DNA of 57,992 nt, taken from IMG/VR virus record IMGVR_UViG_3300007760_000741, positions 1 to 57,992 of that record; one strand, written 5' to 3'. Each line of letters opens with the position of its first letter. Within the stretch, counting starts at the first letter, position 1. Made by a program: the position numbers and the translations under genes. This DNA is from a virus. Shown here in pieces: positions 1-57,992 of the stretch. The notes beneath the pieces are model-generated. The model was not told the DNA's origin. It saw only the letters and a list, made by a program, of their open reading frames with translations, and searched no databases.

Positions 1-240
1 ACAGGTGAAGCACTTGTAGGTAATATGGGATCTAGACAAAGATTTGATTACTCTGTAATTGGAGATGCTGTAAATTTAGCAAGTAGACTAGAAAGCTCTA
101 GTAAAACATTAGGCAAAACACTAGTAATAGGTGAAGACACTAGACACAGCATTGAAACAGTTTATCCTTTTGAATACATAGATAGCATTACAGTTAAAGG
201 CAAAACTGAAAAAATTAAAGTTTATACAATTAAAAATTAA
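1..240 (+). CDS. Class III adenylate cyclase, C-terminal end (partial)
   Basis: The reading frame is open from base 1, so this is the 3' end of a gene that begins outside the window. The 79 visible residues are the end of a class III nucleotidyl cyclase catalytic domain. They include the [18 protein letters not shown] segment, which carries the adenine-selecting Asp and the transition-state Asn and Arg. The protein closely matches the C-terminus of the complete cyclase at 5279-6925, so the two are paralogues flanking the curli genes. Its TAA stop overlaps the convergent FecR gene's stop in the bases TTAA (237-240). Whether this copy also has a CHASE2 sensor cannot be seen. Confidence 0.9.
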
Positions 241-2447
241 TCTGTTTGAATTATAGTTACTTCAGGTTTAGTAGAATCTGTACCAATTGTTATATTTTGA
301 GTTTCTGAATCTTGAACTATTTGAATGTCTGCAGAGTCCGCCGTTTCAGATTTTATATATGCAGTATGACCACCATGCGTTCTGTTTACAATTGAATAGT
401 TTCCACTTGTACTAGCAGTGGCATCGTTTGTATTACTACCAGTTGTATATCTTCCTGTTGCAGTTGATGATGAAGTTGCACCTGTGACACCATCTGTTGT
501 AACTGTTGTTTGAGTAATATCTCCTGTTTCATAGTTAATAACTTCACCACTTGTTGTTACTGTTGTTCCAGCATCATTGTCAACCCATTCTGTACCGCAG
601 GCTGAATTTGCAGTGTCCCAATAGTAACCCCAATTAAGACAATCTTCTTCGTTATCAATATCTGCTAACCATAGTTCTAATTCTAAATCTTGATCATAAT
701 CATCTTCGTAAGCATACTCTTCTTCTAATGTTACTGAACCATCATCTTCTTCATACTCACCATAGTAGTACCAGTTGTAAGTCCAATCATAAAATGTATC
801 CCAATCGTCCCAAGTCCAATCCGCAATATACTTGTCTTTTAAACTTGGCATATCCCAAGGATAGGGTTGACCTTCACAAAATTCCCAAGTCCAACTGCTT
901 ACCCAACACCAGCCATACCATTTTTTGAAAAGTGATTTAGCTTCTGGTGTCCATGAAGTATAATTTTTAAACAACTTCCAGTCATCTGTATACCAGTCAT
1001 TTAAGTAATCTAAATATTCTTGAGTACACCAATCACTACCATAGCCATTGTAATTACAATAATTTTCTATTGTTAAAGTTGGTGGGCCGCCATTTGCTAT
1101 GTAATCTGAGTTAGCATAATATTCGTCATCTAATTTAAAATCTTCCCAAGTATATCCTTCAATTGTAGATGTTGCTTCTTCTTCAACTTCTTCAGATTTA
1201 TCTTCTACTACGGCATCATAAGCCGTCAATCCATAATCTTCTAATAAGTCGTTATATTCTTCCATGTATGCAGTCCAATCAACTTCATCCCAATCTATAG
1301 AATCCCAATTAATTGTGTCCCACGTACAATCTGAACAACCTATTGCGTCAAAGTATGCTTGATCCATTTCTGCATACATCTGTTTAGCATCATCCCAATC
1401 CATAGTTTGTTCACCTTCAGCGTCCCACACTGATATTTGATTGTCGTCATCAATATAACCCCAATCTTTTAAATCGTCTTCCCATGAATCATAATAAGAT
1501 GTATCTATGTCTGATTCTACTACTTCATCTATTACTATATCTTGAGTAGAACTTGTATCTATTTCACTTGATTGTGTTGTAAAATCTTCAACTGCCACCG
1601 TAGTGTCTGATGTTAATGTGTCTGATTCAATTGTTAATTCCTCTGATACAATTTGTTCTTCCATTTCGTTGGCTTCTTTGGCATCCATTTCTATTTCTAA
1701 AGATTCTTGCTCTAACAACTCGTTAGATTCAAACATTTCTTTTTCGTTTTCTAAAAATTCGTTATTTTCTTTTCTATCAAATTGAAGATCATTTTTATCT
1801 TCAATACCGTCTTCAACACTATCTAAATCAAATAAATTCTTTTTCTGAAGATTATCTAATGGAGATGGTGCTCTAGGTACTAGGCTATCACTAATAACTG
1901 TTACTGATGTATATACTTGGGTTATTGTTTGAGAACCTGCATCATTAGAAACTGTAACTTTTCCTACTTGCCCAGAAGAATCCGGAAGTAATGTAATTGT
2001 TGTAACTCCACTTGTTGATACTGATCCTGAAAATGCTGTACCTTGTACTGTAATTGTTGCTGTTGGCGTTGCAATTTCTACATCACCATTCATTTTAGAA
2101 ATTTCGCCAGACTCGTAAGTAAACGTTCCTACGTTAACCGATACATTCATTGCAATTTCTATTGGCACAACTGTTGTGTCAAAAGCAAATTCATCAATTA
2201 AAAATTCTGTGTTAGGTGCAAGAGTAATTTTTGTTTCATCTACAAACACAATGTTCATAGCACCATCTTCTCCAGTTTGGAGAAAGTCATTCATTTCTAA
2301 AAGATAACCTGATTCAACTTTATAAGTTTTTCCGCCACGTTCATTAAACGTGGAACCCATTTTGTCTTTAACTTCACCTACAGTTACAGCTAAAGCATTT
2401 GTAACAAATAGTATCAAAAAGGATACCACAAAGAAGAACTTCTTCAT
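237..2447 (-). CDS. Secreted FecR-domain protein with a Trp/Asp/Tyr-rich region
   Basis: This 736-residue protein starts with a Sec signal peptide ([20 protein letters not shown]), so it should act in the periplasm or at the cell surface. Residues about 25-190 look like a FecR domain (an [18 protein letters not shown] stretch followed by beta-strand-rich sequence). Then come an acidic Glu/Ser/Thr-rich linker (about 200-330), an unusual region very rich in Trp, Asp and Tyr (about 330-600), and a Thr-rich beta-type tail. The ATG at 2447 is preferred to an upstream GTG at 2456 because it gives a clean signal peptide. The gene is last in the curli operon and begins 2 bases after the curlin gene's stop. 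FecR proteins of bacteria relay or sense periplasmic signals; the role here is unknown. Confidence 0.8.
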
Positions 2448-2449
2448 GA

Positions 2450-3538
2450 TTAACACCCGTTAGATACAGTAGCAGTTACATCAGCTGATTGAGTATTCCT
2501 GTTGTATGAATATACGCAAGTGTCTGAACCGTCTTGTGTAAAATTTAATGTATAGTCGTAAATGCTATCACCTGTTATAGTAACCTTACCATCATTACCT
2601 CCACCTGTTTGAGCAAAGTTTATTACTGAATCATCTGTATAAAGAAAAATTTTAGCAGTATTATTACCACCTGCCATGTGAAGTCTTATTGTATTATCAT
2701 CACCATTTATTATTGTTCTCAACCAATTGTTATCGCCTGATATTATTGCTGAATCTCCATAAGGGTCTGTATCAGAACCAGTGTAACTAGAGTGAATATC
2801 TAAAAGATTTGAATTACCTATAAAATCGTGAAGTTGATAGTTGCCTGTACCATATGATGAAGTGTGTATTACATTTGAATTTCCTACTATGTAAATATCT
2901 GCACTTGCACCTTCGCTACCTGAACTATCTGCAAACTGACTATGCGAAGCAGTTTGTGGACCAATTGCCTTATTTGCATTTGTATTAAATCCTTCTGAAT
3001 CTGTTGAACTGTACCATTCTACAGTATTTGAGTCACCTGACATACGAACATATAAGAAATGGTTGTCACCTCTATTCTGAACCCAAAATGTATTTGAATC
3101 TCCATAAATGTCTAAGTCAACATTGAAATTTGTTGTAGAGTCTGACCAAGTATCATAGTCTACTACGTTTGAATCACCTGTAATATCATGATCTAAATAA
3201 AAACCTGTAGCATTAACGTCATCTATGTCAGGTCTTAATTTATTAGAATTACCAATTGCTGTATAATCAAAGGTCATATTAGTACCTTTAAAAGATAAGT
3301 GACCATTATAATCTGTTACGTTTGTATTACCTATTTGTTTAATAATAATAGTAATTTTATTTCCGTCAATTACAAAAGGATTATCTGTGCTTCTTCCAAA
3401 CGTATTGTTTAATCCGTCTTGTTTTATATAGACTGAACCATTTTCTTGATCAATTTGTGTTATAAAGACTTTATTACTCGCATAACAATTAATCGTTGTT
3501 GCTAGTAACAGTATTAGACTCAATAATAACGCTCTCAT
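2450..3538 (-). CDS. Curlin-repeat (CsgA/CsgB-like) secreted protein
   Basis: This 362-residue protein has a signal peptide (MRALLLSLILLLATTINCYA). The mature part has repeated units of the type G-[DN]-[ST]-N-x-[hydrophobic], such as GDSNTFW, GNSNVIH, GNSNLLD and GDDNTIR, and begins with a curlin-like IKQDGLNN unit. Such repeats fold as stacked beta-strands in curlin amyloid. Placement directly after csgG supports the call. ATG 3538 is chosen because GGAGGT lies just upstream (complement of 3544-3549) and because it starts the signal peptide; an in-frame upstream start at 3568 would add an unlikely extension. It overlaps the csgG end by 50 bases. Repeats are longer and more irregular than in E. 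coli CsgA. Confidence 0.75.
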   Translation of the reverse strand: MRALLLSLILLLATTINCYASNKVFITQIDQENGSVYIKQDGLNNTFGRSTDNPFVIDGNKITIIIKQIGNTNVTDYNGHLSFKGTNMTFDYTAIGNSNKLRPDIDDVNATGFYLDHDITGDSNVVDYDTWSDSTTNFNVDLDIYGDSNTFWVQNRGDNHFLYVRMSGDSNTVEWYSSTDSEGFNTNANKAIGPQTASHSQFADSSGSEGASADIYIVGNSNVIHTSSYGTGNYQLHDFIGNSNLLDIHSSYTGSDTDPYGDSAIISGDNNWLRTIINGDDNTIRLHMAGGNNTAKIFLYTDDSVINFAQTGGGNDGKVTITGDSIYDYTLNFTQDGSDTCVYSYNRNTQSADVTATVSNGC

Positions 3539-4742
3539 CTGCGACCTCCAATGCGGCTTTCTGATCATTTAAAATTGTTTGAATTTTTGCTTTACGTATT
3601 TCTTTTTCTGTTTCTTTTAAATCAAATGCTACTAACATTTTTAAATGGTCTTGATATTCATCCCAAGTTTTAAAATCTGTACTGTTAGCTTTATTATACC
3701 AAGCTAATTCATTCTTTTGAACTTTCTTTAAATGTTTTTTAGCCAACAATGCTTCTTTTTTAGCTAACTTTTCTGCCTTCAAGGCTTCTTTTTTAGCTTT
3801 CTTCTCTTCTAACAATGCAAGTTTTTTAGCTTTCTTTTCTGCTAGGTATTCTTCTCTTGTTTTAATTTTTACTACTGTTTGTTCTACTTCTAAATTTACT
3901 TTTACTTCTTCTTCAGTAACAACTTCTGCATCTGACTCTTCAACTGCTTCTGGTAGTACTGGTTCCGGTGGTAGTTTAATTTTCCATATTTCTTTTTTAG
4001 CACCTACTTGTATAATTTCTGCAACACCGGCTTCAATTGCTTTTCTCACAGCAAAAGTAACTGGTTCGTTTCTTGCTACTCCAATTTCAGTTTCTAATAA
4101 CATTGTATCAGCATCAAAGTACTTGAATATATCTCCACCTGTTCCTGTTGAGAATATTGTTTTTTCAATTGTTGTTGATATAACAACTTCACCTGTTTGC
4201 ACATTTACTAATCTTAAAATAACAGTAACTACATCTTGTCTGTATTGTGTATTGGCTTGTACGCCTAAAATTCTTGCACCTATACCACCTGATTTAGTAT
4301 CTGAATCGTATCCTACTATACCACCTGTAATATATGCACCTGCAAATAATAATGCTGGTAATGGTTCAGCTTGATCACCATCTGCCATTTGTCTTGTTGA
4401 TCTAATAAGTTTTCTTTCTTGTAATAGGCTTGGTAGACTTGCTCTTTCAACAACTCTAAACCATTTGCCTTCTCCAGCATCTTGTAATGCTTTAATTAAA
4501 AGTTGATATGAACCTTGAGTTACTGCTGTACTCATTGAAGCAAAATTGCCACCTGGCTTCTTTTGCCCTGTCATATCTAAGAAATCATAGACAGCAATTA
4601 TAATTGGATCGCCATCTAACTCAGGAACCTCAATAAATGTTTTTGCCGCAGGCTTTTGAGTTCTGTAATCGAAGTCTGGTTTACCAGCACAACTAGCCAG
4701 AAATAAAGTTGCTAGAAATATAATTGCTAATTTTTTAAACAT
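3489..4742 (-). CDS. csgG: CsgG-like curli secretion pore lipoprotein
   Basis: CsgG forms an outer-membrane channel that exports curlin subunits. The 417-residue protein begins with a lipoprotein signal (LFLASC lipobox, Cys at about residue 18). The body contains CsgG-family sequence: IAVYDFLDMTGQ, FRVVERASLPSLLQERKLIR, a GGIVGYDSDTKSGGIGARILG segment around the pore loop, and YRQDVVTVILRLVNVQTGEV. It differs from the bacterial protein (about 277 residues) by a C-terminal extension of roughly 140 residues that is rich in Lys, Glu and Ala and probably a coiled coil. It lies 5 bases after csgF and overlaps the curlin gene. Family identity is clear; the extension's role is unknown. Confidence 0.93.
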   Translation of the reverse strand: MFKKLAIIFLATLFLASCAGKPDFDYRTQKPAAKTFIEVPELDGDPIIIAVYDFLDMTGQKKPGGNFASMSTAVTQGSYQLLIKALQDAGEGKWFRVVERASLPSLLQERKLIRSTRQMADGDQAEPLPALLFAGAYITGGIVGYDSDTKSGGIGARILGVQANTQYRQDVVTVILRLVNVQTGEVVISTTIEKTIFSTGTGGDIFKYFDADTMLLETEIGVARNEPVTFAVRKAIEAGVAEIIQVGAKKEIWKIKLPPEPVLPEAVEESDAEVVTEEEVKVNLEVEQTVVKIKTREEYLAEKKAKKLALLEEKKAKKEALKAEKLAKKEALLAKKHLKKVQKNELAWYNKANSTDFKTWDEYQDHLKMLVAFDLKETEKEIRKAKIQTILNDQKAALEVADESVIIESNTVTSNND

Positions 4743-4747
4743 TATTA

Positions 4748-5200
4748 TTAGTCTTCCTTCGGCATAGTAAATGATGTTACAGTTCCGTCTGTTTCAGTAA
4801 CAGTAATTGTAACATTACCAGTACCTGAAGGCGTTGTCCAAGTTACAACTTCTCCACCAATAGGTGATGTAAATGTTCCTGAATCTTGTTGTAAGCCGTC
4901 AGCACCAAATACGTTTGTTGTAATTTGTTTTGCTAAAGCCGTATAAAATCTTGATTCTAAGTTTGCTTTGAATTTTGCTACCGCAGTATTTTTTGCATCT
5001 TGTTCTGCTTTTTCTTTTGCGGCTTTATCAGCGGCTTTTATAGCATCTTTTCTTGTTTTTTCTATGTTTTCAATGGTCAAATAATGTGAACTTTTGCCCT
5101 GTCCACTAAAAGATGGACTGTCAAAGTCAAAAGTGATTTCACTGGCGTTTGACCCAGTTATCATGAATAAAAATAGTAATATTGTCGTTAAAATTCGCAT
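4748..5200 (-). CDS. csgF: CsgF-like curli assembly factor
   Basis: In bacteria CsgF caps the CsgG pore on the cell surface and helps nucleate fibres. This 150-residue protein has a signal peptide (MRILTTILLFLFMITGSNAS) followed by FDFDSPSFSGQGKSSHYL, which resembles the N-terminal CsgF segment that inserts into CsgG. An Ala/Lys-rich helical stretch and a beta-rich tail (TITVTETDGTVTSF) follow, as in the family. It is first in the minus-strand operon csgF-csgG-curlin-FecR. A strong ribosome site (AGGAG, complement of 5205-5209) and a late-type promoter precede it. Confidence 0.85.
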   Translation of the reverse strand: MRILTTILLFLFMITGSNASEITFDFDSPSFSGQGKSSHYLTIENIEKTRKDAIKAADKAAKEKAEQDAKNTAVAKFKANLESRFYTALAKQITTNVFGADGLQQDSGTFTSPIGGEVVTWTTPSGTGNVTITVTETDGTVTSFTMPKED

Positions 5201-5227
5201 TTTTCTCCTAAAATTCTTTTACCATAA

Positions 5228-5235
5228 TATTTATG
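5228..5235 (-). promoter_or_regulatory. Late-type promoter of the curli operon
   Basis: On the minus strand this reads CATAAATA, one base from the T4 late consensus TATAAATA. It leaves a leader of about 20 bases containing the AGGAG site before the csgF ATG. It implies that the curli operon is expressed late in infection. Confidence 0.6.
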
Positions 5236-5260
5236 TAATATCTTAACCAATTTATATGCA

Positions 5261-5268
5261 CTTAAATA
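5261..5268 (+). promoter_or_regulatory. Late-type promoter before the adenylate cyclase
   Basis: CTTAAATA lies 10 bases before the cyclase ATG. With the minus-strand promoter at 5228-5235 it makes the 78-base gap between csgF and the cyclase a divergent control region. No ribosome site is visible in the short leader. Confidence 0.5.
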
Positions 5269-5278
5269 TTGTACTATT

Positions 5279-6925
5279 ATGTCGAAAATTTTAACAAGCA
5301 CCTGGGCGGTTTGTGTCACTTTGATGATCCTTTTATTCATAAAATGGGCAGACCCAACACCTATTCAGTCAGCAAAACTGACAACGTTTGATTCCTATCA
5401 AAAATTTGGACAACACTTTGACTCAAAGAGTTTAATTTTGTTAGATATATCTGACGAAGCTCTAAAAAAACAAGGACAATGGCCATGGAAACGTGATATT
5501 TTAGGACGGACAATAGTTAATGCTTATCGGAGTGGTGCCGCTCTGGTAGTCTTACAAGTCGTATTTGCACATAAAGATAGACTAGGCGGAGACGAAATGT
5601 TTCTTAAAATGATTTCAAAATATCCAGTTATTCTTACCGAGACCGACGATGTTAAAAACTTACTCAGCATTGAACGAAAAGCCCGGGCGGTAGGTAATGT
5701 AAGTGTACCTATTGACATAGATGGTACTATAAGAAGACTACCACTTGATAGGTCAATTCCTGCTGTTATATTAGAAACAATTCAATATTACAATAAAGCA
5801 AAAAACGAAATATGGTTAGATTTTAGACATCATATTCCACGAATAGATTATACAGACAAAAGTAACTGGTCAAAAATGAAGGGCAAAATTGTATTCATTG
5901 GAACTACATTTAAAGGATCAACATTCGTTACTACGCCTAATGGTTTAAAAAACACTCATGAGATTATGGCTATTGGTACAGAAACATTATTATCACAAAA
6001 TTTTATTAGTAGACCGGATTGGCTAGAGAAAGTAGAATGGGCATTTGTTATTATAGGAGGTATAATATTCCTAATTATTATTCCACGACTCGGCGTCCTA
6101 TGGAGTTTTATACCTATCATAGTTTATCTAAGTATTGTACTTGGAGCAAGTGCCTATCTATGGAACACAAAATTATATCTTACAGAATGGTTAACTCCTG
6201 TTGTAATTGTTACCATAGTTTGGGGACATTTAATATACAATAACTTTGCACGTGAGAACAGACTAAAATTACAAATTAAAAGACAATTTGAACACTACCT
6301 AGATCCTAGAATGGTTAAAAAATTACAAAAAAATCCTTCTTTATTAAAACTAGGAGGCGAAACAAAAATAATGACATTTTTATTTTCAGATATACGTGGC
6401 TTTACACCTATAAGTGAAAAATATAAAGGCAATCCAGAAGGACTTACAAAACTTGTTAATAGATTTTTAACACGCATGACAAACGTTATAATTGCTAATG
6501 GTGGAACCGTAGATAAGTTTATGGGAGACTGCATTATGGCATTTTGGAATGCACCACTTGATGTAAAAGATCATCAAATGTTAGCAGTAATGTCAGCGTC
6601 ACAGATGCAAACAGAACTAGTAAAATTAAATGAAGAATTAACTGCAGAAGGATTACCTGAAATTAACATAGGCATAGGTATTAACACAGGTCAAGCACTT
6701 GTAGGTAATATGGGTTCTGATCAAAGATTTGACTACTCTGTAATTGGTGATGCTGTTAACCTTGCATCACGTTTAGAAAGCTCAAGTAAAACATTAGGCA
6801 AAACTTTGGTAATTTCAGAGAATACTATGAAAGGTATTGAACATATATTTCCGTTTGAATATATCGACAGCATTACCGTCAAAGGTAAGACCGAACCTAT
6901 CAAGGTTTATACCGTGGTAAGATAG
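5279..6925 (+). CDS. CHASE2-domain class III adenylate cyclase
   Basis: This 548-residue membrane protein should make cAMP from ATP in response to an extracytoplasmic signal. One transmembrane segment lies near residues 8-23. A CHASE2-type sensor follows (about 30-245, with SLILLDISDEALKKQGQWPW and GKIVFIGTTFKGS). Two or three membrane helices (about 253-325) and the catalytic domain (about 360-548) complete it. Both metal-binding Asp residues are present (D371 in FSDIRGF and the Asp of KFMGD near 417). The substrate-selecting Lys (VDKFMGD) and Asp (RFDYSV) are of the adenylate type, and the Asn/Arg pair is in VNLASRLES. It should therefore be active. CHASE2 cyclases are typical of bacteria and unusual in a phage. 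Confidence 0.93.
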   Translation: MSKILTSTWAVCVTLMILLFIKWADPTPIQSAKLTTFDSYQKFGQHFDSKSLILLDISDEALKKQGQWPWKRDILGRTIVNAYRSGAALVVLQVVFAHKDRLGGDEMFLKMISKYPVILTETDDVKNLLSIERKARAVGNVSVPIDIDGTIRRLPLDRSIPAVILETIQYYNKAKNEIWLDFRHHIPRIDYTDKSNWSKMKGKIVFIGTTFKGSTFVTTPNGLKNTHEIMAIGTETLLSQNFISRPDWLEKVEWAFVIIGGIIFLIIIPRLGVLWSFIPIIVYLSIVLGASAYLWNTKLYLTEWLTPVVIVTIVWGHLIYNNFARENRLKLQIKRQFEHYLDPRMVKKLQKNPSLLKLGGETKIMTFLFSDIRGFTPISEKYKGNPEGLTKLVNRFLTRMTNVIIANGGTVDKFMGDCIMAFWNAPLDVKDHQMLAVMSASQMQTELVKLNEELTAEGLPEINIGIGINTGQALVGNMGSDQRFDYSVIGDAVNLASRLESSSKTLGKTLVISENTMKGIEHIFPFEYIDSITVKGKTEPIKVYTVVR

Positions 6926-6928
6926 AAT

Positions 6929-6936
6929 TATAAATA
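6929..6936 (+). promoter_or_regulatory. Late promoter, exact T4 consensus
   Basis: The octamer TATAAATA is the T4 late consensus and ends 6 bases before the ATG at 6943. By T4 geometry transcription would start at or next to that ATG. Confidence 0.7.
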
Positions 6937-6942
6937 GCTATA

Positions 6943-7104
6943 ATGGACGCAGACACAATAACAATAATATCTAAACTATGGCCCATCTTTGTGGCCTTCA
7001 TATTGCTCATTGTGACTTTAGCACAATCGCATTATCGAATTAAAGTGCTTGAAGAAAAAGTCAAAGTTGCGTTCGATCTCATCAATAAGTTGACTAAGAA
7101 ATAA
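6943..7104 (+). CDS. Small single-pass membrane protein
   Basis: This 53-residue protein has one membrane helix (about residues 11-27, LWPIFVAFILLIVTLAQS) followed by a charged helical tail (YRIKVLEEKVKVAFDLINKLTKK). It resembles no family I can name. The start is fixed by the late promoter just upstream. It could be a small lysis or membrane-remodelling protein, but only its topology is supported. Confidence 0.7.
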   Translation: MDADTITIISKLWPIFVAFILLIVTLAQSHYRIKVLEEKVKVAFDLINKLTKK

Positions 7105-7130
7105 ACTCACTTAACTTTTAAATCAACACA

Positions 7131-7138
7131 CTTAAATA
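7131..7138 (+). promoter_or_regulatory. Late-type promoter
   Basis: CTTAAATA lies 18 bases before the ATG at 7157, and the leader holds a purine-rich ribosome site (GGGGAAGGAA). This is one of the late promoters that has a conventional leader. Confidence 0.5.
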
Positions 7139-7156
7139 AATCGAGCGGGGAAGGAA

Positions 7157-7411
7157 ATGAAATTTATAATGGTAATAATAATATGTTTTGGCATGGATTG
7201 TAATGCAATCTGGGAACAGACATGGTATCCATCTATGAACGACTGCCTTAATGCATCACAAAATGTTAAAAATTTCATGGTGAAACAATATCCAACTTCT
7301 GCTGGCGAAATATATTGCATGAATGAACCCGAATTTAACGAATATTACGATTACCTAGAAAATGGTGGTAAACCTACCTTGGAATCTTTACCAAACCCAT
7401 CAGCCATCTAA
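7157..7411 (+). CDS. Small cysteine-containing protein with N-terminal hydrophobic segment
   Basis: The 84-residue product begins with a hydrophobic stretch (MKFIMVIIICFGMDCNA) that could be a signal or anchor. A short polar domain with Cys, Trp and Tyr residues follows, consistent with a small periplasmic protein. No family is recognised. It has its own late-type promoter and ribosome site and is followed by a sigma-70-like promoter. Confidence 0.6.
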   Translation: MKFIMVIIICFGMDCNAIWEQTWYPSMNDCLNASQNVKNFMVKQYPTSAGEIYCMNEPEFNEYYDYLENGGKPTLESLPNPSAI

Positions 7412-7440
7412 TTGACAGATCTTGGTTTTCATAGTAAAAT
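7412..7440 (+). promoter_or_regulatory. Sigma-70-like promoter before the DUF2061 gene
   Basis: TTGACA (7412-7417), a 17-base spacer and TAAAAT (7435-7440). The -10 box ends 5 bases before the ATG at 7446, so the start site is predicted at or beside the start codon. Confidence 0.6.
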
Positions 7441-7445
7441 AAACT

Positions 7446-7733
7446 ATGAGAAGTAAAATCAGAAGAAGTCTGGTAAAAACCTTGACTTGGAGAATCCTTG
7501 CGACTACTGATACATTTTTAATCAGTTGGATAATTACAGGTTACCTAACGTTAGCGGGTGCTATTGCAGGTATTGAGGTAATAACAAAAATGTTTTTATA
7601 TTATGCTCACGAAAGAGGATGGAGCAAAATTAAATGGGGTTATGACGGACCTGAAGAACATACCCATATATTTCCATTTGCAGAAGATTGGAAACCTATA
7701 AAATACGATTTTAGAACGAAGGAGAAAGAATAA
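7446..7733 (+). CDS. DUF2061 membrane protein
   Basis: This 95-residue protein matches the DUF2061 pattern: RSLVKTLTWRILATTDTFLISWIITG, then a second hydrophobic segment AGAIAGIEVITKMFLYYAHERGW. It should sit in the inner membrane with two helices. The family occurs in bacteria and in marine T4-like phages; its function is not known. It follows a sigma-70-like promoter and begins a chain of tightly spaced genes running to PurF. Confidence 0.85.
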   Translation: MRSKIRRSLVKTLTWRILATTDTFLISWIITGYLTLAGAIAGIEVITKMFLYYAHERGWSKIKWGYDGPEEHTHIFPFAEDWKPIKYDFRTKEKE

Positions 7734-7737
7734 TTGT

Positions 7738-7956
7738 ATGGTTATAAAAACTGCACCAGCTCCTTCAACTCAAAAGGCTTGGGAATTCAATTTAAAGTTA
7801 GAAAAGAAAACTATAAAAACGTTTGTTTATAGTGATACTGGAAAAGACATTGAAGCAAGATTTCCTAATCACAAAATTACTAATATAAAACAAATTCCAG
7901 ATCCATTAAAAGATGTTGGTGAACCTGGATGGAAACCAAAGGCAAAATACTCATGA
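7738..7956 (+). CDS. Small hypothetical protein
   Basis: A 72-residue soluble protein with no recognised family. It has mixed charge and ends in a Pro/Gly/Lys-rich tail (GEPGWKPKAKYS). Its stop overlaps the next ATG (ATGA at 7953-7956), so it is translationally coupled to the exonuclease. Confidence 0.65.
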   Translation: MVIKTAPAPSTQKAWEFNLKLEKKTIKTFVYSDTGKDIEARFPNHKITNIKQIPDPLKDVGEPGWKPKAKYS

Positions 7957-8486
7957 TCCACGCAATGATAGATTTGGAAACATTAAGCACTAACCCTAAT
8001 GCTGTGATTTTAACAGTAGGTGGTGTAAAATTTGATCCATATACACACACAGAACCATCACAAGGTATGTATTTTAAAGTAGATGTGGATTCACAAACTA
8101 CTACAGGCAGAGAAGTAATGCAAGAAACAATTGATTGGTGGGCAACACAATCAAAAGAAATACAAGATGAAGCTATGGGTGAAAAAGATCGAATACCTCT
8201 TGAAGAAATGGTTAAAAGAATTAACAAATGGGCAGTAGGTGTGAATGTATTTTGGTGTCAAGGACCTTTATTTGATTATGCTATATTACAAAATTTATAT
8301 AAACAATTAGGACATCCTGTTCCATGGCAATACTGGCAAATACGAGATTCTCGAACTTTGTTTAGTTTAGTACCACGTGATCTTAACGAAGTAAGAACAG
8401 GTATGCATAATGCATTAGAAGACTGTTACTTTCAAGCAAGAAAAGTACAAAAAGTATATAAACAGTTAGGGATTAGAAATGTATAA
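7953..8486 (+). CDS. 3'-5' exonuclease (DEDD type, RNase T/Rv2179c-like)
   Basis: The 177-residue protein starts with MIHAMIDLETLSTNPNAVIL, the first DEDD motif (Asp and Glu of DLET). The second Asp lies in the CQGPLFDYAIL segment. The late motif is HNALEDCYFQA, with His and Asp in the DEDDh arrangement. All catalytic acids are therefore visible. Related phage proteins trim RNA or single-stranded DNA ends. ATG 7953 is chosen because it gives an ATGA overlap with the preceding gene. Substrate preference cannot be read from sequence. Confidence 0.82.
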   Translation: MIHAMIDLETLSTNPNAVILTVGGVKFDPYTHTEPSQGMYFKVDVDSQTTTGREVMQETIDWWATQSKEIQDEAMGEKDRIPLEEMVKRINKWAVGVNVFWCQGPLFDYAILQNLYKQLGHPVPWQYWQIRDSRTLFSLVPRDLNEVRTGMHNALEDCYFQARKVQKVYKQLGIRNV

Positions 8487-8799
8487 ACCACTTCCAGATG
8501 GAATCACAATTAAATATTCTAAAATACAAGGATTAGGATTATATGCTACAAAAGATTTCCCAAAAGATACAGTATTTGGAATTGTACATATTAAAAATAA
8601 AAACTTTCCACACGGTCATATAAGAACGGCTTTAGGAGCATTTTATAATCATTCAATTAATCCAAATTGTAAAACATATCAAGGATTTTGGCATCAATTA
8701 CCAGTAGTATACCTTATGTCAATTAAAAATATTAAAACAGACGAAGAATTAACAGCCAAATATTCATTATACATGGATTTTGATGACAATGGAAACTAA
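8479..8799 (+). CDS. Minimal SET-domain lysine methyltransferase-like protein
   Basis: This 106-residue protein contains the main SET signatures in order: GLGLYATKDFPKDTVFG (GxG, cofactor side), YNHSINPNCKT (the NHSxxPNC motif) and DEELTAKYSLY (the ELxxxY end motif). SET proteins transfer methyl groups from S-adenosylmethionine to lysines. The core is complete but very short, lacking the usual flanking domains. It overlaps the exonuclease by 8 bases and the next gene by about 17. The target could be a host or phage protein. Confidence 0.8.
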   Translation: MYKPLPDGITIKYSKIQGLGLYATKDFPKDTVFGIVHIKNKNFPHGHIRTALGAFYNHSINPNCKTYQGFWHQLPVVYLMSIKNIKTDEELTAKYSLYMDFDDNGN

Positions 8800-9058
8800 A
8801 ACTTATTATAAAAAACTAACTGATTGTATCCTTCACTATTTTAGACTAGACTTACAACTACATTTCTTATGGTCTTTCTTTTTAACTATGTTTGCAATAT
8901 TTTGGCTACCATTAGTATGGTTAGGACTTATTGCAACAATTATTAAAGAAGGACTAGACTTATGGAGTAAAGGTCACTGGAGTTGGGATGACTTTTGGTA
9001 TGGTTTTGCTGGATGGGTTTGTGGAATAATTTTCCTCTACAATTTTATTTGGTATTAA
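8783..9058 (+). CDS. Small two-helix membrane protein
   Basis: A roughly 91-residue protein with hydrophobic segments at about 24-50 (LHFLWSFFLTMFAIFWLPLVWLG) and at the C-terminus (FAGWVCGIIFLYNFIWY), separated by a Trp-rich loop. The family is unknown. ATG 8783 is preferred; ATG 8789, two codons later, is also possible. It overlaps the SET gene. Confidence 0.65.
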   Translation: MTMETKTYYKKLTDCILHYFRLDLQLHFLWSFFLTMFAIFWLPLVWLGLIATIIKEGLDLWSKGHWSWDDFWYGFAGWVCGIIFLYNFIWY

Positions 9059-9059
9059 A

Positions 9060-9434
9060 ATGGATATTAAATGGTATTCTATAGAAGATTTATATACTAT
9101 AAACAAATATAAGATACGACATAATAAAAATCCAGTTACCAAATGGATAAAATTACCTTGTGTATATAAAATAAAAATTAACAAAACAATAGTACACATA
9201 GGAAGATCTGATACTTGCAAAAAACACGGTGGTGCTGAAAAAGTTAGAAAAGCAATAGTTAATTTATTAAATATTACTGATTATAATACATCTGTGCCTA
9301 AAACAAAATATTGGACCGAAATTAGGTTGCAACATCGTCCAAACTCAAGTAATATTAAAATAGGAATAATAAAAACCAATGCCATCAAAAAAACCTACAT
9401 TCAAGAAACCCAGAGAAGTAATCAAATATTATGA
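9060..9434 (+). CDS. GIY-YIG-like small protein (tentative)
   Basis: The 124-residue protein has the stretch PCVYKIKINKTIVHIGRSD, which recalls the two-strand GIY-YIG nuclease start (G-x-Y-x-I ... Y-I-G-[RK]-[ST]) with CVY and VHIG variants. A helix (KVRKAIVNLL) and a later WTEIRL segment follow. If it belongs to the superfamily it is divergent, and nuclease activity is uncertain. It overlaps the HIT-family gene by 56 bases. Confidence 0.45.
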   Translation: MDIKWYSIEDLYTINKYKIRHNKNPVTKWIKLPCVYKIKINKTIVHIGRSDTCKKHGGAEKVRKAIVNLLNITDYNTSVPKTKYWTEIRLQHRPNSSNIKIGIIKTNAIKKTYIQETQRSNQIL

Positions 9435-9786
9435 AGAATGTACTTGGTTGGGTAATGCCAAACCAATGTTCCAAAATAAAAAAGTTTCAGTATTCTACGA
9501 TAAATTTCCGGTCACAAAAGGACATTTATTATTTGTACCAAAAAAAAATAATATAGAACATATTACTGAAGCATACAAACTCGCTTTTTATTGTGGAGAA
9601 GAATGGATCAAAGAAGGCAGAATGGATGGATTTAATATAGGACAAAATATTGGATTAGCCGCTGGACAATCTATTATGTGGCCACACGTACATTTAATTC
9701 CTCGGCATAACGGTGATTGTAAACCTAAAAAATCTAATGGAATAAGACTATGTCATCCTAATGGCGATCACAAACGATATTACTAA
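9379..9786 (+). CDS. HIT-family protein
   Basis: This 135-residue protein shows the histidine-triad layout: KVSVFYDKFPVTKGHLLFVPKK early, and GQSIMWPHVHLIPRHNGD near the end, where HVH holds the catalytic histidines. HIT proteins hydrolyse or transfer nucleotide phosphoramidates and dinucleoside polyphosphates. The final His of a strict H-x-H-x-H triad is shifted (HVHLIPRH), as in many Fhit/galT-like members. It shares a base with the next gene (TAATG). Confidence 0.8.
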   Translation: MPSKKPTFKKPREVIKYYEECTWLGNAKPMFQNKKVSVFYDKFPVTKGHLLFVPKKNNIEHITEAYKLAFYCGEEWIKEGRMDGFNIGQNIGLAAGQSIMWPHVHLIPRHNGDCKPKKSNGIRLCHPNGDHKRYY

Positions 9787-10073
9787 TGAAAAAAAGAAAA
9801 AAGAAATTAACTTGGCCAATGAGTGTTGACGATGTTCCAAAAGGTGTAATTTTTGTTTCTCCTGATGGTGGTGAAACAGTTTTTATACAAAAGAAAAATG
9901 GAAAAAGAGGCAAAATGGTTTCACAATCCCAATTAGCTAAAGATATTGAGGTAGCATATAACGAAAATGATATGGTAGGTGCTGATGCTATTAAATTACG
10001 TAGAAAATATCCTACTTTACAAAAAGCCTGGAATCGATACAAAACAGTTTGGCATCTGGTTAACGAAGATTAG
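9786..10073 (+). CDS. Small basic hypothetical protein
   Basis: A 95-residue protein with a Lys/Arg-rich N-terminus (MKKRKKKLTWPMS), a possible beta segment (GVIFVSPDGGETVFIQKK) and a helical C-terminus. No family is recognised. It is tightly coupled to the HIT gene and lies 15 bases upstream of PurF. Confidence 0.6.
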   Translation: MKKRKKKLTWPMSVDDVPKGVIFVSPDGGETVFIQKKNGKRGKMVSQSQLAKDIEVAYNENDMVGADAIKLRRKYPTLQKAWNRYKTVWHLVNED

Positions 10074-10088
10074 CATAATTATTGATAT

Positions 10089-11543
10089 ATGTGTGGAATA
10101 GTTGGAATATACAATGTTCCTGAAGCTTCTAAAATTGCGGCATTAGGCATTCATGCCTTGCAACATCGAGGCCAAGAAGGTGCGGGTATTATTTCATACG
10201 ATAAAAAATTTCATACCCACGGTGACTATGGACGTGTTGATCATATTTTTAGTAAAAATAAAGTTATAGAAAATCTTCCAGGTAGTACAGCAATTGGACA
10301 CGTTAGATACAGTACTACTGGAGGCACTGGAAAAAGTAATGTTCAACCATTATTTTACAATTTAGACTTCGGTGGTTTTGCTATTGCCCATAATGGTGAC
10401 TTTACTGATTCTGCATATTGGAGACAAAAGCTATCTGAAGAAGGTGCAATATTTCAAACATCAACTGATACAGAAATTATTCCACATTTAATTGCTCGAA
10501 CAAAAGGTATTGATCCTGTGGATCGTTTACTCACAGTATTGAATAAAGTAAATGGTGCATTTAGCATAATAGCATTAATGGATAATAAATTAGTTGTCGC
10601 TCGAGATCCTTATGGCTTTCGTCCTTTAGTTATAGGTCAATACAAAGAAGGATATGCAATAGCATCAGAAACCTGTGCTCTTGATTTAATTGGTGCAACA
10701 AATATTAGAGATGTTGAACCTGGAGAAGTAATTATATTTGATAACGAAACAACACTAAAAAATTGGGCCATGGATGTTAATTTCAAATGGTCTCGGTTAG
10801 ACCAGAAGGAAGATTCTATCAGTTCACAGAGAAAAAAAGTAAAAAAAGATAGAGAAACATATTATTTAGATAAAAAAGTTACAAAACATTTTTGTATATT
10901 TGAACACATTTATTTTTCGAGACCTGATTCTGTTATTGATAACCAATTAGTATATGATGTTCGTAAAAGAATAGGTGAAGAATTAGCAAAAGAAACTTAT
11001 GTTGATTCTGATATGGTTGTTCCAGTACCTGATTCTGGTATGGTATCTGCACTTGGATATGCTAACCAATCAAAAATTCCTTTTGAACTAGGACTTACAC
11101 GAAGTCATTACAGAGGAAGAACATTTATTGAACCTACACAAAAAATACGAGACTTGGGTGTAAAATTAAAACATAGTGCTATGCGATTATTTAAAGATAA
11201 AACAGTTACCGTTATTGATGATTCTATTGTTAGAGGCACAACAGCAAAGAAAATTATAAATTTAATAAGAAATGCAGGCGCTAAAGAAATTCATATGCGT
11301 ATTTCATCTCCGCCAGTTACTGGTCCGTGTTGGTATGGTATAGATACACCAAACAGAAAAGAGCTTATAGCCGGAGAAAGTAACGTAAAAGAAATTAAAG
11401 AATTTATTGATGCTGATTCATTAGAATATATATCTATAGAAGGATTACATAAAGCAATGAAAAGTAAAGGCTATTGCGACGCTTGTTTTACTGGAAAATA
11501 TCCTGTTAAAAAAAGAAGTTATGCCGAAAATATTGGTGGATAG
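10089..11543 (+). CDS. purF: Amidophosphoribosyltransferase PurF, Fe-S type
   Basis: PurF makes 5-phosphoribosylamine from PRPP and glutamine, the first step of purine synthesis. The 484-residue protein starts MCGIVGIYNV, with the glutaminase nucleophile Cys at position 2 and no propeptide. The PRPP motif VTVIDDSIVRGTTA is intact. Four Cys residues match the 4Fe-4S ligands of the Bacillus-type enzyme (CIFEHIYF, GPCWYGID and both Cys of YCDACFTG). It appears full length and active. It would raise purine supply for phage replication. An IscA-like gene in the same window (16441) might serve such Fe-S enzymes, but that is inference. Confidence 0.93.
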   Translation: MCGIVGIYNVPEASKIAALGIHALQHRGQEGAGIISYDKKFHTHGDYGRVDHIFSKNKVIENLPGSTAIGHVRYSTTGGTGKSNVQPLFYNLDFGGFAIAHNGDFTDSAYWRQKLSEEGAIFQTSTDTEIIPHLIARTKGIDPVDRLLTVLNKVNGAFSIIALMDNKLVVARDPYGFRPLVIGQYKEGYAIASETCALDLIGATNIRDVEPGEVIIFDNETTLKNWAMDVNFKWSRLDQKEDSISSQRKKVKKDRETYYLDKKVTKHFCIFEHIYFSRPDSVIDNQLVYDVRKRIGEELAKETYVDSDMVVPVPDSGMVSALGYANQSKIPFELGLTRSHYRGRTFIEPTQKIRDLGVKLKHSAMRLFKDKTVTVIDDSIVRGTTAKKIINLIRNAGAKEIHMRISSPPVTGPCWYGIDTPNRKELIAGESNVKEIKEFIDADSLEYISIEGLHKAMKSKGYCDACFTGKYPVKKRSYAENIGG

Positions 11544-11604
11544 TTTGATACTTGACCTGCCTTTACCATGCGTATACGTCGCTCTAATACAGCTTAAAAG
11601 GGTG

Positions 11605-11612
11605 TTTAAATA
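11605..11612 (+). promoter_or_regulatory. Late-type promoter
   Basis: TTTAAATA ends 5 bases before the ATG at 11618. The 74-base gap between PurF and this gene also holds TTGACC (11552-11557) but no convincing -10 partner. Confidence 0.5.
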
Positions 11613-11617
11613 GCAAT

Positions 11618-12250
11618 ATGACTAAATTCGTAAGTGTTGTAGGAAATGGTGAGAGTAGACGGGGGTTTGATATAACTCCACTAAAACTATTTTCAACGGT
11701 GGTAGGATGTAATGCTATATTCAGAGATTACGTCTGTGAATACCTAGTATGTGCTGATAAACATATGTGTCAAGAAGCAGTAAACACTGTAGGCAAAGGC
11801 ACCACAATTTACACCAGAGATAAATGGGTTAATCAATTTGCCATGTGGCCAAATGTAATAAAAATACCACATTTACCTTATCACGGCGATCAACGAAAAG
11901 ATGACCCGTTCCATTGGGGGACTGGACCATACGCAGGTGTAGTAGCATTAACTTTTAAACCAAAAGCAATTTTTATGTTAGGATTTGATCTTTATCCAAT
12001 AGGAAAAACAGTCAATAATATATACAAAAATACTAAAGGATATGAATACATTAAACGACCAGTTGATCCATCTTATTGGGTACATCAATTCCACAAATTA
12101 ATGGAATTATTTCCAAATGTTCGTTGGATCGTGGTAAATCAAGAAAAATGGAAAATGCCAGAGGAATGGTCTCAACATAAAAACGTTTTCCAAGAATCTT
12201 ATGACGGCATGGCTAAATTTATTAATAAGCAATTGACAAAATCTAAATAA
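11618..12250 (+). CDS. GT42/DUF115-like protein, paralogue 1
   Basis: This 210-residue protein opens with VSVVGNGESRRGFD, then VGCNAIFRD and LVCADKHM. Later come a GTGPYAGVVAL helix and AIFMLGFDLYP. The order resembles the nucleotide-sugar-binding fold of GT42 sialyltransferases (GNGPS, CN, then SG...A and a late GID motif) and of DUF115/MptE-like proteins. It may bind a nucleotide sugar and modify a surface glycan. It shares motifs with the protein at 18762-19502, including NIYKNT. The exact activity is not known. Confidence 0.6.
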   Translation: MTKFVSVVGNGESRRGFDITPLKLFSTVVGCNAIFRDYVCEYLVCADKHMCQEAVNTVGKGTTIYTRDKWVNQFAMWPNVIKIPHLPYHGDQRKDDPFHWGTGPYAGVVALTFKPKAIFMLGFDLYPIGKTVNNIYKNTKGYEYIKRPVDPSYWVHQFHKLMELFPNVRWIVVNQEKWKMPEEWSQHKNVFQESYDGMAKFINKQLTKSK

Positions 12251-12260
12251 AGTTTATAAT
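12233..12260 (+). promoter_or_regulatory. Sigma-70-like promoter with an overlapping late-type box
   Basis: TTGACA (12233-12238), a 16-base spacer and TATAAT (12255-12260), 6 bases before the ATG at 12267. A late-type TCTAAATA (12242-12249) lies inside the spacer. The gene could thus be read by both polymerase forms, with start sites at or near the ATG for the first. Confidence 0.65.
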
Positions 12261-12266
12261 AGTATT

Positions 12267-12572
12267 ATGTTTGACAAATTTAAAGAAGGAAATGTTATTA
12301 CTCTTAAACTTGCATCAGGTGAAGAAGTAATTGCAAATTTTAAATCACTTAATTCTGATTATATCAGTATAGAGAAAGCATTAGTATTAATGCAAGGTCC
12401 TAAAGGTTTAGCATTTGGAACATTCTTTTCTACTGCTGAACAAAACGAACCTATTAACATTTGTAGAAATAAAATTACATCTATTGCAAATATTAATGAT
12501 AAAATTAAACAAGAATACGAAAGAATATTTTCTACAATAAAAACACCTGAGAAACCAAAAATTATAGTATAA
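12267..12572 (+). CDS. Sm-like (Hfq/LSm-fold) small protein
   Basis: The 101-residue protein begins FKEGNVITLKLASGEEVIANFKSLNSDYISIEKAL. This is the Sm1-type pattern of bent beta strands (a ligand-binding loop after LxxG). A second strand pair (FGTFFSTAEQNEPINICRNKI) follows. Sm-like folds bind RNA as rings. Similar small genes occur in marine T4-like phages. The match is to the fold and is moderate. It shares a base with the following gene. Confidence 0.5.
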   Translation: MFDKFKEGNVITLKLASGEEVIANFKSLNSDYISIEKALVLMQGPKGLAFGTFFSTAEQNEPINICRNKITSIANINDKIKQEYERIFSTIKTPEKPKIIV

Positions 12573-12829
12573 TGACACATTTTGAAAAACATAGTACAAG
12601 TATTAAAGCATTAGTTGATGTTACAGAAGCTATGTTAGATCAAATGGAAAAATATAACATTGATCCTGAGACAGTAACAAAGAGACCAGAATTTACGGTG
12701 TTTATCCACTTTTTAAAATCTATCCTTGATGGAGAATTAAATATCCCAAACGAGTTAACTGATTCAATTCGTAATAAATCAAATGAACTAGGAATTGACG
12801 TTAACGATATTAAAAAGAGGTTACACTAA
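12572..12829 (+). CDS. Small hypothetical helical protein
   Basis: An 85-residue, mostly helical, acidic protein (MTHFEKHSTSIKALVDVTEA...). No family is recognised. It is coupled on both sides by TAATG overlaps, so it is probably made together with the Sm-like and QueD-like proteins. Confidence 0.6.
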   Translation: MTHFEKHSTSIKALVDVTEAMLDQMEKYNIDPETVTKRPEFTVFIHFLKSILDGELNIPNELTDSIRNKSNELGIDVNDIKKRLH

Positions 12830-13335
12830 TGGCTGATATAGAAATTAAAGACAACGTAACAGAAGAATGTTTTACTTCCACAAAAAGTTTTTGGAATTTT
12901 CCGTGTGCTCATAGACAATATAGACATGATGGCAACTGCCATTTAATTCACGGATACAGCAGAAGTTTTCATTTTGTATTTGGCATTAAAACATTTACAA
13001 AAGAAGGCTTTGCAGTAGACTATGGTGACTTAAAAGAATTAAAAGCACATTTAGATCATATGTATGACCATACTTTAGTACTTGATGAAGAAGATCCACA
13101 TATGGATAAATTTAAAGAATTAGAACAAGCAGGTGTATGCCGAATTAGAACTCATCCAATGGGACCTGGCATGGAAGGTACTGCACATTATCTTTGTGAA
13201 TGGACAGATAAATGGTTACGTGAAAAATCTCGTGGTCGTGCTTGGGTTATTAGTGTTGAAGCTAGAGAGAATGACAAAAATAGCTCAATCTACACAAACC
13301 CAAATGCAGGATTCAAGGGATGGACAAGCAAATAA
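12829..13335 (+). CDS. QueD/6-pyruvoyl-tetrahydropterin synthase-like protein
   Basis: The 168-residue protein has the PTPS-family pattern: FPCAHRQ (first zinc His), CHLIHGYSRSF (family Cys and second zinc His), FAVDYGDLK, MYDHTLVL (catalytic Asp-His) and a late VISVEAREN with the pterin-anchoring Glu. One zinc ligand is odd: the usual HGH reads HGY, so the third His is replaced by Tyr. Enzymes of this family act in queuosine/7-deazaguanine or biopterin synthesis. No other queuosine gene is seen in the window. Confidence 0.8.
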   Translation: MADIEIKDNVTEECFTSTKSFWNFPCAHRQYRHDGNCHLIHGYSRSFHFVFGIKTFTKEGFAVDYGDLKELKAHLDHMYDHTLVLDEEDPHMDKFKELEQAGVCRIRTHPMGPGMEGTAHYLCEWTDKWLREKSRGRAWVISVEARENDKNSSIYTNPNAGFKGWTSK

Positions 13336-14453
13336 CTCTATTTGAAAATTTAGTAATTCAATACAACAACAAACAAGTAAGAGTACACATTTACGATACT
13401 CCTTTAGGAAAAAGATTTCTTGAAGCACTAAAAGATAATTTAACAGAAAAAAGAATATTAGAAAAAAACTTCTGTTTTTTAGGTTGGGCAGATTCTAAAA
13501 GAGATTTAACTTATCTTTGCGAAGAATTAAACAAAAATATAGCACAAATAGATTCATTTAAATTTAATCCAGAATATCCTAAATTAAAATCATTTACTCC
13601 AGCAGATTTTCAACACTCATCTACACTCCCAACAGGACTTTGTCCAAGTGGAAATGAATGGGAGAAACCAGGATTAAGATTAAAACATGATGCTTGTAAT
13701 TTATTACATAGGTATTTTGAAGAACTACAAGGAACTGCATGGAAAATTTCCGATTACTACAAACAAGCAGACACAGAAACAAAATATGCAATAAGACAAC
13801 TTAATAATCTTTGTCATGAAATAGAAAATTGGGTATTAAGTTATAGAAAAAGTGTAGTAGACCCTGCATGGATGAGGCCTTCTCAAATTACTACATTTTT
13901 AAATGCACCTAGACACGATTTACACGAAGAAGATTATGAATTATTCAAACAAAACAGATATAACAGAGAATTAGGTGGTGTATATCTACATTGGTCACAA
14001 GTTGGCAAAACTTTATATGAAGTTTTTAGAGATGAATACGCACCTGTAATGACTGAATCTATGTGTTCCGAAATAAACCATCAAAAATACTATTCTGGTG
14101 AGTTTGATATTGAATGGGGCGATACTATCACAGAAGAAACACACGCATTTAAGAAAAAAGAAATAGATGAGTTTAAAAAATGGTTAAAGGAAAACAATTA
14201 CGATTGGGAAGACCCAAAATTATCTCTTGGATATATTAAAATCGGCCAAGTAGACATGAAATTAGCATTTCAAAATAAACCATTTCTAGAAGTGTATAAT
14301 ACAATGAAAAACAATTTAAATATAAAAAGTATTCACACTATTGGGTTACGAAGTTGGGAAAACGAATATCCATACAGTCTTGAAAGTGATAATTGGAAAA
14401 AAATACAAATAGAAGGATTAAAACAAGGATATGAATCATATAGTATGCGTTAA
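13320..14453 (+). CDS. Hypothetical protein, 377 residues
   Basis: A soluble protein rich in Lys, Glu and aromatic residues. Features are an N-terminal stretch PLGKRFLEALKDNLTEKR, a long helical middle part, and an EEDYELFKQNRYNRELGGVYLHW segment. No family is recognised. It overlaps the QueD-like gene by 16 bases and the next gene by 23, so it belongs to the same transcription chain. Confidence 0.6.
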   Translation: MDKQITLFENLVIQYNNKQVRVHIYDTPLGKRFLEALKDNLTEKRILEKNFCFLGWADSKRDLTYLCEELNKNIAQIDSFKFNPEYPKLKSFTPADFQHSSTLPTGLCPSGNEWEKPGLRLKHDACNLLHRYFEELQGTAWKISDYYKQADTETKYAIRQLNNLCHEIENWVLSYRKSVVDPAWMRPSQITTFLNAPRHDLHEEDYELFKQNRYNRELGGVYLHWSQVGKTLYEVFRDEYAPVMTESMCSEINHQKYYSGEFDIEWGDTITEETHAFKKKEIDEFKKWLKENNYDWEDPKLSLGYIKIGQVDMKLAFQNKPFLEVYNTMKNNLNIKSIHTIGLRSWENEYPYSLESDNWKKIQIEGLKQGYESYSMR

Positions 14454-15126
14454 ATGGGGTAACAAGTATATTTCTCAATATGCCAATGTACTTTATAATA
14501 TGGTTAAAAGAAATACTACTGTACCTTATGAATTTCATTGTATTACCGACGACCCAACAGGTTTAGATTCACACATAAAAACTATTAAATTACCAAATGA
14601 TCCATGGATTAAAACTTGGTGGAGTAAATTATGGATGTTTGGCTCTCATCTTCCTTTACAAGGCAATATATTATATTTTGATCTTGATATTATTGTATTT
14701 CGTAATATTGATAATTTGTTTACACACAATCCAGGCAAATTTATGATTATTCGAGATTTTAACCGATGTAGAATAAAAGATTGGAAATTATGCAACTCAA
14801 GTGTAATGCGTTGGCAAACTGGTACGATGAATTTCCTTTGGGACGATTTTAATAATAATCATACTCAAATTATGCAAAACAACCATGGTGATCAAGATTA
14901 TATTACAGTAAGAGCTAAAGATCAAATTAATCATTGGCCCGATGATTGGATTCGCTCATACAAATGGGAAATGATTGGTTTAAAAACTACTAAAATTAGA
15001 AAAGGAAAAAAATTTATATTTGAACGTCCTGCAAGAATTACAGAACAGAACAACGTAGCAGTATTTCATGGAGAACCTAAACCTTTTAACTGTGGAGATC
15101 AATTTGTTATTGATAATTGGAAATGA
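14431..15126 (+). CDS. Glycosyltransferase-like protein (GT8-type, DLD motif)
   Basis: The 231-residue protein has the layout of a GT-A glycosyltransferase. It opens with a strand-rich start (MNHIVCVKWGNKYISQYANV) and YEFHCITDD, then has WWSKLWMFGSHLPLQGNILYFDLDIIVFRNID. In that stretch DLD matches the metal-binding DxD motif. The acceptor is unknown; phage or host surface sugar is likely. Its stop overlaps the next ATG (ATGA). Confidence 0.7.
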   Translation: MNHIVCVKWGNKYISQYANVLYNMVKRNTTVPYEFHCITDDPTGLDSHIKTIKLPNDPWIKTWWSKLWMFGSHLPLQGNILYFDLDIIVFRNIDNLFTHNPGKFMIIRDFNRCRIKDWKLCNSSVMRWQTGTMNFLWDDFNNNHTQIMQNNHGDQDYITVRAKDQINHWPDDWIRSYKWEMIGLKTTKIRKGKKFIFERPARITEQNNVAVFHGEPKPFNCGDQFVIDNWK

Positions 15127-16112
15127 AAAATAACCTAAATCAAGCTTCTTGGTTAATTGCTGTATCAGAACACCAAGGTTCTATTAATTATGATTCAAGA
15201 TTGCATCTAGACAAACCTACTACCTACGACGATATTAAAAATAGAGCAAAACTTATGTATACTGGAATATATGCACCTAGAGATCCTTCTATTGAGAAAT
15301 TAATATCTTCTTTATCTGTAAAAGAATTAAGAAAAGAAATTAATATCAATAAATTTAGTAACACAATTAAAAATTGGTTTAAAAAATCTAATTTAATATC
15401 AATATTAGGTGTTGATAAATTACAAAATCTTACTCTTGGGAATGGTGCTTCTGATTTTATTTTTTCTCTTATAAATCGATCCAAAAATAAATTTGGCATT
15501 TTAAAAAACACCTATTATAATACGTTTGATATGCTTGATCAATATCAATTAACTGTTACTCATCCTCTTGATTGTAAAAAAGGACAAACTGTATTAATTG
15601 AATACCCCTCACCGCATTATTCTATTACTGAATTAAAAAATATTATTAAAAAATGTGTTAATAAAGAATGTTATCTTACTATTGACTTAACATTATTACC
15701 TATTACTAATCAAAAGATAGAAATTGACTTAACTCCCTTTAACGAAATATATTTTAGTATGCATAAAGCATTACCAATTGATGATTTTAGATCAGCAATA
15801 CGATTTTCAAAAACAAAAATAAACGATCATTACAGCATAATGCAACAACAAAGATATTATAACCGTGTTGGTGCAAATCTTTTTTTAAAATTCATTAATA
15901 ACTTTGAATTAGATTATGTTTATAACAAACACAATGATAATATAAATTCAATCAATAAAACATTTAAATTAACTAAAACTAACTTATTGTGGTTATCAAA
16001 GTCATCAAACTACAAAAATCCAATTGACCTTATGCCTTCAAAACATTATAATTTTAATGAGTTGATTAGTATATCGAAATTAATTGAAAATAAAGATAAG
16101 TTTTTTTGGTAA
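15123..16112 (+). CDS. PLP-aminotransferase-fold-like protein (tentative)
   Basis: The 329-residue protein has features recalling fold-type I aminotransferases. LTLGNGASDFIFSLI is like the cofactor-phosphate segment, and FGILKNTYYNTFDML is like the substrate-loop Tyr region. EYPSPHYS follows, then IYFSMHKALPIDDFRSAIRF, where the Lys could hold PLP and the Arg follows at the usual distance. It is very AT-rich and divergent. Because neighbours act on sugars, an amino-sugar role is possible but unproven. The ATG at 15123 gives an ATGA overlap. Confidence 0.4.
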   Translation: MKNNLNQASWLIAVSEHQGSINYDSRLHLDKPTTYDDIKNRAKLMYTGIYAPRDPSIEKLISSLSVKELRKEININKFSNTIKNWFKKSNLISILGVDKLQNLTLGNGASDFIFSLINRSKNKFGILKNTYYNTFDMLDQYQLTVTHPLDCKKGQTVLIEYPSPHYSITELKNIIKKCVNKECYLTIDLTLLPITNQKIEIDLTPFNEIYFSMHKALPIDDFRSAIRFSKTKINDHYSIMQQQRYYNRVGANLFLKFINNFELDYVYNKHNDNINSINKTFKLTKTNLLWLSKSSNYKNPIDLMPSKHYNFNELISISKLIENKDKFFW

Positions 16113-16432
16113 TGAGAAATAAAAAATTTGGAAAAGTTAAAATTAAAAGTATGAAACCATTAGATGAGATTCCCGAAGATTGTGGTTATGATAAAAGATT
16201 CAAATTTGATGTAGACATGAATTCTAACGGGATTGCTGGAGATTGTATTGAATGGTGCCAAAAACATTGTAAAAGTAAATGGGGTTGGTGGTTCAAAGGA
16301 CCTCCTGGAGCAAACCCATGGGATCATAATTGGGAAGAACAAGACAGCTATATGAGTTTTGAAGATAGACGAGAAGCTATGGCATTCTTTTTAGCAATCG
16401 GAGTTGCTAATATGGGAGACCATAGCAGATAA
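16112..16432 (+). CDS. Small hypothetical protein rich in Trp and Cys
   Basis: A 106-residue protein with DCIEWCQKHCKSKWGWWFKGPPGANPWDHNW in the middle (the run is broken here only for description). Its Cys/His content could bind metal. No family is recognised. The ATG at 16112 shares a base with the preceding TAA. Confidence 0.6.
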   Translation: MRNKKFGKVKIKSMKPLDEIPEDCGYDKRFKFDVDMNSNGIAGDCIEWCQKHCKSKWGWWFKGPPGANPWDHNWEEQDSYMSFEDRREAMAFFLAIGVANMGDHSR

Positions 16433-16440
16433 GTATTGAT

Positions 16441-16773
16441 ATGAAATGGTTTGATATAACAGATAGAGCAAAAAGTCAAATAGAAGGGTTATTATCTAAA
16501 AATCCTGACAAATACGCAGTCAGCCTATCTATATTAGGTGGTGGTTGTGCTGGCTTCAAATATGATTGGGGATTTACTGATAAAGACTCAATTAAAGAAA
16601 ACGATGTTGTAGAAGATTGGGGTACAGGACGATTTGTTGTTGATGACGCAAGTATGCTTTATATTGCAGGTACTAAAATAGACTGGAAAGAAGAAGTATT
16701 TGGTTCTCAATTTGAAATTATCAATCCCAACTCCAAATCAAGTTGTGGTTGCGGAGACAGTTTTGGTGTCTAA
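16441..16773 (+). CDS. A-type Fe-S carrier (IscA/HesB-like)
   Basis: A-type carriers deliver Fe-S clusters to apo-enzymes. The 110-residue protein has the three family cysteines: one in GGGCAGFKYDW and two in the C-terminal CGCG. Length and order match IscA/ErpA. It overlaps the following radical SAM gene by 8 bases, so the two are probably translated together. A role in supplying the cluster of that enzyme, or of PurF, is plausible. Confidence 0.88.
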   Translation: MKWFDITDRAKSQIEGLLSKNPDKYAVSLSILGGGCAGFKYDWGFTDKDSIKENDVVEDWGTGRFVVDDASMLYIAGTKIDWKEEVFGSQFEIINPNSKSSCGCGDSFGV

Positions 16774-18280
16774 AAGATTAGATTGTGTAATTACATCCTT
16801 ACCGTTTATGGAATATTACTTGCCACCGGCGGCTCCGGCTGTTTTAAAAGGACATTTAGAAAGCAAAGGGTTTACAGTAAGAACACTTGACTTCAACATC
16901 ACAGTAAAAGAAACTTTTGACAGTGACGAGTTACCTTTAGCTTCTGCTTTTTTCCATGAAAACCATGGTATACTAAAATTTGAAAAAAATCTTCATGACA
17001 GAATTGATAAACTAATAAACAGTTGGGTAGATAAACTTCTAGAATTAAATCCACGTTTTATTGCCTTAAGTGTTTTTTCTGTCGACAGCAGAAAAGCCTG
17101 TGAAATACTTGTAGAAAAATTACAAGCAAAAAATCACAATTCAAAAGTGCTTATTGGCGGAATGGGTCTTGGCCACCCAGGTCTTAAAGAAAAATGGATA
17201 GACAGTGTCCGTGATAAGATTGATTATTACATAATTGGCGAAGGAGAATTAGCTCTGGAAAATCTTTTAAAAGGAAATTACGGTTTCAAAGGCATTAACG
17301 GAAAAGTAGAACAAATAAAAGATTTAAGTAGTTTGGGCGTTGCAGATTATGAAGATTACGATTTGAGTAGGTATGAAACTTTTTACAAAGATAAAAAAGT
17401 TGCTCAAATCACAGGATCACGTGGCTGTATAAGAGCCTGTACATTCTGTGATATTAATACACACTGGCCTTCTTTTACATGGCGTTCAAGTGAAAGTATA
17501 GTTTACGAAATTCAACGTACATATGAAACACACGGTATTACAGATTTTTTCTTTACTGATAGTTTAATAAACGGAAACTTAAAAGTTTATATGCAAATGG
17601 TTGAAGCTCTAGCACAATTTAACTATAAAACAGATGCTAAAATTACATGGGGTGGACAATGCATTGTTAGAAAAAGTAAAAATTTAAGTAAAGAATATTA
17701 TCCTTTAACACGAGACAGTGGTGCATACAATTTAGCACTAGGTATTGAAAGTGGATCAAATGATGTACTTGCACACATGAAAAAAGGTGTTACTAGAGAA
17801 GACCTCGATGAATATATGGAAAATTTTGACTTACATGATATAACTTGTTCATACCAAATGATTATAGGCTATCCAACAGAAACTGAAAAAAATTTTCAAG
17901 AAACTCTTGATTTATTTTATGACCACCAAAAATATGTTGCTTCAGGCACAATACACGGAACATCATTAGGTGCCACTATGGCTATAATTCATACTGGTAT
18001 TCCGTTGGCGAAGCACGAAAATGAAATTTTTGTGCGTGATAAAAGTCAAGATTCAAGTTGGGGATGGACTTCAATGGCTGTTCCTAGTTTAGATTGGGAA
18101 GAAAGATTAAGAAGAAGAATGGTTGCACAAGAGGTATGTGATATGTTAAAATGGCCTACTATAAGTGCTGACAGAGAACTTGGACTGATATTAAAAAGAC
18201 ACGAAAACTATCTATTATGGAAAAAGGATATTACATTAGAAAATATATTGACGCAACCAGATGTAAGCATACTATCATAA
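16766..18280 (+). CDS. B12-binding-type radical SAM protein
   Basis: The roughly 504-residue protein has an N-terminal cobalamin-binding-like Rossmann region (about 1-140, PPAAPAVLKGHLESKGF, FIALSVFS, KVLIGGMGLGHPG). A radical SAM core follows with the motif CIRACTFC (C-x3-C-x2-C) and a late IESGSNDVLAHMKKG stretch typical of the family. GTG 16766 (or TTG 16763) is chosen as the start because it gives a short overlap with the IscA-like gene and starts the conserved domain; an upstream in-frame ATG at 16700 would overlap 74 bases. The substrate is unknown. Confidence 0.85.
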   Translation: MSKRLDCVITSLPFMEYYLPPAAPAVLKGHLESKGFTVRTLDFNITVKETFDSDELPLASAFFHENHGILKFEKNLHDRIDKLINSWVDKLLELNPRFIALSVFSVDSRKACEILVEKLQAKNHNSKVLIGGMGLGHPGLKEKWIDSVRDKIDYYIIGEGELALENLLKGNYGFKGINGKVEQIKDLSSLGVADYEDYDLSRYETFYKDKKVAQITGSRGCIRACTFCDINTHWPSFTWRSSESIVYEIQRTYETHGITDFFFTDSLINGNLKVYMQMVEALAQFNYKTDAKITWGGQCIVRKSKNLSKEYYPLTRDSGAYNLALGIESGSNDVLAHMKKGVTREDLDEYMENFDLHDITCSYQMIIGYPTETEKNFQETLDLFYDHQKYVASGTIHGTSLGATMAIIHTGIPLAKHENEIFVRDKSQDSSWGWTSMAVPSLDWEERLRRRMVAQEVCDMLKWPTISADRELGLILKRHENYLLWKKDITLENILTQPDVSILS

Positions 18281-18780
18281 AATTAAAACTTTTAGGCAGT
18301 AAGGGTGCTCGTGACTATCCCATGACTAAAATTTGTGTAAATGACAAATCATACTTTCATGACAAGGTTGTAGAAGAACAAATCATTGAATTCACAGTAA
18401 ATGAATTGCAAACCGAGAACATTCTTAGTATTGAGATGACCGACAAATCACCTAAAGACACAGAAGTGAAAAATAGTAAAATTATAAGTGATAAAAAATT
18501 ACAAATTTGTGAAATTAAAATTGACGGCGTGAATATTAGGACTTACATTTTTACAGGAAAACAAAAACCAAAATATCATTACAATAACCAAGGACCTGAA
18601 GAAGTTGTTAGCGAACATTTATTTTTTCAAGGCAAATGGGAATTATATTACGAAAATCCTGCTAGACAATTTTTTGCCAATTTAGTAGGTTCAAAACAAG
18701 CAATAAATTCTTCATCAAAACAAGCCGTAAAGAACAAATATCTTACAAAATTACAAAATTTATGGACACAGCATTTATAA
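18217..18780 (+). CDS. Hypothetical protein, beta-rich paralogue family (copy 1)
   Basis: The 187-residue protein has the pattern: opening strand IIKLKLLGS, V-E-E-Q-I-I-E-F strand, N-x-L-S-I-E-M-T-D-K, then an I-x-E-I-K-I-D-G-V-N-I strand, and an aromatic-rich end (FFQGKWELYYENPARQFFANL). The protein at 49659-50219 has the same order (IDEIDIGAL, then NGSWTFTFTSPFYMWLL), so they look like paralogues. The ATG at 18217 overlaps the radical SAM gene by 64 bases; the true start may be a few codons further in at a weak codon. Function unknown. Confidence 0.6.
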   Translation: MEKGYYIRKYIDATRCKHTIIKLKLLGSKGARDYPMTKICVNDKSYFHDKVVEEQIIEFTVNELQTENILSIEMTDKSPKDTEVKNSKIISDKKLQICEIKIDGVNIRTYIFTGKQKPKYHYNNQGPEEVVSEHLFFQGKWELYYENPARQFFANLVGSKQAINSSSKQAVKNKYLTKLQNLWTQHL

Positions 18781-19502
18781 TAGGTAATGGCGAGTCACGA
18801 AATATATTTCCAATTGAAGATTTAAAAAATAAAGGTATTATATACGGATGTAATGCCATATACAGAGATCATCCTAATCTCTGTGATCACATAATAGCCG
18901 CTGACAAAGATATGTTTGCAGAATTAAAGCAATGGTACGATGAAACAAATCCAAATTTAAAAATATATGGTCCAAATGACCTTAGCAAATGGAGTTATAT
19001 ATGCAAAGACGACAAAGAAAGCGATGTACCCAAAGGTTTAAAAATATATAGAATATGGAGAGGTGGTGACATTAAAAAAGGTACAATTCGTACAATGGAT
19101 TTTTCTCAACAACGAGGTTCAGGAATGTCTGCTTTATTATTAGCTACTGAATCAGGAATTAAAAATATTATTATACTTGCTTATGACATACTAGGTGCTC
19201 GTCAATGGGAAATGGATTCTCCTAGCAGAGAACAAAATAATATATACAAAAATACTTTAAATTATAGTTATAGAATGAGTATGAAAGCATATCTCAAATA
19301 TGAATGGATGTATCAATTAAGACAAATTATTAGACAGTTTCCTAATACTAATTTTCATTTCATTAATCGTAGAGAGTACATCGAAGGTAATCATTTTTTA
19401 AGACATTACTTTGATCAACCTAATATTAAGGTTGGAATTTATGCTGACTTACGAAGATGGGTAGATGGTTTGCGTGATGATATTCAATGGATGAAATTAT
19501 AA
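18762..19502 (+). CDS. GT42/DUF115-like protein, paralogue 2
   Basis: The 246-residue protein starts AFIIGNGESRNIFP, then YGCNAIYRD, IIAADKDM, RGSGMSALLLATESG and IIILAYDILGA, followed by NNIYKNT. This is the same motif order as the protein at 11618-12250, and GSG followed by an Ala-rich helix matches the GT42 sialyltransferase layout more closely. It is probably a sugar-nucleotide-using enzyme that modifies glycans. It overlaps the preceding gene by 19 bases and ends convergently with the minus-strand gene at 19497. Confidence 0.6.
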   Translation: MDTAFIIGNGESRNIFPIEDLKNKGIIYGCNAIYRDHPNLCDHIIAADKDMFAELKQWYDETNPNLKIYGPNDLSKWSYICKDDKESDVPKGLKIYRIWRGGDIKKGTIRTMDFSQQRGSGMSALLLATESGIKNIIILAYDILGARQWEMDSPSREQNNIYKNTLNYSYRMSMKAYLKYEWMYQLRQIIRQFPNTNFHFINRREYIEGNHFLRHYFDQPNIKVGIYADLRRWVDGLRDDIQWMKL

Positions 19503-19775
19503 CGTTTTTGTCGAACTAGCATCTAACTGATAAATTTTACGCATCTTAAGACCCACTTTTTGAGCAAACTTTTTAGTATCACAATACGAACAAACGTGTT
19601 TATAATCATTTGATGCTCTTTCTGGATCTACTTGCGATCTAGGTCTTAAAAATGATACTCCACATGAATCACATTTAAAATAATAGATGGTATTTTTACG
19701 GTGAAAGGTGTGGTACATACCCAGTTTAGATTGACGTTCGTATAATCTCATTGTTCTTAAGGTTTCTATGAACAT
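19497..19775 (-). CDS. Zinc-ribbon protein on the opposite strand
   Basis: The 92-residue protein starts MFIETLRTMRLYERQSKLGM and has two metal-binding pairs, CDSCG and CSYCD, forming a likely zinc ribbon. A similar lone antisense gene occurs in marine T4-like phages. Its role is unknown; nucleic-acid binding is plausible. It is driven by the minus-strand half of the two-way late promoter at 19781-19793, with 5 bases between promoter box and ATG. Confidence 0.75.
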   Translation of the reverse strand: MFIETLRTMRLYERQSKLGMYHTFHRKNTIYYFKCDSCGVSFLRPRSQVDPERASNDYKHVCSYCDTKKFAQKVGLKMRKIYQLDASSTKTL

Positions 19776-19780
19776 ATAAC

Positions 19781-19793
19781 TATTTAATAAATA
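19781..19793. promoter_or_regulatory. Bidirectional palindromic late promoter
   Basis: The 13 bases TATTTAATAAATA are a perfect inverted repeat (TATTTA, central A, TAAATA). The plus strand reads AATAAATA toward the fibre gene at 19808, and the minus strand reads ATTAAATA toward the zinc-ribbon gene at 19775. One short site thus appears to serve two divergent late genes. Confidence 0.6.
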
Positions 19794-19807
19794 CGTATAA
19801 ACATAAT

Positions 19808-20659
19808 ATGGCTAGATTAATAATAGACACAGGAACAGAAGGAAATAGAGCTACAGGCGATACTTTACGTACCGCTATGTCAAAGATCAACGCGAATTTC
19901 GTGGAGGTCTACGATGATTTAGCCGGGTCTAGTTTGGGTGGATTATTCACAAATAACGCAACAAACGGTGATGTAAAAATACAAGCCAATGGAACGGGTA
20001 TAGTTGAGATAGACAGACTATCAATAAACAACACAACAATTACCTCCATGGACACAAACGCCGACTTAACACTTGCACCAAATGGCACGGGTAGTATTGT
20101 AGTATCTGGACCTTTTCTAGTTGGCACAGGATCAGCGGCAGGCAATATTACATCTAATGGTGCACAAAATATAAAAATTGATACAAACAGTGGAACAAGT
20201 TCAAGTTTCATAGAGATTGTTGATGGCGCCAACGGAAACATTATATTAGAGAATAATGGCTCAGGTGACATTTTGTTAAAAGCAGGTGGTCAAGTGGGTA
20301 TAGGCGCAGTAAGTTCACCCGACACTTCATTACACATTAAACAAGCCACTGCAACCATAACACTCCAAAGAACTAACGACAATAACACACCTGGTATAGA
20401 TTTCCAAAGTAATGGCGGTAACGTAAGAGCCAAAATTTTTATGGATGGAAACAATGGAACTAACAAAGAAATAGTTTTCCAAAACATGGATGGAAGTTTA
20501 GCAGAAAAATTCAGAGTTACACTTGGCGGAGCAAAGGTAACAGGACATTTTGCGGCAACTGGTGCCCAAATAGACTTTACAGCACTTCCAACTTCAGATC
20601 CGGCAGTAGCAGGAAGACTTTGGAGAAGTGGTAACGACGTAAAAATTAGCACAGGATAA
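19808..20659 (+). CDS. Fibre/adhesin-type virion protein 1
   Basis: The 283-residue protein starts with an attachment motif (DTGTEGNRATGDTLRTAMSK then INANFVEVYDDL) shared with the next two fibre genes. Repeats of the type NADLTLAPNGTGSIVV follow. The region from about 160 (SSPDTSLHIKQATATITLQR) resembles fibre shaft repeats that end in a head domain. It is probably a tail- or neck-fibre component. It is the first gene of the late fibre block. Confidence 0.75.
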   Translation: MARLIIDTGTEGNRATGDTLRTAMSKINANFVEVYDDLAGSSLGGLFTNNATNGDVKIQANGTGIVEIDRLSINNTTITSMDTNADLTLAPNGTGSIVVSGPFLVGTGSAAGNITSNGAQNIKIDTNSGTSSSFIEIVDGANGNIILENNGSGDILLKAGGQVGIGAVSSPDTSLHIKQATATITLQRTNDNNTPGIDFQSNGGNVRAKIFMDGNNGTNKEIVFQNMDGSLAEKFRVTLGGAKVTGHFAATGAQIDFTALPTSDPAVAGRLWRSGNDVKISTG

Positions 20660-20665
20660 TAGATC

Positions 20666-21631
20666 ATGGCAAAATACACAATTAATACAGGTACTAATGC
20701 AAATGATGGAACTGGTGATGATCTAAGAACAGCAATGATCTACATCAATTCTAACTTTACAGAGTTATATGATTCATCTACCCTCGCTTCACAAATTACT
20801 ATTTCAGGAAATAAAATTAATGCAAATGCCACTAATGCTGATTTAGTATTAGAACCTTCAGGTACAGGTGCAATTGTTTTACCTGCCATTACTATCGATG
20901 ATAATGCTATAACTGGAACAAGATCAAATGAAAATTTAGTAATTTCTGCATCTGGTACAGGACATATTGTGGTTGGTGCATTAAGAATTAACGGTACAAC
21001 TATTAGTTCAGATGATTCTTCAGCAATTAACTTTGCAGAATCTAATATTACACTAGGTTCAATTAATATTTCAGGTAATGTTATTACTTCTACAGATTCT
21101 ACAACTATATCTTTCGGTGGTGAAATTTTAAGCGGTGTTGGAACACCAACTCAAGCTACAGATGTTGCTACAAAAGATTATGTTGATGGTCGAGCAAACA
21201 ATTTTGGAAATTTAGAAATAGTAACAGATACTTTACAAAACGTAGTTACAAATAATCACTTAAAATTAGATACACAAGGTACTGGACTTATTCGAATAAT
21301 GTCAAATGCTTATATAAGTTCAGGTTCTGTTACTGTGACTTCATCAGCCGCTACTGCTATAGATTCTTTTGTAGCGGCAACTTATCGAGGTGCAAAATAT
21401 GTTGTTTCAGTCACTGACACAACAAATTCTAGATACGAAACAGTAGAAATAATAGTAACACACGACGGTTCAACTCCTTACATATCAGTATATGGCAGAG
21501 CAGGCAGTACTACAACAGATCTTGCAACATTTACAGCAGATGTAAACAGTGGATCTGTTAGAATATTAGTCACAAATGCGGCTGGTAGTTCTACTACCTA
21601 TAAATTCTTTAGAACAATTCTTGCTATATAA
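20666..21631 (+). CDS. Fibre/adhesin-type virion protein 2
   Basis: The 321-residue protein has the same N-terminal motif (NTGTNANDGTGDDLRTAM, INSNFTELYDSS) and repeats such as ATNADLVLEPSGTGAIVL. A collar-like segment (PTQATDVATKDYVDG) and a beta-rich C-terminal domain follow. It begins 6 bases after fibre 1 without its own promoter, so the two are probably co-transcribed. It is likely part of a fibre complex. Confidence 0.75.
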   Translation: MAKYTINTGTNANDGTGDDLRTAMIYINSNFTELYDSSTLASQITISGNKINANATNADLVLEPSGTGAIVLPAITIDDNAITGTRSNENLVISASGTGHIVVGALRINGTTISSDDSSAINFAESNITLGSINISGNVITSTDSTTISFGGEILSGVGTPTQATDVATKDYVDGRANNFGNLEIVTDTLQNVVTNNHLKLDTQGTGLIRIMSNAYISSGSVTVTSSAATAIDSFVAATYRGAKYVVSVTDTTNSRYETVEIIVTHDGSTPYISVYGRAGSTTTDLATFTADVNSGSVRILVTNAAGSSTTYKFFRTILAI

Positions 21632-21657
21632 ATTTACGTTCGGTTTATAGAATTTCT

Positions 21658-21665
21658 AATAAATA
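21658..21665 (+). promoter_or_regulatory. Late-type promoter before fibre gene 3
   Basis: AATAAATA lies 22 bases before the ATG at 21688. The leader contains a TAGGAG ribosome site (21673-21678). Confidence 0.55.
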
Positions 21666-21687
21666 ATCATATTAGGAGATTTAAAAC

Positions 21688-23307
21688 ATGGCACAACAAA
21701 CAGTTAGCATAGGTTCATCAGCAAATGACGGCACCGGTGATCCATTAAGAACAGCATTTACAAAAATTAATGCAAATTTTACAGAATTATACGGCAGTAC
21801 TGCTGAAGCAAACGATTTATTAGAAGATACTTCACCACAATTAGGTGGTAACTTAGATATCAATGGCTGGAATATAACTTCAGCTAGATCAAACGAAAAC
21901 ATTAGAGTTATTCCTAACGGAACAGGTACAGTAGAACTTGAAGGAAATACTAATGTTACAGGAAATTTAACAGCAACAGGTGATATAGTTGCAAATGGAA
22001 ATATTAATTTAGGTAATGCGGCAGGTGACCAAGTTAAAGTAACTGGTGTATTTGAAGCAGACCAATTACAAATTGACGGAACTACATTAACAAGTACAGT
22101 TACAAATGGTGACATTACTATTACATCAATGGGTGGAGGTAGTGTTATTGTAGAGGGTATTACTATTCATGATCATACAATTTCTGCAGATCTCACAAAC
22201 GCAGATTTATTATTAGCATCTCAAGGTACTGGCTCAATTTTTGTTGATGCATTAAAAATACGTGGTACAACAATAAATTCAGATGACTCAACAAAAATTA
22301 CACTAGCAGAAGCAGTAGATATTACTGGAGCCTTAACTGCGGCAACAAGTTTAACATTGGCAACAGGTGCAACTGTAACAGGTGTACTTGATGAAGATGC
22401 TATGGGAACTGATTCGGCTACACAATTAGCTACACAACAATCAATCAAAGCATATGCAGACACAAAAGCAGTTCAAACAGGTTCAACTAACAATACTGTC
22501 ACAACTGTAACAGGTGCAAATACATTTCAAGGTGAAGCAAACTTAACTTTTGATGGTAGCACACTTGCAGTTACAGGAGCAGGAACATTTAGTACTTCTT
22601 TAGGTGTAACAGGAACACTTACAACGGCAGATATTGCAACAACTGGAACACATACAGTTACAGGCCAATCAGATATTGACTGGGTACGAATTAAAGATAA
22701 CAAAATTACAACAAATGCCACAAATGCTAATCTAGAATTTTCAGCAAATGGTACAGGAGTTGTTGATGTACAAAATGCAATGACAACAATTGGCCAAACT
22801 GTAACAGGTGTATTAACTGTTGATGGTTCGGCGGCTATTGATAATCTTACTATTAATGGAAACACAATTACTGCAACTAGTTCAAATGGTGGTATTGTAC
22901 TTCAACCAAACGGTACTGGGACAGTAATGATAAATGGTGATTCGGCTTCAGTGACAGGACGACTAGACGTTTTATCACTAACTATTAATTCTGATATATT
23001 CATTGCCGGTGGTGGTAAAATCCAACCATTGAGCACAAACCAAGATCTTGTTCTTGAAGCAAATGGTACTGGTTCTGTAGTTTTAGATCAAATTTCAATA
23101 ACAGACAACACAATCACAACTCATGTATCAAATGCTGACTTAAAACTTGATACAGACGGTACAGGATATCTTGATATATTAACTGATACACAATCAACAG
23201 TAGGTTCGGCAGGTGGAGCAAGTGCTCTTCCAGGTGCACCAACTGGATATGTTAAAATCAAAATAGGTGGTACATTAAGAGTTATACCATTCTGGGATCA
23301 AGCATAA
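21688..23307 (+). CDS. Fibre/adhesin-type virion protein 3, repeat-rich
   Basis: The 539-residue protein starts VSIGSSANDGTGDPLRTAFT and INANFTELYGS, the same attachment motif as the two preceding genes. The body has at least five units with an NGTG or QGTG core followed by short hydrophobic strands (for example TNADLLLASQGTGSIFV and TNQDLVLEANGTGSVVL), suggesting a repetitive beta shaft. It ends in a Gly/Ala/Pro-rich segment. Its own late promoter and ribosome site suggest strong expression. Confidence 0.78.
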   Translation: MAQQTVSIGSSANDGTGDPLRTAFTKINANFTELYGSTAEANDLLEDTSPQLGGNLDINGWNITSARSNENIRVIPNGTGTVELEGNTNVTGNLTATGDIVANGNINLGNAAGDQVKVTGVFEADQLQIDGTTLTSTVTNGDITITSMGGGSVIVEGITIHDHTISADLTNADLLLASQGTGSIFVDALKIRGTTINSDDSTKITLAEAVDITGALTAATSLTLATGATVTGVLDEDAMGTDSATQLATQQSIKAYADTKAVQTGSTNNTVTTVTGANTFQGEANLTFDGSTLAVTGAGTFSTSLGVTGTLTTADIATTGTHTVTGQSDIDWVRIKDNKITTNATNANLEFSANGTGVVDVQNAMTTIGQTVTGVLTVDGSAAIDNLTINGNTITATSSNGGIVLQPNGTGTVMINGDSASVTGRLDVLSLTINSDIFIAGGGKIQPLSTNQDLVLEANGTGSVVLDQISITDNTITTHVSNADLKLDTDGTGYLDILTDTQSTVGSAGGASALPGAPTGYVKIKIGGTLRVIPFWDQA

Positions 23308-23324
23308 TAACATAGCTAAAACTC

Positions 23325-23332
23325 AATAAATA
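23325..23332 (+). promoter_or_regulatory. Late-type promoter before fibre gene 4
   Basis: AATAAATA lies 21 bases before the ATG at 23354, with an AAGGAG ribosome site (23339-23344) in the leader. Confidence 0.55.
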
Positions 23333-23353
23333 CTGGTGAAGGAGTAAGTTTTA

Positions 23354-25849
23354 ATGTCAACACCAGTGTGGACAACCACAGCAGGTAAATTAGGTGCTAT
23401 TAATGAATTAGCATCATATTCGCTACAACTAGAAGCGAATACTGCCGATTCTACGGCTGTCACTTACTCCATTATCGCAGGAAGCCTACCAAATGGATTA
23501 GAACTTACTTCAACAGGTTTACTGCAAGGAACTCCGGTTGAGGTTAGCAAACGAACTTTATATACATTCGTTGTGCGAGCCACAGCCGGAACAAAAATTA
23601 CAGATAGAACTTTTAAATTAGACATTAAAGGTGCTGATGCACCAACATTTACAACTGCCACAGGACAATTACAATTAGATGACTCTACATCGGTTGGTTT
23701 ATACTGGGTAATGGATGGTTCTAGTATATCTTTTCAAATGCAGGCTACTGATACTGATACAGCGGCAGGACAACAATTAGTTTATGAAGTAATACAAGGT
23801 GCATTACCGCCAGGAGTTACTATGACTAAAACTGGGTTGATATCTGGCGTCGTAGAATTAACAGACGACGAAAGATATGGACCACAAGGTGGATATGCAG
23901 AAGATTATGATGATTATGTTTATGACAGAACATTATTTTCAAAATCTAGATCAGTAAATTATGATTTTATTATAAGAGTTACTGATGGTGCTTCTTATGT
24001 AGAACAAAATAATTCAATATTTGTTTATACAGCAGATTATTGGAGAGTATCAAATACAGAAATTCGAGCAGACATGAATACTATCGGAGGAGCAACACTT
24101 TCCGTTGATTTTTCAGCACATAGAAGACCAATATTTAAAACAGCATCTGACCTTGGTACATTTAGACATGATAACGCAGTAGTTATAAAAATTGATGTTG
24201 AAGATGTTGATCCGTTACTAGCAGATTTAACTTATACAATACAATCGGGTTCATTACCATCAGGATTATCAGTTGATAGTAGCAGTGGAGAAATTTACGG
24301 AACGTTATCAAGACAAGTTGCTACCGAAACCAACTACCAATTTACAATAAGAGCAAATAGAGTTGTTGCAACAGGAACAAATGTGTATACCGATCAAATT
24401 TTTATAATGAAAGTGGTTGGTGAAATTGATATCGGTATTACATTTACCACACCTTCTAATATTGGAACTCTTACAGCAGATATTCCTAGCATATTATCGG
24501 TTAGAGCAATAAGTGACAAAACTGATAGAGTATTATCTTATACAGTTACATCAGGATCATTGCCAACAGGTATAACACTTTCAGAACAAGGAAATTTAAT
24601 TGGTACAATAGATCAAAACAACTTTACAGATTCAACAATAACATATACATTTACAGTAACGGTTAGTGATCAATATCAATCACAAGCAACATCAAAAGAA
24701 TTTACATTAAACATTAATATTCCATTTACTACTATCGAATACGGTAACATGACTGGACATTCTACATCATTTGTTGATCAAAATCTTTTTTATGCAATAG
24801 CACAAGATCCAAGTATTAACTCACCTGCGTATATCTATAGACCAGAGGATACAAATTTTGGAATGAAACAATCTCCGTCAATGTTATTAATGGCTGGACT
24901 ACAAGCACAAACATTAACGGCGTTCCAACAACAAATGGAACAAAATCATGCACCAAAAACTTTATATTTTGGAGATTTAAAAACTGCTGTGGCAAAAGAA
25001 GATGGAAAAGTTATATATGAGGTTGTATATCTTGATATTAAAGATCCATTAGAAAACAATTCCGGAGAATCAATAGCATCATCAGTTACATTAAGAGATG
25101 TAGTAGCAAAACCTATGTTAGGTCCTCGAGCATCTACAACAGAAGCAACTACTGATATGAATGAATACGAAATTACAACAAATAATGGATTAGCATTTTC
25201 AACATCGGGTTCTAAAGTACGATATGCAAATCAATTATCAGCAGACTTAGATTATATGTCAACTTTATATCCAAATGCTGTGGCAAATATGAGAAGCAGA
25301 ATGAAATCATTAGGACATAAAGAATGGACACATTTACCACTTTGGATGAGAACAGCACAAACATCTTCTGGCGTTCCGTTAGGATATGTAAAAGCAGTAC
25401 CAATTTGTTATTGTATGCCAGGTATATCAGCATTAATCAAAAAAAGAATTACAGATAAAAATATAAATTTTAAAAACATACATTTTATTGTTGATAGATA
25501 TCAAATTTCTAAAAGTAAAATTACCATAAATTCATTTATAGCCGATGGCTCTTCTAGTAGCTTTGATTTAGGAGAAATTGTACACGATGAAGATATTTTA
25601 GTAAAAAAAGATGGTGTTATTGTATATGTTGGTGATAATGTCACAGCAGACAATAATGCATCGCCTACATATCTATCAGCAGATACACAATTAAGATCAG
25701 CTGACTTTGAAAATGAACTTACATTAACCCATGACACAACAAATATAAAAACTACTGTAATTTTTAACACAGCACCATCAAACGGTACTATAATTACAGT
25801 GGATAGAGTAAGCGATAAATATCTTATATTTAGAAACAAAGGAATTTAA
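23354..25849 (+). CDS. Large virion protein with Ig-like (He_PIG) repeats
   Basis: The 831-residue protein has four to five repeats of the putative-Ig type. Each has a Y-x-I-x-[AQS]-G-S-L-P-x-G-[LIV] core followed by x-G-x-[LI]-x-G-T (for example SIIAGSLPNGLELTSTGLLQ and TIQSGSLPSGLSVDSSSGEI). The C-terminal 350 residues, starting near TTIEYGNMTGH, form a different domain. Such Ig-like repeats are common in phage tail and neck proteins that touch the cell surface. It is probably a structural adhesin. Confidence 0.75.
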   Translation: MSTPVWTTTAGKLGAINELASYSLQLEANTADSTAVTYSIIAGSLPNGLELTSTGLLQGTPVEVSKRTLYTFVVRATAGTKITDRTFKLDIKGADAPTFTTATGQLQLDDSTSVGLYWVMDGSSISFQMQATDTDTAAGQQLVYEVIQGALPPGVTMTKTGLISGVVELTDDERYGPQGGYAEDYDDYVYDRTLFSKSRSVNYDFIIRVTDGASYVEQNNSIFVYTADYWRVSNTEIRADMNTIGGATLSVDFSAHRRPIFKTASDLGTFRHDNAVVIKIDVEDVDPLLADLTYTIQSGSLPSGLSVDSSSGEIYGTLSRQVATETNYQFTIRANRVVATGTNVYTDQIFIMKVVGEIDIGITFTTPSNIGTLTADIPSILSVRAISDKTDRVLSYTVTSGSLPTGITLSEQGNLIGTIDQNNFTDSTITYTFTVTVSDQYQSQATSKEFTLNINIPFTTIEYGNMTGHSTSFVDQNLFYAIAQDPSINSPAYIYRPEDTNFGMKQSPSMLLMAGLQAQTLTAFQQQMEQNHAPKTLYFGDLKTAVAKEDGKVIYEVVYLDIKDPLENNSGESIASSVTLRDVVAKPMLGPRASTTEATTDMNEYEITTNNGLAFSTSGSKVRYANQLSADLDYMSTLYPNAVANMRSRMKSLGHKEWTHLPLWMRTAQTSSGVPLGYVKAVPICYCMPGISALIKKRITDKNINFKNIHFIVDRYQISKSKITINSFIADGSSSSFDLGEIVHDEDILVKKDGVIVYVGDNVTADNNASPTYLSADTQLRSADFENELTLTHDTTNIKTTVIFNTAPSNGTIITVDRVSDKYLIFRNKGI

Positions 25850-25852
25850 TAA

Positions 25853-26416
25853 ATGGCAAGTAAAATAGTACCAGGTAATGTAGATGGAACTTATCCTACA
25901 GCAGGAAAAGACAATTCGTCTCAAGGTTTTAGAGACAATTTTACTGCAATTAAAAATAATTTTACTGAAGCAAAAAGTGAAATTGAAGCATTACAAACAA
26001 ACAAAGCATCACTAAACGGTTCAAGTGATTTTTCGGACAATGAAGTTCTAAGAGCTAAATTTAAAGACACATCAGAATCGGTATATGCACATGGCACAGC
26101 AGGTGGTGACATTGTTTTAAATCATACAAATGGACATTACCAAACAATAACGTCTAATGCTTCAATTACACTATCTTTTACAAATTGGCCAGCGGCGGCA
26201 ACAGTAGGAAGAATTATTTTAGATATTACATACGGTTCGGTTGCACATACTATTACCATTCCGTCTGCTGTCATAGTAGCTGATAATGTTACAGGTGGTG
26301 ACGGATCATCAGACACAATAACAGCTCCACAAACTGGAAGATACTTGTATGAGTTTCTAAGTTCAGATAATGGAACAACTGTGTTAATGCATCAAGTAGG
26401 TAAATTATATACCTAA
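25853..26416 (+). CDS. Fibre/adhesin-type virion protein 5
   Basis: The 187-residue protein starts with a divergent form of the fibre attachment motif (GTYPTAGKDNSSQGFRDNFT, IKNNFTEAKSEIEAL). A beta-rich C-terminal domain follows. It begins 3 bases after the Ig-repeat gene. A weak late-type box GATAAATA (25814-25821) with AAAGGAA lies in the upstream coding end. Confidence 0.65.
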   Translation: MASKIVPGNVDGTYPTAGKDNSSQGFRDNFTAIKNNFTEAKSEIEALQTNKASLNGSSDFSDNEVLRAKFKDTSESVYAHGTAGGDIVLNHTNGHYQTITSNASITLSFTNWPAAATVGRIILDITYGSVAHTITIPSAVIVADNVTGGDGSSDTITAPQTGRYLYEFLSSDNGTTVLMHQVGKLYT

Positions 26417-26428
26417 TAGGAGGTAATA

Positions 26429-26683
26429 ATGTATTTTCATCCTTTACAAGAAGATCTCTTAAAACTGTCTGATATTGATATTAATAAACGAATAAAAGAA
26501 CTTTCACGAAAAGTTGGAATAGCTAGACGAGTTGGCCGCAATCCTGATATCCTGTATAAACTTCAAGAAGCACTTGATACCTATAAAACCGAAATCCGAA
26601 ACCGAAGACTTGAACAATGGCATAAAAATCATAAAAAAGCTAGAGGTGAACCAGATTTAGGAGACTTGGTCAACATTGAGTAG
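26429..26683 (+). CDS. Small basic helical protein
   Basis: An 84-residue helical protein rich in Arg and Lys (LSDIDINKRIKELSRKVGIA). It has the best ribosome site in the window, AGGAGGT at 26418-26424, which suggests high expression and a virion or assembly role. No family is recognised. Confidence 0.65.
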   Translation: MYFHPLQEDLLKLSDIDINKRIKELSRKVGIARRVGRNPDILYKLQEALDTYKTEIRNRRLEQWHKNHKKARGEPDLGDLVNIE

Positions 26684-26695
26684 TAAGTATGTTTA

Positions 26696-27328
26696 ATGCC
26701 AAATTCTTTTAGTTGGAATACAAAATTTAAATCAATAATAATTGTCGACGGTGAATTATTTCAAAATGAATATACTGTTAAACTTTTTATAACTCCACAC
26801 ACAGCAAATTTAAAAGAACAAACAGAATATTTCGACAGATTAAAAAATCTTTATGAATTAGTTTTTGCAAATACAATTACCACATGGAGAGACGAACCTC
26901 TTTACCATATTTTAAAAAAAAACAGCAATAATCGATTTATTGAATTACCAAAACCTCCTTACGATCAAATTATGTCAGCAGTATGTTTTTGTAAAGCAAA
27001 TGCAGTTTTAGATTCTATAATCACTATTAATCATATTGAGCTTTCCAGTTGGCAAGGAGACGGAATTACATATTCAGTTGACAAAAATAGTCCAGAACTG
27101 TTATTATTAGATACAAAGGATTGGTTTTCAAAAAAATATGAAAAGTTTCATCCATGGTGGTTAAGAGCCGATACGGCAACATATGACGAAGAACTTGACA
27201 AAGGCATTTATACAGGACATTTTAGTTGGAACAACAAAATACCAGTTGACAAAAGCCACGAAACTCATGCTAAACTATTTGAATTCAATCCAAAGGTTTT
27301 AGATGGCGGAAAAGATAAAAATAAATGA
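26696..27328 (+). CDS. Hypothetical protein, 210 residues
   Basis: A soluble, aromatic-rich protein (MPNSFSWNTKFKSIIIVDGE...) without a recognised domain. It ends 25 bases inside the DnaE-like gene, so both are probably co-translated. Its position between structural genes does not settle its function. Confidence 0.55.
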   Translation: MPNSFSWNTKFKSIIIVDGELFQNEYTVKLFITPHTANLKEQTEYFDRLKNLYELVFANTITTWRDEPLYHILKKNSNNRFIELPKPPYDQIMSAVCFCKANAVLDSIITINHIELSSWQGDGITYSVDKNSPELLLLDTKDWFSKKYEKFHPWWLRADTATYDEELDKGIYTGHFSWNNKIPVDKSHETHAKLFEFNPKVLDGGKDKNK

Positions 27329-27824
27329 AACGGGTGACTGCATCTATACAGAACAAGATGCAATAGAGTTATTATATTCTAATCCAGAATTAGATATATC
27401 AAAATTATTTTTCGAAGACCCTACACAATATAATTCAAGCATAAAGAATACAGGTACAAACTTATCTACATTATCAAAGGTTCCAAAAAGACCAAATCCT
27501 ATTCATTTTGACGAACAAATGATTAACAAATGGTATATGCCAGACGAATATTACCAAATAGATGTTAAAAAATATCTTTTAGACAAATGTCAAACACAAG
27601 AAGAACGAGATAGAATAGAACAAGAATATATATTATTTGAAAAGAAAAAATTTATTCGTGTACTACAATTTTTAATCTATTTTATAGATACACTACGAGC
27701 AAAAAATGTAGTATGGGGTGTAGGTAGAGGTAGTAGTGTAGCAAGTTTTTGTTTATTTTTAATTGGAGTACATAAAATTAATCCATTATTATATAATTTA
27801 GATATTACTGAATTTTTAAGATGA
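27303..27824 (+). CDS. DNA polymerase III alpha (DnaE)-like fragment protein
   Basis: The 173-residue protein ends with VVWGVGRGSSVASFCLFLIG, then VHKINPLLYNLDITEFL. This matches a conserved DnaE active-site region (VGPGRGSAAGSLVAY ... DPLKYNLLFERFL). The polymerase aspartates that follow in DnaE are absent, so it cannot be a polymerase. A short gene of this kind is a recurrent feature of marine T4-like phages. It may mimic or bind a polymerase partner, but this is inference. Confidence 0.7.
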   Translation: MAEKIKINETGDCIYTEQDAIELLYSNPELDISKLFFEDPTQYNSSIKNTGTNLSTLSKVPKRPNPIHFDEQMINKWYMPDEYYQIDVKKYLLDKCQTQEERDRIEQEYILFEKKKFIRVLQFLIYFIDTLRAKNVVWGVGRGSSVASFCLFLIGVHKINPLLYNLDITEFLR

Positions 27825-27850
27825 TAAGTAAAGTGTAATAGGAGCATATT

Positions 27851-28240
27851 ATGGTAGGAAGACCAGTAAGAAAAAGAATGTATAGAACCATGCAGGGTCG
27901 TATGGTTGATATTGAAAAACTACGAGCGGCAAACGAAAGTGTTAGAGCCATTGGTAATATGAACGTTAATGCTAGAGGTGATGTATTAGGTCCAGGCGGA
28001 ACAATTATCACACCTAAATCAGAAGTAATGTCAAAATACTATGAACAACCAAGAGGTAAAGTAGACGAAACTCCATCAAGATCAAAGCCTACTGCACCTA
28101 GAAGAGTTGCACCTGTATCTAAAACACAAACAATGACTCCAGTTGCTAAACCAACTTTAGAAAAACAAACAGAAGTTTTTAAACCAAAAACTGAGACTGC
28201 TAAAAAAGGTATCGACGCGGCATTAGACGGTATAGAGTAA
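27851..28240 (+). CDS. Small basic virion-type protein
   Basis: The 129-residue protein begins MVGRPVRKRMYRTMQGRMVD and contains GNMNVNARGDVLGPGGTI, followed by a Pro/Lys/Thr-rich disordered tail. A good ribosome site (AGGAG at 27839-27843) precedes it. I recall similar proteins in marine T4-like phages annotated as structural, but no function is known to me. Confidence 0.6.
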   Translation: MVGRPVRKRMYRTMQGRMVDIEKLRAANESVRAIGNMNVNARGDVLGPGGTIITPKSEVMSKYYEQPRGKVDETPSRSKPTAPRRVAPVSKTQTMTPVAKPTLEKQTEVFKPKTETAKKGIDAALDGIE

Positions 28241-28243
28241 ACA

Positions 28244-28969
28244 ATGCCGGGACACCGGAACTGTATTGTTCAGTATTTTATAGATCCATTTAAATATAGC
28301 CAACCAAAATATAATAAGTTGTTAACAAACCAACAAGAATTGGCTGACCTTTCCGCTAAATCTTTTAAAAATTATGCAGAAAAATACAACTGTGATTTTA
28401 TTAGAATTACAGAACCTAAATTAAACCATGTACATCCTACATTTGAAAGATTCGATCTTTGGTTAAATCTAAAGTGGTGGGACAAGTACGATCAAATAAT
28501 GTATATAGATAGTGATGTATTTGCTTTACCAAATGCACCTAATATTTTTGAAGAATATCCTGATACAGAATCTTTTAAAGTATGTAAGTATCCTACGTTT
28601 GAAGACGCAAAACTTGGAGAACAAACTGATGTTTTTTATAAAGGATTATTATTACAATGTAAACTTCGACACGTAATTAAAAAAGGTTTCCAACCTGGTG
28701 TGTTTATTCTTACAAAAAAAGCCGTTGACATAATGAAAACGTGGATTGAATTATATAAAAAATTAGATCACCACGATGGAGAAATATTAATATGGGCTAC
28801 AATTAAAAGTAATGTAAAAATTACTAAAATGAATGAATATTACAATTATAAAAATGCTCATATGAGAGGACATCCAAAGGTTTATTTTTTTCATGCCGCT
28901 GGTCATAAAAAAGGTTCTATGCAAAAGGAAAGCATTTTAAACTTCCTAGCTAAAAATGGAATTAAATGA
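28244..28969 (+). CDS. Glycosyltransferase, GT8-like
   Basis: The 241-residue protein has GT-A features. The nucleotide-side region is NYAEKYNCDFIRI, the metal motif is DSD in IMYIDSDVFALPNA, and the acceptor side is FQPGVFILTKKAVDIMKTW. A late His motif lies in YFFHAAGHKKGS. It should transfer a sugar from a nucleotide donor to a glycan. It is first in a block of sugar-related genes running to 33971. Confidence 0.78.
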   Translation: MPGHRNCIVQYFIDPFKYSQPKYNKLLTNQQELADLSAKSFKNYAEKYNCDFIRITEPKLNHVHPTFERFDLWLNLKWWDKYDQIMYIDSDVFALPNAPNIFEEYPDTESFKVCKYPTFEDAKLGEQTDVFYKGLLLQCKLRHVIKKGFQPGVFILTKKAVDIMKTWIELYKKLDHHDGEILIWATIKSNVKITKMNEYYNYKNAHMRGHPKVYFFHAAGHKKGSMQKESILNFLAKNGIK

Positions 28970-29004
28970 AAAAAACAAAAAAGATCATATACTAATTTCG
29001 TCCA

Positions 29005-29012
29005 ATTAAATA
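29005..29012 (+). promoter_or_regulatory. Late-type promoter before the GDPD-like gene
   Basis: ATTAAATA ends 8 bases before the ATG at 29021. The 51-base gap between the glycosyltransferase and this gene holds nothing else recognisable. Confidence 0.5.
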
Positions 29013-29020
29013 GTCACATA

Positions 29021-29497
29021 ATGATTCTTATATCACACCGTGGTAATATAAATGGTAAATTACCTAATAGAGAAAATACTATCAGCTATATTGAAGAAGC
29101 AATAACAAAAGGCTTTGACGTAGAAATTGACATTTGCAAATGGGATGGCAAAAACTTTTTTCTTGGGCATGACGAACCTCAAGAAGCAATATCACCAGAG
29201 TGGTTAAAAAATAATCCTGTATGGTGCCATGCAAAAAATTACAAAGCATTAGAACAATTAATAAAATATGACATACATTGTTTTTGGCATCAAAATGACA
29301 ATTACACAATAACATCTCATGGATACATATGGGCATACCCAGGACAAACAGGTGGTAATAGAACAATAGCAGTACATCCACATGAAATATCTGAAGAAGA
29401 AGTTAAAAAATGTGACGGTGTATGTTCTGATAATATAGAAAAATATAAAAAAAATGAACTGTTTAAAGATGGTTACTATGAAGGTTGGCTGATTTAG
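29021..29497 (+). CDS. Short glycerophosphodiester phosphodiesterase-like protein
   Basis: The 158-residue protein carries the GDPD N-terminal signature: SHRGNINGKLPNRENTISYI (catalytic His and Glu-Asn), DVEIDICKWDG (metal-binding Glu and Asp) and FLGHDE (second His). GDPD enzymes hydrolyse glycerophosphodiesters. Family members usually have about 240 residues, so this is a minimal form lacking much of the C-terminal barrel. It might cut a teichoic- or lipid-derived phosphodiester, or act on a glycan phosphate. Activity is uncertain. Confidence 0.7.
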   Translation: MILISHRGNINGKLPNRENTISYIEEAITKGFDVEIDICKWDGKNFFLGHDEPQEAISPEWLKNNPVWCHAKNYKALEQLIKYDIHCFWHQNDNYTITSHGYIWAYPGQTGGNRTIAVHPHEISEEEVKKCDGVCSDNIEKYKKNELFKDGYYEGWLI

Positions 29498-29499
29498 AA

Positions 29500-30036
29500 A
29501 TGATTAAACTATTAATTTTAGACGTCGATGGAATTCTTACAGATGGGAAAAAATATTATAATAATAAAGGTGATGTTGTTATGAAAACTTTTTGTGATAA
29601 AGATTGGACAGCAATTAAAAGATTTAAAGCATTAGGAACCAATGTTGTATTTTTAACTGGTGATCCATTTAATGAAGCAATAGCAAAAAATAGAAACATT
29701 GATGTTTATATTAATAGAAAAGGTGGCAAACACACAGACAAATCAAAATACGTTGACGAATTATGTAAAAAATATAAAGTTTCTTTAAAAGAAACTGCTT
29801 TTGCTGGTGACGATATATTTGATATTGAAATAATGAAAAAAATTAAATGGAGTTTTTGTCCAATGAATTCTCCTTCTATTGTACAACAATATGCAGATAT
29901 AATAGATGCTGATAGTGGTGAAAATTTTATAATGACATTATTTGATCTTATGTTAGATTACAAATTAATTCCAAAACATAATTTTGACGAACATCTAAAA
30001 AAAGTTTATACACTAGACGAAAAGGAAAAATTTTAA
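29500..30036 (+). CDS. HAD phosphatase, KdsC-like
   Basis: The 178-residue protein has all HAD motifs: LLILDVDGILTDG (nucleophile Asp and acid Asp), VVFLTGD (motif II), the KSKYVDEL Lys region and FAGDDIFDIEIM (motif IV). The sequence KKYYNNKGDVVMKTF after motif I is typical of the small tetrameric KdsC type, which removes phosphate from sugar phosphates. ATG 29500 follows the preceding stop by 2 bases and overlaps the next gene by one. With its neighbours it fits a sugar-activation route. Confidence 0.83.
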   Translation: MIKLLILDVDGILTDGKKYYNNKGDVVMKTFCDKDWTAIKRFKALGTNVVFLTGDPFNEAIAKNRNIDVYINRKGGKHTDKSKYVDELCKKYKVSLKETAFAGDDIFDIEIMKKIKWSFCPMNSPSIVQQYADIIDADSGENFIMTLFDLMLDYKLIPKHNFDEHLKKVYTLDEKEKF

Positions 30037-30713
30037 TGCACGATATTACTCTATATGGCCATTTAACAGTTGATAGAATATTTGATGGGCTGACAGAACG
30101 TCAAACATTAGGTGCTATGGCTAATATGTGGAGAACATTTAAAAGTATATCTTCTAATTTAAATGTAGGACTATGTCCAACATCTATTGGAGAAGCATTA
30201 ATTTACGTTGACAGAGATTCGTGTACAAGATATTCAAATGCTGTATTGGATATAAAAACTAAACCCCCTATTATTAAAGAATCAAAAATATCACACGCAC
30301 TTTATATTAATAAATTACCAGATACAACTTTTTTAAGCAAATTACCTGGCATAATATCAGCTGACGTATGTGCAGGTAAAAAAGTCGACGAAAATTTATT
30401 ACAATACTTAGATTATTTTTTTATTTCCGACGAAGATGCATTTGCTGATATTACTACAATGGCTAAACTTACAAAAGGTTGGATAATATTACATACAAAT
30501 AAAAGTAGTGTAATTTCAGACGGAACAACTGAAAAAAAATATAAACTAGACAACTCTTTATTTGTACCAAATAGTAATATACTTGGTGCTGGCGATATGT
30601 TTGCTAGTTGTTTTTTATACGCCATACATACAAATAGAGAAGTTGTTGAAGCTGTGTCATATGCACACGAAACAACAAGTAAATTAATAAAAAAAGAAAA
30701 TGAAAAAATATAA
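30036..30713 (+). CDS. PfkB-family sugar kinase
   Basis: The 225-residue protein starts with a ribokinase-type strand (DITLYGHLTVDRIFDG) and ends with PNSNILGAGDMFASCFLYAI. GAGD is the anion hole and catalytic Asp of PfkB kinases. It is shorter than the usual 300 residues, mainly in the lid region. It is expected to phosphorylate a sugar or sugar phosphate with ATP. It overlaps the following nucleotidyltransferase gene by 14 bases. Confidence 0.78.
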   Translation: MHDITLYGHLTVDRIFDGLTERQTLGAMANMWRTFKSISSNLNVGLCPTSIGEALIYVDRDSCTRYSNAVLDIKTKPPIIKESKISHALYINKLPDTTFLSKLPGIISADVCAGKKVDENLLQYLDYFFISDEDAFADITTMAKLTKGWIILHTNKSSVISDGTTEKKYKLDNSLFVPNSNILGAGDMFASCFLYAIHTNREVVEAVSYAHETTSKLIKKENEKI

Positions 30714-31854
30714 TTTATTATTACCAATCGCAGGCAAGGCTCAAAGATTTATTGATGCTGGTTATAGAATGCCCAAACCTTTAATACTTGCTAAAAACAA
30801 ACACGTAATTGATTGGGCATTAGATTCAGTTGATTTATCTCAATGTAATTTAATTTTTATAGTAAGAGTAGATCATATCTATAACTTTTCAATTGATAAA
30901 ATTTTAAAACAAAAGTTTGGAAATGATATTACAATAGTTACAATAGATAAAGTAACTCGAGGTGCTCTTGAAACTTGTACACTTGCTAAAGAACATATTA
31001 GTAACGATTTACCTTTAATAATATACACACCGGATGTTCATTTTGGACCACAATTTAATCCAAATAGTATAGACAAAGATGCCGATGGATTCCTTTTAAC
31101 ATTTACAGCTAACAGTCCTGATCACAGTTATTCTGATTACAACGAAGATGGTATAGTAACAAAAGTGGTTGAAAAAGAAGTCATATCTAAAGAAGCCAAC
31201 GTAGGTTTATACTATTTCCGTACAGGAAAAATGTTTTTACAATATGCAAAAGAAATGATTGACAATAATATTTTAGTTAGAAATGAATTTTATATTGCAC
31301 CTATATATAACTTAATGATACGAGATGAATTAAAAGTTACAGCACACAATACAGAAAAAATGCACGTACTTGGAACACCTGCACAATTTGAATTCTTTGT
31401 AGACAAAGTTATAAACAGATTTGGTTCTAAACCAATTGCATTAGCAAGTGATCACTCAGGTTTTGACGCTAAAGCCATTACTATAAAAATATTACAAGAA
31501 AAAGGAATTCCTGTTATTGACGTTGGAACTTTTACAGACAAGGCTTGTGACTATGCTGATTATGTTTCACAAGTAACAGCATTAATTAATAAAAATGATT
31601 GCAGTCATGGTATATCTTTCTGTCGCTCAGGACAAGGTGCTAATATTGCCGCTAATAAAGTTAAGGGCATAATTTCTGGTTTAACTTTTGATGAATATAC
31701 TGCGGAATATGCCGTAAAACATAATTGTTGTAATCACTTTTCAGTTCCATCAAAATATGTTAATAAGAGAATGCTTACAAAAATGATAGAAATTTGGTTA
31801 AACACTTCTTTTGATGGTGGAAGACACTTTACAAGACTTAATAAGTTATTATGA
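30700..31854 (+). CDS. Sugar nucleotidyltransferase-RpiB isomerase fusion
   Basis: The 384-residue protein joins two enzymes. Residues 1-about 240 form a sugar-1-phosphate nucleotidyltransferase (LLPIAGKAQRFIDAGYRMPK then PLI; YTPDVHFGP with the metal Asp; EANVGLYYF). Residues about 243-384 are an RpiB/LacAB-type aldose-ketose isomerase: IALASDHSGFDAK, CRSGQGANIAANKVKG with the catalytic Cys, HNCCNHF with the ring-opening His region, and TSFDGGRHFTRLNKL. The usual CGTG loop reads CRSG. I do not know of this fusion elsewhere. It would both make a sugar phosphate and activate a sugar, and lies after kinase and phosphatase genes. Confidence 0.85.
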   Translation: MKKYNLLLPIAGKAQRFIDAGYRMPKPLILAKNKHVIDWALDSVDLSQCNLIFIVRVDHIYNFSIDKILKQKFGNDITIVTIDKVTRGALETCTLAKEHISNDLPLIIYTPDVHFGPQFNPNSIDKDADGFLLTFTANSPDHSYSDYNEDGIVTKVVEKEVISKEANVGLYYFRTGKMFLQYAKEMIDNNILVRNEFYIAPIYNLMIRDELKVTAHNTEKMHVLGTPAQFEFFVDKVINRFGSKPIALASDHSGFDAKAITIKILQEKGIPVIDVGTFTDKACDYADYVSQVTALINKNDCSHGISFCRSGQGANIAANKVKGIISGLTFDEYTAEYAVKHNCCNHFSVPSKYVNKRMLTKMIEIWLNTSFDGGRHFTRLNKLL

Positions 31855-32483
31855 TCATAAACTCAGATAAAAAATATGTTTTTGTCTGCGTTCCAAAAAC
31901 TGCAACAACTTCTCTACACAAATTTTTAGTAAAAGCTGACAATATGCCAATAAAAAAAGTTAAAAACGAATGGGCTGGCGATAAATGGCATTGGCCAATG
32001 TCAAATATAATCAACGAATATCAAAATTTAAATTTTAAAGAGTATTATAAATTTGCTTTTCATAGAAATCCATGGGACAGACTTGTATCATCATTAATAG
32101 AATTTACATCCGATAAAGGACACATAACAACATGGGCAAAAGAGTTATGTAATTATAAAAATTTTGAAGAATTTATATTAGATTTACCAAATAGTCAATG
32201 GAAAGACGAAATACATTTTCAACCAACAACATATTATACGTATAGCAATGGCAAAAAGATTGTAGATTTTATAGGACGATACGATAATATGCAAACAGAC
32301 TTACAAAAAGTGTTTAAAAAAATTGAGTGTAGCATTCAAGCATTTAATTCAGGACGAAAATGGAGAAAGGCTAACAGAGACAAAAATTATAAAAAATATT
32401 ATACTAACGACAAAATGATTAACATCGTAGGCGATTTATTTCATGAAGATATAGTAACATTTGGAGATAAATTTGATGACTGA
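31851..32483 (+). CDS. PAPS-dependent sulfotransferase-like protein
   Basis: The 210-residue protein has the two cofactor-binding motifs of the sulfotransferase family. One is VFVCVPKTATTSLHKFL (5'-phosphosulfate loop, PKTxTTS). The other is FHRNPWDRLVSSLIEF (3'-phosphate site, RNPxDRxxS). It probably moves sulfate from PAPS to a sugar. Its ATG overlaps the fusion gene's stop, which ties it to the sugar cassette. Confidence 0.83.
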   Translation: MIINSDKKYVFVCVPKTATTSLHKFLVKADNMPIKKVKNEWAGDKWHWPMSNIINEYQNLNFKEYYKFAFHRNPWDRLVSSLIEFTSDKGHITTWAKELCNYKNFEEFILDLPNSQWKDEIHFQPTTYYTYSNGKKIVDFIGRYDNMQTDLQKVFKKIECSIQAFNSGRKWRKANRDKNYKKYYTNDKMINIVGDLFHEDIVTFGDKFDD

Positions 32484-33249
32484 TTGTATTTTACTATCTC
32501 ACGTGTTTATTAACAAAGATGAACAGCATAAAATTGATGCTGTTAATTTTACTGTACAACATTGGCGTAGACATAACCCTAATGCATATATTATACTAGT
32601 AGGACATGGTGAAATTCCAAAAGAAAGCAAAGAATATGTTGATTGTTTTATTTGGAGACAACAAATAGAAGAAAAAGATATTAATGTTGGACATCCTTAC
32701 TGTATTAATCTTGGATTGGATCATGCTAAAGAAAAAGGATTTGAAAAAATATTAAAATCGAGAGCAGATACAATACATTTAATAGAAGATATCTCTATAT
32801 TCAGTAATAATCTTTTAAAAGATAAAAAAATATTAATAACACAACAAACTAATATTGATCGTATGGAAATGGGAGACCTTTTTATGTATGGCAATTTAAA
32901 ATTTCTTAAAAAATGTTGGAACATTAACACATGGTACCCAACTAAAACAGGATTAACTAGTTTAGCAAAAAACTTTTTCAATTTATGCAAAGAAGATAAT
33001 TGGCGAGATGCATTAATTAACAATACATCTTTTGTTAACATTTTTAATCTTAAATGGATTGATTTTAGAGCAAATTGGACAGAATTAAAAGATATGCAAG
33101 AACAAATGTTACAAAATAAATTAATAAACTTTGAAAAGTATTTGTGGGGATCAAAAGAACAATGGCACGTATGGAATAAAGAAGGAAATCTAATTTATAC
33201 ACATCCTAAAATAGGTAAAATAACTACAGAAAAGGATTGGCCTATATGA
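32476..33249 (+). CDS. WavE-like glycosyltransferase-family protein 1
   Basis: The 257-residue protein resembles the WavE lipopolysaccharide family: YCINLGLDHAKEKGFEKILK followed by SRADT, then MEMGDLFMYGNLKFLKKCW. WavE proteins act in lipopolysaccharide core synthesis. ATG 32476 is preferred to the in-frame TTG at 32461; it overlaps the sulfotransferase stop by 8 bases. The acceptor is unknown. Confidence 0.6.
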   Translation: MTDCILLSHVFINKDEQHKIDAVNFTVQHWRRHNPNAYIILVGHGEIPKESKEYVDCFIWRQQIEEKDINVGHPYCINLGLDHAKEKGFEKILKSRADTIHLIEDISIFSNNLLKDKKILITQQTNIDRMEMGDLFMYGNLKFLKKCWNINTWYPTKTGLTSLAKNFFNLCKEDNWRDALINNTSFVNIFNLKWIDFRANWTELKDMQEQMLQNKLINFEKYLWGSKEQWHVWNKEGNLIYTHPKIGKITTEKDWPI

Positions 33250-33971
33250 TAGCAGTTTGCGTTTCTGGAATATCAAGTTTTACACCAGAATATGAAAAGG
33301 TTATAGAATTACAAAGAAAAGTTTTTCCTTACGACTTCTTCTTTCAACAATGGGAAGGTTATCCAAAGCCTAATGTTCCTAATTGTTTATTTGTTCCTGA
33401 GCCTAAATGGGATTATCATGTTATGGAAGACGTAAAAGTAAAGCCTGACTGTAATATTTTTAGAAGATATACTAAAAAGCCTGACGGGAAAATGTATAGA
33501 AAAAAAAGATTATATACACAATTTAAACACTCTGCAAATCAACAACTTGCACACGCACATTTAGTTGCAAGTTTACCTGAAAAATATAAAACAATAATAA
33601 GATTAAGATTTGATACACTAGTTTCTACAAAAGTTGACTTTGCTCCTTATATTAAATTAGCAGAAGAAGGCTGGGTTATAGGTTTTGATTGTGGACAAGC
33701 ACCAGGTGGTAATCCTGGTCCTGGTCATAAACTAGAAGAACAACCACAGAATTTACAACCATGGAGAATATGGGATCATATTCAATTCCACCCAAGAGAT
33801 CGATTAAAAAATGTTTTAGAAATGAAAGAAAAGCAAGAATTAAATGGGTCTGAATGGGGTTGGTATCAAATATATGCTTATCAATTTAATAATATGAAAT
33901 ATAAAAATGTATTTGGTGGTGAATCAATTGTTAAATGGACCAAACAACCATTGCAATGGAATACATTTTAA
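33246..33971 (+). CDS. WavE-like glycosyltransferase-family protein 2
   Basis: The 241-residue protein opens MIAVCVSGISSFTPEYEKVI and has YKTIIRLRFDTLVSTKVDF, the RxRxDT-type segment also seen in the preceding protein. WDHIQFHPRDRLKNV follows. It is probably a second glycan-acting protein. The ATG at 33246 gives an ATGA overlap with the previous stop. It is the last gene of the sugar block, and a promoter for GroES lies in its last codons. Confidence 0.55.
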   Translation: MIAVCVSGISSFTPEYEKVIELQRKVFPYDFFFQQWEGYPKPNVPNCLFVPEPKWDYHVMEDVKVKPDCNIFRRYTKKPDGKMYRKKRLYTQFKHSANQQLAHAHLVASLPEKYKTIIRLRFDTLVSTKVDFAPYIKLAEEGWVIGFDCGQAPGGNPGPGHKLEEQPQNLQPWRIWDHIQFHPRDRLKNVLEMKEKQELNGSEWGWYQIYAYQFNNMKYKNVFGGESIVKWTKQPLQWNTF

Positions 33972-33979
33972 GTTATAAT
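33951..33979 (+). promoter_or_regulatory. Sigma-70-like promoter before the GroES-like gene
   Basis: TTGCAA (33951-33956), a 17-base spacer and a perfect TATAAT (33974-33979). The -10 box ends 5 bases before the ATG at 33985, so the start site is predicted on or beside the start codon. Confidence 0.6.
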
Positions 33980-33984
33980 AAATC

Positions 33985-34389
33985 ATGGGACAAATAGAAG
34001 ATTTACAAACAAAAGGTTTTGGCTCTCATGGTGGCTTGGTAAACATATACCATGGAGAAATAGAACCGTTAGGTAAAAGAGTCCTTGTAGAAGGTATGCA
34101 ATTTGGAGAAACTAAAACTAAAGGTGGACTTATTTTAGTTGATGACGATGGAGCGACTCGAGGCATACACCCACGATGGGCTAAAGTTTATGCTATTGGA
34201 AAAAGACAAGAAGATGTTAAAGTAGGTGAATGGATTTTAATATCTCATGGCAGATGGTCCCGTGCTCTTATACTTGTTGACAAAAATAATATTAAACATG
34301 AAATAAGAATGATTGATGAAGACGACATTCTTATGATATCAGATGATGAGCCAGAACATAACACAAAATTTTCCGAATATTCCAAATAA
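33985..34389 (+). CDS. GroES-like co-chaperonin (T4 gp31 role)
   Basis: The 134-residue protein follows the GroES pattern: EPLGKRVLVEGMQFGETKTKGGLILVDD (core strand and mobile loop), WAKVYAIGKRQEDVKVGEWI, and MIDEDDILMISDDEP at the C-terminus. A phage co-chaperonin would work with host GroEL to fold capsid proteins, as gp31 does in T4. The C-terminus has a short acidic/charged tail beyond the family core. It overlaps the zinc-finger gene by 47 bases. Confidence 0.8.
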   Translation: MGQIEDLQTKGFGSHGGLVNIYHGEIEPLGKRVLVEGMQFGETKTKGGLILVDDDGATRGIHPRWAKVYAIGKRQEDVKVGEWILISHGRWSRALILVDKNNIKHEIRMIDEDDILMISDDEPEHNTKFSEYSK

Positions 34390-34612
34390 ATTTGAATGTG
34401 GACAATGTGGTATACACTTTGACAAAGCTACATATTGGTTTGATTCCTTATACGCCGCCAATTGGCCTATAAGAGAAATAATTCCTTTTTGTAGTCCTAA
34501 ATGTGTACAAGAATGGTATGAAAAAACAGGTGCAATTGATTGGCCTTTACGTGAACCAAAAGATTATCCTAAAGAACAAAGCTGGAAACCTACACAACAA
34601 ATATTTCCATGA
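34343..34612 (+). CDS. Small zinc-binding protein
   Basis: The 89-residue protein has two Cys pairs, CGQC and CSPKC, separated by about 30 residues, with aromatic residues between (YWFDSLYAANWP). This is a treble-clef or zinc-ribbon arrangement. Its role is unknown. The long overlap with GroES suggests coupled translation. The next ATG shares its stop region (34609-34612). Confidence 0.65.
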   Translation: MMSQNITQNFPNIPNKFECGQCGIHFDKATYWFDSLYAANWPIREIIPFCSPKCVQEWYEKTGAIDWPLREPKDYPKEQSWKPTQQIFP

Positions 34613-34980
34613 AAAGTATTATAATTGATGTTAAAAAAATTGTTACTCTAGCTGAAATAGGACTAGGTGCTGAACGTCCATTAAACAAAGAAAAACGTTA
34701 TTGGATTAAAAAACTTTCCAAACAAAAAAACCAAAAACCTATCCTAGTATCACAAATTAAAGATTCAAACTATTATATATTATGTGATGGTTGGCATAGA
34801 CTACAAGCAGTTTTAAAACAAAAGAAACGAATAATTAGAGGTATTCCTATACCAATTAAAGCAGGATTACAACTTGCAAGAGCAAACAAGATTCTCCGAG
34901 ACGTTGATAAGGATTTTAACTACAAATTAAAGGTATCTGGTATTATTAACGACTGGGCTCAAGATCAAATTGACAAATAA
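34609..34980 (+). CDS. ParB/Srx-fold small protein
   Basis: The 123-residue protein contains PILVSQIKDSNYYILCDGWHR followed by LQAVLK. This matches the ParB N-terminal core (a beta strand, then G-x-H-R-x-x-A). ParB-fold proteins bind or cut DNA and nucleotides; marine phages encode several small forms. The helix-turn-helix of true ParB is absent. It ends just before the clamp loader and contains that gene's -35 box. Confidence 0.65.
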   Translation: MKSIIIDVKKIVTLAEIGLGAERPLNKEKRYWIKKLSKQKNQKPILVSQIKDSNYYILCDGWHRLQAVLKQKKRIIRGIPIPIKAGLQLARANKILRDVDKDFNYKLKVSGIINDWAQDQIDK

Positions 34981-34998
34981 CAATAACTTGTATATTAT
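34970..34998 (+). promoter_or_regulatory. Sigma-70-like promoter before the clamp loader
   Basis: TTGACA (34970-34975), a 17-base spacer and TATTAT (34993-34998), 6 bases before the ATG at 35005. Transcription should begin at or next to the start codon. Confidence 0.65.
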
Positions 34999-35004
34999 TA
35001 GTAA

Positions 35005-35934
35005 ATGAAAGAACTTTGGGTAGAAAAGTATAGACCAAAAACATTAAAAGAATATGTAGTTCGTGACGATGCACAACGACAACAAATACAATCTTGGATT
35101 ACTGACAAAGCAATTCCACATTTATTATTAAGTGGTGCTCCGGGTGTAGGTAAAACTACATTAGCAAAAGTATTGTTTAACGAACTTGAAGTAAGTGGTT
35201 ATGATATATTAGAAATAAATGCTTCAAGAGAAAATAGTGTGGATACTGTTAGAGAAAAAATTAATAACTTTGTACAAATTATGCCATTTGGTGCATACAA
35301 ATATGTATTACTAGATGAAGCAGATTATATGAGTCCAAATGGACAAGCGGCATTACGTGGTGTAATGGAAACATATCACACATCAGCAAGATTTATAATA
35401 ACTTGCAATTATCCAAATAGAATTATTCCAGCATTACATAGTAGATGTCAAGGTTTCCATATGGAAGTAATTGATAAAACAGAATTTACAGCAAGAGTGG
35501 CAGAAATATTAATTGCAGAACAAATGGAACCAGATTTAGAAACACTAGACACGTATGTTAAAGCAACATATCCAGATTTAAGAAAATGTATTAATATGAT
35601 ACAACAAAATTGCAGAGATGGCAAACTTATGCCACCAGCAAGTGGTGATAGTGGACAACAAGATTATAGATTACAAATGGTTGAATTGTTTAAAGCAGGT
35701 AAAATTAATGAGGCACGAAAACTTGTATGTGCTCAAGCAAGACCAGAAGAGTGTGAAGAGATATATAGATGGTTATATGACAATTTAGATATTATATCCA
35801 AAGACGAAGATCAACAAGATAAAGCAGTACTAATTATTAAACAAGGATTAGTAGATCATTCATTTGTTGCAGACCCAGAAATTAATTTAGCAAGTGTTAT
35901 GATTAAACTAGCAAGATTAAACAATGGGCAGTAA
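35005..35934 (+). CDS. Sliding-clamp loader ATPase (T4 gp44-like)
   Basis: The 309-residue protein is an AAA+ clamp loader. It has GAPGVGKTTLAKVL (Walker A, about residue 48), YVLLDEADYM (Walker B), the trans-acting HSRCQGF motif (SRC) and a C-terminal collar region. T4 gp44 has 319 residues. It opens the sliding clamp on DNA for replication and, in T4, for late transcription. The small subunit gp62 is not recognised, although an unassigned gene follows at the usual place. A sigma-70-like promoter precedes it. Confidence 0.92.
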   Translation: MKELWVEKYRPKTLKEYVVRDDAQRQQIQSWITDKAIPHLLLSGAPGVGKTTLAKVLFNELEVSGYDILEINASRENSVDTVREKINNFVQIMPFGAYKYVLLDEADYMSPNGQAALRGVMETYHTSARFIITCNYPNRIIPALHSRCQGFHMEVIDKTEFTARVAEILIAEQMEPDLETLDTYVKATYPDLRKCINMIQQNCRDGKLMPPASGDSGQQDYRLQMVELFKAGKINEARKLVCAQARPEECEEIYRWLYDNLDIISKDEDQQDKAVLIIKQGLVDHSFVADPEINLASVMIKLARLNNGQ

Positions 35935-36202
35935 ACATAACAAAAAACGATTTTTTTGCGTAAAATACAACATTAAACCCGATAAAAAGTTTGACGAATT
36001 TGTTGAACTATCAAAAAAGAAACTTGGTACAGGAAAAATGCTAGAATATACTGTAATATTAGATCTAGTAAATGAAAAGGTATTAAAGTGTGAACTTCCT
36101 GGTATACCTTTATCCGAGAGGGATAATATTCCTTATGAAAAAGTAATTAATTACTACCGCAAGTACTATTCCGAAGCTATTAATCAGTTTTTAGCATCTT
36201 AG
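35924..36202 (+). CDS. Small protein in the gp62 position, unidentified
   Basis: The 92-residue basic protein (MGSKHNKKRFFCVKYNIKPD...) overlaps the clamp loader by 11 bases. In T4 the gene after gp44 is gp62, the loader's small subunit, but this protein is half that length and shows no similarity I can see. It may be a different replication partner or an unrelated gene. Confidence 0.6.
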   Translation: MGSKHNKKRFFCVKYNIKPDKKFDEFVELSKKKLGTGKMLEYTVILDLVNEKVLKCELPGIPLSERDNIPYEKVINYYRKYYSEAINQFLAS

Positions 36203-36209
36203 TTTAATC

Positions 36210-36217
36210 GCTAAATA
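36210..36217 (+). promoter_or_regulatory. Late-type promoter
   Basis: GCTAAATA (CTAAATA core at 36211-36217) ends 8 bases before the ATG at 36226. Confidence 0.5.
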
Positions 36218-36225
36218 ATAACATT

Positions 36226-36705
36226 ATGCATGATGTACTCGATATAATCAAAAATATACAATCTTTGTACGCCGTAGGCCCTACTTTGGGCATATTGAAG
36301 GACTTTGAACGAGTTATAGACGAATTAGACGTTTATGTTTTTAAGAACTGGCAAGACGGAGAATTACTTACAGGACCAGTAGATCACAGACATTTTGTTG
36401 AATGTTCTTTTATGTGGCCTGAAGATCAAATGCCTGATCCATCAGGAGGTAAACGATTATTAGATAGAGGTTGTAAAGTTACATTTGAAAAAGATACATT
36501 ATTTAAACCAAGAGAAATTAAAGGACCAGAAGATTATCGACCAGGCACAGTAAAAGGTAAAATTGATGGACACGGAATTTGGGTCGTGAATATTAAAATG
36601 CCAAAAGAATTAATTGGCAATTTAAAACATGGTAAAGATGACGTAGAAAGCCAAGACGAAACAGACATTATGCCTGATAATCTAAATACAGCAGATGCAC
36701 TTTAA
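36226..36705 (+). CDS. Hypothetical late protein, 159 residues
   Basis: The protein begins MHDVLDIIKNIQSLYAVGPT, has Cys-containing beta segments (HFVECSFMWP), and ends in an acidic tail. No family is recognised. Its late promoter and its pairing with the following gene (11-base overlap) suggest a virion or assembly component. Confidence 0.6.
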   Translation: MHDVLDIIKNIQSLYAVGPTLGILKDFERVIDELDVYVFKNWQDGELLTGPVDHRHFVECSFMWPEDQMPDPSGGKRLLDRGCKVTFEKDTLFKPREIKGPEDYRPGTVKGKIDGHGIWVVNIKMPKELIGNLKHGKDDVESQDETDIMPDNLNTADAL

Positions 36706-37435
36706 CGAAGGATTAAAAGCCGGTGATTTAGAAGGCGTTGTAGATAAACGTTTTTCAGTAGATCAATATAAATCAAAAATGGGTGATGACAGGAACATTA
36801 TGGTTCTTGCCTTCTCTGTTAGTGGCCTAGAACCTGCGAAAGATTTAGAACGTTTTGCAGAAACAGGATACAAAGAAATATTAGATGCAGACGCTACACC
36901 TGGAACAGTAATGGATGGCAAACATAGAGTATTTGTAGAATTTGCAAGAGTAGAAACAGTTGATCAACATATTATAAAATTTTTAGAAGATTTAAAAAAA
37001 TTAACAAACATAGAAACATTTGAATTTACATATCATAAAAGATCAGTACCATTTGAAGCATCTGCAAAAAATTTAGCAGATGTATTACCAAGAACACCTA
37101 TAGCATATACAAAAAAAGTTAATTCACTAAGATTAGGCGAAGTAAAAGATTTCTTTGACAAATTTGCTATGATGGAATTTAAATTAGACAACAATATTAT
37201 TTCGATTAAAAAACACGGAACAAAAGATACATTAAAATTTGAATTACATTCATATGGTGAGTCACAAATGATACTAAAAGAAGTTAAAGCATTTACTATT
37301 GATCAAGATGCCATGGCAGAATGCATACACCTAACCAAATACTTTGGACCATATAATATTACCAAAACTACTGAGGACAGATTCGTTTTTTCTAAAGGAC
37401 AAAACTCTGTTCTGTTAAGTAAGTACAAATGGTAA
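36695..37435 (+). CDS. Hypothetical late protein, 246 residues
   Basis: The protein starts MHFNEGLKAGDLEGVVDKRF and shows alternating short strands and helices (VLAFSVSGLEPAKDLERFAE; LRLGEVKDFFDKFAMMEFKL). No domain is recognised. It is joined by overlaps to the gene before it and to the endolysin after it (7 bases), so all three are probably one late unit. Confidence 0.6.
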   Translation: MHFNEGLKAGDLEGVVDKRFSVDQYKSKMGDDRNIMVLAFSVSGLEPAKDLERFAETGYKEILDADATPGTVMDGKHRVFVEFARVETVDQHIIKFLEDLKKLTNIETFEFTYHKRSVPFEASAKNLADVLPRTPIAYTKKVNSLRLGEVKDFFDKFAMMEFKLDNNIISIKKHGTKDTLKFELHSYGESQMILKEVKAFTIDQDAMAECIHLTKYFGPYNITKTTEDRFVFSKGQNSVLLSKYKW

Positions 37436-37893
37436 GATTAAGCACAAATTTCACACTGGAAGAATTTACAAGAAGTCAAACCGCAATACGACAAAACATC
37501 GACAACACACCTACCGAAGAACATATAGAAAATATGCAACTTCTATGTGAAATGGTCCTTCAGCCAGTTAGAAATCATTTTGGTCCAATAGCAATCAATT
37601 CGGGTTATAGAGGAGTAGTATTAAACAAAGCAATTGGAGGCTCTTGGAAATCTCAACATTGTGAAGGTAAAGCAGTTGATATTGAATGTCCAGGTACAGG
37701 TAATCGTTATGTAGCTGATTGGATTTCGGATAATTGTACCTTCGACCAAGTAATTCTTGAATTTCACACCCCAGGAATACCAGATTCGGGTTGGGTTCAC
37801 GTTAGTTATAATCGTGGAGCAAACCGTATGCAACGTCTTAGAGCTGTAAAAGAGGACGGTAAAACAGTTTATAAAAACGGGCTCACAGAGTAG
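37429..37893 (+). CDS. M15-family peptidase (endolysin)
   Basis: The 154-residue protein has the M15 zinc ligands: His and Asp in SQHCEGKAVDIECP and the second His in GWVHVSYN. It begins with FTLEEFTRSQTA, the typical M15_3 lead, and contains INSGYRGVVLN. Such enzymes cut peptide links in cell-wall peptidoglycan and serve as phage lysins. There is no signal peptide, so release would need a holin. Confidence 0.85.
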   Translation: MVRLSTNFTLEEFTRSQTAIRQNIDNTPTEEHIENMQLLCEMVLQPVRNHFGPIAINSGYRGVVLNKAIGGSWKSQHCEGKAVDIECPGTGNRYVADWISDNCTFDQVILEFHTPGIPDSGWVHVSYNRGANRMQRLRAVKEDGKTVYKNGLTE

Positions 37894-37900
37894 TTAAATA
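37893..37900 (+). promoter_or_regulatory. Late-type promoter before the spanin-like gene
   Basis: GTTAAATA begins on the last base of the endolysin stop and ends 8 bases before the ATG at 37909. Confidence 0.5.
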
Positions 37901-37908
37901 CATACATT

Positions 37909-38382
37909 ATGTTTGGACAAATAAGAATGGTTATTACCCTGGTTATGATCATGGGTATCGCAGGTGCAGGTATGTATGTTTTCAAATTGAGAGCAGACAA
38001 CGCCGTTCTTAAAACAAATCAAATAAAACTAGAACAAAGTATTGAGTCGCAAACTAAACTATTAGAACAACAAAAAGCAGATTTTGAAGCAATCCTTGAA
38101 AGCAATAAAAAATTAAACGAATTAATACAAACATTTAAAAAAGATTTAGAAGATTTAGATAAAAGATTTACCAAAAAGAACAGAGATGTTGGAAAACTAG
38201 CAATAGACAGAACAAAAGCAGTTGAAAGAATTATAAACAAAGGTGCCAAAAATGCTCAAAGATGTATTGAGTTGGCTTCAGGCGCCGAACACACAGAAGC
38301 AGAATTAAAAGCAACTTTAAAATCGGAGATAAACCCGGAATGCCCGGCGTTAGCAAACCCAAGTTATGTACCATATCAATAA
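37909..38382 (+). CDS. Inner-membrane spanin-like (Rz-type) protein
   Basis: The 157-residue protein has one N-terminal membrane helix (about 7-25, MVITLVMIMGIAGAGMYVF) and then a long coiled coil (about 30-120). It ends in a Cys- and Pro-containing tail. This is the topology of inner-membrane spanins, which join with an outer-membrane lipoprotein to disrupt the envelope. It lies next to the endolysin and overlaps a lipoprotein gene by 17 bases, matching Rz/Rz1 order. The call rests on topology and context, not on sequence family. Confidence 0.6.
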   Translation: MFGQIRMVITLVMIMGIAGAGMYVFKLRADNAVLKTNQIKLEQSIESQTKLLEQQKADFEAILESNKKLNELIQTFKKDLEDLDKRFTKKNRDVGKLAIDRTKAVERIINKGAKNAQRCIELASGAEHTEAELKATLKSEINPECPALANPSYVPYQ

Positions 38383-38731
38383 AATATTTGCAGTAGCACT
38401 AATTATTTTCCTTACTAGTTGCAGTATTGGTGGTGAAAAGAAAATTAAAATATTTCAAGTAGAAGAACCTAGAAAAAATCTAGATTATCCAATGCCAACT
38501 GCATTACAACTTGAAGAAATTAAATGGATTATTATTACAAGTGAAAATGCAGAAGAAGTATTTGCTAAACTAGAAGCGGCAGGAATTGATCCTGTACTAT
38601 TTGGAGTAACAGATAAAGATTTTCAAGTACTTGCTAAAAACTTTGCACAGATAAGACAAAAATTACAAGAAACAACTAACTTACTAGAAGAATACAAAAA
38701 ATATTACGAGACAGATGAGAATTCTAACTAA
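38366..38731 (+). CDS. Outer-membrane lipoprotein (Rz1-like spanin candidate)
   Basis: The 121-residue protein has a lipoprotein signal (FAVALIIFLTSC, lipobox LTSC, Cys at about 19). A mostly helical domain with a coiled-coil C-terminus (IRQKLQETTNLLEEYKKYY) follows. Its overlap with the inner-membrane spanin-like gene suggests the two form a spanin pair. It is longer than classic Rz1 and lacks an obvious Pro-rich tail. Confidence 0.6.
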   Translation: MYHINKIFAVALIIFLTSCSIGGEKKIKIFQVEEPRKNLDYPMPTALQLEEIKWIIITSENAEEVFAKLEAAGIDPVLFGVTDKDFQVLAKNFAQIRQKLQETTNLLEEYKKYYETDENSN

Positions 38732-38921
38732 CATATGGTATTGGATTGTAGGTTATCCTGCAGAACTGACTTATTGGTTTGAAGGAAGTGAAACTACATT
38801 ACAAGTTCGTAAATTTAAAGAAGTTAAACCTAACCATATTACATTTAAAAATATGGAAACTGAAAAATACGTTGTTGTTAAATCAGATCAACCAATCAAA
38901 TATATTATAAGAGAAGAATAA
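38715..38921 (+). CDS. Small hypothetical protein
   Basis: A 68-residue protein with an aromatic N-terminus (MRILTNIWYWIVGYPAELTY) and a beta-rich basic end. It overlaps the lipoprotein gene by 17 bases and shares a base with the nuclease gene. No family is recognised. Confidence 0.55.
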   Translation: MRILTNIWYWIVGYPAELTYWFEGSETTLQVRKFKEVKPNHITFKNMETEKYVVVKSDQPIKYIIREE

Positions 38922-39358
38922 TGTACGAATACAGATGTAAAGTATTAAAAGTAATAGACGGAGATACTGTTGATATTGATATCGACTTAGGTTTTGGTAC
39001 GTGGATACGCAATGAACGTGTTAGAATCATGGGCATAGACACACCCGAATCTAGAACAAGCAATGACATAGAAAAGAAGTTTGGATTAGCGGCTAAAAGT
39101 AGATTACAAGAGTTATTAGGTGAGACTGCTATTCTAAAAACACAGGTAAACAAAAAAGGCGAAGACATGAAGGGTAAGTTTGGACGAATCTTAGGAAATT
39201 TTGCAACTGAAGACGGTCATAGTTGTGCAGATATACTTTGTGAAGAAGGCCATGCAGTAGCTTATTTTGGTGGTGCTAAAGAAGATGTACAGAAACAACA
39301 CATTAAAAATAGAAAAAAACTTGTTAAACAAGGTATTGTAGAAGGCGCAATAGAATAA
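38921..39358 (+). CDS. Thermonuclease (SNase family)
   Basis: The 145-residue protein matches staphylococcal nuclease: KVIDGDTVDIDIDLGFGTW, RVRIMGIDTPESRT (catalytic Arg and Glu) and KFGRILGNF (second catalytic Arg). No signal peptide is seen, so it would act inside the cell. It could degrade host nucleic acid or process DNA. It appears complete. Confidence 0.87.
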   Translation: MYEYRCKVLKVIDGDTVDIDIDLGFGTWIRNERVRIMGIDTPESRTSNDIEKKFGLAAKSRLQELLGETAILKTQVNKKGEDMKGKFGRILGNFATEDGHSCADILCEEGHAVAYFGGAKEDVQKQHIKNRKKLVKQGIVEGAIE

Positions 39359-39361
39359 ATA
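39354..39361 (+). promoter_or_regulatory. Late-type promoter
   Basis: AATAAATA overlaps the SNase stop and lies 28 bases before the ATG at 39390. A purine-rich ribosome site (AAAAAGGAAAA) is in the leader. Confidence 0.5.
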
Positions 39362-39389
39362 TACGCATATAACTTAAAAAGGAAAAAAA

Positions 39390-39980
39390 ATGGAATTTAT
39401 AATAGCACTTGCAATGAAATTTTGGCAATGGACGTTAGTGATTGTTTTTATTCTAATAGGTTGGCTTATAAACGTATTAGATAAAAGAAAGCCACCTAAA
39501 GTAGAATTTACATATAAAGAATTTCCGCATATGCAACCATTAAAAATATCTACAAAAGGTATAGGATTTTTTAAAGGTATATTAATGTGGATATTATCAA
39601 CAAGAAACTGGACTGTCACAAAAGATTGGAACTACAACATAAACGGAACTGATTACGTGATACCTGCAGGATTTACATTTGATGGTGCAAGTATTCCAAA
39701 ATTCCTAAGAACTTTTTTCTCTCCGGTTGGAGTATTATTAATGGGTGGACTTGTACACGACTACGGTTACAAGTATGCAACACTATTAAAGAAAAATAAA
39801 AAAGATACTATTGGCATTAAAGATCAAAAATGGATGGATAAAACATTCAGAGATATTAACATTTATGTTAACGGATTTTATACTATGAACTACTTGTCAT
39901 ATTGGTCATTAAGACTTGGCGGTTTTATGGCATGGAACGGTCATAGAAAAAGAAATGCTAAAATCGAGAGCTTAAAATAA
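39390..39980 (+). CDS. DUF1353 protein with N-terminal membrane anchor
   Basis: The 196-residue protein starts with a membrane segment (FWQWTLVIVFILIGWLINVL) and contains DUF1353 sequence: TDYVIPAGFTFDGASIPKF and GGLVHDYGYKY. DUF1353 proteins are common in phages, with no proven role. Position between the SNase and a holin-like gene suggests a lysis or tail role. Confidence 0.75.
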   Translation: MEFIIALAMKFWQWTLVIVFILIGWLINVLDKRKPPKVEFTYKEFPHMQPLKISTKGIGFFKGILMWILSTRNWTVTKDWNYNINGTDYVIPAGFTFDGASIPKFLRTFFSPVGVLLMGGLVHDYGYKYATLLKKNKKDTIGIKDQKWMDKTFRDINIYVNGFYTMNYLSYWSLRLGGFMAWNGHRKRNAKIESLK

Positions 39981-40303
39981 TGGCTGATGATTTAATTAAA
40001 GTTAAAAAAACAACAGAAGAATACGAAGTACAAAAAAGCGACCTTATTCCTGATACTGGTGAAGACGCACCTACATGGTATAATAAATTAGCAGGTCTTA
40101 TTGACAAGTTTAGAGTTATTCCTCGAATGGTGATGTTGGCTTACATCTTTGCTTTTTACACATCAGTAAAATGGTTTATGGGACTAACAGATCCAACCAA
40201 TGCTCAAGCTATGTTTATATCAACAATAGTTGGTGCCGGCGCGGCATTCTTTGGACTATATGTCGGTAAACCGGGTGCAACACTTCCAAAAAACAAAAAA
40301 TAA
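39980..40303 (+). CDS. Holin-like small membrane protein
   Basis: The 107-residue protein has a charged N-terminus, two hydrophobic segments (about 48-66, MVMLAYIFAFYTSVKWFMGL; and about 75-97, AMFISTIVGAGAAFFGLYV) and a short Lys-rich tail. This layout is that of phage holins, which would let the endolysin reach the wall. It shares a base with the preceding gene. Family assignment by sequence is not certain. Confidence 0.5.
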   Translation: MADDLIKVKKTTEEYEVQKSDLIPDTGEDAPTWYNKLAGLIDKFRVIPRMVMLAYIFAFYTSVKWFMGLTDPTNAQAMFISTIVGAGAAFFGLYVGKPGATLPKNKK

Positions 40304-40313
40304 TTACCAAAAG

Positions 40314-40341
40314 TTGACAATTCACAGATCCGTAATATAAT
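40314..40341 (+). promoter_or_regulatory. Sigma-70-like promoter before DnaJ
   Basis: TTGACA (40314-40319), a 16-base spacer and TATAAT (40336-40341). It ends 11 bases before the ATG at 40353, giving a leader of only a few bases. Confidence 0.65.
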
Positions 40342-40352
40342 AATTACTATAA

Positions 40353-41198
40353 ATGAAGAATTATTATAATATACTAGGTGTGTCAGAAAATGCATCTGAC
40401 AAACAAATTAAACAGGCTTTTAAAAAATTAGCAAAAGAACATCACCCAGATCGTGGAGGGGATACAACAAAATTTAAAGAAGCTAATGAAGCCTACGACA
40501 CATTAAAAAATTCTAGTAAAAAACAAGAATATGATACTATAAGAAAATACGGCCAAAATAGTGGTGGACAAGGAGGAAACTTTCATTTTACTTCTGGTGA
40601 CTTCTTTGGTGAAGATATGTTTGAGAATTTCTTTTCTGGTTTTGGTGGACCTAATGTACGAACAAGAACTTTTAGAACACGACAACAACATAATAAAAGT
40701 ATAAACGTAAGAATGTCTATATCAATTAAAGAAGCAATGAACACCTTAGAAAAAACTATATCATATAGACTACCTTCAAACAAAGAAGAATTTGCCACAG
40801 TAAAAATTCCAGCTGGTGTACAACATGGTATAACATTCAAATACAAAGGTATGGGAGATGATTCAATAAAAAATATGCCACGTGGTGATTTATTAGTACA
40901 AATGAGTGTTCTTGATTCTGATGGCTATACAAGAAAAGGAAACGATTTATATACAGATAAAACTATAAATTGTTTTCAAGCAATACGAGGACTTGAATTA
41001 AAATTAAAAACATTAACTGATACTATTATTAAAATACAAGTACCACCTGCTACACAACCCGGAACTTTGATCCTTTGTAAAGGACAAGGTATGCCCATAC
41101 ACAAGACGTTAAATATTAGAGGAAATCTATATGTGAGAATAAACATTATAATACCGGAACTTTCACAAACAGATTTAAACAAAATAAAAAATTTATGA
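40353..41198 (+). CDS. DnaJ-type co-chaperone (no zinc finger)
   Basis: The 281-residue protein has a full J domain (YYNILGVSENASDKQIKQAF, HHPDRGGD with the HPD motif). A Gly/Phe-rich linker (FHFTSGDFFGEDMF) and the beta-rich client-binding domain follow (VKIPAGVQHGITFKYKGMGD). The cysteine-rich zinc repeats of class A DnaJ are missing, so it is CbpA-like. It would direct host DnaK in folding or in replication complex handling. It begins a proteostasis group with deformylase and a Clp ATPase. Confidence 0.9.
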   Translation: MKNYYNILGVSENASDKQIKQAFKKLAKEHHPDRGGDTTKFKEANEAYDTLKNSSKKQEYDTIRKYGQNSGGQGGNFHFTSGDFFGEDMFENFFSGFGGPNVRTRTFRTRQQHNKSINVRMSISIKEAMNTLEKTISYRLPSNKEEFATVKIPAGVQHGITFKYKGMGDDSIKNMPRGDLLVQMSVLDSDGYTRKGNDLYTDKTINCFQAIRGLELKLKTLTDTIIKIQVPPATQPGTLILCKGQGMPIHKTLNIRGNLYVRINIIIPELSQTDLNKIKNL

Positions 41199-41725
41199 TT
41201 TCAATATTGCAATATCCACATAAAGCATTAACGGAAGTAAGTACTCCGTTTGACATTAAAAACGATAAACTTCTTGATTACGATGATATTGAAAAATTTG
41301 AAAACGATATGATTAATTTAATGATAAATGCTCGAGGTTTGGGATTAGCGGCAAATCAAATAGGCGTTACCAAGCGATTCTTTGCATTTGGACACGAGTC
41401 GTTTGACAAAATGCAAAAACCTGTTATAATATGGAATCCATCGATAGTTCGAGAAAGTGAAGAAAAAACGTTGGATGAAGAAGGATGTTTAAGTTTTTTA
41501 GGAGTATTTGTAAAAATAGAAAGACCTAAAAGAGTTACAGTAAAATGGGAGAACAAAAAAGGAGAAACTTTAATGCAACATTTAGATGGTATGGAAAGTA
41601 AATGCTTTCAACATGAACTTGATCATCTAAACGGTATTACATTTAATACTAAAGTATCTAAACTTCGATGGGATATGGCAGTTAAAAAATTAGAAAAAAA
41701 AATTAATGCAACGCAAAGAGTATAA
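41195..41725 (+). CDS. def: Peptide deformylase
   Basis: The 176-residue protein removes the N-formyl group from new proteins. All three motifs are present: GLGLAANQIG, EEGCLSF and QHELDHLNG, with the metal-binding Cys and two His and the catalytic Glu. It overlaps the DnaJ stop (ATGA). Phage deformylases are known from marine viruses, where they are thought to support fast protein maturation. It appears complete. Confidence 0.92.
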   Translation: MISILQYPHKALTEVSTPFDIKNDKLLDYDDIEKFENDMINLMINARGLGLAANQIGVTKRFFAFGHESFDKMQKPVIIWNPSIVRESEEKTLDEEGCLSFLGVFVKIERPKRVTVKWENKKGETLMQHLDGMESKCFQHELDHLNGITFNTKVSKLRWDMAVKKLEKKINATQRV

Positions 41726-41729
41726 TGCT

Positions 41730-41924
41730 ATGGAAGATGAATTTGGATTTAACGATATAAGTGAAGCAGACTATAACAAATTGAGAGCTAAAGAACAAAA
41801 GAAAAGTATGCCACAAACAAGGAAAGTAAAAAGAAGAAAAAAGAAAAAGAAAATTAATCACTTTAAAGGATTAGGTGGCGGTGGTAGCAGAGGACCTTGG
41901 CCAAAAATTGGAGGAACAGACTAA
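41730..41924 (+). CDS. Small basic hypothetical protein
   Basis: A 64-residue protein with an acidic start (MEDEFGFNDISEADYNKLRA), a Lys/Arg run (VKRRKKKKKIN) and a Gly-rich end. An upstream ATG at 41706 would overlap the deformylase. Its TAA shares a base with the ClpA-like start. No family is recognised; the position suggests coupling to the unfoldase. Confidence 0.55.
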   Translation: MEDEFGFNDISEADYNKLRAKEQKKSMPQTRKVKRRKKKKKINHFKGLGGGGSRGPWPKIGGTD

Positions 41925-44266
41925 TGCTTGAAGCTAATGAATCATTAGAAAACATATTTACAAATTCTGTAAACGAAGCAGAAAAACGAAAACACGAATA
42001 CGTTACAATTGAACACGTACTATTAGCATTAATCAAGGACAAAGATATTGGTACCACATTATCAGAATTTAAAATTAATGTTGGACAAATGATTAAAGAC
42101 GTTGAAGATTATCTTGATACAAAATGTACAGACATTATTTCAAAATCAACTAAACCTATAGCACCACGAAAAACTGCATCATTAGAAAGATTAATGAACA
42201 GAGCATTTACTCAAGCATTATTTCAAGGTAGACAAGATGTTACTTCTGTAGATATATTAATCAGTATATTTGCTGAAAAGAAAAGTTATGGTTCATTTTT
42301 CTTAAAAAAACACAAAGTTAATAAACAAGACTTAATGGATCTAGTATCTACCGAAACTATATTAGACGAAGGTATGGCGGCTATGGGTGGACCTGGCCCT
42401 GGAATGATTGGCGTTGAACAAAAACTACGACCAAACCAAGCAGATAGAATATTAAAAAACTATACTGAGAATTTAAATCAAAAATATTTTGATAAAAAAA
42501 TTGATCCTGTAATAGGACGAATAGAAGAAACTAATCAACTAAAACAAATTCTAGCAAGAAGAAATAAAAATAATGTATTAATAGTAGGTGACCCTGGTGT
42601 AGGTAAAACGGCACTAATCGAAGGACTTGCAAGACGTATCGCTAAAAATAAAGAAGATATTCCAGAATATTTAAAAAATCATATCGTATATAGTTTAGAT
42701 GTAAACTCTTTAATAGCAGGATCTAAATTTAGAGGAGACTTTGAAGAAAGATTAAAACTTGTTTTAAATGCATTAGATCAAAAAGGCAAAACAGTATTAC
42801 ACATCGATGAAGCACATATGATGGTAGGTGCTGGTGCTACTGGAAGTGGTAACAGTATGGATATGGCTAATATGATTAAACCTGCACTAATGAAGGGTAA
42901 TATAAAAGTAATTGCATCTACTACTTGGGAAGAGTATAGAAAATTCTTTGAAAAAGATAGAGCATTAATGAGAAGATTCCAAAGATTACAAATAGGTGAA
43001 CCTTCAAATGAAACTGCGGTTAAAATATTAAAAGGTGTTAAACAATACTATGAACAATTTCATAAATGTACTATAACCGATGATGCTTGTGAAGACGCAG
43101 TAGAATATACATCAAAATTTGTTACAGATAAAAAATTGCCTGATAAAGCAATTGACATTATTGACGTGGCGTGTGCAAGATTAAGATTAAACGGAATTAA
43201 AGATGGCAAAATAGACCATGAAGAAATAATACATGAAATATCTGCTACAACAGGTATATCAATTGAGCAACTGTCACAAAAACAAGCAACAAGTTTAAAA
43301 ACATTAGAAGAAAAAATGAAACTGCAAATATTTGGACAAGATAAAGCACTTAATACTATTATCGATAGAATATTAGTTGCAAGAGCAGGATTAAAAACTT
43401 TAAACAAACCTGTTGGATCATTTTTATTTTTAGGACCTACGGGTTGTGGTAAAACTGAAACTGCAAAACAATTAGCAAAAACTTTAGGTGTTGAACTATT
43501 AAGATTTGATATGTCAGAATATCAAGAGAAACATTCTATTGCAAAACTAATTGGCTCACCTCCAGGTTATGTAGGCTACGAAGATACTACAATGGGTGGT
43601 GGTATGTTTATAAATGAAATAGAAAAAAATCCACACGCGGTTGTATTATTTGATGAAGTAGAAAAAGCACATCGTGATGTATCCAATATGCTATTACAAG
43701 TTATGGATTATGGAAGTGTTACTGGTTCCAACGGTAAAAAAGCAGATTGTAGAAATATTACACTTATCATGACTTCAAATTTAGGTGCAGAAGAAATGGA
43801 AAGAGAAAGTATTGGTTTTGGACCAAGCGAAAGAACCGGCGAAGATGATACCGCTTTGAAAAAATTCTTTCCTCCAGAATTTAGAAATAGACTAGATGCA
43901 ACAGTTAAATTTGTTAAACTAGCAAAAGAAACAATGAAATTAATTGTTAAGAAATTCTTACTAGAATTAAATGCAATGACCGTAGAGAAAAATGTAGAAG
44001 TTAATGCTAATGATGAAGCTATTGAATTTTTAATTAAAAAAGGATTTAATGCTAAAATGGGAGCAAGACCTTTACAAAGAGTTATAGACGAAGAAATTAA
44101 GAAACCTTTATCTAGAATGATACTATTTGGTGAATTAACAGAAGGTGGTAGAGTTGCCGTTAGTTTATCTAACGATGTCGTACCAAAACTAAAAGTACAA
44201 TTTAAAGCACCGATTATAACAAATCAATTTAAACCAAAAAAAGAAAATGCGAAAACATCACAATAA
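41924..44266 (+). CDS. ClpA-like AAA+ unfoldase with a ClpP-docking loop
   Basis: The 780-residue protein has a Clp N-domain (about 5-150), a first AAA+ module (GDPGVGKTALIEGL near 222, HIDEAHMM), and a second AAA+ module (GPTGCGKTETAKQL, VVLFDEVEKAHRDV). It lacks the long ClpB middle domain, so it is ClpA-like. In the second module ESIGFGPSER sits where ClpA has IGL (I630-G631-F632), the loop that docks on ClpP. It may feed proteins to host ClpP. No ClpP gene is in the window. ATG 41924 overlaps the preceding stop and starts the domain; an in-frame upstream start at 41897 is less likely. Confidence 0.92.
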   Translation: MLEANESLENIFTNSVNEAEKRKHEYVTIEHVLLALIKDKDIGTTLSEFKINVGQMIKDVEDYLDTKCTDIISKSTKPIAPRKTASLERLMNRAFTQALFQGRQDVTSVDILISIFAEKKSYGSFFLKKHKVNKQDLMDLVSTETILDEGMAAMGGPGPGMIGVEQKLRPNQADRILKNYTENLNQKYFDKKIDPVIGRIEETNQLKQILARRNKNNVLIVGDPGVGKTALIEGLARRIAKNKEDIPEYLKNHIVYSLDVNSLIAGSKFRGDFEERLKLVLNALDQKGKTVLHIDEAHMMVGAGATGSGNSMDMANMIKPALMKGNIKVIASTTWEEYRKFFEKDRALMRRFQRLQIGEPSNETAVKILKGVKQYYEQFHKCTITDDACEDAVEYTSKFVTDKKLPDKAIDIIDVACARLRLNGIKDGKIDHEEIIHEISATTGISIEQLSQKQATSLKTLEEKMKLQIFGQDKALNTIIDRILVARAGLKTLNKPVGSFLFLGPTGCGKTETAKQLAKTLGVELLRFDMSEYQEKHSIAKLIGSPPGYVGYEDTTMGGGMFINEIEKNPHAVVLFDEVEKAHRDVSNMLLQVMDYGSVTGSNGKKADCRNITLIMTSNLGAEEMERESIGFGPSERTGEDDTALKKFFPPEFRNRLDATVKFVKLAKETMKLIVKKFLLELNAMTVEKNVEVNANDEAIEFLIKKGFNAKMGARPLQRVIDEEIKKPLSRMILFGELTEGGRVAVSLSNDVVPKLKVQFKAPIITNQFKPKKENAKTSQ

Positions 44267-44906
44267 ATTATACTATCAAAAATACGGATTTAAAAGCATA
44301 TTCAAAATGCCTTATGCAAGTAAACTATATCCTACTACTGATGAAAACTTATATCGTTTAGTAAAAATGTATAAAATATCTGCAACCGATTTTGATATGA
44401 ATATAGCCAAAATAGCAAAATTTATTTTAGATTATAGAACACAAATGAAATTTAGAATACAACAAAAATATGTAATTTTTTATACAAGCGAACCTTTAGC
44501 AAAAAAAATTGTAAATGAATTTTGGAATGACTGGTATGGGTCTGAATCTGTTAATCCAAAATATAATAAATTAGGCAAAAACTCAGTAGGTTGTAAAAGA
44601 TTACCTCATGGTAAATTTCAATATCAAATACATCTTAAAAAAGATGTGCATCAACACATTACAGATTCAGAAAAACAAAGTTTATGGAGACTATTAGAAA
44701 ATAATGAAAACGACTGTTTAGTATCAAACAAATATGTATTAGATTATTTAATTGGCAAATATCCTCATTGTTACCATGGATATTTTTATGTGAGCGAAGA
44801 AAAAATGCTAACTCCTATCTATATGATAGCACAAAAAGGTATTGACAAAGTAATAAAATTTGTCGCAATAAAAAATGGACGCAATAAGAAAACTAAAAAA
44901 ACATAA
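44247..44906 (+). CDS. Hypothetical protein, 219 residues
   Basis: A basic, aromatic-rich soluble protein (MRKHHNKLYYQKYGFKSIFK...). It contains repeated Tyr/Lys stretches and YPHCYHGYFYV near the end. No domain is recognised. It overlaps the ClpA-like gene by 20 bases and the next gene by 32. Confidence 0.6.
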   Translation: MRKHHNKLYYQKYGFKSIFKMPYASKLYPTTDENLYRLVKMYKISATDFDMNIAKIAKFILDYRTQMKFRIQQKYVIFYTSEPLAKKIVNEFWNDWYGSESVNPKYNKLGKNSVGCKRLPHGKFQYQIHLKKDVHQHITDSEKQSLWRLLENNENDCLVSNKYVLDYLIGKYPHCYHGYFYVSEEKMLTPIYMIAQKGIDKVIKFVAIKNGRNKKTKKT

Positions 44907-45171
44907 TATATTCAAACAAAATTCGATTGTATTATCTACTATAGAAAAATCCTGGATGGGAGAACCTATCCAAGTAAAAGCACATCTTATTGTCAAGCAA
45001 TTAAGAAAAAATGATTGTATTTGCGAAGAATATAATGAAGCAGATGGTAAAGCATACAAAATTAAATACCTTGATATTACTACAATAGATGGAATGAATC
45101 CTAATGAATTAGCCGCTGTATATGGGTTGGTTCCTAAAACTGAAAGATTCGGCAAACGCAAAAACCAATAA
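44875..45171 (+). CDS. Small hypothetical protein
   Basis: A 98-residue protein with a basic start (MDAIRKLKKHNIFKQNSIVL) and a beta-rich middle. It overlaps the preceding gene. A TTGACA box at 44842-44847 lies 33 bases upstream of its ATG but lacks a good -10. No family is recognised. Confidence 0.55.
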   Translation: MDAIRKLKKHNIFKQNSIVLSTIEKSWMGEPIQVKAHLIVKQLRKNDCICEEYNEADGKAYKIKYLDITTIDGMNPNELAAVYGLVPKTERFGKRKNQ

Positions 45172-45174
45172 ATA
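45167..45174 (+). promoter_or_regulatory. Late-type promoter
   Basis: AATAAATA ends 6 bases before the ATG at 45181, the same geometry as the exact-consensus site at 6929-6936. Confidence 0.55.
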
Positions 45175-45180
45175 ACAATA

Positions 45181-45759
45181 ATGGCACAGACAAGCACAAC
45201 ATTATTATCAAATAAAACGCATAAAGCGGATATTACAGGCACAGATATCAGTTTTACTGCAACAGGTACTGAATATAAAATTAGTGCAACTAGCACTAGT
45301 CTTGGCAATCTTGCACAATACGATTTAATTACAGTAACCGGTACTACAAATAATAATTCAACTTTTACTGTAAAAAGTGTTGCAAGTGACGGTTTATCAA
45401 TTATTGTTGAAGAAATTGTTACAACAGAAACAGCCGATGGCTCAACAACGTATACTATTGATAATACAGGATTTGTTAGTGCTAAAGCAAAAGGTGATGG
45501 CTATTATTCACAAGTAGATGGTGTACATACTGTGGCATACAAAGTAGATGCTACACTTACAGGATCAATTAAAATGCAAGGTACACTTGCTTCTACTCCT
45601 ACTGAAGAAGATTGGTTTGATATTTCAGGCACTACATTTACAACAGATCAAAGCACTTTAATTAGCTCAAATAATTTTACAGGAAATTTTGTATATGTTA
45701 GAGCTAAAGCAACATCAACTACTGCTGGTTCTATTACATCAATTCAGTTAAATTCTTAA
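45181..45759 (+). CDS. Virion-type beta-rich protein
   Basis: The 192-residue protein is Thr/Ser/Gly-rich and dominated by beta strands (ADITGTDISFTATGTEYKIS, YDLITVTGTTNNNSTFTVKS). This composition is typical of phage fibre or decoration proteins. Its late promoter agrees with a virion role. It ends about 50 bases before a hairpin that may terminate its transcript. Confidence 0.6.
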   Translation: MAQTSTTLLSNKTHKADITGTDISFTATGTEYKISATSTSLGNLAQYDLITVTGTTNNNSTFTVKSVASDGLSIIVEEIVTTETADGSTTYTIDNTGFVSAKAKGDGYYSQVDGVHTVAYKVDATLTGSIKMQGTLASTPTEEDWFDISGTTFTTDQSTLISSNNFTGNFVYVRAKATSTTAGSITSIQLNS

Positions 45760-45808
45760 TTTTTACCCACAATTACCAAAAACACCAGACGTAAGTCATT
45801 GAATTACA

Positions 45809-45827
45809 TAGGTCTTTTTAAGACCTA
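45809..45827 (+). terminator. Candidate hairpin terminator
   Basis: TAGGTCTT (45809-45816), a TTT loop and AAGACCTA (45820-45827) form a perfect 8-base-pair stem. It lies between the virion-type gene and the subtilase promoter. The following T tract is weak (CTTTGG), so it may instead be an antiterminating or stabilising hairpin. Confidence 0.5.
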
Positions 45828-45833
45828 CTTTGG

Positions 45834-45861
45834 TTGACTTCTACCAAAAGTATAGTATTAT
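45834..45861 (+). promoter_or_regulatory. Sigma-70-like promoter with a palindrome before the subtilase
   Basis: TTGACT (45834-45839), a 16-base spacer and TATTAT (45856-45861), 8 bases before the ATG at 45870. The -10 lies within a perfect inverted repeat, TATAGTAT-TATT-ATACTATA (45851-45870), whose last base is the A of the ATG. It could be an operator or an RNA hairpin at the 5' end. Confidence 0.55.
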
Positions 45862-45869
45862 TATACTAT

Positions 45870-48800
45870 ATGATTAACGCAAAGTTAAGGAAGATTTTAT
45901 TAAGCACAGCTCTTGCTACGACTCTATCAGCTTGTGGAGGCGGTGGCGGTGGTTCTGGTGCTGGTGTTGTAAATGATTTTGTTCAAGGTGATTTATCTAA
46001 TTTATCAGGATCAAGTTCTATTGTAAGTTCTTATTCAAGTTTATTATCAAATTTCCAATCAACTATTTCAAGTGGAAACTATTCTAGTTTACAAGCAGTA
46101 TTAACAGGACCCGATGCAGATGATATAGAGACAGCAAATACACTATTATCAATGTTAAACCAAGCAGAAACACTTTGGTCTCAAACAGAAGATTTAATAT
46201 CAAGTAAAGACGATTCAACAAAATATACAATATATAATTCTAATTCATATAAAGAAGCATACGCGGCCATGATTTATTTGAGAGATCATGTTAAACCTAT
46301 TATACAAAAAGTATCAAATGGTAATGCAGTATCTCTAACAGAATACAATTTGGTTGCAAAAGAAGATAAAGCACAAGAAATTATTAATACAGAAAAAGAT
46401 ACAACTGCAACAAGTTATGCTGAAACTAAAAAAATTAAAAGTACAGAAACAGTAAGTGGTACATCTACAGTTTCAACAGTTGATACAGTAGGTACTGCTG
46501 AAGCATCAACTTCAACAAGTGACTGGACAACTGTAAATGCTGGTGGTGGACAAGAAACAAGAACAATTACAATTACTACTCCAAATTACCGAACTACTAC
46601 AACAACACCTTGTACAATAGTTAGAAAAACTTTATTAAATGGTACAACAGTTGATAGTGCCTGTACATATGGAACACCGGTTGTTTCTACAATAGCTTTA
46701 GATCCAACAGTAGAAACTTCAACAGAAACTAGAGAAGGTGACAATCCAGTAATAACATCAGAAACTCTTGAAGCTACGGTTAATACAGTTACTGAAACCA
46801 ACGATCAATATGTTGTGACAAATTATGCAGATGCAGAAGATACAAATACAACTACTGCAAACGGAACTGCGGTTACTACAACTGCAAACAGAGATGTTGT
46901 TACAGATGTTGATAATGGTGACAACACTACGACAAGAACAACCGTAAGATATGTTGATACTACAATTACTACACCAGTCACAACTACGGTAACAAGAACA
47001 AGAACTTACACAGATATTACAAAACAAAATTCTAGAACAATTACAACTACAACACCACAAACAAAGGTTACATATAAAGACGGTACATCAGAAACTATTT
47101 CAGGTACTGCAACAGTAGTGACAAGTGATTGGACAGTTAATACAATTAGTACTGCTACAAGAACAGAAGAACTACCAGTTAGTGAAACAACTGCTAATAC
47201 AGTTTCTACTTCAAGTAATTCAGGTACACAAATTGCACAGGTTACAATTTCAAACGCATACACAGATCAAGATACAACACTAGGTACAAAAACAGAAAAT
47301 ATGTCTACAGTTGTAAATGATCACAAAACAACTGAATACAATACAAACCACGGATTGAATACTATAAATGCCGCAGATGCTTATGCAAAAGGATGGACAG
47401 GTAAAGGTGCAGTATTAGGAATAATTGATACATACCAACAAACTGATCACCCAGAATTAAGTGGCAAATATAAATGGTACAATGATTATACAAGATATGA
47501 TAATACAGTATCTACATCAGGCAATACACAAGTTCACGGTACACACGTTGCAGGTATTATAGCAGGTAAAAAAAATAATACAGGAAATCACGGTGTGGCG
47601 TTTGATGCCGAATTAGTTGGTGCCAACGTTGACTATTATGGATATGGTGGTATTTCAAAAAGTTATGCTCAACAGGCATTACATGATTTTGCAAAATTAA
47701 AAGATCCAAATGGCGAAAATTTAAACATTGTCGCAGTTAATATGAGTTGGAATACTCCAACATTGTTTACTAATGGACAAGGTAGTACAGTAACTCAATT
47801 AGGAGATGGCACATATAACGCATCAGAAATTACTTCAAAAATGGACAATGGTGATGGAAATGCAAAATATTATAAAGTAGCAACTGACAACGATATTATT
47901 TTAGTAAACTCTGCAGGTAACTATGGATTCAATCACTCAGGTGATCCCGGTATTTGGGCAGTAGAAGTAGATGCAAGTGGAAACCTTATATTAGGTGGCA
48001 AAATGATTATTGTAGGTAACTGGGATAACGGAACAATTGCAGGTAATAAAGCAGGTCACGTATGTTTAGATATTTCTAATAATGCTTGTAATGACCAATA
48101 CAAAGTTTCAGACTTTTATATTTTAGCACCAGGTAATCTTATCAATAGTTCTGTTCCAACTCATTTAGGTGGCAATGGATATATGAATATGTCTGGTACT
48201 AGTATGGCGGCACCACACGTAACTGGAGCATTTGGTGTAATAAATCAAATGTGGCCACACATGAAAGGTGACAATCTTGTTAAACTTATATTGTCTACTG
48301 CAAATAAAAATATATATGGTTATAATGTAAACACACACGGACAAGGTTTATTAGATTTAAGTGAAGCAACAAAACCACAAGGTGCAACAGGTATTCCAAC
48401 AACAGGTAGAACAAACGGACCAATTATAAATGTATATGGAACATATTTTGCAACTGGTACTGCGTTGCCAAGTAATTTAGCAAATTTAAAAGTAATGATA
48501 TTGGATGAATATGAAAGAGATTATTATCTAAATTTAGGATCAAGTTTTTCAGTTAAAGATATGAGAAAAGTATCTGATATAGATATGATGATGAATGGAC
48601 ACACATATCTTCCAATTCAATCTATGTACGGAAATTTTGCACAAGGTGGCAATTATGATTTAGGATATATGAACTTTGGTATATACTCAGGTGAAAATGG
48701 AAATGGAGACTTTTCAGCAAATATAGGTAAAAACTTTATGTTAAGTAATAAATTTAAATTAAAAACATCAATTGGACAAATGAATGAACAAGACAACTGG

Positions 48801-49481
48801 TTAGGTAACTCTTCAAGTGGTGCATTAGCAGTTGGTGATAATAACATTACAAATTTTGGACAAATAGGTATTGAATATCAATTAGGTAACAATGTGTTAA
48901 GTTTTGATTATTCAAAAGGTTATACAGATGTTAATACAACTGATAATAGTTTAATAACAGGATTTGATAACATTGAAACAGAATCTATGAAACTAGCATA
49001 TGAAGTACACAAGGATCAAAATAATTCTTGGGGATTCTCATTATCAACACCAAGTCATATTACAAATGGTACAATGAATTTAACGGTTCCTGAATCAAGA
49101 ACATTAGATGGTGATGTTAATTATACAACTATCGAATCTAATATGAGTCCTTCTAAAATTGAAAAAGATATTGGATTCTTTTATAATCACACACCAACAA
49201 ATGATATGGATGCATCTTGGAACTTTAAAGCAGAATACAGACAAGATATTGCTGGACAAGATGGACACGATGGTGTTAGTTTAGGATTTAACTATGTTAA
49301 AAAATTACACACAAATTGTAAATTTTTATGGATGAAAAATCCAAAATGTTACGAAAAAGATGGCAAAACTTTAAAAGCAAATTTATACGGTGACAGCAGA
49401 AATAATAATTCAATAGCATTAACACACGGATTAGTTTACGATTTAGAAACAGACAAATTCGTTCCAATTAAAAAGAAATAA
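45870..49481 (+). CDS. Subtilase (S8) lipoprotein, probable autotransporter
   Basis: The 1203-residue protein starts with a lipoprotein signal (KILLSTALATTLSACGGGGG; Cys at about 22). A helical region (about 30-190) and a long Thr-rich repetitive region (about 190-480) follow. The S8 protease domain has an intact triad: D520 in GIIDTYQQTDHPEL, H556 in VHGTHVAG, and S778 in SGTSMAAPHV. The last 350 residues alternate short beta strands (FGIYSGENGNGDFSANIGKN; IGIEYQLGNNVLSFDYSKGY) as in a beta-barrel translocator, with a final soluble tail. Upstream in-frame start 45834 is rejected because it lacks a signal. Such proteases are bacterial surface proteins, rare in phages. Confidence 0.88.
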   Translation: MINAKLRKILLSTALATTLSACGGGGGGSGAGVVNDFVQGDLSNLSGSSSIVSSYSSLLSNFQSTISSGNYSSLQAVLTGPDADDIETANTLLSMLNQAETLWSQTEDLISSKDDSTKYTIYNSNSYKEAYAAMIYLRDHVKPIIQKVSNGNAVSLTEYNLVAKEDKAQEIINTEKDTTATSYAETKKIKSTETVSGTSTVSTVDTVGTAEASTSTSDWTTVNAGGGQETRTITITTPNYRTTTTTPCTIVRKTLLNGTTVDSACTYGTPVVSTIALDPTVETSTETREGDNPVITSETLEATVNTVTETNDQYVVTNYADAEDTNTTTANGTAVTTTANRDVVTDVDNGDNTTTRTTVRYVDTTITTPVTTTVTRTRTYTDITKQNSRTITTTTPQTKVTYKDGTSETISGTATVVTSDWTVNTISTATRTEELPVSETTANTVSTSSNSGTQIAQVTISNAYTDQDTTLGTKTENMSTVVNDHKTTEYNTNHGLNTINAADAYAKGWTGKGAVLGIIDTYQQTDHPELSGKYKWYNDYTRYDNTVSTSGNTQVHGTHVAGIIAGKKNNTGNHGVAFDAELVGANVDYYGYGGISKSYAQQALHDFAKLKDPNGENLNIVAVNMSWNTPTLFTNGQGSTVTQLGDGTYNASEITSKMDNGDGNAKYYKVATDNDIILVNSAGNYGFNHSGDPGIWAVEVDASGNLILGGKMIIVGNWDNGTIAGNKAGHVCLDISNNACNDQYKVSDFYILAPGNLINSSVPTHLGGNGYMNMSGTSMAAPHVTGAFGVINQMWPHMKGDNLVKLILSTANKNIYGYNVNTHGQGLLDLSEATKPQGATGIPTTGRTNGPIINVYGTYFATGTALPSNLANLKVMILDEYERDYYLNLGSSFSVKDMRKVSDIDMMMNGHTYLPIQSMYGNFAQGGNYDLGYMNFGIYSGENGNGDFSANIGKNFMLSNKFKLKTSIGQMNEQDNWLGNSSSGALAVGDNNITNFGQIGIEYQLGNNVLSFDYSKGYTDVNTTDNSLITGFDNIETESMKLAYEVHKDQNNSWGFSLSTPSHITNGTMNLTVPESRTLDGDVNYTTIESNMSPSKIEKDIGFFYNHTPTNDMDASWNFKAEYRQDIAGQDGHDGVSLGFNYVKKLHTNCKFLWMKNPKCYEKDGKTLKANLYGDSRNNNSIALTHGLVYDLETDKFVPIKKK

Positions 49482-49482
49482 C

Positions 49483-49677
49483 ATGGATCAAGTTGAAATC
49501 GTTTGCACAGAGAATGGTAAAATCAAAACTGCAGACGTATTATCACATACTGACAAATATTTAAAAGTAGTTGTAGAAGGTACTCAAATAACTATAGAAC
49601 TATTCAGAAACGATGTAAATAAATCATATATAGGACATAAGTCCGGATTGGAATTTACATGGAAACCGAAAAATTAA
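49483..49677 (+). CDS. Small hypothetical protein
   Basis: A 64-residue beta-rich protein (MDQVEIVCTENGKIKTADVL...). It follows the subtilase by one base and overlaps the next gene by 19. It may be an Sm-like or similar small barrel, but no family is firmly recognised. Confidence 0.55.
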   Translation: MDQVEIVCTENGKIKTADVLSHTDKYLKVVVEGTQITIELFRNDVNKSYIGHKSGLEFTWKPKN

Positions 49678-50219
49678 CATTTAAAATTGAATTGTCTTCA
49701 ACATATTGGGACACACCCCCAATAGCAGAAATAAAACTTAATAAATCAAGCGATAAAACAATCACCGATGTTGATAATAAAAATCTCTTTGATTATGATT
49801 CTAACAAACCTATACTTAACATTGATAATTCATATTTCAAAAATGAAATTACTAGTACAAAAAATAAACCAACTATAATTACATTTGAACACGAACTTGA
49901 ACACAATAAATCATACGATTTTATTATAAAGAGAACTAACAAAACTCCCAAGCAAACTATTGTTGAAGATGGCAAAATTGTTAAAGACCAAGCATTACAT
50001 ATCGGTCAAATAACAATTGATGAAATTGATATAGGAGCATTAGTATACGAAGGTATATATAGACCAGAATATCCTGAACCATGGGCATCACAACAAGCAA
50101 AAGCAGGTAACAAATTGCCTGAGACCTTTAAAAATGTAACTGAAATGGGTCATAACGGATCTTGGACATTCACATTCACTTCTCCCTTTTATATGTGGTT
50201 ACTTGAGAACCTTTACTAA
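49659..50219 (+). CDS. Hypothetical protein, beta-rich paralogue family (copy 2)
   Basis: The 186-residue protein has the same order of segments as the protein at 18217-18780: a strand-rich start (EKLTFKIELSSTYW), TFEHELEHNKSYDFIIKRTN, IGQITIDEIDIGALVYEG and an aromatic end (HNGSWTFTFTSPFYMWLLEN). The Pro/Tyr-rich segment RPEYPEPWASQQ precedes the end motif. It looks like a carbohydrate-binding-type beta sandwich, but that is only an impression from the strand pattern. Confidence 0.6.
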   Translation: METEKLTFKIELSSTYWDTPPIAEIKLNKSSDKTITDVDNKNLFDYDSNKPILNIDNSYFKNEITSTKNKPTIITFEHELEHNKSYDFIIKRTNKTPKQTIVEDGKIVKDQALHIGQITIDEIDIGALVYEGIYRPEYPEPWASQQAKAGNKLPETFKNVTEMGHNGSWTFTFTSPFYMWLLENLY

Positions 50220-50225
50220 TAAATA
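50218..50225 (+). promoter_or_regulatory. Late-type promoter opening the leader-peptide cluster
   Basis: AATAAATA overlaps the preceding stop and ends 6 bases before the ATG at 50232. Confidence 0.6.
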
Positions 50226-50231
50226 TGCTTA

Positions 50232-50600
50232 ATGAGAGCATATCAATTCATAACAGAAGCACAAGACTCTGACGCAGTAAACGAGCTAGACTCGTACATA
50301 ATGAATAACGAAGATTTATATCGTAGACGTTTTATGCCTATTATTGAAAACATTAAAAGAAAAATGAGAAGAGGTATATACGACCATGAAAAAGTAATTA
50401 AATTATGGATGTACCTTGTAGATGATGCGGCCAGAGAATATGTTAAAGAATTTGGCACACCAGATCAAGATGTTAAAGATATGTTTCCAAAAGAAACTAG
50501 ATTAAAAGTTGCTCAAGTAATAGCAGATAGAGAAAAGGAAAATATAGAAAAAGGCGAATACGATGTTGTTAAAGGAACTGTTTCTCAAAGAGGACGGTAG
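50232..50600 (+). CDS. Small helical protein with T4-like capsid-targeting leader
   Basis: The 122-residue protein starts MRAYQFITEAQDSD, which resembles the capsid-targeting peptide of T4 internal proteins (MKTYQEFIAEA-type). That peptide is removed by the head protease after Glu; here a cut after ITE is predicted. The rest is a helical charged protein (RRRFMPIIENIKRKMRRG), reminiscent of small basic internal proteins. It is under a late promoter and overlaps the next gene by 38 bases. The leader call is by analogy. Confidence 0.65.
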   Translation: MRAYQFITEAQDSDAVNELDSYIMNNEDLYRRRFMPIIENIKRKMRRGIYDHEKVIKLWMYLVDDAAREYVKEFGTPDQDVKDMFPKETRLKVAQVIADREKENIEKGEYDVVKGTVSQRGR

Positions 50601-51732
50601 GGCAACAGCCGTTTTTGCTTTTGGCCGATTTAATCCTCCCACAATAGGACACCAAAAATTAATTGAACTGGTCCAAGCCCAGGCTAAAAAAGTTAATGGC
50701 AAAGGATTTATTTTTCTATCTCATACACAAAACGCAAAAAAAGATCCACTTTCTTTTAATCAAAAGTTAGCATATCTACGAACTTTAATAAATGATCCAG
50801 ATTTAGAAATTGGACATAGTGAAGCAAATACAGTCATAAAAGCATTACAAGTTATTGAAGCACAAGGCAGAACAAGAGTTATAATGGTTGCTGGTAGTGA
50901 TAGAGTAATGGAATTTGATAAACTGTTAAAACAATATAATGGCAAACCAGATCAAAAAGGCAACGAACTTTATAATTTTGATTTTGTAGATGTTATAAGT
51001 GCTGGAGAAAGAGATCCAGACGCAGAAGGTATATCAGGTGCTTCGGCATCTAAGGCAAGAGAGTTTGCACAAAACGATGATTTTGCAAATTTTTCTAAAA
51101 TTGTAATGGGCGGTACAAAAAGTAAAACAATTTACCAAATGATTCAAAATGCTATGGGTGTAAAAGTTGCAATGAACAACGAAAAGTTGTACAATGAACA
51201 AATGGAAAATAAACCTATAGTGTATATAGATATGGATGGAGTATTAGCTGATTTCTTTGGAGGCGTGGAAAAACTATATGGCGTAGAACATTGGAAACAA
51301 TTAACATCAGATAAAACAAAAGATTTAAAACAAGAAGTAATTAATCGAATTACTGGCACTGACTTTTTTGCAACACTCCCAGAATTTCCAAATGCTGATC
51401 AATTAATTACTTTGGTTAAAAAATTTACTGGAGGTTCGTTTTCTATTCTAACATCACCACTACGGGGTGATCATGAAGTTTCGTCAAAATACAAAAAACT
51501 ATGGATTGAACAACATATTGAAAAACCAGATGAAACTATTATTACTGGAAGAAAAGAATCATACGCAAAAGACAAAGCATCAGGTACACCAAATATACTA
51601 ATTGACGACAGACCAGTTAATATTGAACGTTGGCAAGGGGCAGGCGGATATGGAATTTTATACCAAGCGAATAGAGATCCATTAAGTAAAGTACAACAAG
51701 CACTTGACAACTATGGACAAAACGATCAATAA
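50563..51732 (+). CDS. NMN-adenylyltransferase-like / 5'-nucleotidase fusion with capsid-type leader
   Basis: The 389-residue protein starts MLLKELFLKEDGRAT, close to the leader of T4 Alt (MELITELFDE). Residues about 14-200 are a nucleotidyltransferase with FGRFNPPTIGHQKLI (the GxFxPxxxGH motif) and a late GISGASASKAREF (ISxTxxR-like). Residues about 220-389 are an NT5C-type HAD nucleotidase: VYIDMDGVLADFF with the nucleophile Asp, ILTSPLRGD and ILIDDRPVNI. Such a fusion could make or salvage NAD-type or deoxynucleotides. It may be packaged in the head, which would be unusual for metabolic enzymes. Confidence 0.85.
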   Translation: MLLKELFLKEDGRATAVFAFGRFNPPTIGHQKLIELVQAQAKKVNGKGFIFLSHTQNAKKDPLSFNQKLAYLRTLINDPDLEIGHSEANTVIKALQVIEAQGRTRVIMVAGSDRVMEFDKLLKQYNGKPDQKGNELYNFDFVDVISAGERDPDAEGISGASASKAREFAQNDDFANFSKIVMGGTKSKTIYQMIQNAMGVKVAMNNEKLYNEQMENKPIVYIDMDGVLADFFGGVEKLYGVEHWKQLTSDKTKDLKQEVINRITGTDFFATLPEFPNADQLITLVKKFTGGSFSILTSPLRGDHEVSSKYKKLWIEQHIEKPDETIITGRKESYAKDKASGTPNILIDDRPVNIERWQGAGGYGILYQANRDPLSKVQQALDNYGQNDQ

Positions 51733-52906
51733 ACATTTCTGCATTCAGCCCTTTATAAACGTAACTACAAGAATTACCGGAAATCACAACGTCTGTTGTA
51801 ATACTACATTTAAAGACAGCAATATAAAAAAACAAACTTCATACGATTTTTTTAATTCCGATAAAGTTAAAAAAATGAGAAATGACTTGTTAAATGGTAA
51901 AAGATTAGCTGATTGCCGTTTATGTCAATATCAAGAAAAAAGTGGACATCATAGTCATAGACAAAAATATAATGAATACTATTTTATTAAAAACAAACAA
52001 TCCTCTGATTATTATAAAAATATTGTAGAAAAATTACATATTAATACTTTGCAAAGACCTTTATATGTTGATATACATATTAGTAACCTATGCAATTTAA
52101 AATGTTTAACTTGCAACGAACGTGATAGCAGTATGTTTCATGCTGAAAACAAAATATTAGGTATTAGTGAGGCTCCTAACACAAATTATACAAAATTTGT
52201 AGTAGATACTGTTGATGCAATTAAGGAAATAATACATCCAAGATTATTGTTTTTAGATATACGAGGTGGAGAAACTTTAATGGTTCCCGAAATAAAAAAA
52301 GTCTTATCTACTATTCCTAACGATATTGCAAAAAATATTACTTTAAAAATACAAACAAATGGAACAATCTTTCCTGATAAAACCTGGGTATCAATATTCA
52401 AAAAATTTAAAAATACCAAAGTAAATGTAAGTATCGATGCATATAAAGATGCTAACACTTACATAAGATATCCTTCCGATTGGCAAAAAATATTAAACAC
52501 AATAGAATATTTAAAACAACAAAATATTAAATTTATTATAAACACAGTAGTATCTAATCTTAATATATTAAAACTAGACAAATTGCTTAACTGGATAAAA
52601 GAAAAAAAATATTTAAATTACTTCTATATACTAGATGCTCCATTACATTATAGACCTACAAATTTACCAAAACAAATCTTAAAATTAGCAGGTAAACGAT
52701 TATCTAATATAAGCAAAGACTTTACTAACAAAGAAATAACTAAAGCAATTGATCAATTAATAGATATGTGCTATAACACAAATAACTTTAACATTAAAAA
52801 TTGGCAAACATTTTGCAAAGAAGTACATATAAGAGATAAACATCGAAACAATAATATATTAAATACATTACCCGAACTAGAAGGACATCTTAATGCCAAA
52901 ATTTGA
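51713..52906 (+). CDS. Radical SAM protein with twitch-type extra Cys region
   Basis: The 397-residue protein has the radical SAM motif CNLKCLTC (C-x3-C-x2-C) near the middle, preceded by HFCIQPFINVTTRITGNHNV, a Cys pair and CRLCQYQEKSGH. A GGETL-type SAM-binding segment (IRGGETLMVPEI) follows. Extra cysteines suggest a second Fe-S site. It starts at ATG 51713, overlapping the nucleotidase by 20 bases. A role in modifying a peptide or sugar is possible; the substrate is unknown. Confidence 0.82.
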   Translation: MDKTINKHFCIQPFINVTTRITGNHNVCCNTTFKDSNIKKQTSYDFFNSDKVKKMRNDLLNGKRLADCRLCQYQEKSGHHSHRQKYNEYYFIKNKQSSDYYKNIVEKLHINTLQRPLYVDIHISNLCNLKCLTCNERDSSMFHAENKILGISEAPNTNYTKFVVDTVDAIKEIIHPRLLFLDIRGGETLMVPEIKKVLSTIPNDIAKNITLKIQTNGTIFPDKTWVSIFKKFKNTKVNVSIDAYKDANTYIRYPSDWQKILNTIEYLKQQNIKFIINTVVSNLNILKLDKLLNWIKEKKYLNYFYILDAPLHYRPTNLPKQILKLAGKRLSNISKDFTNKEITKAIDQLIDMCYNTNNFNIKNWQTFCKEVHIRDKHRNNNILNTLPELEGHLNAKI

Positions 52907-53063
52907 AGGAATCAATAAAAATTATTCATCCGATAAAGAATATAAAAAATCAACACAAGAAGAACGTGATCGTATGATGAAAGAATTTCTTGCCAAAGGT
53001 GGCAAAATACAAAAAATACCTTCTAAAGTAACAAAACAAATGATAGAAAAGGGTAAGTTTTAA
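52893..53063 (+). CDS. Small basic protein with LAKGG motif
   Basis: This 56-residue protein starts MPKFEGINKNYSSDKEYK and ends with MMKEFLAKGGKIQKIPSK. A nearly identical segment (MKQYLAKGGSVEKIPAG) lies inside the large protein at 56471. It overlaps the radical SAM gene by 14 bases. The shared motif suggests a common binding or structural element. No family is recognised. Confidence 0.65.
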   Translation: MPKFEGINKNYSSDKEYKKSTQEERDRMMKEFLAKGGKIQKIPSKVTKQMIEKGKF

Positions 53064-53078
53064 AAGCATCTACCTAAA

Positions 53079-53086
53079 AATAAATA
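53079..53086 (+). promoter_or_regulatory. Late-type promoter before the SOD gene
   Basis: AATAAATA ends 8 bases before the ATG at 53095. Confidence 0.55.
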
Positions 53087-53094
53087 CTGATATA

Positions 53095-53640
53095 ATGAAT
53101 ATCAGGAACCTAATTAACCAAATTGACCAAATAGAAGAGACTAAAGCACACTATATACAGTCTAAACTACCCTATGGTCTTACAGATCTAGTGCCTGTAA
53201 TGAGTAAGGACACACTAGACTATCATTATGGCAAACTATATAAAGGCTATGTAGATAAAGCTAACAAAAGTGAGGGCGGTGACTTCCAAATAGCAGGTGC
53301 ATTCTTACACAGTTTATATTTTCCTCAATTTAAAGCTCCTGCAGGAGCTAACAGGCCAACTGGTGTTTCTAACGAATTTATAAATGATTTTGACAAGTTT
53401 AAAGAAGAATTTACAAAAGCGGCAATGGGCATCCAAGGTTCAGGTTGGATCTATATGGATACAAGTGGTACAATTAAAACAATTAAAAATCATAAAGTTG
53501 TAAAAAATATTGCACTATTAGTCGACTGGTGGGAACACGCATGGGCACTTGACTATCAAGCTGACAAGACAAAGTACCTAGTAAATACTTGGAAGATAAT
53601 AAATTGGGACGTAGTTAACGATAGGATTAACGCAAAATGA
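53095..53640 (+). CDS. Fe/Mn-type superoxide dismutase
   Basis: The 181-residue protein matches Fe/Mn SOD across its length. KLPYGLTDLVPVMSKDTLDY leads into HYGKLYKGYV. GAFLHSLYF, GSGWIYMD, DWWEHAWALDYQADKTKYL and TWKIINWDVVNDRI follow. All four metal ligands are present (H44, H72, D144, H148). It should convert superoxide to hydrogen peroxide. The first 22 residues (MNIRNLINQIDQIEETKAH...) extend the SOD core and end in a possible protease site after IEE, so it may carry a packaging leader. Metal preference cannot be read. Confidence 0.9.
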   Translation: MNIRNLINQIDQIEETKAHYIQSKLPYGLTDLVPVMSKDTLDYHYGKLYKGYVDKANKSEGGDFQIAGAFLHSLYFPQFKAPAGANRPTGVSNEFINDFDKFKEEFTKAAMGIQGSGWIYMDTSGTIKTIKNHKVVKNIALLVDWWEHAWALDYQADKTKYLVNTWKIINWDVVNDRINAK

Positions 53641-54245
53641 GAGCAAATGAATTTTTAGAAGGTCCACATGATCCTTATCAGTATAAAGCAATATTTTTTG
53701 CTGGCTCCCCAGGTGCAGGTAAAACATATGTTGCTAGAAAATTAGCAGGTGTATTCCAAGGATTAAAACAAGTGAACATGGATATTATTTTTAAACATCT
53801 TATGACAAGAAAAAACTTATCATGGAAAATGCCTCCAGAAGAAGAACCTGAACGAGAAAAACAAAGACAAAGATCAAAAGAATTAGTTACTAAACAACAA
53901 CAATCATTATCTGACAGTGGATTGGGTTTGCTAATAGATTCTACAGGTAGAATAGCTGGAACTGTTAGACGTATTAAAGACGAGTTAGAAGATAAAGGAT
54001 ATGAAACAACAATGATATTTGTAACCACAGATTTACAAACTGCTTTACGCAGAAATAAAGAAAGAGAACGTACACTACCAGATAAACTTATACATCAAAA
54101 TTTTGATATTATAGACCAAAGGTTGGGAGAATATCAACGTATGTTTAATGACGTACACGTTATTAATAATTCTGATATTGAACAAGATTCAATGCCTAAA
54201 CAACTTGTACAAGTTGAAAAAAATATAAGGAAATTTTTACAATGA
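53637..54245 (+). CDS. P-loop kinase (zeta-toxin/PNK-like) with capsid-type leader
   Basis: The 202-residue protein starts MRANEFLEGPHDPYQ, like the other leader-bearing proteins. A P-loop domain follows with FFAGSPGAGKTYVARKLAGV (Walker A), VNMDIIFKHL, GLLIDSTGR (Walker B type) and a late NKERERTLP lid Arg region. It is built like small AAA_33/zeta-toxin or polynucleotide kinases that phosphorylate nucleic acid ends or sugars. Its ATG overlaps the SOD stop (ATGA). The substrate is unknown. Delivery with the virion is inferred. Confidence 0.78.
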   Translation: MRANEFLEGPHDPYQYKAIFFAGSPGAGKTYVARKLAGVFQGLKQVNMDIIFKHLMTRKNLSWKMPPEEEPEREKQRQRSKELVTKQQQSLSDSGLGLLIDSTGRIAGTVRRIKDELEDKGYETTMIFVTTDLQTALRRNKERERTLPDKLIHQNFDIIDQRLGEYQRMFNDVHVINNSDIEQDSMPKQLVQVEKNIRKFLQ

Positions 54246-54490
54246 AAAAACTATTATGGCCATTAATAATGTTAAAGAATATAGTAGATCCTAATTACTG
54301 GGCAAATAAAATAGGCAATAAAACAGGTGCATATGATAAAGCACATAACAGTAAACTTGCACAATGGTCGCGTAGCCTTACAGGATGGAAATGGTGGGCA
54401 TGGCAAATAGGTGGTGGTTTAGTATTTGTTGTTGTAATAGAGATGTTATTAAATTTTATAGGCCTTAGTATGTTGCCATGGAGATGGTAG
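54242..54490 (+). CDS. Small membrane protein
   Basis: The 82-residue protein has one clear membrane helix near its C-terminus (about 52-72, WAWQIGGGLVFVVVIEMLL) and a basic N-terminal half (KIGNKTGAYDKAHNSK). It overlaps the kinase stop. No family is recognised. Confidence 0.6.
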   Translation: MKKLLWPLIMLKNIVDPNYWANKIGNKTGAYDKAHNSKLAQWSRSLTGWKWWAWQIGGGLVFVVVIEMLLNFIGLSMLPWRW

Positions 54491-54862
54491 ATGAAAAAAC
54501 TGTTACTAACTTTATTTTTTATATTATTTGCGTTTCCAGTATACGCATTAGAATTATTAATGGCACATAATCCTGCTTGTCATATTTGTGAAAGATTTAT
54601 TAACGAAGTTGCAGTAGACTACAATGATTCTGATATAGCTAAAAAGCTACCATTGATAATTATTAGTGTATATGCACAACCCGAGTGGTTTAAACAAGCA
54701 TATGCTGAAAATAGAATTAAAAAAATTAGAGGAACACCTACGTTTATAATATGGAATGGTAGAAAAGAATTAGGTAGAATTGTAGGATATCAAAGTAAAG
54801 GAAGATTTTACAGTAGACTTACAGAATTATTTCCTAAAGACTACTTTGAGGAGAAACAATGA
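54491..54862 (+). CDS. Periplasmic thioredoxin-like protein
   Basis: The 123-residue protein has a signal peptide (MKKLLLTLFFILFAFPVYA) and a thioredoxin fold. It shows LLMAHNPACHICERF with a CHIC active site and RGTPTFIIWNGRKELGRIVG with the cis-Pro (GTPT). Active-site composition suggests an oxidoreductase acting in the periplasm, perhaps on cysteines of secreted phage proteins. It is rather short but complete. Confidence 0.82.
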   Translation: MKKLLLTLFFILFAFPVYALELLMAHNPACHICERFINEVAVDYNDSDIAKKLPLIIISVYAQPEWFKQAYAENRIKKIRGTPTFIIWNGRKELGRIVGYQSKGRFYSRLTELFPKDYFEEKQ

Positions 54863-55107
54863 AAATAAATGAAATCATGGGTGAATGGGTAATAATGCCT
54901 CAGTCAATTAAACCTATGGGTTTAATACGCAAAAAAGGTACTGGTCCAAATAATAGATTTGATTTTAAAAACAAATACAACAACAAAGCAAACGAAGTTG
55001 AAAAAGAAGATGCCATGGGCGTCGGTACTATTACAAAACAAAACACTACAAAAGATGTTAAACCGGGCGAAACACAACGACAATTAAAAAAATTACACCT
55101 TAGATAA
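54859..55107 (+). CDS. Small basic protein with capsid-type leader
   Basis: The 82-residue protein starts MKINEIMGEWVIMP, similar to the other leaders with a possible cut after MGE. The rest is basic and probably disordered (IRKKGTGPNNRFDFKNKYNN ... LKKLHLR), like an internal DNA-binding protein. It overlaps the thioredoxin-like stop. Confidence 0.55.
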   Translation: MKINEIMGEWVIMPQSIKPMGLIRKKGTGPNNRFDFKNKYNNKANEVEKEDAMGVGTITKQNTTKDVKPGETQRQLKKLHLR

Positions 55108-55124
55108 TCCAAATAATTACACAT

Positions 55125-55811
55125 ATGCGATATATTTTATGCGTTAGTTTTAAATATAAACCTTATAAAAAAACTTGTAATGTCCAAATATTTTCAAATA
55201 ATTGTATGTTAGATGACTTTGAATTACAAAACAAAAAAGTACATCTAAGATATATTGAATTAGACGAAAATGCAATTGGTAACGACTTAACTTTTAAAAT
55301 TTATAACGATGATAACAACTACTCAAATGGCTTCATGACAAAATGGGCCAAAATAAAAATACATAATGTTGTATTACTACCTAAAGCTCTGTTTAATGTA
55401 AACAAAATGAAATTAATTAAAAATAGATTAAAATTAAAATGGCGTAGAATTATGGGAGAAGAAACGTGGCATCAAATTAATTGGCAAACCGATTCAAAAA
55501 TATTTCCTCTACCTGATAGGGAAAAATCACATAAATTACAAAAGTCACATAAATGGCAAATTTATTGGCCCGGTTGTAGATACCCTTATATTAAAAGCAA
55601 ACTACATGATAAAGTATTTGAAAATTACTATAATAAATGGATTGGAGAATCTTGCCAAATTATAATGAAAGTAATTAAAAAACACAATTTGCTTATTTTT
55701 GTGCCTCCAGCTACAAAACGTTTAATAGGTTATTTTTCTATTGCTAGTCTATTAGGCATCACTCCATACATAAATATATATAATGAAAATAAACGAAGTC
55801 ATAATGCGTGA
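55125..55811 (+). CDS. Hypothetical protein, 228 residues
   Basis: The protein begins MRYILCVSFKYKPYKKTCNV with strand-rich sequence that loosely recalls the paralogue family at 18217 and 49659. It has an aromatic Lys/Trp-rich middle part (HQINWQTDSKIF, HKWQIYWPGCRYPY). No domain is recognised. It overlaps the next gene by 29 bases, and that gene's late promoter lies in its end. Confidence 0.6.
   Translation: MRYILCVSFKYKPYKKTCNVQIFSNNCMLDDFELQNKKVHLRYIELDENAIGNDLTFKIYNDDNNYSNGFMTKWAKIKIHNVVLLPKALFNVNKMKLIKNRLKLKWRRIMGEETWHQINWQTDSKIFPLPDREKSHKLQKSHKWQIYWPGCRYPYIKSKLHDKVFENYYNKWIGESCQIIMKVIKKHNLLIFVPPATKRLIGYFSIASLLGITPYINIYNENKRSHNA
55769..55776 (+). promoter_or_regulatory. Late-type promoter
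   Basis: CATAAATA ends 6 bases before the ATG at 55783. It precedes another leader-type gene. Confidence 0.55.
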
Positions 55812-56064
55812 ATATGCAACTGCGGGCGCCACTTCGGCTGGCAATATAGCGGCAGTTGTAAGTCCACATATAGCTATAGGTAAAGACCGTGGCAATAAAG
55901 CATATACAGGTACACCAGGACGTTCAGGTACTAAAGCACCAAGACTACCTAAAATAGTACAACCCAAAAATCCAGACGGTTCAGCCAAAGGTGCACAAAC
56001 AGGCAAACTAGGAAAAGATGTTAGCTTGTTTGGTGGACCATTGGTTAAGAGGAGTTACCCATAA
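55783..56064 (+). CDS. Small Gly/Ala/Lys-rich protein with capsid-type leader
   Basis: The 93-residue protein starts MKINEVIMREYATAG, like the leader of the gene at 54859. The remainder is Gly/Ala/Pro/Lys-rich and probably disordered (TPGRSGTKAPRLPKIVQPKN). It fits a small head-internal protein. A late promoter precedes it and its last base is shared with the next gene. Confidence 0.6.
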   Translation: MKINEVIMREYATAGATSAGNIAAVVSPHIAIGKDRGNKAYTGTPGRSGTKAPRLPKIVQPKNPDGSAKGAQTGKLGKDVSLFGGPLVKRSYP

Positions 56065-56471
56065 TGAGAGCACAAGAATTTACAGAAGGTGCAGATTTTT
56101 TAGGATACAAATATAATGCTCCTACAAGAACATGGGAATTTCCAGATGGTTTTGAAACGCAAACTGGACATTTAAGTAATCATAGTGTAAGGGAAATTCT
56201 AGACGCATTAGGATTAGATTCAAATTTTGAGGACGCAGGTCCAATTGAAGTAGACAAATTTATAAACATATCTACTGCATGGTTAAAGAAAAATCTTGAC
56301 AAACCATCAGCAGATGTTCCAACAACAGTTGATAAATCCGGAGGCGGAGCAACTATGATAAGTGGTGGCAGACCTGAGGGTTGGATAAACAAAATGGTTA
56401 TGACATTTAATAAAGAAGCAAGAAGAATTAAACAAGCACACCCAGATTTAACACACGTGGCATTTGCATAA
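56064..56471 (+). CDS. Hypothetical protein with capsid-type leader
   Basis: The 135-residue protein starts MRAQEFTEGADFLG, closely resembling the leaders at 50232 and 53637. The rest contains TRTWEFPDGFETQTGHLSNH, a helical segment and a Gly-rich loop (SGGGATMISGGRPEG). A GAGGAG ribosome site precedes it. No family is recognised. Confidence 0.6.
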   Translation: MRAQEFTEGADFLGYKYNAPTRTWEFPDGFETQTGHLSNHSVREILDALGLDSNFEDAGPIEVDKFINISTAWLKKNLDKPSADVPTTVDKSGGGATMISGGRPEGWINKMVMTFNKEARRIKQAHPDLTHVAFA

Positions 56472-57992
56472 TGAGATTAAAAGAAATTAACAAACCTATA
56501 AAAGAATATCGAAACGTAGTTATTCCAAAAGATGAGGCACATTATAGAGAACTGATGAAACATCTCCAAGACATGGAATTAGATCCTGTGAATAGACGTG
56601 ATGAAAAACTTATGGCAGAAATACGAAGAAGAAGAATGGAACTAAGAAACTGGGCAGAAAAAAATATAAAAAGAGAATCACAACCTGATGTAGGTGCCGA
56701 AAGAGCAGATGCGGCTAGAGGTATGTGGGCATCAAGTAAAGAAATACAATCAAGATTTAAAACTTGGCAAGACTTTATGAATTCAGAAGATTTTGATGAA
56801 TGGTTAGATGACAAGTTTAGAGAAGACATGATTCCAAATAATATGCCGGGTAATATTGGTGACTATGCTCATGAAAAATCTACAGGTAAACTTGTAAGAA
56901 TAGTTGACTATACAGATGACGATGAAGGCATTTACACAATATCTTACGGTGAGGGTCAAGGCGAAACAGATGTGACTGCAGGAGATTTAGAATTTATAGA
57001 TCCAACTGTACATCAAGACTTAGATGACAAAATATTAGACAAAGAAGTTGATGAAGGCTTTATAGGAAAGAAACCAGAATACACTGATTTTTTACAAAAC
57101 AAATTAGAAAAAGCTATGCAAGAATACGATACCCCAGAAAAAAAAGCACAACGTGATGCGTTGATGAAACAATATCTTGCTAAAGGTGGTTCAGTTGAAA
57201 AAATACCAGCTGGTCAAAAAGCATTTGTTGGTAAAAAGTTAAAACCAGCATATAGAAAAGATAACGGAACACCTATTACAAGTCCAGGAAGTGATGAATC
57301 AGTAAAAGAATTAGATGACAAAGAAAGAACTATCTCTACTATCAAACACAGTTCTGATAAGGATGTTGCGTTTTTTGACAAGATGATGAAACGATATGGA
57401 CCTAAACTGATGGAACTGATAATCGATTATAGTCATATCAACAATGATCAAAAAAAGGCAGAAAAATTAAAAAAATGGGGTAGGGAGGATGATGTATACT
57501 TGTCAGACTACTACAATCAACTGTTTCATGTAGACGAAGACCTTATTAGTATGCTCATGTCAGCGGCAGATAACAATCCTAAATTAATAGATTTCTTCTA
57601 TGACAAAGTGGAACAGGCCAAAAAGGCAGGACAGTTTGCAAAAACTTCAAGGTTACCAGATCCTGACCAGACAGAAGAATCAGCAGTACAAGAAGACGCA
57701 CCATTTGATGGAAAAGGTATATTACAAAGAGCAGTTTTTAATAAATGGATATCAGCAGAAGAATGGTATCATTTAAAAGATGAATGGCAAGATGCGGCTC
57801 GAGAATTAGAACAAAGATATAGTGATTGGCCAGACGGAGAAGGGTTTGGATCATCGGATCATAATTTTGCAATTAGAGATTTAATGAGTATAGTAGGATA
57901 CGAATTTGATGACCAAGACACTAGTGGTAAATTTGTTGTAACTAAAATGCCAGAGAAATTAGAAAAATTAGGTATAACAAACGTAAGAATGA
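56471..57992 (+). CDS. Large charged virion-type protein (partial, runs off the window)
   Basis: The frame stays open from ATG 56471 to the end of the window (507 codons). The N-terminus MRLKEINKPIKEYRN weakly resembles the leader peptides. The sequence is highly charged and helical, with a beta-type segment (VRIVDYTDDDEGIYTISYGE) and the LAKGGSVEKIPAG motif shared with the small protein at 52893. No catalytic motif is seen. It may be a structural or internal head protein. The C-terminus is not visible. Confidence 0.75.
   Translation, partial: MRLKEINKPIKEYRNVVIPKDEAHYRELMKHLQDMELDPVNRRDEKLMAEIRRRRMELRNWAEKNIKRESQPDVGAERADAARGMWASSKEIQSRFKTWQDFMNSEDFDEWLDDKFREDMIPNNMPGNIGDYAHEKSTGKLVRIVDYTDDDEGIYTISYGEGQGETDVTAGDLEFIDPTVHQDLDDKILDKEVDEGFIGKKPEYTDFLQNKLEKAMQEYDTPEKKAQRDALMKQYLAKGGSVEKIPAGQKAFVGKKLKPAYRKDNGTPITSPGSDESVKELDDKERTISTIKHSSDKDVAFFDKMMKRYGPKLMELIIDYSHINNDQKKAEKLKKWGREDDVYLSDYYNQLFHVDEDLISMLMSAADNNPKLIDFFYDKVEQAKKAGQFAKTSRLPDPDQTEESAVQEDAPFDGKGILQRAVFNKWISAEEWYHLKDEWQDAARELEQRYSDWPDGEGFGSSDHNFAIRDLMSIVGYEFDDQDTSGKFVVTKMPEKLEKLGITNVRM

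Follow-up and report, generated by a model that had tools for sequence, protein, structure and literature searches.

A gene cluster of a marine T4-like virus with leader peptides resembling the capsid-targeting propeptides of T4

Leader genes and late-promoter-like sites

The last part of the window (by which we mean the whole 57,992-nt stretch analysed, IMG/VR record IMGVR_UViG_3300007760_000741) holds a row of genes whose products begin with short, related peptides. A sequence-only reading of this DNA had listed six such peptides in the late cluster, and we found all six as ATG-started open frames (50232, 50563, 53637, 54859, 55783, and 56064; genes are named here by their first position). 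The features are as follows.

50218..50225, + strand: AATAAATA, late-promoter-like site 6 nt upstream of the 50232 start codon
50232..50258, + strand: leader MRAYQFITE of a 122-aa protein (50232-50600; open frame; predicted helical fold)
50563..50592, + strand: leader MLLKELFLKE of a cytidylyltransferase-like plus NT5C nucleotidase protein (50563-51732; open frame, domain search)
53079..53086, + strand: AATAAATA, late-promoter-like site 8 nt upstream of the 53095 start codon
53095..53139, + strand: weaker leader MNIRNLINQIDQIEE of an Fe/Mn superoxide dismutase (SOD; 53095-53640; open frame, Sod_Fe_C 1.4e-19)
53637..53660, + strand: leader MRANEFLE of a zeta-toxin-like P-loop kinase (53637-54245; open frame, Zeta_toxin 1.9e-13)
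54859..54885, + strand: leader MKINEIMGE of an 82-aa basic protein (54859-55107; open frame, pI 10.0)
55769..55776, + strand: CATAAATA, late-promoter-like site 6 nt upstream of the 55783 start codon
55783..55812, + strand: leader MKINEVIMRE of a 93-aa basic protein (55783-56064; open frame, pI 10.3)
55813..55866, + strand: YATAGATSAGNIAAVVSP, predicted mature N-terminus of the 93-aa protein, which by sequence comparison copies the gp23 mature N-arm motif
56064..56087, + strand: leader MRAQEFTE of a 135-aa protein (56064-56471; open frame; leader predicted unstructured)
56471..56506, + strand: leader-like start MRLKEINKPIKE of a long acidic protein whose gene runs off the window end (647 aa in G001, a record of the same phage)

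A start of the form M[RK]xx[EQ][FILVM] (the strict motif) was present in 6 of 13 genes in the final 7.8 kb versus 0 of 72 genes called in the rest of the window, and at 1 of 326 internal methionines. With genes as called by program, the counts were 5/16 in the cluster and 0/72 outside (hypergeometric 1.1e-4, a post hoc statistic, as the motif was picked after inspecting the window); the 16 called genes include three antisense ORFs and miss the open-ended 56471, and it is the curated list of 13 that gives 6/13. Two further leader starts, MLLKELFLKE (50563) and MNIRNLINQIDQIEE (53095), fall outside the strict motif. A T4-modelled pattern matched 8 of 88 window genes (six of these eight are listed leader genes) and 11 of 321 internal methionines. 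The strict motif was likewise found in cluster genes of G001 (6/17 vs. 0/141 other genes), G002 (5/16 vs. 1/163), and G003 (7/18 vs. 1/205; 5e-8).

The sequence-only reading held that ITE, LKE, and IEE alone fit a strict [IL]-x-E rule at the leader end; [IL]xE was present in 50232, 50563, and 53095, position P3 was Phe or Met in 53637, 54859, 55783, and 56064, and the site was absent from 56471. Its mention of small basic proteins held for 54859 (pI 10.0) and 55783 (pI 10.3) and failed for 50232 (pI 5.9) and 56064 (pI 5.5). Neither 50232 nor 56471 had a match at E<=0.01 when the phage collection was searched with the proteins. At E<=0.001 the structure model of 50232 had four matches, all viral and among them an uncharacterised Klosneuvirus protein, which pointed to no function, while that of 56064 (pLDDT <50 at residues 1-7) had no match in the PDB at E<=0.001.

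Three NATAAATA sites, which resemble the late-promoter consensus, lie on the + strand of 49401-57992, and all are 6-8 nt before leader genes. Within 60 nt upstream, NATAAATA was found for 3/7 leader genes versus 8/81 others in the window, 3/7 versus 15/172 in G002, and 3/9 versus 25/214 in G003. Some 5' ends are thus constrained at the DNA level, and one could attribute the likeness of the leaders to translation-start or promoter constraint on AT-rich late genes rather than to the peptide. We find this highly improbable, since the same kind of peptide begins the leader genes with no NATAAATA site (50563, 53637, 54859, and 56064), the conserved Glu can be as far as 14 codons into the gene in the 93-aa family, and synonymous positions vary in the 50232 leader (pS 0.51), so that the DNA itself is not what is held fixed. 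The pN/pS of this leader was 0.28 versus 0.17 for the body, the leader value being biased low because the sequences were selected by leader pattern; the 50563 set was chosen in the same way, and its synonymous test is confounded by the overlap of the 50563 leader with the end of gene 50232.

Leaders in related phages

The leaders are modular: 95 of 1176 distinct proteins of relatives carried one, ahead of 34 different segments (clusters being defined by the segment that follows). When leaders were aligned across related phages, as the sequence-only reading had proposed, most families had Ile or Leu at the [IL]xE place. In the 50232 and 50563 families together, this was so for 13 of the 14 distinct leaders (the six of the 50563 family were each L-x-E), as it was for 3 of 4 in the kinase family (53637, with orthologue leaders MRINEILE, MRITEIIE, and MKIKDITE), and for 15 of 21 in the 93-aa family. 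The exception was the Cu/Zn-SODs, in which Phe prevails; these leader-bearing enzymes stand in relatives where the window has its Fe/Mn-SOD.

Loss of the leader in homologues from close relatives had been named as evidence against targeting, and here the families differed. Leader and Glu were kept in the homologues read of 50232 (Glu-9 invariant in 8 sequences), 50563, 53637, and 55783. Some relatives of 54859 and 56471 had no leader-end Glu; several 54859 homologues retain the start without it, and the leader-bearing proteins at the place of 56471 had no [IL]xE site there. Among 35 cytidylyltransferase homologues, 11, mostly distant, had no [ILVMF]xE leader, and leaderless ones occurred also in gp21-bearing records (L047 in G012, GAP32, PA5oct, and S-8S55); the pattern behind this count missed S-SM1 GC190, which is therefore outside the 35. 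The strict motif was found in 0 of 196 HTVC008M genes and 0 of 212 Melnitz genes, a stricter pattern likewise gave no convincing leader in HTVC008M, and 2 of 271 T4 genes had the strict motif, neither annotated as an internal protein.

A history of duplication or recombination at gene starts could have left shared N-termini as remnants with no targeting role. The leader genes are adjacent, the codons ATG AGA GCA open all three MRA leaders, and homology clusters of leader proteins merge via shared domains, as fusions would give. We nevertheless hold this to be very unlikely, as synonymous sites have changed with the peptide still recognisable, the leader of the 93-aa family varies in length with its terminal Glu constant, and its boundary is that of the gp23 cut site, described below.

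The gp23 boundary, gp21, and virion homologues

In all 15 distinct sequences read of the 93-aa family, the leader, of varying length, ends in Glu before xATAGAT; in 9 aligned sequences the Glu was invariant and the leader was 8-14 residues long. This boundary is the gp23 boundary L-x-E|xATAGAT; other leader families share with gp23 only the residues before the cut. In gp23 of relatives, Glu was at the predicted cut in 74 of 74 read, and the next ten residues had no change in 42, one in 23, two in 7, three in 1, and four in 1. An HMM built from the 93-aa family alone matched gp23 at that place in 6 of 6 gp21-bearing records of this gp23 clade, and also in four large-phage isolates; searched against T4, it had no match. 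The likeness to the mature N-arm of gp23 in this clade (L-x-E|xATAGATSAGN and the residues that follow) covers ~18 residues (profile positions 7-25), and the 93-aa protein is too short for the gp23 fold. After cleavage, the 93-aa protein may take a place on the inner shell instead of serving as cargo. GAP32 encodes a tiny relative, GAP32_288, and the genes on either side of it are annotated as virion structural proteins.

The sequence-only reading had suggested a search for a gp21-type protease gene elsewhere in the genome. No gp21 was found in the window, the 117.8-kb G001, or G002, which are probably fragments; gp21 (PF03420) did adjoin gp22/gp23 in four relatives (G003, G010, G018, and G019), all with leader genes. 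In 14 control genomes the PF03420 profile had no match in any search, so we rely on its positive hits in other phages.

These observations bear also on a reading in which the leaders do target the prohead core, with the proteins acting there (in core or shell assembly or DNA condensation) or remaining in the empty head instead of being injected effectors. The gp23-arm copy in the 93-aa protein, the strong basicity of two small leader proteins, and the annotated neighbours of GAP32_288 are what such a role would lead one to expect. Against it, many tagged proteins at the same locus differ from relative to relative, and an assembly role is not obvious for several of them, which are soluble enzymes; we judge it unlikely, though less so than either reading set out above.

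The 53095 protein scored above cut-off for both Pfam Sod_Fe_N and Sod_Fe_C and has candidate metal ligands H44, H72, D144, and H148, presumed from the SOD ligand motif. Its counterpart in PA5oct, EST35_0261, is an Fe/Mn-SOD with 41% identity, IAE|A near its N-terminus, and an ESI-MS/MS label, and the PA5oct structural protein EST35_0203 carries VEE|TASAGASSAGGIASV. PA5oct differs in being a jumbo phage, and its MS label extends to likely contaminants such as ribonucleotide reductase and thymidylate synthase. With those included, the strict motif was in 4/90 MS-labelled genes versus 2/411 others (p=0.011); the T4-modelled pattern was not significantly enriched there as a virion predictor (5/90 vs. 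11/411, p=0.14).

A homologue of the window cytidylyltransferase (50563) is present in virions: PMC3037559 reports gp21 and the cytidylyltransferase T4-GC190 in purified S-SM1 virions. The GC190 gene begins MKKFSAFLNE|A, a leader with a putative cut site, and its product and the window enzyme share 37% identity across 199 columns. The match is to the cytidylyltransferase domain alone, and ~70 residues separate leader and domain.

Comparison with T4 and a proposed delivery route

In T4, we read the starts MKTYQEFIAE|A (ipII/ipIII), MLKEQLIAE|A (gp22), and MAKINELLRE|S (gp24). Packaging of T4 IPIII needs its first 10 residues and the capsid-targeting sequence (CTS) alone packages foreign proteins (PMC9026906), cut rules of the head protease are given (PMC9026906, PMC5694885), new ip genes of T-even phages have already been found via their leader, and the T4 internal proteins whose function is known serve enterobacterial phages as anti-restriction factors (PMC12373910); further background is in PMC3012670, PMC6950013, and PMC4908380. 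The sequence-only reading had taken the Alt leader MELITELFDE to be cut after LFDE, which PMC5694885 corrects: T4 Alt is cut after ITE-6. The window leaders resemble those of T4 IPI-IPIII and Alt in being short N-terminal peptides ending in Glu on unrelated mature proteins, with a gp21-type protease in relatives. They differ from them in consensus (M[RK]xx[EQ][FILVM]), in their one gene block versus several T4 loci, and in their enzyme cargo (SODs, cytidylyltransferase/nucleotidase, and kinase); mature parts were compared with T4 by the 93-aa profile. The gp23-arm copy and the tagged SODs are the newest elements relative to the T4 internal-protein system. A literature search (titles and abstract openings among the matches listed, with most subscription papers outside it) returned T4 and jumbo-phage work; neither leaders of this kind in marine T4-like phages nor a virion-packaged phage SOD was the subject of any.

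We think it probable that the window leaders are T4-type capsid-targeting propeptides, cut by a gp21-type protease, whose cargo would be injected with the DNA. The capsid-targeting reading is supported by gp21 in relatives, the gp23-matching boundary, the Ile/Leu of orthologues, the late-promoter-like sites, and the S-SM1 virion homologue. For the window proteins we infer targeting, cutting, packaging, injection, and cargo functions along the following route. Leader proteins would be made late in infection from late promoters, and an N-terminal M[RK]xx[EQ][FILVM] helix would dock them onto the prohead scaffold core, around which the shell would close. The gp21-type protease that trims gp23 would then cut after the leader-ending Glu and free the mature protein; DNA would be packed around the proteins, which would exit with it into the next cell. 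The cargo of the clade would comprise the cytidylyltransferase/nucleotidase, the zeta-toxin-like kinase, SODs with two folds unrelated to each other, and the small basic proteins.

More tentatively, and with some doubt, we propose that such delivery may have become general, through a leader-coded 'cargo operon', in this large clade of marine T4-like phages and in some jumbo phages; that the SODs of two unrelated folds, independently tagged, may form an injected antioxidant shield; and that the tiny head protein, matured at the gp23 site, may mimic the gp23 arm and dock in the shell.

The same kind of tag on a row of unrelated proteins, SOD included, suggests that these are loaded into the head and delivered with the DNA. 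If this is true, the injected proteome of widespread ocean viruses becomes predictable from sequence, and what a phage delivers besides DNA, an old question, becomes testable. The tagged SODs would suggest that phages guard against oxidative damage at entry, and the leaders would double as new packaging tags.

Leader peptides in the late gene cluster

All six N-terminal leaders that the sequence-only reading had named on proteins of the late gene cluster (50232-57992) were present in the window, as were two weaker ones. The motif ^M[RK]xx[EQ][FILVM], picked after inspection of the data so that p-values are descriptive only, matched 5/16 called cluster genes of the window versus 0/72 other genes, 6/17 versus 0/141 in G001 (a longer record of the same phage), and, in other records, 5/16 versus 1/163 (G002) and 7/18 versus 1/205 (G003). 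Internal methionines of the window matched in 1/326 cases. The 59 loci from relatives were collected around the cluster, and the rest-of-genome evidence therefore comes from the four whole-read records, where the motif occurred beyond the cluster only at G003 55439 and G002 14272. Of the 1176 distinct proteins in the window, the 59 loci and three long records, 95 carried the motif; these fell into 34 clusters when grouped by the segment after the leader. Synonymous sites of the 50232 leader were variable (pS 0.51, among sequences selected via the leader pattern). At window 50563-50600 the cytidylyltransferase leader and the final codons of gene 50232 overlap in different frames.

The window is an entire virus record and, judged by its sequence, a fragment of a T4-like phage. 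Its predicted products include T4-like tail fibres, a ClpA-like protein and a clamp loader of the gp44 type; regions 237-6925 and 45834-49481 presumably hold a curli cassette of CsgG/FecR-like type, which includes an adenylate-cyclase-like gene, and a 1215-aa subtilisin-like autotransporter-type lipoprotein. Annotation comparable to the curli cassette was seen in HTVC008M and Melnitz. The best named matches of the cytidylyltransferase and kinase were to Pelagibacter phage HTVC008M, then to Methylophilales phages Melnitz.

Leaders were not universal. An [ILVMF]xE leader was missing in 11/35 cytidylyltransferase homologues, including those of L047 (a relative's locus), S-8S55, GAP32 and PA5oct, all of whose records have gp21, the prohead protease. 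In homologues of 54859 (MKIREFIIMPHTAD) and of 56471 (MKINELHNQPV) the start is conserved and the Glu is absent. HTVC008M and Melnitz had no strict-motif leaders; looser ones were found, for example MLSFTGYSNLSE/A in HTVC008M, and MQGFKTFLSE/A and MKKFSEIIE/A in Melnitz (a slash follows the leader Glu or its counterpart).

The 93-aa protein and the gp23 cut site

The strongest evidence that a leader would end at a cut site is the 93-aa protein encoded at 55783. In its family (15 distinct relatives, from 24 readable loci among 27 found) the part up to the Glu varies in length (MKIKDILE, MRIKDLLE, MKISEVIRE, MKINEVIMRE, MKISEVIIRRVQE, MKINEIIIRRINNE), and the Glu immediately precedes xATAGAT. 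The 196.6-kb record G003 shares the cluster and also has gp21, gp22 (scaffold) and gp23 (major capsid protein); its gp23 site is ...ENTKKYLSE/QATAGATSAGNVATLNRV where T4 has FLTE/A; T4 gp23 is cleaved after residue 65 (PMC9026906, in excerpt). Of 80 gp23 loci taken, 74 yielded a readable protein, and in 74/74 Glu stood at the cut place; one variable residue (x) separated it from ATAGATSAGN, which had no changes in 42, one in 23, two in 7, three in 1 and four in 1. The P3 residue, the [IL] place of the [IL]-x-E cut site, was Leu in 48 of 49 distinct gp23 sequence windows.

An HMM made solely from the small proteins, searched against 12 records, had matches in 7 at E<=1: in G010, G018, G019, G020, G021 and G022 one match was a gp23-length frame (profile positions 7-25, E 1e-5 to 5e-5), and in G013 the match lay in a 95-aa frame; G012, G011, HTVC008M, Melnitz and T4 gave none. 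At E<=10, 4/9 isolates matched through gp23 (GAP32, PA5oct, Vibrio phage 2.275.O and Atu_ph07; E 2e-6 to 5e-4), with no match in HTVC008M, Melnitz, T4, S-SM1 or S-8S55. The HMM also matched tiny proteins in GAP32 (52 aa, MKKKRVNE/NASSGATSSG) and Vibrio phage 2.275.O (58 aa, MKKQMKE/SATGGGTSAG), a PA5oct protein of 498 aa that bears the ESI-MS/MS label and, weakly, one more PA5oct frame.

Because the boundary of the 93-aa leader has the sequence of the gp23 site, the gp23-trimming protease should also cut there, and the product of that cut is predicted to have a mature-gp23-like N-terminus. The downstream sequence is not shared by the other leader families, so the likeness is more than a preference of the protease itself. 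We infer that the 93-aa protein and gp23 may have a common docking function in the shell. No earlier description of such a capsid-arm copy was found in the literature searched. Separately, a 778-aa protein of Agrobacterium phage Atu_ph07 (L235 763-3099) with an internal kinase domain has the N-terminus MKWNDLNE/A and a C-terminal end, ITE/TSSAGSTGAGNVATTN, with a gp23-arm-like motif.

Protease, P3 residue and virion data

A gp21-type protease was found in some of the records searched. Searches with PF03420 matched 3/11 records in one case and 10/18 in another; gp21 was present in G003 and G010, both with the leader cluster, but not in the window, G001 or G002, which are probably fragments. In G018 and G019, which are more distantly related, gp21 occurs together with the small protein and with leaders like MRAKEFITE, MRASEFITE and MKANEILTE. 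Phe or Met at P3, which had seemed to break the strict rule, became less of a difficulty with orthologues, which mostly have I/L: 7/8 leaders of the 50232 family, 6/6 of the 50563 family (all L), 3/4 kinase leaders (I) and 15/21 of the 93-aa family (excluding 12 gp23 rows also caught by the pattern). Phe prevailed in the Cu/Zn-SOD leaders (4/6), and relatives of 56064 were divided among M, F and I.

Purified S-SM1 virions contained gp21 and the cytidylyltransferase T4-GC190 among 41 proteins (Sullivan et al. 2010; PMC3037559, in excerpt). SSM1_190 is annotated as T4-GC 190 in the S-SM1 record; its N-terminus is MKKFSAFLNEAERS, and its domain shares 37% identity with the window cytidylyltransferase domain. 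The adjoining SSM1_191, also named cytidyltransferase, was unrelated on comparison. In PA5oct, where the gene caller matched 90/93 MS-labelled genes and the label includes likely contaminants, the leader motif occurred in 4/90 labelled versus 2/411 other genes (p=0.011), a broader form in 8/90 versus 8/411 (p=0.003) and a T4-modelled form in 5/90 versus 11/411 (p=0.14).

A second short motif, [IL]xxLAG[IVL], is possibly a further head-targeting tag; it was found in 3/90 MS-labelled versus 1/411 other PA5oct genes. It lies at the C-terminus of the G003 scaffold (NIRKLAGI) and of a PA5oct gene between gp21 and gp23 (RRLAGIK), and at the start or end of several cluster and virion proteins (MEDLERLKKLAGI; MDLDYLKKLAGI preceding Fe/Mn-SOD).

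Occurrences of [IL]xxLAG[IVL]
G003: gp22 62525-63589; 164959; 156293; 156047
L039 (locus from a relative): 9515
PA5oct: 84724; 127321; 155221

A proposed T4-like route and its candidate cargo

Three late-promoter-like NATAAATA sites lie in the region, at window 50218, 53079 and 55769, each 6-8 nt upstream of a leader gene. With this spacing, transcripts may be nearly leaderless. In T4, incorporation of IPIII requires its first 10 residues and cleavage is governed by residues 8 and 10 (PMC9026906, in excerpt). The sequence features are the observed part of the mechanism. Late transcription would start at the NATAAATA sites, and by analogy with T4 the leader would dock on the prohead core, gp21 would cut after its Glu, and the mature proteins would be packed together with the DNA and later ejected. 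Compared with the T4 internal-protein system, the cluster would be a variant with more enzymes in a single gene block, and it adds a copy of the gp23 arm on the 93-aa protein.

Candidate cargo includes a cytidylyltransferase-like + NT5C protein (50563), a zeta-toxin-like kinase (53637) and an Fe/Mn-SOD (53095); the thioredoxin-like product of 54491 lacks a leader and has, judged by eye, a signal-peptide-like start. Relatives have a Cu/Zn-SOD (PF00080 in 5/5 tested) flanked by the cytidylyltransferase and the homologue of 54859; its leaders are MRALEFTE, MRATEFTE, MRDLIDKINYIE and similar, and in L028 it is instead fused after a 54859-like start. More distant relatives have an Fe/Mn-SOD with N-terminus MDLDYLKKLAGI or MDLERLKILAGI. 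Such N-termini on two unrelated SOD folds suggest selection for SOD activity in the virion. In relatives the leader is also on a pterin dehydratase and on GH19-LysM lysins.

GH19 + LysM proteins with leader MRAKEFITE or MRASEFITE
L223: 8254-9582
L224: 9179-10195

Small basic motifs recur after leaders (TRCWKGYEKKGMKTMFGKRVPNC, CYHKVKSRYKVWPSAYASGALV, WSKKYKRSINCNNPKGFSQKAHCQGRKK; L033 19236, L028 20339, L107 478) and match PHROGs of unknown function. Two leader-type starts directly precede a twin-arginine-like (Tat) signal: MKISEIISE/LNRRDFLKK... (L028 12538-12828) and MRISEITTE/NNRRNFMKA... (L038 14101-14418). If the leader is cut, a Tat export signal would be exposed on the delivered protein.
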